Shown: positions 1 through 24,321 of the stretch, in pieces | How positions within the stretch are numbered: position 1 is the stretch's first letter | Layout of the letters: every line of letters begins with the position of its first letter | From: a virus | Virus record (IMG/VR): IMGVR_UViG_3300030085_002447 | Span: 1-24,321 of that record | Reading direction: 5' to 3' (one strand) | DNA length: 24,321 nucleotides | Notes under the pieces: model-generated | Seen by the model: the letters and a program-made list of their open reading frames with translations, nothing else | What the model was told of the DNA's origin: nothing | Database searches by the model: none | Made by a program: the position numbers and the translations under genes

Positions 1-1162
1 TAGTTGTGATGTCTCCACCATCAACATTCAGATCAAGATCAACATCAAGGTTATTATTAATACTTGTAGTACCAGATGTGGCACCAATATCAATTGTAGT
101 TGCAGCACCGAAAGCATTGACGGTGGTTGCAGTTGTATTGTAGAGATTTTGATTTGTCTGTGTACCAACAACAGTCGGATTACCGATTGTCATCGTGCCA
201 GAGTTTGCACCCATTGCTAGGGTAGTTGCTGCACCGAAGGCGTTAACTGTAGTAGCAGTAGTATTAAAGACGTTCTGTGTGGTTTCAGTACCATCAACGG
301 TGTTATTGCCGAAAGTAGTTGCACCAGCACCAGATGCACCGATATTAATATCAGTACCAGCGCCAAATGCATTTACCGTAGTAGCAGTTGCATTGAATAC
401 ATTCTGAGTTGTTTCAGTACCAACTAAGGTTCCAGAACCTAAAGTTGTGGTATGAGCACCAGATGCACCAATATTGATTGCAGTAGCTGTACCAAACGCA
501 TTAATTGTAGTTGCGTTTGTGTTCAACAAATTGAACGATGTTTGGTTGGTAGTAAGATCACCACCATCGATATTTACATCACCATCAAAATCAATATTAC
601 CAGTAGCATTTAATGTACCATTAATCGTGACATCAACACTACTGTAGTTCCAATTTGCACCTGTTACGACAACTTCGTCATTACCATTCTCGTCATATTC
701 AATCTTTGCATCCTTATCGGAACCAAACGAGAGGAACGTGTCATCAACAATATTGATTTCACCAGAACCAGCAGGATCTAAGATGATATCACCATTCGAG
801 TTAGTCGTAGAAATGGTGTTTGCATCAAAAGTAAGGTTATCGACATTCAGGATGTCAATTTTTGAATCTTGGTCAACGACCAATGCAGAGTTTGCAGTCA
901 AAGTACCATGTTGGTGGTCCAACATGTCAGTGAAGTACTTACCACCGATTACATCGATGTTTGCGGCATGACCGCTTGCGTCCTCGGTGCCTTGACCGAC
1001 GAACAATTTACCGCCAGCAACAACGGAAGAACCGCCACCAGCTTGTACCTTATCAGGATATGTACCTGCACCATAACTGTATGCGGGTTCACCATTTCTC
1101 AGGTTTCCTGGTGTTGCTGTTGGAGAGGTACTAGACCTCTTTAGCTTTAAAAACGTGCTCAT
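1..1162 (-). CDS. Repeat-built tail fibre-like virion protein, N-terminal part (3' end outside window)
   Basis: The reading frame is open from an ATG at 1162 to the left edge, 387 codons without a stop, so only the N-terminal part is present. AGGA lies seven bases before the ATG. The N-terminus (MSTFLKLKRSSTSPTATPGN) resembles the start of many marine phage fibre proteins, where a short basic segment is followed by a line about the parameters of a displayed shaft. Residues about 85-200 are Asp/Asn-rich beta-type sequence. From about residue 205 there are four tandem 42-43-aa repeats with the core TTxNAFGxxTxxxxGA and a TxxNxxN link. The low-complexity Thr/Asn/Gly/Ala composition suggests an elongated trimeric beta shaft. 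It follows two small structural genes and lies downstream of the baseplate block. The role (host-contact fibre or baseplate appendage) is inferred; the receptor-binding end is not in view. Confidence 0.8.
   Translation of the reverse strand, partial: MSTFLKLKRSSTSPTATPGNLRNGEPAYSYGAGTYPDKVQAGGGSSVVAGGKLFVGQGTEDASGHAANIDVIGGKYFTDMLDHQHGTLTANSALVVDQDSKIDILNVDNLTFDANTISTTNSNGDIILDPAGSGEINIVDDTFLSFGSDKDAKIEYDENGNDEVVVTGANWNYSSVDVTINGTLNATGNIDFDGDVNIDGGDLTTNQTSFNLLNTNATTINAFGTATAINIGASGAHTTTLGSGTLVGTETTQNVFNATATTVNAFGAGTDINIGASGAGATTFGNNTVDGTETTQNVFNTTATTVNAFGAATTLAMGANSGTMTIGNPTVVGTQTNQNLYNTTATTVNAFGAATTIDIGATSGTTSINNNLDVDLDLNVDGGDITT
60..545 (-). repeat. Four in-frame 126-129-bp tandem repeats in the fibre gene
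   Basis: On the minus strand the codons for NAFG recur at about 502-492, 373-363, 244-234 and 118-108. The spacings are 129, 129 and 126 bases, that is 43, 43 and 42 residues. Around them the units share TTQNVFNxTATTVNAFG and then a GA(S/N)-containing half. The copies are similar but not identical at the DNA level, so the array is diverged rather than a fresh duplication. It may continue beyond the left edge. Confidence 0.85.
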
Positions 1163-1184
1163 TGTTGTATCCTAGTAGAAAGAA

Positions 1185-1397
1185 TTAATAGAATCCTGCG
1201 TTGATCGTAAGACCGTCATTTTCAAGAATGTTTCTCGCTACCCAAGTCTGAGTTGCAAGATCATACTGCAATACAGCACCATCACCAGCACTTCCTAGGT
1301 TGACATCCGTCAGAGACGATAGTCTACCTGCAGAACCACCAGAGGCGGCAACAGTAATCACTTTTGGTGTGTTTGAAACGGTGACCTTTGTATTCAT
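1185..1397 (-). CDS. Small virion protein with fibre-like motif (70 aa)
   Basis: The 70-aa product contains LSSLTDVNLGSAGDGAVLQY followed by a TWVARN segment. This resembles the 'SLxDVxxxxxxDGxVLxYDxxTxxWV' module seen inside many phage tail fibres and other virion proteins (family knowledge from memory). It ends in Gly-Phe-Tyr. The start ATG at 1397 overlaps the TGA of the preceding 110-aa gene (ATGA) and has AGGAG seven bases upstream, so the start is secure. The next gene, the fibre, begins 22 bases after its stop. A structural role next to the fibre, such as a connector or accessory fibre piece, is inferred from sequence style and position only. There is no membrane segment or signal peptide. 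Confidence 0.72.
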   Translation of the reverse strand: MNTKVTVSNTPKVITVAASGGSAGRLSSLTDVNLGSAGDGAVLQYDLATQTWVARNILENDGLTINAGFY

Positions 1398-1726
1398 GTA
1401 GTTACTCCTGGATTAACAGTAACGACGCCCTCGATCACTCTCGTTTTAGTTCCTCCTGCGGAGGTTACAACAACATCGTAGAGATACCTTCCGGCTTCTA
1501 AAGTTGCTGTTGTGGACGCAAGCAGTGTAAGTACCACTGTTCCGGCTTGAGTGCCAGAAACTGTTGCAACAAAACTAGTCGATGTAGAACTAGAGTAAGA
1601 CTTTTTGAGTTTTGCCTCGGCTGTATACCCAGACAAATTCCAAGCAGCATTGCTGTCATCATAGACACCAACCTGAACAGTGAAGTCCGCACCCTGATCT
1701 ACATATAGATTATGTACTGCTGCCAT
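1394..1726 (-). CDS. Small Ig-like beta-sandwich virion protein (110 aa)
   Basis: The 110-aa product has the pattern YVDQGADFTVQVGVYDDSN, then LSGYTAEAKLKKSY, then EAGRYLYDVVVT and a final VIEGVVTVNPGVTT. This matches a common family of small phage proteins ('...QGxxFTxxxxxxDxxxxxxxLTGYTAxAxxRKSY...GxYxYDxxxT...'), predicted to fold as an Ig-like or BppU-N-like beta sandwich and to be part of the virion. The ATG at 1726 sits 22 bases after an exact TATAAATA late promoter element. No strong ribosome-binding site is visible (GGTAAG at about 1744-1739 is weak). The stop codon overlaps the start of the next gene (ATGA), suggesting coupled translation. The precise location in the particle is unknown. 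Confidence 0.75.
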   Translation of the reverse strand: MAAVHNLYVDQGADFTVQVGVYDDSNAAWNLSGYTAEAKLKKSYSSSTSTSFVATVSGTQAGTVVLTLLASTTATLEAGRYLYDVVVTSAGGTKTRVIEGVVTVNPGVTT

Positions 1727-1747
1727 TGAGGTTTTACCACTTACCTT

Positions 1748-1755
1748 TATTTATA
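1748..1755 (-). promoter_or_regulatory. T4-type late promoter element TATAAATA (exact)
   Basis: The minus strand reads TATAAATA, identical to the T4 late promoter -10 element recognised by the gp55 sigma-like factor. It lies in the 44-base gap between the 70-aa gene and the 110-aa gene, 22 bases before the ATG at 1726. Transcripts would carry a leader of about 15 bases. Confidence 0.8.
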
Positions 1756-1770
1756 CAGAGAGTTTGTCTC

Positions 1771-1983
1771 TCAAGTATTTATATGGTTCAGTACTTGTTT
1801 GAGTAAATCTTTGAGTTCGCCTATTTCTTCTTCGATCTTATCTAGTCTCTCTTCTTTCTGAATTCTAGACTTATAAGATTTCATATATTCCTCGTAATTA
1901 CGAGTATTGGTATTAATAATGGCACCAGATCTACCATCTCTGGTAAGATCTGGGAAACCATCAACCTTCATGTTTTTCGTCAT
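1771..1983 (-). CDS. Small coiled-coil protein of marine T4-like phages (70 aa)
   Basis: The 70-aa product begins MTKNMKVDGFPDLTRD and continues GRSGAIINTN, followed by a strongly charged helical half (EERLDKIEEEIGELKDLLKQ, about residues 43-62) with heptad-like spacing. The pattern 'MKVxGxxxLxRDxxxGAIINT' plus a short C-terminal helix is one I recall from small conserved hypotheticals in cyanophage structural regions; no function is known to me. The ATG at 1983 overlaps the TGA of the 2045-aa gene (ATGA). There is no clear ribosome-binding site, so translation probably depends on reinitiation. It may be a small virion or assembly protein; the oligomeric coiled coil is inferred. Confidence 0.75.
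   Translation of the reverse strand: MTKNMKVDGFPDLTRDGRSGAIINTNTRNYEEYMKSYKSRIQKEERLDKIEEEIGELKDLLKQVLNHINT
1776..1783 (-). promoter_or_regulatory. Second T4-type late promoter element TATAAATA (exact), tandem
   Basis: A second exact TATAAATA lies 28 bases upstream of the first, within the last codons of the 70-aa gene that ends at 1771. It could be a second late start point for the small-gene and fibre block, or a chance match in AT-rich coding sequence. Its position next to another exact copy favours function. Confidence 0.55.
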
Positions 1984-4900
1984 ACTGCAAGTGCAATCGC
2001 TCTAAAGTTTTTGATTAATGGAACGTTACTTTGATCATCACCGATCATAACAAGTTTAATTGTAAACTCCTTGTACGCTGGCAAACCAGTAGATTCAAAT
2101 TCAAATGCTTTAAACTGATTACCATCAACAGGAGATAATGGATAACTTGTAGAAGGAATCTCTACATATTCAAGTAAATTAAAATCATCAATTACATCAT
2201 CACTCTTAGACTTCAAGAATACCTTGATATCAACTCCTTGTTTTCTGACACCATCAAAGAGAACTTTGACTGAAGTAGCAGAATTTTCGAGAGTAACTTT
2301 CTTTGTTACATATACGGCATCATGTAATGATCCAGATGATTCTAAATCTTTAGATAATGTAGTGGAAATATTTCCATTCACATCCTTAACGGAATTAATT
2401 CTGTTCATAGAAGTGATTACAGAAGATCCATCGAGTTCAATAATTGGACTCAAGGAAGATACTGTAGTTGACATCTCTACATCTAATGTGAAAGATGCGG
2501 CTGATCCAAAATATTCAGTTTGATTTGGTTCAGATAAAATTACTCTAGAAGAATCAAGTTCGTTAATTTCAAGGTTGGATACAGAAGTAGAACCCACAGA
2601 AGCAAATGTTCCTGTACTTTGTTGAGTAACATTAGATCCAGAAACTGTACTAATCTTATAGTTCAATGAAGTACCAGATAAGACTACATCATTGATTCGT
2701 GGTGTAATAGATTCAAACTGGAAGTTTCTTGTAGCATTGATTGCAGATCCACCTGTTTGTAGTGTGGTGTTTGCGTTAGAAGCAACCGAGATTTGATATC
2801 TATCCATATCAACAATCTTAGTTAGTTTGTGACGCTTATTGATCTGAGTCAAAGGAACACCATTAAGACTATAAACTTCAACAGCAGAACTGTTGTTATG
2901 TGCAACAATGACTGTATTACTGATACCACGACCACCAGAAGGAACTGTGATGGTATTTCCATTTACTGCACTATAAGCAACAATCTCATTATCAATAAGG
3001 ACATAACCTAAATTGAGATCACTGATTGGAGCGTTATTGATTTGTGTTGGAATAAAAGTTCCATCAGAAATATTCAGAGCAGTAGCAACAGTAAACTGTG
3101 TATTACCCATATTAGTCTGAAGTTTGACTGTTGGGATATCAGTCTTTACGCCAGAAATATCTACATAATTTTGAAGTGTATGCATACAATGATTTGGATG
3201 CAAAATTTCAATATTTGTACTACCAGATGTCATGTACAAAGAGTCGTTTGGAATCTTGACACTAGAAATCTTTTTGTTTGGTAGTGAAGCTGTAAGAGTT
3301 GTGTTTGTAGTAAACTCTGCTCTATTAATAGTAAATTTAATATCTTCAAACTGATCAGCATTCCAAATACTCATGTTCTGAGATTTGAACAAACTACCAA
3401 CTGCTGGTTGTTTGTGAATGACTTGATTAGTGGTTACATCTAATTCATTTAGTCTAGACACCCAAACTTTATAGTTCAGAGATCTCGTTCTTAAAACAAA
3501 TGCATAGTCATTACCTTCTGCAACAAACACAGGTGTGTCGAAAGTAAATCTTGTAGGAATAGATGCATTTGTAGATGCAGTAATAGAAGATGCTTCAATT
3601 GTCTTCGTACTATTAGGTAAAATAGTTTCAGTTGGGAAACCATTTTCAATAGTTCTGATGTCAATAGTTACGGGTACTGAATCATCCTTGGACTGGAAGA
3701 ATACATCGATAGAACTGATGAACATTCCTCCTGGTTGGTCAACAAAGAAAGACTGCGCCAGAGGGTCACCACGACGAGGTGGTGGTGGTGGGGGATCTGG
3801 GATGAATCTAGTTCTGGTTTCACGAATTGGAGTAGTTGTAATCTCGGGAATCTTGAAGTCAAGACTCATGCTAGTAACATCGAGCAATGTACCTTCACTG
3901 TCATAATTAGCAACAGCATTTGTATCTGATACACCAGAGATCGTAGTATTATCAACCTGATCTGTTAGTACAAATCTAGACTGACCAGTCTCAATCTGAT
4001 TTCCTGGTAACAGAATGAATGCATCGACATCACCGACTTCATTTGATTCGATTCTTGGAGTAGTTAAAGTTACTTCTGCGATAGCACCTGTTGTGACACC
4101 AGTAAATCTAAGTTTGGTTCCAAGAGAAGGTGGATCCAATAAAGTACCGTCATCGACAGTTACGTTATCAATTGCAAGAACTGTGGATGCAGAACTATAT
4201 GATGCAGATAGTGTAGAATCATATTTGTTTGGAGCAACAAGATCCGCTTGAATCTTTCTTCCAGTAGTAGATGCATCTTGTGCTTCGATAGTTACCTTTT
4301 CACCAACAACAAAGGATGTATTATTTACAGTTCTGGTAATACCACGGAATAATTTTGGATATACAACACCATTTTGGTCTGTACCATCAATAAACAAATA
4401 TAAATCCGAGTTTGGTTTCATTCTAGAAACAAAACAATCAATAACCAAAGATCTTGCAAATCTAATAGATTCTAAAGAATTAATTCTATCACCAACTTCA
4501 ATATTTTGAGTTGTAGAACTAAACTCATTTCTTACGCCAGTTCTTTCCTCAGTGATTCTTCTTCCACCACTTCTTCTTCTAGAACCAATTCTAGACCAAG
4601 AACCCCACTCATTACCATCAGCACCACTACGATCATACAGGAACTTGATAGGACCCGTTAAGTCGATTTCTGGTACGTTTTCAAGAGCAGTTCTTTGAGT
4701 ATCATACCAAACATCTCTTGCAGGTGAAATCTGGAAATCTCCGACCCAAGTTACAGTATTGAATGGGTTTAAGTTTACAACTCTACTTGCATATGGATTT
4801 TCACTGTAAGAAACCTCTGAATATGGTAGAGTTAAATATGTTCCAGTCTTTCTTAGTTCACCAACTTTTTCTACACTACCAAACCCAACAGATAATTCAA

Positions 4901-7900
4901 TTGTTACATCAGCTTGTAATCCGATGTTATTGGTGTATGGATATGGACGAACTAAACCTTTATCAATGTCTAGAGAAACATTATAGTCAATATTTGATGT
5001 TGCAGCAAAATTAGAAGACCTAAAATTATCAACTAAGAAACCATTCTTAAATCTATTATTTCCATTAGCATCAAGAATTGCAAGATTATTGGTGTCAGTT
5101 TCAAGAAGACTTAGTGTAGTGTAATATTCAATGTTATCAATTCTAGTCTCAAGACTACCAATATCCTTCATGGTAAATCTCTTTGTCTTTTCGGTAGAGA
5201 TTTTAACAGTCTTGGTATCTTTCAGATATGCAGGAACATCCAATGTTGCAAGCAACAAGGCATTAGAAACTGTAATAGGGATAGTTGGATTTACAGATGG
5301 AGATCCAGTAGAAACTTTAAATTCGCCATTCTTATCCAAGAACAATCTATCAATTCTACCAAGATAGTAGTTATAGTCATAACTAATTACCTCTGCTGGG
5401 AATGGGAATGGGGCAGTAGATTTAGTGTTTCCATATAAGTCAAATGCCGAATTAGAACCACCCGCAACATATGGAGAAACTGCAGCACCAGTGCCTGAAG
5501 ATGTGGATGGCGAATAGCTTTGTCTGAAATCAAAAATGTCGGTATATGAAATACCTTCATATGTGTTAGGAATTTTATCGTAGTCAATCTTTGTAGTATC
5601 AAAAGAATTTGCTGCAAAGAAATCATTATTAGTATTCACATGATCAAAATGATCAAACACTACATTAATTTTATTCTGAGGAGTTGGTCTATTGTTTAGT
5701 CTCTGTAACTTAGAAATTCTATAAGAATCAGAAACATCATTCTTAATTAGAGCATAGTTATTAGTAACGTCTTTATATTGACCATGAACAACGTCAGTTA
5801 AAAATCTACCCACGAGTGATGGGTTAGATGTAACAACAACCTGTGTAGTTAGATTAGATCCTTCTACAAATTTTATATCAGAAATATAAACAACATGAAG
5901 AGTTGTTCCATTGACATGAATAACTTCAGCAACGACATCATTCAATTTTAAGATATCACCAACAACAATACCAGAGACATCATTGATAATGACTCTATCA
6001 AACATATCATTATCAGAAACACCAGCAACTAAAGCTTCATGGACTCTATGCACTTTGTAAACATCTGGGAATTTTAGATTGATTTCTTTATCATCAAATC
6101 TATTTCCATATGTTGTGTATGTACTGTCCTTTTTATTTGGTACAGAAAGGAAAGTAAACTGTTGTGGTGTTTTTTCTCTAGAAGCGGTATTATTTACTCT
6201 TAGTTTATAGTAAACATCTACAGCACCAGTTACAGAAGGTGTAATATTGGATAAAGTTAAAGTATTTCCATTAATACCTGCAGTCGCTGTGTGAACTCCA
6301 CCTGCAGCGGAAAGGATGGTAAATCCAGTAGAAAGAACAGTATAGTTGTTAGGGGCACTAATAGATACTTGATTTCCAGAAACAGTCTTTGTTACCTTGT
6401 CTAACTTAACATATGAAAAATCATCTACAGATTTTACAGGTAAACCAGATGCAGAAACATAGAAGTTTTTATTTTGTGATTTTAAAACATTACCTGTGAT
6501 ATCTGTAACAAACCCACTACCATTGATAGCCGATGCTACATCAGCAATAGTATAATCAGTTACTTGTGTAAGAGTAAGACTTACATCATCTCTACTATTT
6601 GTTACTACGTCATTTTGAGCAAATTTACCAGTTAACTGTCTGAGTTCAATTGTTAGTGTGCTACCAGAAATTGTTGCACTATTAACTACAGCACGAGCTC
6701 CCTTTGGTGTGAAAATAAAGTCACCTTCAATCAAATTAGTAGAAGATGCAGCAGCGGTAACTACAGTATAAGTAGTTACTTCAGAAACATACAATCTATT
6801 TCCAGAAATACCAATTGCTTTTGCAAGACCAATACTTAAGTTTGATGAATTTCTGAGAGTAAGTGTCTCGTTTAAAGTTACAGACCCAAGAATGCTTGAA
6901 TACTCAAAGTAGTTTCCAAAATCAATATTTGTTGCTTTATTATTAACATCAAAAGAAGATCTTGGTTTTTCTACAGTTACATATCTTTTAGCAACATTAT
7001 TAATCTCATATCCTCTTACATATGCTTTACCAGGAGATACTTCGACAGTGTAAAAGTTTCTACCATCAATAGAATTTTCTGGATCCGTTGCGATAGGAGT
7101 TCTGTTTAAAATAGTTCTACCATCTTCAATGACAGTGTTAACTGGGTAGATGCCACCGTTCTTTCCTGTATCTAAGGTTTCATATACCTTAAAGGTGAAG
7201 TCTGTTAAGGTATAATCACCAGACTCGTCAAAAGTTCTTCTGGCAAGATTTTTTTCTAATTCATTATATACAGAAGTTTCTACTAATTCTTGGAGTGTAC
7301 CATCCTGAAGTCTTAACAATTCAATAAAGTCTGAATTGTCCGAGAATGTAATAATATCTTTCGATAATTTTGCTGAAATCTTTAATCTATCAGCACCAGG
7401 AGCAGCAAAGTTAGTCGAACCATTTGCGTTATCAAATAGACTATCATCTTCATTAGAAGATACAATCTCTTCAGTAACTGTCAAACCAACCTTATATGTT
7501 GGTTTATTAGAGTACTGATCTAAGATTACAAAAGAATCTTCTACTTGTACAAAGTATCCTCTAATGTAATATACACCCTCAGTTAGATATGCAATACTAC
7601 CAGTATAGGTAGTTGCATTAACGAGAGAAGTAACAGCAAGAGCAGTGGTTTGACCTTTTTCTACAAGGATTTCATTATTTTTAAACTTGGTTAACTGACT
7701 ACCAGATTCGGTAATACCACTCTTTGTATATTTGACATAAAGAGTGAGGGAGTCTTTCTCAGATTCGGCAACACTGAGACTGTTGACTACGATACCTTCC
7801 ACACCAGACTCTGAACCTACGAGAGTCTTTCCGACTAAGGTTGTCCTATATGATTCTACTTCAACCCCATTAACAAGGTTCTGGACAAGAACAGCAGGAT

Positions 7901-8117
7901 ATTCAAGATCATATCCAACTTGACCAGGAATTACTACAGAACCATCTTTAAAAGTATGATTACCAAATTGCTCAATCTGATTTTGCAGTTGCGTTTGCAT
8001 CTGCGTTAACTCTCTAGACTGAACTGGTAATCCAGGCTTGAAAAGAATCTTCTGGTAATTTTTCGACTTATCAAAGTCGTCAAAATACGGTGCCAGTTTA
8101 AGGTTGGTCTTTTGCAT
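1980..8117 (-). CDS. Giant DUF4815-type virion structural protein (2045 aa), gp9/gp10 position
   Basis: The N-terminus (LKLAPYFDDFDKSKNY, then a KPGLPVQSRELTQMQTQLQN segment) is the signature I associate with DUF4815. It is followed by YYIRGYFVQV (about residue 190), an APGADRLK segment and GKAYVRGYEI (about residue 360), all recurring in this family. Around residue 1120 there is NPFNTVTWVGDFQISPARDV. A PPPPPP hinge near residue 1445 leads into DPLAQSFFV and VTIDIRTIENGFPTETI, a jelly-roll-like module repeated across phage virion proteins. Later come IDNEIVAY with GGRG, then SPIIELDGSSV, and a C-terminal KNFRAIALAV strand. It follows gp8, where T4 has gp9 and gp10, so a baseplate wedge-to-fibre attachment role is likely. 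T4 gp10 is 602 aa; homology to it is not shown here. A CATAAATA late promoter variant precedes the ATG. The only SD-like AGGA lies about 13 bases upstream of the start, farther than usual. Confidence 0.87.
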   Translation of the reverse strand: MQKTNLKLAPYFDDFDKSKNYQKILFKPGLPVQSRELTQMQTQLQNQIEQFGNHTFKDGSVVIPGQVGYDLEYPAVLVQNLVNGVEVESYRTTLVGKTLVGSESGVEGIVVNSLSVAESEKDSLTLYVKYTKSGITESGSQLTKFKNNEILVEKGQTTALAVTSLVNATTYTGSIAYLTEGVYYIRGYFVQVEDSFVILDQYSNKPTYKVGLTVTEEIVSSNEDDSLFDNANGSTNFAAPGADRLKISAKLSKDIITFSDNSDFIELLRLQDGTLQELVETSVYNELEKNLARRTFDESGDYTLTDFTFKVYETLDTGKNGGIYPVNTVIEDGRTILNRTPIATDPENSIDGRNFYTVEVSPGKAYVRGYEINNVAKRYVTVEKPRSSFDVNNKATNIDFGNYFEYSSILGSVTLNETLTLRNSSNLSIGLAKAIGISGNRLYVSEVTTYTVVTAAASSTNLIEGDFIFTPKGARAVVNSATISGSTLTIELRQLTGKFAQNDVVTNSRDDVSLTLTQVTDYTIADVASAINGSGFVTDITGNVLKSQNKNFYVSASGLPVKSVDDFSYVKLDKVTKTVSGNQVSISAPNNYTVLSTGFTILSAAGGVHTATAGINGNTLTLSNITPSVTGAVDVYYKLRVNNTASREKTPQQFTFLSVPNKKDSTYTTYGNRFDDKEINLKFPDVYKVHRVHEALVAGVSDNDMFDRVIINDVSGIVVGDILKLNDVVAEVIHVNGTTLHVVYISDIKFVEGSNLTTQVVVTSNPSLVGRFLTDVVHGQYKDVTNNYALIKNDVSDSYRISKLQRLNNRPTPQNKINVVFDHFDHVNTNNDFFAANSFDTTKIDYDKIPNTYEGISYTDIFDFRQSYSPSTSSGTGAAVSPYVAGGSNSAFDLYGNTKSTAPFPFPAEVISYDYNYYLGRIDRLFLDKNGEFKVSTGSPSVNPTIPITVSNALLLATLDVPAYLKDTKTVKISTEKTKRFTMKDIGSLETRIDNIEYYTTLSLLETDTNNLAILDANGNNRFKNGFLVDNFRSSNFAATSNIDYNVSLDIDKGLVRPYPYTNNIGLQADVTIELSVGFGSVEKVGELRKTGTYLTLPYSEVSYSENPYASRVVNLNPFNTVTWVGDFQISPARDVWYDTQRTALENVPEIDLTGPIKFLYDRSGADGNEWGSWSRIGSRRRSGGRRITEERTGVRNEFSSTTQNIEVGDRINSLESIRFARSLVIDCFVSRMKPNSDLYLFIDGTDQNGVVYPKLFRGITRTVNNTSFVVGEKVTIEAQDASTTGRKIQADLVAPNKYDSTLSASYSSASTVLAIDNVTVDDGTLLDPPSLGTKLRFTGVTTGAIAEVTLTTPRIESNEVGDVDAFILLPGNQIETGQSRFVLTDQVDNTTISGVSDTNAVANYDSEGTLLDVTSMSLDFKIPEITTTPIRETRTRFIPDPPPPPPRRGDPLAQSFFVDQPGGMFISSIDVFFQSKDDSVPVTIDIRTIENGFPTETILPNSTKTIEASSITASTNASIPTRFTFDTPVFVAEGNDYAFVLRTRSLNYKVWVSRLNELDVTTNQVIHKQPAVGSLFKSQNMSIWNADQFEDIKFTINRAEFTTNTTLTASLPNKKISSVKIPNDSLYMTSGSTNIEILHPNHCMHTLQNYVDISGVKTDIPTVKLQTNMGNTQFTVATALNISDGTFIPTQINNAPISDLNLGYVLIDNEIVAYSAVNGNTITVPSGGRGISNTVIVAHNNSSAVEVYSLNGVPLTQINKRHKLTKIVDMDRYQISVASNANTTLQTGGSAINATRNFQFESITPRINDVVLSGTSLNYKISTVSGSNVTQQSTGTFASVGSTSVSNLEINELDSSRVILSEPNQTEYFGSAASFTLDVEMSTTVSSLSPIIELDGSSVITSMNRINSVKDVNGNISTTLSKDLESSGSLHDAVYVTKKVTLENSATSVKVLFDGVRKQGVDIKVFLKSKSDDVIDDFNLLEYVEIPSTSYPLSPVDGNQFKAFEFESTGLPAYKEFTIKLVMIGDDQSNVPLIKNFRAIALAV
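3765..3800 (-). other. Poly-proline hinge in the 2045-aa protein
   Basis: The reading frame here encodes IPDPPPPPPRRGDP, a run of six prolines followed by two arginines, at about residues 1440-1452. It separates a long N-terminal part from the DPLAQSFFV-type module. A linker or a stiff extended spacer is the simplest reading. Confidence 0.7.
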
Positions 8118-8141
8118 TGCCGAATAAAAGTCCTTTCTTTT

Positions 8142-8149
8142 TATTTATG
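8142..8149 (-). promoter_or_regulatory. Probable late promoter, CATAAATA variant
   Basis: The minus strand reads CATAAATA, one base from the T4 late consensus. It lies in the 39-base gap between gp8 and the 2045-aa gene, 25 bases before the ATG at 8117. The distance matches the other candidate late promoters in the window (20-32 bases from element to start codon). Confidence 0.6.
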
Positions 8150-8156
8150 GGTATAA

Positions 8157-9722
8157 TCAGAACTCAATAACGAGTTTAATGTCTTCAATCTGGTCATCAG
8201 ATCTAATGATTGTTTTTCTATTTTCAATGTATAGAATTTCACCACTAAACTTTTTGACTTCAGATGGAGCATATCCAGTTGTGAATGAAGTTCCAGCAAC
8301 AGTAACTGTACCAGAAGCAGCAGTATCAGGTGTCAGAGAAGTACCTGAGGAACCACCTGTAATTGCATTAGCGCCAGAGAAATCAACTTTAGTATACTGT
8401 TGATTACCAGTCTGACCTGCAGATAGATATTCGTTCTGATAGTATCTAAGAATTTTATTAACAGAGTCCCAATGAATTACTCTACCTTTGGCGCCAGTAG
8501 ATGCTTGAGTAATTTCTTCACCGATAGTAAAGTTCACAGTAGTAGATACAGGGAACTTAATCGCCTTACATACAGAAGCAGTGTTGTCAAGTAAATCGGT
8601 ACTACCAGGAGTTTGTGGATCAGAAATCAATCCAAATCTTCTGAACTGCATATCGACAGGAACATCACCAGAACCATCTAGGAACTCAACTGCTTTATTA
8701 ATCATGACTCGATATGCACCAAGTTCCCTAACTACGTTAGAGCCATGTCCACCAGGAGGAGAAATGACCGCTTCGATAGAAGGAGATCCCTGGTTTAAAT
8801 CAACAGGAGTCGCAGTTCTAGCTTGCGCTGCAGCAAGGGTAGTGTAACATTCCTGTAGGTTTACAGTACCAAAAGTATATCCAGTTCCAACAGTTGAAAG
8901 GGCGACAGTACTAGGATCAATTTGACCAGAAGTAGGAGCTGTAGAAGAAACTGTAAAAGTTAAAACAGCACCAGAACCATCACCTAATACAGGAGAGAAG
9001 TAAGTTCCAGGTGTGATACCAGCACCAACGTTATTTACAACTGCTTGTTCAATTGTCCCATCAACCGCAGCTGCGACCACAGTAGAGTCCGACTTAACCG
9101 GCATGAAATCACTTGAAACAAACTTAACAAAGTCATTGATTCCTAACGTATACATATACTTCCACTTATAACCATCAGCGGTAGTAAAGATAGAAGTAGA
9201 TTGACCCGTTGGTTCTACAGTAGAAATAACACCATTTGAGTTTGTTGGGGTCTCACCATTATAGATGCACTTGTATACATCATAATTACTATTCATCACA
9301 TAAAACTGTGAATCATACAGTTTATTTGCACCAGTAGCAGACTGATTTGTCGTAGAATAGTTGTGCTTGTACATGTCATAACGAGTGTTGACAGTCCAAG
9401 TTCTCTTCCTGACTACTTGAGTGACATCACCACGGGTGATGCGTTTCATAGCAATCATGTCATCATAAATCTCACTCAACTCATCAAAGGAGTCTGTTGG
9501 TGCAGGGATATTATCAATATCATTAAAGCTCTGACCAGAATATCTCTCAGAGTTCCAGGTTTGAGATCGACCGATAAAGATATAGATCTTACTTCTATCT
9601 CTCAAAGCCTCGGTAGAAGAATCACTAAGAGCATTACCAGCAGTATCTAGAGGCTCCTCTAGAGACTCCATAAACTGCTCAGCAGCAAATACCCTAAAAT
9701 TGTCAGAAACTAGTGATGGCAT
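8157..9722 (-). CDS. gp8: Baseplate wedge protein gp8 (521 aa)
   Basis: gp8 is a wedge subunit that in T4 forms a dimer contacting gp7 and gp6. The family pattern is clear: RSKIYIFIGRSQTW (about residues 43-56), YDMYKHNY (about 115), SQFYVMNSNYDVYKCIYN (about 138-155) and GYKWKYMYTL (about 183-192). T4 gp8 is 334 aa; the extra length here lies largely after residue 220. It includes two glycine-rich GxGY-like segments (VGAGITPGTYF at about 230 and VGTGYTFGTV at about 275) of the type also found in the neighbouring giant. The ATG at 9722 has a purine-rich GGGAAG upstream and follows an exact TATAAATA late promoter. It lies between the gp7-position giant and the DUF4815 protein, the order expected from T4. 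Confidence 0.93.
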   Translation of the reverse strand: MPSLVSDNFRVFAAEQFMESLEEPLDTAGNALSDSSTEALRDRSKIYIFIGRSQTWNSERYSGQSFNDIDNIPAPTDSFDELSEIYDDMIAMKRITRGDVTQVVRKRTWTVNTRYDMYKHNYSTTNQSATGANKLYDSQFYVMNSNYDVYKCIYNGETPTNSNGVISTVEPTGQSTSIFTTADGYKWKYMYTLGINDFVKFVSSDFMPVKSDSTVVAAAVDGTIEQAVVNNVGAGITPGTYFSPVLGDGSGAVLTFTVSSTAPTSGQIDPSTVALSTVGTGYTFGTVNLQECYTTLAAAQARTATPVDLNQGSPSIEAVISPPGGHGSNVVRELGAYRVMINKAVEFLDGSGDVPVDMQFRRFGLISDPQTPGSTDLLDNTASVCKAIKFPVSTTVNFTIGEEITQASTGAKGRVIHWDSVNKILRYYQNEYLSAGQTGNQQYTKVDFSGANAITGGSSGTSLTPDTAASGTVTVAGTSFTTGYAPSEVKKFSGEILYIENRKTIIRSDDQIEDIKLVIEF

Positions 9723-9753
9723 TATACTTCCCGATAGTTTTTTTGTTTATTGT

Positions 9754-9761
9754 TATTTATA
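9754..9761 (-). promoter_or_regulatory. T4-type late promoter element TATAAATA (exact)
   Basis: The minus strand reads TATAAATA in the 45-base gap between the stop of the giant gene and the ATG of gp8 (9722), 32 bases upstream of that start. No coding sequence overlaps it. It would allow gp8 and the genes after it to be transcribed separately from the 11-kb gene before them. Confidence 0.8.
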
Positions 9762-9767
9762 CTGTTG

Positions 9768-12700
9768 TCAACCAGCAAAGATTACCTTAGTGTCAGTGGT
9801 TGCTGTTGCGGCGGTTGTACCAATTACTCCTCTAGTAACACCCTTGAGGTTTGTAGAATCGTGAGTGGTGTATTCAATCGCTTCATTGTTAATGAATGCC
9901 CTGAATGAATCATATCCAACACCACTGTTGATAACATCAACTGCAGTGATAGTACCAGAAGCATCTAAGGTCACTTCTAAAACAGCACCCTGACCACCAC
10001 CGTTGGTAGTGACTAATACAGAGTCAGTGTCTCCATATCCAGAACCACCGTTTTCAATATCAACACTAACAACTTTTCCACCGAGAACAAATGGTTGCAG
10101 AACAGCATTAGATCCAGTCGCAGATGTAATGGTAACAGAAATAGTACTTTCTGGTGACATTCCAGTTCCCGCAACAGGGATGGTAGTTGCACTAGTAGTA
10201 ATACCCGATGTCAATTTAGTTCCAAAGTGAACATCACTAGAACTTAGAACAACATCTCTAACAACATACGCTTCATATGTAGGAACTAATGTAGTATTTG
10301 TAAGATTATGTCCCTCGTAATCAACAACTACATTGTTCTTAATCTCACCACCCTTGATTGGGTCAATGAAAGAATTTGCAGAAGCACTATTGCCAATTCC
10401 ATATGTACGGAACTTCATCTTTCTTGGATAACCAACACCACCAGCAGTTACGTTAACACCAGTAAGTTTACCACCAGAAACTGTAGGTGTCGCAGTTAAT
10501 CCAGATGGTGATGTAATACCTGAAGGGGTATTGACTTCCATTACAGTCGGAGAATGAACTGCTGTTACTTCTCTTCTTGCAGACTCACCAGGAATAAAGA
10601 TAGAATCTCCAACTTCGACCTGTTGACTGTAAGACTCAACTGCAATATCAGATGCAACACTCATATAATCATAAAACTTGATACTGTCAGATGATGTTGG
10701 TGCAGAAGTAAATGTAACAACATTATCATGTACATAGTAATCACTAAGAGGATCTAGAACAAGACCATTCTTGACAGCAACGATTTGATTCTCAAACTCT
10801 CTTGGTCTACCAATCAGAGCATTTGGATAATATGCAGCAGAAGAATCCGTAAGATTGTAAGATGTCGCACCACTACCAGTGATATTATCAAGTTGTTTTA
10901 CAAGGCCATGAGTCTTGATAAAGATGTTATCTGTAGGAGCGGGAGCATTAGTAAAAACAATTCTAGAATCAATTGTACCAGTAACATTGTAGTCTACAAC
11001 TGGTGTTAGGACTACATTGTTCTTAGTTACAAATAAGTTTCTTGAATCTACTACAGCATCATTAGCAAAAGAACCATTTGGTATGAAGTTTTCTTCATCT
11101 AAGAAGAGATTGAATTCAGTTCTAGAGTTGTTATATGGTGTATGAATATAGTCAAGAACTTTACCTGTAGTTGTCAAAATAGCAAATGGAGTACCAGTTG
11201 TAGTTGCAGTATCAAAGTTCATCTGAGTAGTAGAAGTAAATTCTGCACCTCTACCAAGACCATACTTTGTATGATCATTCTGAACAAAGATGATCGACTC
11301 CTGTTCTGCAGCACTAAGTGCCCTACTAGTATTATAAACCTGTGAAGTAACTGGAGTTAGTGTGATAAGTTCATTATCAAACATACCAACCATCCAGATA
11401 TCATCACCAGGAACAGGAGCAACTGTAAATGTAATGCATCCAAGAACACTAATACCTCCCTGATTTAAGAGAGTATAGTCAACTCCTGGATGAAGGATAA
11501 CATTGTTCTTAGAAACAATGATATCTTCAAAAGCAGTGTAATTAGTGTATTTGATTCCATCTAACAGAAGTCTGAACTTAGTTCTAGATCCATCATAGAC
11601 TTGATTGATCTCATCAACGGATCTTTGTCTACCAGCAGACGAACCAAACTCAACAATATCGATTGCAGCAAGATATCCAACTCCCATAGGAATTGACATT
11701 GAGGAATATTTTTCATTATTTCCAATACCAGTGGAGGATGCTGTACCAGAACCACTATGGTCATAAGCAATTCCTGGTTCCTGAATGACTCCATCAAAGG
11801 CAACAAATGTATTTGATGGATCATCATACATAACCAGAGTATTTAAATTCAAGTTGGTAATGCGATAATGATTACTACCAATCGTAAGAGTACCACTCCT
11901 TTGTACAATATTAACTACATCAGTACCACTGATTGTAGTTGACCCACTTCTCTGAGTTACCGTAAATGTATTATTTACAGTTGGTACAAGAACTTCATTA
12001 TGATTGTCTCTTTGAAGAACAACCAGATTAGCATTCAAAATATCACCATAGACATTTTGTGGTCTAAGAGTACCAAGTTTTGCATGGAACTCGACTTGAT
12101 CAGTTGCGAGTGTAGGTAGATTAGTACCAGTAAATGTTAGTGTTTTTGCAGCACTATCCCATGTATAGGAATTCTGATCTTGATAAACACCATCAACATA
12201 AACAAATGGAACTTTTGTTGATGCATTGGGAATATTGCCAGTATAAGAAAGAACAGTAGAACTTGACTGAGACAATCCATCTGTCAGATCATGGAAATTA
12301 TTTGCATCATTCACATGGAACATGATGAATACATCTTCAGTCGCTCTTGGTGGATCAACAAACTGAATTCTATAAGATCCAGTACCAGTATTAATATCAT
12401 GTGGATCTACAGGAGTGATTAAACTGTAATCTGTAGTTGGATATTGATAAACACCATTTCTGACGACAACTAAACTCTCAACTCTTGGATCTTCACCAAC
12501 CAAGTCATCACATTCTGCATCAAAACTGTGGAGTAGAGTAAACGTAGTTCTAACGCCATCAAAGTGTTCGTTTCTATCAAGAACCCAGTTTCTGTGGTTG
12601 TTTGGAACTAACTGTCTATTGAAAGACATTAGTTTGACAACATCGGAACTAACAGGAACATCTGTGTAAGTTACCTTATTTGCAGACGCAACTTGTAATT

Positions 12701-15700
12701 GTACGTTGGGTCTGGAATCGACAGCATTAAGATGAACATCTGGACGAAGAAGAACATTATTCTTGACTGTAAAGAGATCAGTACCATTAGAAACTGTCTC
12801 AGGAACACCATCATCAGATAGATTAAATCTAGTTCTGACGCCATTGAATACATTGAACTGATCTAACTCGGCGCCGCGTTTTGTACTATCATTTGCAACA
12901 TAAGATCCAACAAAATCTCTAATCGCACAAGTGACTCCAGATGCAGGAGCTGTAGTAAATGTAATCTGAGTTCCACTTACAGAATATGCACTTTCCTGTT
13001 GAATCACACCATTAAGTGTAACCATAAGAGAGTTTTCGCCGCCAACAGGAATATAAGGATCCGTCTCATTGATGATGAGATCAAATGTAGTTGTAGAACC
13101 ATTAAATTGACTAGAGATGTCGTTAATAACCTCTACATGACTGGTAGAGTATTCTGGATTGGAATACTTAAATCTAGACCCAAAACCATGTGCTGTAGTT
13201 CCATCGAGATACAGAGTACCATCGATAGTTTCTTTGGCAAGTTCAAAGAATCCATTTGGTTTCTTAACACCATCAGATTGAATCTTAAGGGTTACATTTT
13301 TAGCTTCATTACAAATTAAATCCTTACCCCTAATTTGTTTTCCAAAGACATCAGCGAGAGATAATTGTTCGCATACAACAGTTTCATCTATTTGCCAACC
13401 AAAAATTTCGGATGGATCAACAGATGTAGGGAATGTAATTCTAGAACCAGATACCGTGAAATCAGTAACATGATGTGATTGATTAACACCTTCAAAGAAA
13501 ATTAAGAGTTTACAATTATCGGAAGGAGTAAATCCAAGATCAAACTCAGTACCAGCAGATCCAGTAAAGGTAATTGGAGATAGTTGGGGATGATAAAGAA
13601 CAAAGTTTGGTTGATCTTGAATATCAACATTAAATTGTAAAATATTATTATTAACACCAGTTACTGTAAAGTTGGTATTTCTTTGAACAACACCATTCAA
13701 AGAAACTAATAGCTTATTGACATCAGGAATATTAAATGGTAACGAGTCTACCGTCAAATTAACTTGACGATTTGCATTAACACCAGAGGGTTTTGCATTA
13801 GTGTATGGTGTAGTTAAACGATAGGAAATCAGTTCGTCTCCACTAAATGGAGCGAAATTAGGAACAATATTTGGACCTGTTACATTATAACTAATTCCTG
13901 GAGTTTGGAAAATACCATTAACAGATAATAGAGTTTTAGTTAATTGAGAAGTATTATTAGTTGGGATTGTACTAAGTACCTTAATAATAAACTCATTGAT
14001 ATTAAACTCTTCACCAAGGAGAGCAACTACAATATAGTTAGTACCAATTTCAACAACTCGACCAAATTGCTCGGACTCAGTGCCAAAAACAATATCGTAA
14101 AGTTTATATGGGTTTGGATCAGCATCAATATAAAGAATTTGTTTTTTACATTGTGGTGTTTCTACATCAAGATCTAAAATACTAGTAATAGATGCTTTAA
14201 AAGTAACAGCACTTCGTACAATGTTTTGCGATCTTCCCAGCAAAGATTTTCTACTATGTACTCTGTTCTTACCGAATAATCTGAATCCAGAAGGATGAGT
14301 ATTCTCTAAAACTTCGGATCTCCAATCCTTAGTATTTCTTTCGTTTACGATGGTGTAAGACCAATCTTGATAGTAAACATTGTCTTCCAATCTTTGGAAG
14401 TCATCACTAATATGTCCTACAGTCCCAGCAAATTTTTCTGGAATATTTCCATATGCAGATGCTTTAGTATAAGCTCTTGCATCATTTACATGTGTAATTA
14501 CACCATATGTTCTGCCATCAGAACTCAGAATCGTATCGTCTACCTTAAACTCACCAGAACTAACAAGTAGTTCTAGTGTAGAAGATTTAGTATCAATACT
14601 CAAAATCTTGGCTGATGTACCACCAGAAACACTGACCGTATCACCAACATTCAGAGTCCTTCTTCCAATCGAAACATCAAAAGTTGCACCAGAACCACCA
14701 TTTTGACTAAACAATTCTAACGTTGGAACATCTTCAAAACCACTACCACCATCAATGATAGTAGCACTCATAACCTCACCAACACTATATCTAAATTCAA
14801 TGTTAGTTGTATTTTGTTGTCCGTTTACGGTGTAATATGGATTCAGTAAGTAGTTTTGTCCCTTCGTCTTAACTTTAACATCAGTAATCTCAAAATTAGA
14901 TTTAACTTTAACAGTAATTGGAAGTTCTACATATTTTCTAACATTTCTAGATCCATAGAATTGATCGCCGTAAGAAACATAATCAATATTTCTAAGAGAT
15001 CCAATAGTAGAAGAATTAGCAGAAAGAATTGCACCACTACCATTCTCTGAAGTAACTGTAGAAACTGCTGGTAGTGATCTATAACCAGCGCCACCATTTG
15101 CAATATTTACAGTCTTGATGGGTCCTGTAGCACCTTTAGATCTAATGCTAAAATCTAATGAACTGATATTGACACTAGAAATTGTCTCGGTTAAAGGTAA
15201 AACAAATTTATTTGGTGTAGATTTTTTAACAATATATCTACCAACAAGAGGAGATGTAACAACGCTCAATTCAAAAATAGCATTTGTTGTGTGAACAAAT
15301 ACTTTAGAAGGAATATTCGATGGATCAATATCAAAATAAGTAGAATTTAAAGAAATTCCTTTTTGATGATATGGATTAAAATTAAGACTATCAAAAGATA
15401 AATTATAAGTTCTTGCAGAACCAAATTGAATTCTATATTTCTTATGTTTTTCTAGAGACACAGAATATAGTTGCTTAGATCCGATAGTTTGAACAACTTC
15501 GGAAAGCAGATCGAGATTAATTATAGTATTTGTAGACTCTTTGAATAAATCAATATAAACAACATCATTCTTAGAAATGTTGTGTGGTCCACTAAATGTA
15601 AATTCGATTTCTTTTTTATCATTGTCTACAGCAGCATTAGTAACTGGTGGAGACTCAACAGAACTTACATATGCAATCGCGCCGCTTCCAGCAGTTCCAG

Positions 15701-18700
15701 CGTTATCAAATACTAGATAGTCTCCTGTCCTGTAATTTGAACCTTTCTTTTCAATAAAGATAGAATCAACTGATCCAACACTAGTATAAGCAGTTTTAAG
15801 AAGTGTTTTATTAATATTCTTAATCTGCTCTGGAAAATATGTATTCGCAGAATCATTTAATCTAGTTAGTCTCTGTGGGATCTTATCATTGGTCCTATTC
15901 TGTCCTAAATTATAACAATCTGGATCAGAGAAATATTGAGGACCGATTACAAATGGATACACATCTACCATAAAGTAACAATATGCACCATTTGGAAATT
16001 CTGGTGTCACACAGAATCTACCATTAAATTTATCCAGCGTTCCAAAATCTTCTACATATTCATAATCTTCAATAAAAGAACCTAATGGATAGTCATTGAT
16101 AGTAGGGCCATTTAATCTAGTGCCCTTCAATCTATATGAAGATGTCTGCTCAGATACGCCAGAGGTATTGTCTAATGCAGTAGTGTATCCATATTTACAA
16201 TAGATAGGGTGTCCATCATAAGACCATCCGACAATCTTCGAGTGTTCCGATGAAGTAATACCATAATGAGTTTCAAAAGCAGAAGTATTTGTTAGTTGTA
16301 AATATTGGTACTTAAGTCTAGATTCTGGGAAGGAACTTCCAAGAACTTCAGAAATCTTTAATGATCCTCTAACTCTATCATCACCCTGTGAAATAGTAAT
16401 CTGTTTTCCTCTTAACAAAGGAGCTTTTTCAGATGTAATTTCTGCTTTGGAGAGAGATATTGTTTTATTAGTTACATCAACACCAGCAACAAAAGTTCCA
16501 GCAGATAATAATGGATGAGATACTTCCATACCGACGATAATGTCGGATGATGTAAAAGTATCTTTCAATTTAATTACACTACGAGGAAAACTACCCGAAG
16601 TTTCTTCGATTTCGTAATTCCCGCCCTTGGAATCATCAAATACATAACCACCAAATGTATCAACACCAGTAGTAAATCTATTTGCAATATTAAATGTCCA
16701 AGACTTTAATTGAGAAGAAACTGTTGCTGCTTTAGAGTTTTTACTGATAGCAACAACTGGAGGAATACCATATCCAGAACCAGAATTGACGATAGAAACA
16801 TTAACAATTCTTCCGTTGGATACTACTGGTCTGAGAACTGCACCAGAACCAGCATCTTTTGTAATTACGGTTAGAGTTGGTTCTACGAAGAAATTTTTTC
16901 CTCCATTTAAAATCTGTACAGCTACAACTTTTCCATTTGAAACTACAACAGATATTTCAGCCCCAGATCCATCATCAATAACAACTGTTGGATTTGATGT
17001 AAACTGACTACCAATCTCAGTCGTGAGTTTAATTGTACTCGAAGAACTAGATGCAGAAATAATAGGACCAGTAAATACAAAGATCAGATCTTCATTACTA
17101 CTATTTCTTAATGGGACATCATAACTGGTAAATTTACCACCACCAGAAATTCTGATTGTTGGTGCTTTGGTATAACCATAACCACCATCAATGATGAGGA
17201 TATTATCAATATTACCGTCAGCAAAGCCAACGTCTAATACTGCATCTCTAAAACCAACTGGATTTTGTTGAACACCATTTACAACTGGATTGTTATTAAT
17301 GACTTCAATTTTTGGTTTTGCTGAAAATCCAGTAAAGTTTGGAAGGATAGAAGATTCAACCAGTTGGAAATTTACTTTCTGAATAGAAGCGGCGATATCA
17401 ATTGTCCCATTAGGAACAATCTTATCAACAGTTTCACCACCATTTTTCTTCAAGAAAAGTGCAGGTAAACCAAGTTTATCAAATTCACCAGCGGAGGTAT
17501 ATGCAACTTGATATTCACCACCATCGCCGATGGTCAATGACTCAACAGCACCATAATATGCTTTATTTCCCTTAAGAGAATTATATTGAATACCATCAAT
17601 AGTAATACCAATTGCTTTTTTGGTATCAACTGGAGTTAATGCTTTAGACTTCCTAACAATATTATTATTAATAATACTGGATGGGAATGGAATTCTCTTA
17701 ACTAGTTTTTGTAGTTTATAATTATTTCTGTCTAAGTTGATACCAGATAAGGTATTGAGATTACCCGTGGAAACACCAGATCCACAATCAATAACTGTTA
17801 GTGTAGCACCACTATTTGATTGTGTAAGAGTGATAGTAGAACCATTGATAGTATATGAAGTTGTTGGTTTCTGGACAACTCCGTTGATCGAAACAATTAC
17901 ACTGTCAGTGGTTGCAGTAGTGTAGTTACTACCACCATTTTGTAAAGTATAAGTTGTAGATGTAGTAGTTGTAATAGAATCTAAAATATCTGCACCATCA
18001 ATAGTATATGCCAAGATGTCATCAGTACCTACAGTTACGGTCTGACTAGTAAAGGTTACAGTTTTAGTTGAATCATTATATGTAAAGGCACTACCAACTT
18101 GCAGTACACCATTCAAGAAAATAAAAATTTCATCTCTAGTTAAAGTGTCATTAGTAGTTAAGACAACATCAGAAGACTGTGTACCCTGAGTAACAGCAAG
18201 TTTACTAACTTGATTTGCAGTGTTAAAATATCTTGTATAAACTTCTTCAGAAGGTAATGGTACAGTATTAAAGTTTAATACATCATTGACCAAGAAATAA
18301 TCGGTATTAAGTTCCTGAAGTACAGCATTTCTAAACACCAGAAGACTTTCTGGAACTAGAGAACTTGCACTAACACCTGTCAAAAAGGCATTTGTATAAC
18401 CATCAAACACATTCGACAGTGTTCTAGTTTTACCAGTTGTATATGGGGGAATACCAGTAGATGATGCATATACATGACCTGTTCCGTCATCAGTAGAATC
18501 ATAAAGTCCAGTGACACCAATATAATCACTGTCAGTATCTAGTGTATGATTACTGTTTACATTCCAAGAAGAATATTCAATACCCTTAAAATCTTCATAA
18601 TCTTTCCCATCAAATTCATAAATTTGATTACTAAACAATGCACCACCTTTCTCGATAGTGACTCTATCTACCATACCGATAATTCTCGCCGTTGCTGCGG

Positions 18701-20786
18701 AAGCAACTACAGCACCATCGATTTTAGATATATTTGGTAGAGATAAAGTAACAATTTTACCAGAAATTCTTCTAATCTTTGCATCTGTAGCAATACCAGA
18801 TCCAACTACACTCTGACCAATAGTTAAATTTCTAGCACTAGAAACAACAATTTCTAATTCACCTTGATTACCAGTAGCAGTAATTTCTGGTGTTCCCACA
18901 AAAGCAGTGCAGAAATAATCTAATTTACTATCACCAATATATTCCCATTCAATTCTACCAATTCTTTCTGTACCAAACAAATGTGTTGGTGACAAATTAG
19001 AATCCGTAGTTCCTGTAGTTTTTGCAACATATAAATTATCACCAAGATATCTTTCTTGACCTTGTTCTACATACTCACCCCTTGTATATTCTCTCCTAGT
19101 TTTATATCTACCAAAAGATACTACTTCTGTTCCAATAATTTTAGATCCTGTATCAGAAGTAGTACATCCTAAAAATTGATTAACAGTTCTTTCTGCATAT
19201 TCTACTTTAAATCCATCAATGTAAACAATACCATTAGTTACAGGGAATCCAGAAGCGTCATCTACTGTTATTACATTATCAGTGTGGTCATATCGATGAG
19301 TTAATTGAGTAGATGCTGGTAGATAGATATCATTAAAATCATCATTAATATCAATATCAATCTCATATACTGGTTTACCAATAACATCAATTTTAGAAAT
19401 AAAACTAGCTTCAGTAGAATTTGATTTTACTCCAAAGATAGTATCTTGTTTTTGAAGTAAAGTTACATAATCTGGTGGTAAAATTTTATCATTATCTGTT
19501 TTTTCCAAAGATCCTTCAATAATTTCAATCCTGGCGATTTTTTTACCAAGGAAGTTGGATTCGGAAGATCTTAGAAGATAATCTTTGGGAAATTCAATAT
19601 CAGGATCTTGAGAAACAAACTCGAATGATTTTACAAACCCTCTTGCGTTTTCACCAGAACCAGAACGAAGTTCATCTGTATTAGTAAAGAATCCAATAAT
19701 ATTTGTAAGTGTAAGTTCACCAGTATTGAAATCCCAACTTTCAACAATACCTGTACCATTACCAGAAATAGAGGTTACGATTTCTTCTTCACCAAAATCT
19801 CGTTCTCTAACAAATGCTGTAATGGGACCAACATAATTTGAACCAGCATCAGTAATTGTAATACCAGTATAATTTGGGTCAATTGTAGATCCTTCTACAA
19901 TTCCACCACTAGAATCAATTCCAGCAACTGTCAAAACTGCAGTTTTATTAGCAATATCAACTCCTTGACCACTACCAAAAATTTCAATGACTGGTGGATT
20001 GATTAAAACGGCATTATCGGTTCTATTATCATATCCAGAACCACCTTCTGTAACCTGAGCGTTACCAATCGCACCATCAAAGTTAACAATCTTGATAGTT
20101 GCACCAGTTCCCCTATCTTTTAACCTAAACCTAATCTTTTTATCATTGAATAAAATTCTAAACAGAATTCTATGAGAATTTAAGCTACCTTTGGCTGAAT
20201 AGAAAGATCTTACTTTAGAAAGGAAAGATGATAACTCTAATTCTTCAACTAAAACTTCTGGAATACCTACAGCAATCTCAGTTTTAATTCTTCTGAGAAA
20301 TTCATTGGTATAAGCAAAAGCAATATTTACTACTTCATCTTTATTAAAATGACTATCAGCAATAGATGTTGTTAAAGTAACTTCAGAAAGAGGTACACTT
20401 GTAAGGATAAGTGCTGAAGTACCTCTTACACAATTCTGAAACTGTGTATCTGTTTTAGAACCATAATAAACAATTTCTTTACCAATTTGAATATATCCTT
20501 TCTCTGGAAATCCTGTAGTATCTTCAACAACAATTGTAGAAACCGAAGAATCGATATCTGCTGTTAACTTAGTCTTCTCTACAAGTTCACTTTTCCTAAA
20601 GTGAGATACATTATAATATTCAATTAAATTTTCAGCAATATCTAATGGCTGATTTTTTAATTCTTGAGATTCATAGTATGATTTTAAAAAATTAATAAAC
20701 AGAGAACTCTCTTCCCTCACAAACTGAGGGAATTGATTTTCAATCAAATTAGAGAGACCAACCGTTTTATCTACTAAGAATTTCAT
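9768..20786 (-). CDS. Giant 3672-aa baseplate-region virion protein in the gp7 position
   Basis: This is one uninterrupted 11-kb frame. I choose the ATG at 20786, which overlaps the gp6 stop (ATGA) and has AGGTG just upstream, rather than the GTG two codons earlier. The N-terminus (FPQFVREESSLFINFLKSYY, then VRSFYSAKGSLNSHRILFRI near residue 200) is a helical domain pattern known from phage baseplate proteins. The rest is beta-type. A TGFP...EIVYY...CVRGT module lies at about 87-125, with a relative near 505 and a degenerate one at the C-terminus. At least twelve GGSGY-like segments are scattered through it. A YHYH-type domain occupies about 1512-1619. At least fourteen LNGV-type repeats lie mostly at 2285-3375. 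By synteny it stands where T4 has gp7 (1032 aa), the wedge initiator that binds gp10 and gp8. Equivalence is inferred from position, not from clear sequence similarity. A fibre-like or receptor-facing role for the repeats is possible. Confidence 0.82.
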   Translation of the reverse strand: MKFLVDKTVGLSNLIENQFPQFVREESSLFINFLKSYYESQELKNQPLDIAENLIEYYNVSHFRKSELVEKTKLTADIDSSVSTIVVEDTTGFPEKGYIQIGKEIVYYGSKTDTQFQNCVRGTSALILTSVPLSEVTLTTSIADSHFNKDEVVNIAFAYTNEFLRRIKTEIAVGIPEVLVEELELSSFLSKVRSFYSAKGSLNSHRILFRILFNDKKIRFRLKDRGTGATIKIVNFDGAIGNAQVTEGGSGYDNRTDNAVLINPPVIEIFGSGQGVDIANKTAVLTVAGIDSSGGIVEGSTIDPNYTGITITDAGSNYVGPITAFVRERDFGEEEIVTSISGNGTGIVESWDFNTGELTLTNIIGFFTNTDELRSGSGENARGFVKSFEFVSQDPDIEFPKDYLLRSSESNFLGKKIARIEIIEGSLEKTDNDKILPPDYVTLLQKQDTIFGVKSNSTEASFISKIDVIGKPVYEIDIDINDDFNDIYLPASTQLTHRYDHTDNVITVDDASGFPVTNGIVYIDGFKVEYAERTVNQFLGCTTSDTGSKIIGTEVVSFGRYKTRREYTRGEYVEQGQERYLGDNLYVAKTTGTTDSNLSPTHLFGTERIGRIEWEYIGDSKLDYFCTAFVGTPEITATGNQGELEIVVSSARNLTIGQSVVGSGIATDAKIRRISGKIVTLSLPNISKIDGAVVASAATARIIGMVDRVTIEKGGALFSNQIYEFDGKDYEDFKGIEYSSWNVNSNHTLDTDSDYIGVTGLYDSTDDGTGHVYASSTGIPPYTTGKTRTLSNVFDGYTNAFLTGVSASSLVPESLLVFRNAVLQELNTDYFLVNDVLNFNTVPLPSEEVYTRYFNTANQVSKLAVTQGTQSSDVVLTTNDTLTRDEIFIFLNGVLQVGSAFTYNDSTKTVTFTSQTVTVGTDDILAYTIDGADILDSITTTTSTTYTLQNGGSNYTTATTDSVIVSINGVVQKPTTSYTINGSTITLTQSNSGATLTVIDCGSGVSTGNLNTLSGINLDRNNYKLQKLVKRIPFPSSIINNNIVRKSKALTPVDTKKAIGITIDGIQYNSLKGNKAYYGAVESLTIGDGGEYQVAYTSAGEFDKLGLPALFLKKNGGETVDKIVPNGTIDIAASIQKVNFQLVESSILPNFTGFSAKPKIEVINNNPVVNGVQQNPVGFRDAVLDVGFADGNIDNILIIDGGYGYTKAPTIRISGGGKFTSYDVPLRNSSNEDLIFVFTGPIISASSSSSTIKLTTEIGSQFTSNPTVVIDDGSGAEISVVVSNGKVVAVQILNGGKNFFVEPTLTVITKDAGSGAVLRPVVSNGRIVNVSIVNSGSGYGIPPVVAISKNSKAATVSSQLKSWTFNIANRFTTGVDTFGGYVFDDSKGGNYEIEETSGSFPRSVIKLKDTFTSSDIIVGMEVSHPLLSAGTFVAGVDVTNKTISLSKAEITSEKAPLLRGKQITISQGDDRVRGSLKISEVLGSSFPESRLKYQYLQLTNTSAFETHYGITSSEHSKIVGWSYDGHPIYCKYGYTTALDNTSGVSEQTSSYRLKGTRLNGPTINDYPLGSFIEDYEYVEDFGTLDKFNGRFCVTPEFPNGAYCYFMVDVYPFVIGPQYFSDPDCYNLGQNRTNDKIPQRLTRLNDSANTYFPEQIKNINKTLLKTAYTSVGSVDSIFIEKKGSNYRTGDYLVFDNAGTAGSGAIAYVSSVESPPVTNAAVDNDKKEIEFTFSGPHNISKNDVVYIDLFKESTNTIINLDLLSEVVQTIGSKQLYSVSLEKHKKYRIQFGSARTYNLSFDSLNFNPYHQKGISLNSTYFDIDPSNIPSKVFVHTTNAIFELSVVTSPLVGRYIVKKSTPNKFVLPLTETISSVNISSLDFSIRSKGATGPIKTVNIANGGAGYRSLPAVSTVTSENGSGAILSANSSTIGSLRNIDYVSYGDQFYGSRNVRKYVELPITVKVKSNFEITDVKVKTKGQNYLLNPYYTVNGQQNTTNIEFRYSVGEVMSATIIDGGSGFEDVPTLELFSQNGGSGATFDVSIGRRTLNVGDTVSVSGGTSAKILSIDTKSSTLELLVSSGEFKVDDTILSSDGRTYGVITHVNDARAYTKASAYGNIPEKFAGTVGHISDDFQRLEDNVYYQDWSYTIVNERNTKDWRSEVLENTHPSGFRLFGKNRVHSRKSLLGRSQNIVRSAVTFKASITSILDLDVETPQCKKQILYIDADPNPYKLYDIVFGTESEQFGRVVEIGTNYIVVALLGEEFNINEFIIKVLSTIPTNNTSQLTKTLLSVNGIFQTPGISYNVTGPNIVPNFAPFSGDELISYRLTTPYTNAKPSGVNANRQVNLTVDSLPFNIPDVNKLLVSLNGVVQRNTNFTVTGVNNNILQFNVDIQDQPNFVLYHPQLSPITFTGSAGTEFDLGFTPSDNCKLLIFFEGVNQSHHVTDFTVSGSRITFPTSVDPSEIFGWQIDETVVCEQLSLADVFGKQIRGKDLICNEAKNVTLKIQSDGVKKPNGFFELAKETIDGTLYLDGTTAHGFGSRFKYSNPEYSTSHVEVINDISSQFNGSTTTFDLIINETDPYIPVGGENSLMVTLNGVIQQESAYSVSGTQITFTTAPASGVTCAIRDFVGSYVANDSTKRGAELDQFNVFNGVRTRFNLSDDGVPETVSNGTDLFTVKNNVLLRPDVHLNAVDSRPNVQLQVASANKVTYTDVPVSSDVVKLMSFNRQLVPNNHRNWVLDRNEHFDGVRTTFTLLHSFDAECDDLVGEDPRVESLVVVRNGVYQYPTTDYSLITPVDPHDINTGTGSYRIQFVDPPRATEDVFIMFHVNDANNFHDLTDGLSQSSSTVLSYTGNIPNASTKVPFVYVDGVYQDQNSYTWDSAAKTLTFTGTNLPTLATDQVEFHAKLGTLRPQNVYGDILNANLVVLQRDNHNEVLVPTVNNTFTVTQRSGSTTISGTDVVNIVQRSGTLTIGSNHYRITNLNLNTLVMYDDPSNTFVAFDGVIQEPGIAYDHSGSGTASSTGIGNNEKYSSMSIPMGVGYLAAIDIVEFGSSAGRQRSVDEINQVYDGSRTKFRLLLDGIKYTNYTAFEDIIVSKNNVILHPGVDYTLLNQGGISVLGCITFTVAPVPGDDIWMVGMFDNELITLTPVTSQVYNTSRALSAAEQESIIFVQNDHTKYGLGRGAEFTSTTQMNFDTATTTGTPFAILTTTGKVLDYIHTPYNNSRTEFNLFLDEENFIPNGSFANDAVVDSRNLFVTKNNVVLTPVVDYNVTGTIDSRIVFTNAPAPTDNIFIKTHGLVKQLDNITGSGATSYNLTDSSAAYYPNALIGRPREFENQIVAVKNGLVLDPLSDYYVHDNVVTFTSAPTSSDSIKFYDYMSVASDIAVESYSQQVEVGDSIFIPGESARREVTAVHSPTVMEVNTPSGITSPSGLTATPTVSGGKLTGVNVTAGGVGYPRKMKFRTYGIGNSASANSFIDPIKGGEIKNNVVVDYEGHNLTNTTLVPTYEAYVVRDVVLSSSDVHFGTKLTSGITTSATTIPVAGTGMSPESTISVTITSATGSNAVLQPFVLGGKVVSVDIENGGSGYGDTDSVLVTTNGGGQGAVLEVTLDASGTITAVDVINSGVGYDSFRAFINNEAIEYTTHDSTNLKGVTRGVIGTTAATATTDTKVIFAG
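10661..13937 (-). repeat. LNGV-type protein repeat array, main cluster in the giant
   Basis: About eleven copies of a pattern close to 'hhVxxNGVhQxPxxxYxVxGxxIxFTxAPxxxDxIxh' occur between residues about 2285 and 3375. Examples are VTLNGVIQQESAYSVSG, VSLNGVVQRNTNFTVTG, VTKNNVVLTPVVDYNVTG, VVRNGVYQYPTTDYSL and AVKNGLVLDPLSDYYV. Spacing is irregular (about 65-130 residues) because spacer segments such as FDGVRTTFTLL, FNGSTTTFDL and YDGSRTKFRLL come between them. These spacers themselves form a second conserved element, '(F/Y)(D/N)GxxTxFxL'. The repeats are diverged at the DNA level. Confidence 0.85.
15928..16252 (-). other. YHYH-type domain inside the giant
   Basis: Residues about 1512-1619 read KIVGWSYDGHPIYCKYGY, a spacer, then LDKFNGRFCVTPEFPNGAYC followed by YF and VDVYPFVIGPQYF. 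This matches the general form of the YHYH family ('GxAxDGxPIYGxxGY ... LDxxNGRxxxTPExPxGTYxYxxT'). The position that gives the family its name reads YCYF here, so the histidine is not kept. Such domains recur in marine phage virion proteins; their function is not known to me. Confidence 0.75.
17827..18352 (-). repeat. LNGV-type protein repeat array, smaller N-terminal cluster in the giant
   Basis: Three consecutive copies are readable at residues about 812-987: VFRNAVLQELNTDYFLVN, IFLNGVLQVGSAFTYND and VSINGVVQKPTTSYTING, each followed by a hydrophobic strand and a turn. They are the same repeat type as the array at 10661-13937. About 1,300 residues holding GGSGY-like segments and the YHYH-type domain separate the two clusters. 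Confidence 0.8.
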
Positions 20787-22786
20787 GAGCACCTGCCAGG
20801 ATCTGTTTCTGGTGTAAAGTCGTTAATAGTTGTAATATTATTTGGATCATCAATTTCTGATGTAGGATCACCATCATCAGATGGTACTCTGGTATCTCCT
20901 GTAGTTTCCCCTACTGGAGGTACGGGCAACTCAGTAAATGGACCAAGATCCTCGGGTTTTACATCATCTGGATCACCGATAATCGTAATATCACCAATCT
21001 CAATATCAGGATATGTCGCATCACCAACATTCACATTCGGTGTTGAAGGCACCGCACAAATATTTATTGGTGCATCATCACAGGATGCCACAGAGAAACT
21101 AAAGTCTCCAGTTTCAAAATTAATAGTGCCAACACTTCTCAAGAAGTTTCCTTTACTATCAACTAAGTAAATATTTTCATCAATAACACAATTTCCAGCA
21201 CCAAAAGATTTGACACAAAGTCTAACTGGATCCGCTACACCAGGAGTACAGAAATAATCCGATACAACGGCGCAATGACTTTCTAATTTATTTTCAATTG
21301 CAGTAAAGAATGATGCATCATATTTTGTTTCAATTTCATTATTTTTCTCAAGTCTAACCAAAACACATGTTTTAACTTTAATATTACTATATGTAATAGC
21401 ATCATCAATGTCTTGAATATCCGAAAGAATATTAGACTGTGAATAAACTCCACCGAAGTTCTTGAATGAATCGGAATTTTCAAAATCTACAAGCAGATCG
21501 GTAATTAACTTTTTAAGTTCAGTTGGTGTTTTTCTAGTTTTATTTCTATCATATACAACAAATGGACTCAAGTTGAGAGTATAATTCTTAGGATCTCTAA
21601 TTACTGGAGTAATAGAACCAACAATGAAACTCTTTAAATCATTGAGAATTCTAGTCTTCTCAGAATTACTAACAACTTCACCAACCTTTGGTTTAATGGT
21701 AATAAAAACTTTACCATATTCAGGAGGCGTCAATGTTTCACCACCAACTACTTTAACCAGATCAGCATTTCCATAAAGTTGCATAATTAATGATTCATAA
21801 TCACTAATTGTTACCGCTCTACCTTGAGCTGCATAATATCTAGGTGCTCTATACTTGATTGATGAAATACTCTCAAATTCAGAACCACCATCAGTAAATT
21901 CTGTATTTAATTGGAAAGTAACATTACTAAGGGCAATTTTTTGAACAACATTATTAGCAATATAATCAATTCCACCCACGAATGTAAAAGAGGATTCTTT
22001 TACATTGTTTAATGCACCACCAGCAGTTTTAATGTATTCAATATTTACAATTTCACCGTTCTGAAGTTTTCTACCAATTACATCATCACCAAAAACAACT
22101 TCATACTGTTGATCCTGAATTTCCTCAACAAAGAATACTGTATCAGATTGTGAAACACCAACAATAGTATTTTTTCTGGTATATTTTACCGAAGAAGTTG
22201 CAGTAGCATCATCTTTTACAGACACCTTAATGCTGTCCGAGTCAATAAAGTTGTTTGGAATAATAAAACGTTGATTCTCGTTAGAAGTATCTACAGTATA
22301 CGAAATATTAAAGGATGTACCTTCAAAGATATCAACATCCCTAAAGGTTACTGTATTAGAACCTGCTGGAACTGTAAGATTGATTGGTTCTCTGGAAACA
22401 AATGTATAGTTCTTTTTCTGATACTTCGTAGATAAAACAGGACCAGACTTCAGAGAAATTTTATCAATATTTAATGCAGAAAGACCAGTCACGGTAATAT
22501 CAACGCTTGCTCTCGAAGAGGTATAAGATCCTGGAGAATATCCCAGTCTTTTAGCATGAGAGACAATATTATCTCTCAACACAGCAGTATCGAGATTTAA
22601 CTCGTTTGACGCCATGTTGATATTGTACGATGTGTACAACGTATTATACGCAAGAATATCAACCAACATCGATAGATTGGAACCATCAAAATCATAGTCG
22701 CTAAAGTCCGACTTTGTTTTGATATAATTTTTGATTGATGCTCTGAGTTGATTAAACTCTAGCGCTGATACTGATGGTAATTCCAT
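20783..22786 (-). CDS. gp6: Baseplate wedge protein gp6 (667 aa)
   Basis: gp6 forms the central ring of the T4 baseplate wedge and belongs to the baseplate J-like family; T4 gp6 is 660 aa. The N-terminus is diagnostic: SALEFNQLRASIKNYIKT, DGSNLSMLVDILAYNTLY, NMASNELNLDTAVLRDN and AKRLGYSPGSYTSSRA. Around residue 230 come YEVVFGDDVIGRKLQNGE and near 315 YRAPRYYAAQGRAVTISDYE, both typical of this family. The ATG at 22786 directly follows the gp25 TAA with no gap, and GAGAAAG lies just upstream. The last ~195 residues carry all eight cysteines of the protein, and the last ~85 residues form an Asp/Pro-rich acidic tail ending RCS. That tail looks disordered and is unlikely to be part of the ring fold. 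Its stop overlaps the start of the giant. Confidence 0.95.
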   Translation of the reverse strand: MELPSVSALEFNQLRASIKNYIKTKSDFSDYDFDGSNLSMLVDILAYNTLYTSYNINMASNELNLDTAVLRDNIVSHAKRLGYSPGSYTSSRASVDITVTGLSALNIDKISLKSGPVLSTKYQKKNYTFVSREPINLTVPAGSNTVTFRDVDIFEGTSFNISYTVDTSNENQRFIIPNNFIDSDSIKVSVKDDATATSSVKYTRKNTIVGVSQSDTVFFVEEIQDQQYEVVFGDDVIGRKLQNGEIVNIEYIKTAGGALNNVKESSFTFVGGIDYIANNVVQKIALSNVTFQLNTEFTDGGSEFESISSIKYRAPRYYAAQGRAVTISDYESLIMQLYGNADLVKVVGGETLTPPEYGKVFITIKPKVGEVVSNSEKTRILNDLKSFIVGSITPVIRDPKNYTLNLSPFVVYDRNKTRKTPTELKKLITDLLVDFENSDSFKNFGGVYSQSNILSDIQDIDDAITYSNIKVKTCVLVRLEKNNEIETKYDASFFTAIENKLESHCAVVSDYFCTPGVADPVRLCVKSFGAGNCVIDENIYLVDSKGNFLRSVGTINFETGDFSFSVASCDDAPINICAVPSTPNVNVGDATYPDIEIGDITIIGDPDDVKPEDLGPFTELPVPPVGETTGDTRVPSDDGDPTSEIDDPNNITTINDFTPETDPGRCS

Positions 22787-23236
22787 TTAACTTTCTCTAA
22801 CTAAAATGAAGTCTACGGTTTGTACTGCTTCGGGAATGCCGACAATAAAGTATTCGACAAAACACTCAAAACTGTTTAAGTCTGGATCAGCACTAACATC
22901 GATATTTGACAGAATAATTCTGGGTTCATTTTCCTTCAGAACTGTTTCTATCTCATCAATGAGTGCATTTTCTGAAAATCCAGTAGAGAGTTCAAACAGA
23001 TACGATGTCGTTGAGGTTCCGAGGTTTGGTTGAAAGAAACGTTCACCAACCTGTGTCAATACAAGGTTTTTTACAGCCTGTTTGATGGCTTCTTCATTTT
23101 TTAGAGTTACGATATCCTTCGTAATTGGGTTCTTAGAGAAATTAAAGCTTATATCTTTAAAAGCTCTAGAAGTTCTACCCAAATAGTTATCTACTATCTG
23201 AGTAGGTGCTGTTGATCTGGAAACGCTAAAAGACAA
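22787..23236 (-). CDS. gp25: Baseplate wedge protein gp25 (149 aa)
   Basis: This is the GPW/gp25 family wedge subunit, which in contractile systems sits at the sheath-proximal part of the wedge and helps start sheath polymerisation. Conserved elements are DISFNF (28-33), NPITKDI (36-42), EEAIKQAVKNLVLTQVGERF (48-67), the LFE strand (80-82) and ENEPRI (102-107). T4 gp25 is 132 aa. The only in-frame start is TTG at 23236; no ribosome-binding site precedes it. An ATG lies five bases upstream in another frame. The protein has no other methionine, so the exact start is uncertain although the domain is complete. gp6 starts at the base after its stop. Confidence 0.93.
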   Translation of the reverse strand: MSFSVSRSTAPTQIVDNYLGRTSRAFKDISFNFSKNPITKDIVTLKNEEAIKQAVKNLVLTQVGERFFQPNLGTSTTSYLFELSTGFSENALIDEIETVLKENEPRIILSNIDVSADPDLNSFECFVEYFIVGIPEAVQTVDFILVRES

Positions 23237-23268
23237 GGCATTAAACAGTATCTATCATACTATATATG
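23237..23268. other. Short gap before gp25
   Basis: The 32 bases between the 44-aa gene and gp25 are AT-rich, and the minus strand contains CATATATAGTATGATA. There is no exact late promoter, no clear ribosome-binding site and no hairpin with a T-run. A weak promoter cannot be excluded. Confidence 0.4.
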
Positions 23269-23403
23269 CTAGCTTTTAGGTTCTTTCTTTTCTTCGATCT
23301 TTCTTTTCACCTTCTTCATGTATTTGTCGGAGTCTACTTGAGTTATAAGTGTCATTCCAGACTTTATAAACTCTTCACTTTTGTCTGTAGGTGAAAGTCC
23401 CAT
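23269..23403 (-). CDS. Small charged protein (44 aa), unknown function
   Basis: A 44-aa frame starts with ATG at 23403 and ends with TAG at 23269. GGAG lies seven bases before the ATG, which is good spacing. The product begins MGLSPTDKSEEFIKSGMTLI and continues TQVDSDKYMKKVKRKIEEKK, ending EPKS. It looks like a short amphipathic helix with a very basic, then acidic/basic C-terminus, and has no membrane segment. It fills the space between the 221-aa gene and gp25, and a late promoter-like AATAAATA lies 20 bases upstream. I do not recognise the family with confidence. It may be a small assembly or regulatory protein; function unknown. Confidence 0.68.
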   Translation of the reverse strand: MGLSPTDKSEEFIKSGMTLITQVDSDKYMKKVKRKIEEKKEPKS

Positions 23404-23421
23404 TAGCAATCTCCATTTTAA

Positions 23422-24087
23422 TTATTTATTTTCAAAAATAGTAATATTACCATCATCAATATCTAAATCTTTGATTTCATACATGTAATGATCTGATGTT
23501 TCGATCTTTCTTTTATTCTCAACGCTATAAACAGTAGTGTCAATCTCAAATCCAGGATTTTTTTCGATACGATTAAATGTCCAAGCATTATCATACCAGA
23601 TAATCCTATTATTAGGATAAGCATAATAATTACCAGTCTCCACCTTAAACAGGTGAGCACACTTGTGTTCAGGAGTTTCTGAATAATTTAAATCGGGAAC
23701 CCCTTTGTTTTCCCATGACCAGTCCATGGTAAACATATAGTCACCCAGTACTTTTTTACCGTCAGGTCGAATTAATTGTGCTTGTAGACCAGCGAGTCTG
23801 TGTCGTCTTTGTACGTCGATATAAGGACTAAAACAATCCCAGTACATAATGTCCTCTAATGGTTCTATCTCCGCTTCTGGGTCCCAACAGAACGCATGTA
23901 GAGGTCTTCGCGTCCAGTTAACACCATTTTCAAGAAATGCTTCAAATAGTGGGACACGTTTCTCCATGCTAGCGACACTATGAACGTCAGCCTTAGTGAC
24001 TTCACCATGTCCTTTTTTGTGATTGTACAAGAATTCATTACGAATGTAACAAGACCAATCAGGTAAGCTGTGATTTAAGTAAGCCAA
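23422..24087 (-). CDS. Conserved-looking hypothetical protein (221 aa)
   Basis: The start is TTG at 24087, supported by AGGAG seven bases upstream, and no in-frame ATG lies above it before a stop. The protein begins MAYLNHSLPDWSCYIRNEFL and includes LEDIMYWDCFSPYIDV (about 75-95), LGDYMFTMDWSWEN (about 113-127), EHKCAHLFKVETGNYYAYPN (about 140-160) and NRIIWYDNAWTF. I recall a similar conserved hypothetical in T4-like cyanophages ('LPDWSCY...NEYLY...WDCFS...GEYVMTIDW...HKCAHLIKLDNGNF...PNNRILW'), with no known function. It is rich in Trp and Tyr, with no signal peptide or membrane helix and no catalytic motif that I can name. Its first 13 bases overlap the end of the SET-like gene. Position next to the baseplate genes could mean an assembly factor, but that is only inference. 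Confidence 0.82.
   Translation of the reverse strand: MAYLNHSLPDWSCYIRNEFLYNHKKGHGEVTKADVHSVASMEKRVPLFEAFLENGVNWTRRPLHAFCWDPEAEIEPLEDIMYWDCFSPYIDVQRRHRLAGLQAQLIRPDGKKVLGDYMFTMDWSWENKGVPDLNYSETPEHKCAHLFKVETGNYYAYPNNRIIWYDNAWTFNRIEKNPGFEIDTTVYSVENKRKIETSDHYMYEIKDLDIDDGNITIFENK
23423..23430 (-). promoter_or_regulatory. Possible late promoter, AATAAATA variant
   Basis: The minus strand reads AATAAATA, one base from the T4 late consensus. It overlaps the stop of the 221-aa gene, 20 bases before the ATG of the 44-aa gene. If active it would serve the 44-aa gene, gp25, gp6 and the giant, which have no exact element of their own. The AT-rich context makes a chance match possible. Confidence 0.4.
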
Positions 24088-24321
24088 TCTCTTTCTCCTG
24101 GAAAATAGTAATCAGTAAGTTCTACGCCGGCTGGAATGTCGTTAATAGCATAAAGTTTACCAGTGTCTTTATTATATGCGACATTTGGTGTATGTGAGTG
24201 GTTGATATAATACTGAGGACCTAATTTGTCCAAATCACTATCAATCCAAAAACCATCTTCATCGCAATAAGTCAGTTTTTCTATTTGAGATTTCAAACGA
24301 GGGTCAACATCAGTCCATAAA
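24075..24321 (-). CDS. SET-like protein, C-terminal part (5' end outside window)
   Basis: The frame is open from the right edge (LWTDVDPRLKSQIEKL...) to a stop at 24075, so a TTG at 24296 is not the likely start and the gene continues outside the window. The readable 81 or so residues include INHSHTPNVAY, matching the SET-domain NHSxxPN motif, and DIPAGVELTDYYF, matching the 'GxELTxDY' motif. In SET lysine methyltransferases these two motifs form part of the pseudoknot at the cofactor and substrate site. No cysteine-rich post-SET segment follows. SET-type genes are known from some marine T4-like phages. Catalysis and substrate cannot be judged from this fragment. The next gene starts 13 bases before its stop. 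Confidence 0.65.
   Translation of the reverse strand, partial: LWTDVDPRLKSQIEKLTYCDEDGFWIDSDLDKLGPQYYINHSHTPNVAYNKDTGKLYAINDIPAGVELTDYYFPGERDWLT

Follow-up and report, generated by a model that had tools for sequence, protein, structure and literature searches.

A giant open reading frame at the gp7 position of a T4-like viral contig probably encodes gp7 with an amplified beta-module extension

The window analysed here is a complete record, a viral contig of 24,321 bases, so whole-genome questions are addressable solely in its complete relatives. Its minus strand carries an open reading frame of 3672 aa (~399 kDa) when counted from the ATG, or 9768–20792 if an upstream in-frame GTG is included. 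The uninterrupted 11-kb frame lies exactly where the original prediction placed it, between genes for the baseplate wedge proteins gp6 and gp8, and Pfam and PHROG matches verified both neighbours (Table 1). The ATG at 20786 overlaps the stop codon of gp6 (20783–22786), just as the gp6 and gp7 genes of T4 overlap. Across the span of the giant frame, the remaining five frames contain 152–509 stops with a longest open run of 150 codons, which rules out a chance origin. The gene order gp25, gp6, giant, gp8 and VrlC-type protein is that of other T4-like marine phages, and the giant's place between gp6 and gp8 is kept in every relative examined, T4 included. Predicted secondary structure and repeat profiles agree with the anticipated helical N-terminus followed by a beta-repeat body. 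The C-terminus of gp6 (20783–20995, minus strand) carries a Pro/Asp-rich extension of ~70 aa past its phrog_219 match.

Table 1 Features of the giant open reading frame and its neighbours in the window.
Feature	Position	Strand	Evidence and remarks
VrlC-type virion protein	1980..8117	minus	phrog_358, DUF4815; not gp7-like; position as VrlC in P-HM1, S-SM2 and HTVC008M
gp8, baseplate wedge	8157..9722	minus	PF09215, phrog_438
gp7 homologue (probable)	9768..20786	minus	ATG start, 3672 aa; gp6–gp8 interval; upstream in-frame GTG at 20792 possible
GG repeats 7–9, near C-terminus (residues 3432–3654)	9825..10493	minus	GG HMM
NGVxQ repeats 4–14 (residues 2264–3383)	10638..13997	minus	repeat HMM, iE 1.6e-5 to 1.3e-27
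GG repeats 5–6 (residues 1881–2045)	14652..15146	minus	GG HMM
YHYH domain, C-terminal half, without YHYH motif (residues 1501–1613)	15948..16286	minus	PF14240; alignment with two bacterial YHYH proteins
GG repeats 2–4 (residues 1184–1367)	16686..17237	minus	GG HMM
NGVxQ repeats 1–3 (residues 782–1011)	17754..18443	minus	repeat HMM, iE 2.4e-5 to 6.6e-21
Second wing-like domain (residues 482–551)	19134..19343	minus	A6 HMM, iE 2.3e-10
Gly-rich GG repeat 1 (residues 231–285)	19932..20096	minus	GG HMM
gp7 core helical segment 2 (residues 159–219)	20130..20312	minus	hhalign and HMMs; motif FYxSKGxxxSxxxLFxxLxxx common to T4 gp7 725–757
Beta "wing" domain inserted in core (residues 67–158)	20313..20588	minus	alignments A1 and A4; model pLDDT mostly 83–95, lower at 121–140
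gp7 core helical segment 1 (residues 7–61)	20604..20768	minus	HMMs from A3 and A6; hhalign A4 vs A3; helices in model
gp6, baseplate wedge	20783..22786	minus	PF21379, phrog_219
gp25, sheath initiator	22787..23236	minus	PF04965

Proteins at the gp7 position of T4-like phages span a wide range of lengths: ACP17, 482 aa; X1, 498; Moby, 503; pf16, 523; Cr30, 767; Melnitz, 896; phiM12, 1007; HTVC008M, 1016; T4, 1032; F86, 1164; P19, 1167; DLP6, 1288; S-SSM7, 3007; S-PM2, 3048; this contig, 3672; DSL-LC03, 4107; S-SM2, 4156; P-HM1, 4446; S-T4, 4749; P-SSM2, 5195; S-SM1, 6180; S-SZBM1, 6619; P-SSM4, 7312. Searches by tblastn with the first 500 aa matched 364 phage records, nearly all of them cyanophages, in many of which the gene already bears the name "gp7" or "baseplate wedge initiator", and more than 580 stretches in IMG/VR encode relatives of the giant's N-terminus. 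A giant gp7 is thus standard in T4-like viruses of marine cyanobacteria, and a size of 3672 aa is neither new nor peculiar to this contig. The proposal that this frame is the wedge initiator is upheld by its position and N-terminal module, while the peculiarity attached to its size is not.

Alignment of the window protein's relatives with shorter gp7-position proteins revealed two conserved helical stretches at its N-terminus, with a wing between them that the window and cyanophage proteins have and most short forms do not. T4 gp7 (PDB 5IV5, 5HX2), which likewise lies between gp6 and gp8, has the same pair of stretches at ~646–826 and not at its start. The alignment of window and cyanophage N-termini (A4) matched that of intermediate short gp7s (A3) in hhalign at 99.8% (E 4.7e-29), and the short gp7s in turn matched the T4 family at 98.5% (E 2e-15), covering T4 641–851. 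Direct comparisons of the window and cyanophage N-termini with the T4 gp7 family gave 93.6% (E 2.2e-7) and 95.7% (E 9.1e-9), mainly over the second helical stretch; the first is tied to T4 via the short forms. Since these values are single pairwise comparisons, controls were run, and they showed no similarity between the T4 gp7 family and VrlC (alignment A8, 0.2%) or gp6 (0.1%), or between the module and VrlC (2.2%). HMMs built without T4 sequences scored T4 gp7 at 31.5 and 25.3 bits, against top scores of 8.6 and 12.2 among 2000 shuffles.

The key test was a search of ten complete genomes with a profile made from T4-family gp7 alone. The giant frame was the sole match in P-SSM2, S-SM2, DSL-LC03 and S-SZBM1 (E 5e-7 to 1e-3), as was gp7 in phiM12; the complete genomes of S-PM2, P-HM1, S-T4 and HTVC008M gave no match. 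In these last four, the short-form profile A3, of which HTVC008M is itself one row, finds the module in the gp7-position frame, and the helical part of A3 has the gp7-position frame as its sole match in the ten complete genomes. Outside ~640–850, T4 gp7 gave no sequence match to the giant, so that T4 residues 1–640 and about 850–1032 are without a detected counterpart and the module lies in the C-terminal half of T4 gp7 versus the N-terminus here. Full-length similarity to T4 gp7 is lacking in the giant and equally in the short gp7s, and is therefore not required of a gp7.

Comparison with cultured relatives extends this picture. The proteins named gp7 or "baseplate wedge initiator" in Kyanoviridae (P-SSM2, S-SM2, P-HM1, S-SZBM1, P-SSM4) have in common with the window protein their position, the N-terminal module and the GG and NGVxQ repeats; identity is about 20–30% over the N-terminus, and a YHYH segment occurs in all cultured giants checked for it. 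Repeat number and order differ, with 14 NGVxQ repeats in the window vs 1–3 in cultured Kyanoviridae. The short gp7s of phiM12, Cr30, HTVC008M, Melnitz, DLP6, Moby and ACP17 share the position and the N-terminal helical module and carry one or two GG modules each, but are without the long repeat extension; most also lack the wing, and Melnitz and HTVC008M have a different insertion. We consider it very probable that the 3672-aa protein is this phage's gp7, orthologous to T4 gp7 via the wedge-core module and bearing an amplified beta-module extension as its proposed arm. On these profile comparisons, cyanophages are judged to have kept gp7, with the module at the N-terminus.

A different answer appears in the literature, where VrlC is reported to stand in for T4 gp7, said to be absent from pelagimyophages and cyanomyophages (PMC7029224); the giant would then be an unrelated virion protein that happens to occupy the gp7 position. 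Cyanophages are indeed not among the main groups matched by tblastn with T4 gp7, and the greater part of the giant corresponds to nothing in T4. However, by profile comparison the N-terminal part of the giant contains a gp7 module, VrlC resembles neither T4 gp7 nor the module in the control comparisons above, and phages with a short gp7 such as phiM12, ACP17 and HTVC008M have both genes. VrlC is rejected as the gp7 substitute by profile comparison, having no gp7-like module, and we regard loss of gp7 in cyanophages and pelagiphages as very unlikely. Replacement of gp7 by a different scaffold, which the original prediction had offered as its other outcome, is not borne out either, with no other carrier of the module in ten complete relatives. 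Because VrlC lies after gp8, is a separate gene in short-gp7 phages too, and has no gp7 similarity, the giants are correctly labelled "gp7" in GenBank, whereas several related labels are wrong. The sequence-level answer that cyanophages retain gp7 contradicts PMC7029224 and backs the existing gp7 labels.

Structure prediction was less informative about the core. An AlphaFold2 model of residues 1–364 gave the helical core a pLDDT of about 32–50, and no PDB chain matched the model at E <= 0.001; such low values would not be surprising if this segment needs its partners in order to fold. Had residues 1–250 been set against the beginning of T4 gp7, the homologous module at ~646–826 would have gone unnoticed. 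The whole giant and its YHYH segment had no significant match and no match, respectively, in the PDB by sequence. A model of residues 1490–2640 left the YHYH segment without a confident fold, and its PDB fold search returned nothing at E <= 0.001. Fibre or spike domains in the PDB were matched by fold with E values of 0.02–0.1 at best, which counts against the arm role proposed below. A BFVD search returned mainly cyanophage and uncultured phage relatives and offered no further lead. Pfam PF12322, used as a T4 baseplate probe, matched nowhere, controls included, and is a poor probe.

The remaining ~3450 residues of the giant consist of amplified beta modules, which were delimited with NGVxQ and GG repeat HMMs derived from the window sequence. 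The NGVxQ repeat (~80 aa) is present in 14 copies here, 12 and 20 in the related contigs L015 and L017, and 1–3 in the cultured cyanophages examined. The Gly-rich GG repeat (~50 aa) has nine copies here and one or two in most small gp7s checked; GG-type modules are also found in other virion proteins, e.g., gp8-type genes. The wing recurs as a second copy and, weakly by HMM, near the giant's C-terminus. The NGVxQ profile matched the depolymerase of a Klebsiella phage twice in its N-terminal region (9k4a, residues 101–254, E 1.5e-8); weaker matches were to HRP29 Gp44 (E 0.0018), a gp47 tail fibre (0.012) and the fibre of cyanophage P-SCSP1u (0.023). DUF4183 (PF13799) scored 24.2 bits, under its curated cut-off of 25.1. 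Small gp7s already have one or two copies of some of these modules, so it was probably duplication of modules at the C-terminus, and within the wing in certain relatives, that enlarged the protein. In P-SSM4 (L041:6645-21501), S-SM1 (L045:7822-22001) and S-SZBM1 (L145:1353-21212) the wing insertion in the gp7 module has expanded from ~90 to ~500 aa, with repeats of its own.

Embedded among the repeats is a segment that matches PF14240 at E 9.2e-31 (107.7 bits against a curated cut-off of 25; profile positions 80–187 of 193). Phage YHYH domains have been predicted to be Zn-dependent hydrolases (PMC7824862), and together with the strong match this would favour an active metal-dependent hydrolase, with the giant acting as an enzyme that degrades walls or surfaces. 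The match, however, begins only at profile position 80, and the YHYH motif, which precedes the shared part in two bacterial YHYH proteins, was not found in the giant's PF14240 segment. At the Y-x-Y-x site further on the sequence is YCYF or YAYF, and few of the histidines are left. With the motif missing and YCYF at the downstream site, the hydrolase prediction appears unlikely to hold for this copy, and an enzymatic role for the giant is accordingly rated very improbable.

If the protein is gp7, structures known from T4 and Vibrio phage XM1 suggest that its core module would pack with two gp6 chains into the core bundle of each wedge, with one gp7 per wedge. From the wedge, the repeats would extend as an arm on which receptor-binding proteins are docked at intervals, and this arm would take over part of the role of T4's gp10–gp12 network. 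The arm role is based on the resemblance of the repeats to N-terminal regions of fibres and depolymerases. It fits the spike-carrying role of XM1 gp17, a described gp7 orthologue with an N-terminal helix-turn-helix and an inserted segment that bears tail spikes (PMC10457771), and also the published observation that g10, g11 and g12 are missing from cyanophages (PMC2984593). XM1 gp17 has just 242 aa, and its likeness to the giant is taken from the published description. In two relatives, giants of this kind have been shown by mass spectrometry to reach the virion: S-SZBM1_208 (6619 aa), which lies directly after gp6 and carries the gp7 module, was found in purified virions with 71 peptides and 13.5% coverage (PMC9146016). 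T4-GC969 of S-SM1, the giant at the gp7 position, was likewise detected in virions (PMC3037559).

A serious rival, which we hold to be a real possibility if short of probable, accepts the giant as gp7 but gives its extension a purely structural role, as a skirt by which the baseplate is stiffened or widened and to which no receptor-binding protein attaches. By sequence alone a skirt and an arm look alike, and the occurrence of GG-type modules in gp8-type and other virion proteins suits a structural function; the similarity of the NGVxQ repeats to the N-terminal regions of spikes and fibres and the spikes borne directly by XM1's gp7 counterpart speak against it. For the docking arm, we tentatively suggest that cyanophage gp7 may have absorbed the outer baseplate, so that one polypeptide would serve as wedge core and as a modular arm docking several receptor-binding proteins, with a tunable number of NGVxQ repeats (20, 14 and 12 among related contigs) altering arm length or spike number. 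A baseplate periphery larger than that of T4, as the original prediction proposed, is plausible. The location of the core module shows where to seek the wedge core in a cyanophage baseplate map, and the repeats named here probably form the periphery, making it testable how cyanophages manage without gp10–gp12.

Several relatives carry labels that their module content does not match. S-SSM7 (L042:12651-21656) has two giant "gp7" genes at the gp7 position with a gp9-like gene between them, and the second, which is without the helical gp7 module, seems to be mislabelled. S-SZBM1_205 (L145:24354-26201), labelled "baseplate wedge initiator", consists of wing and GG beta modules only, without the helical gp7 module. 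The gp7-position protein of pelagiphage HTVC008M (L032:6602-9652) is annotated "head closure Hc2", yet carries the gp7 module; the label probably stems from its GG-type module.

Other genes of the window bear on its origin and annotation. A SET-domain protein truncated by the contig end (24075–24320, minus strand) is 88% identical to a SET-domain lysine N-methyltransferase from Synechococcus phage Sf-CH1b, and six further Synechococcus phage records contain it as well; its identity to the Sf-CH1b protein suggests that this phage is a cyanophage. A search for psbA in eight related contigs found none, which has little bearing on the host as all eight are fragments. The neighbouring 221-aa protein (23422–24087, minus strand) belongs to phrog_3704, whose label "ferredoxin" is doubtful because 221 aa far exceeds a typical ferredoxin and P-SSM2 has a 2OG-Fe(II) oxygenase there. 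Towards the other contig end, an LtfC-like beta-sandwich protein (1394–1726, minus strand; PF23926, above cut-off) adjoins a tail-fibre-like gene.
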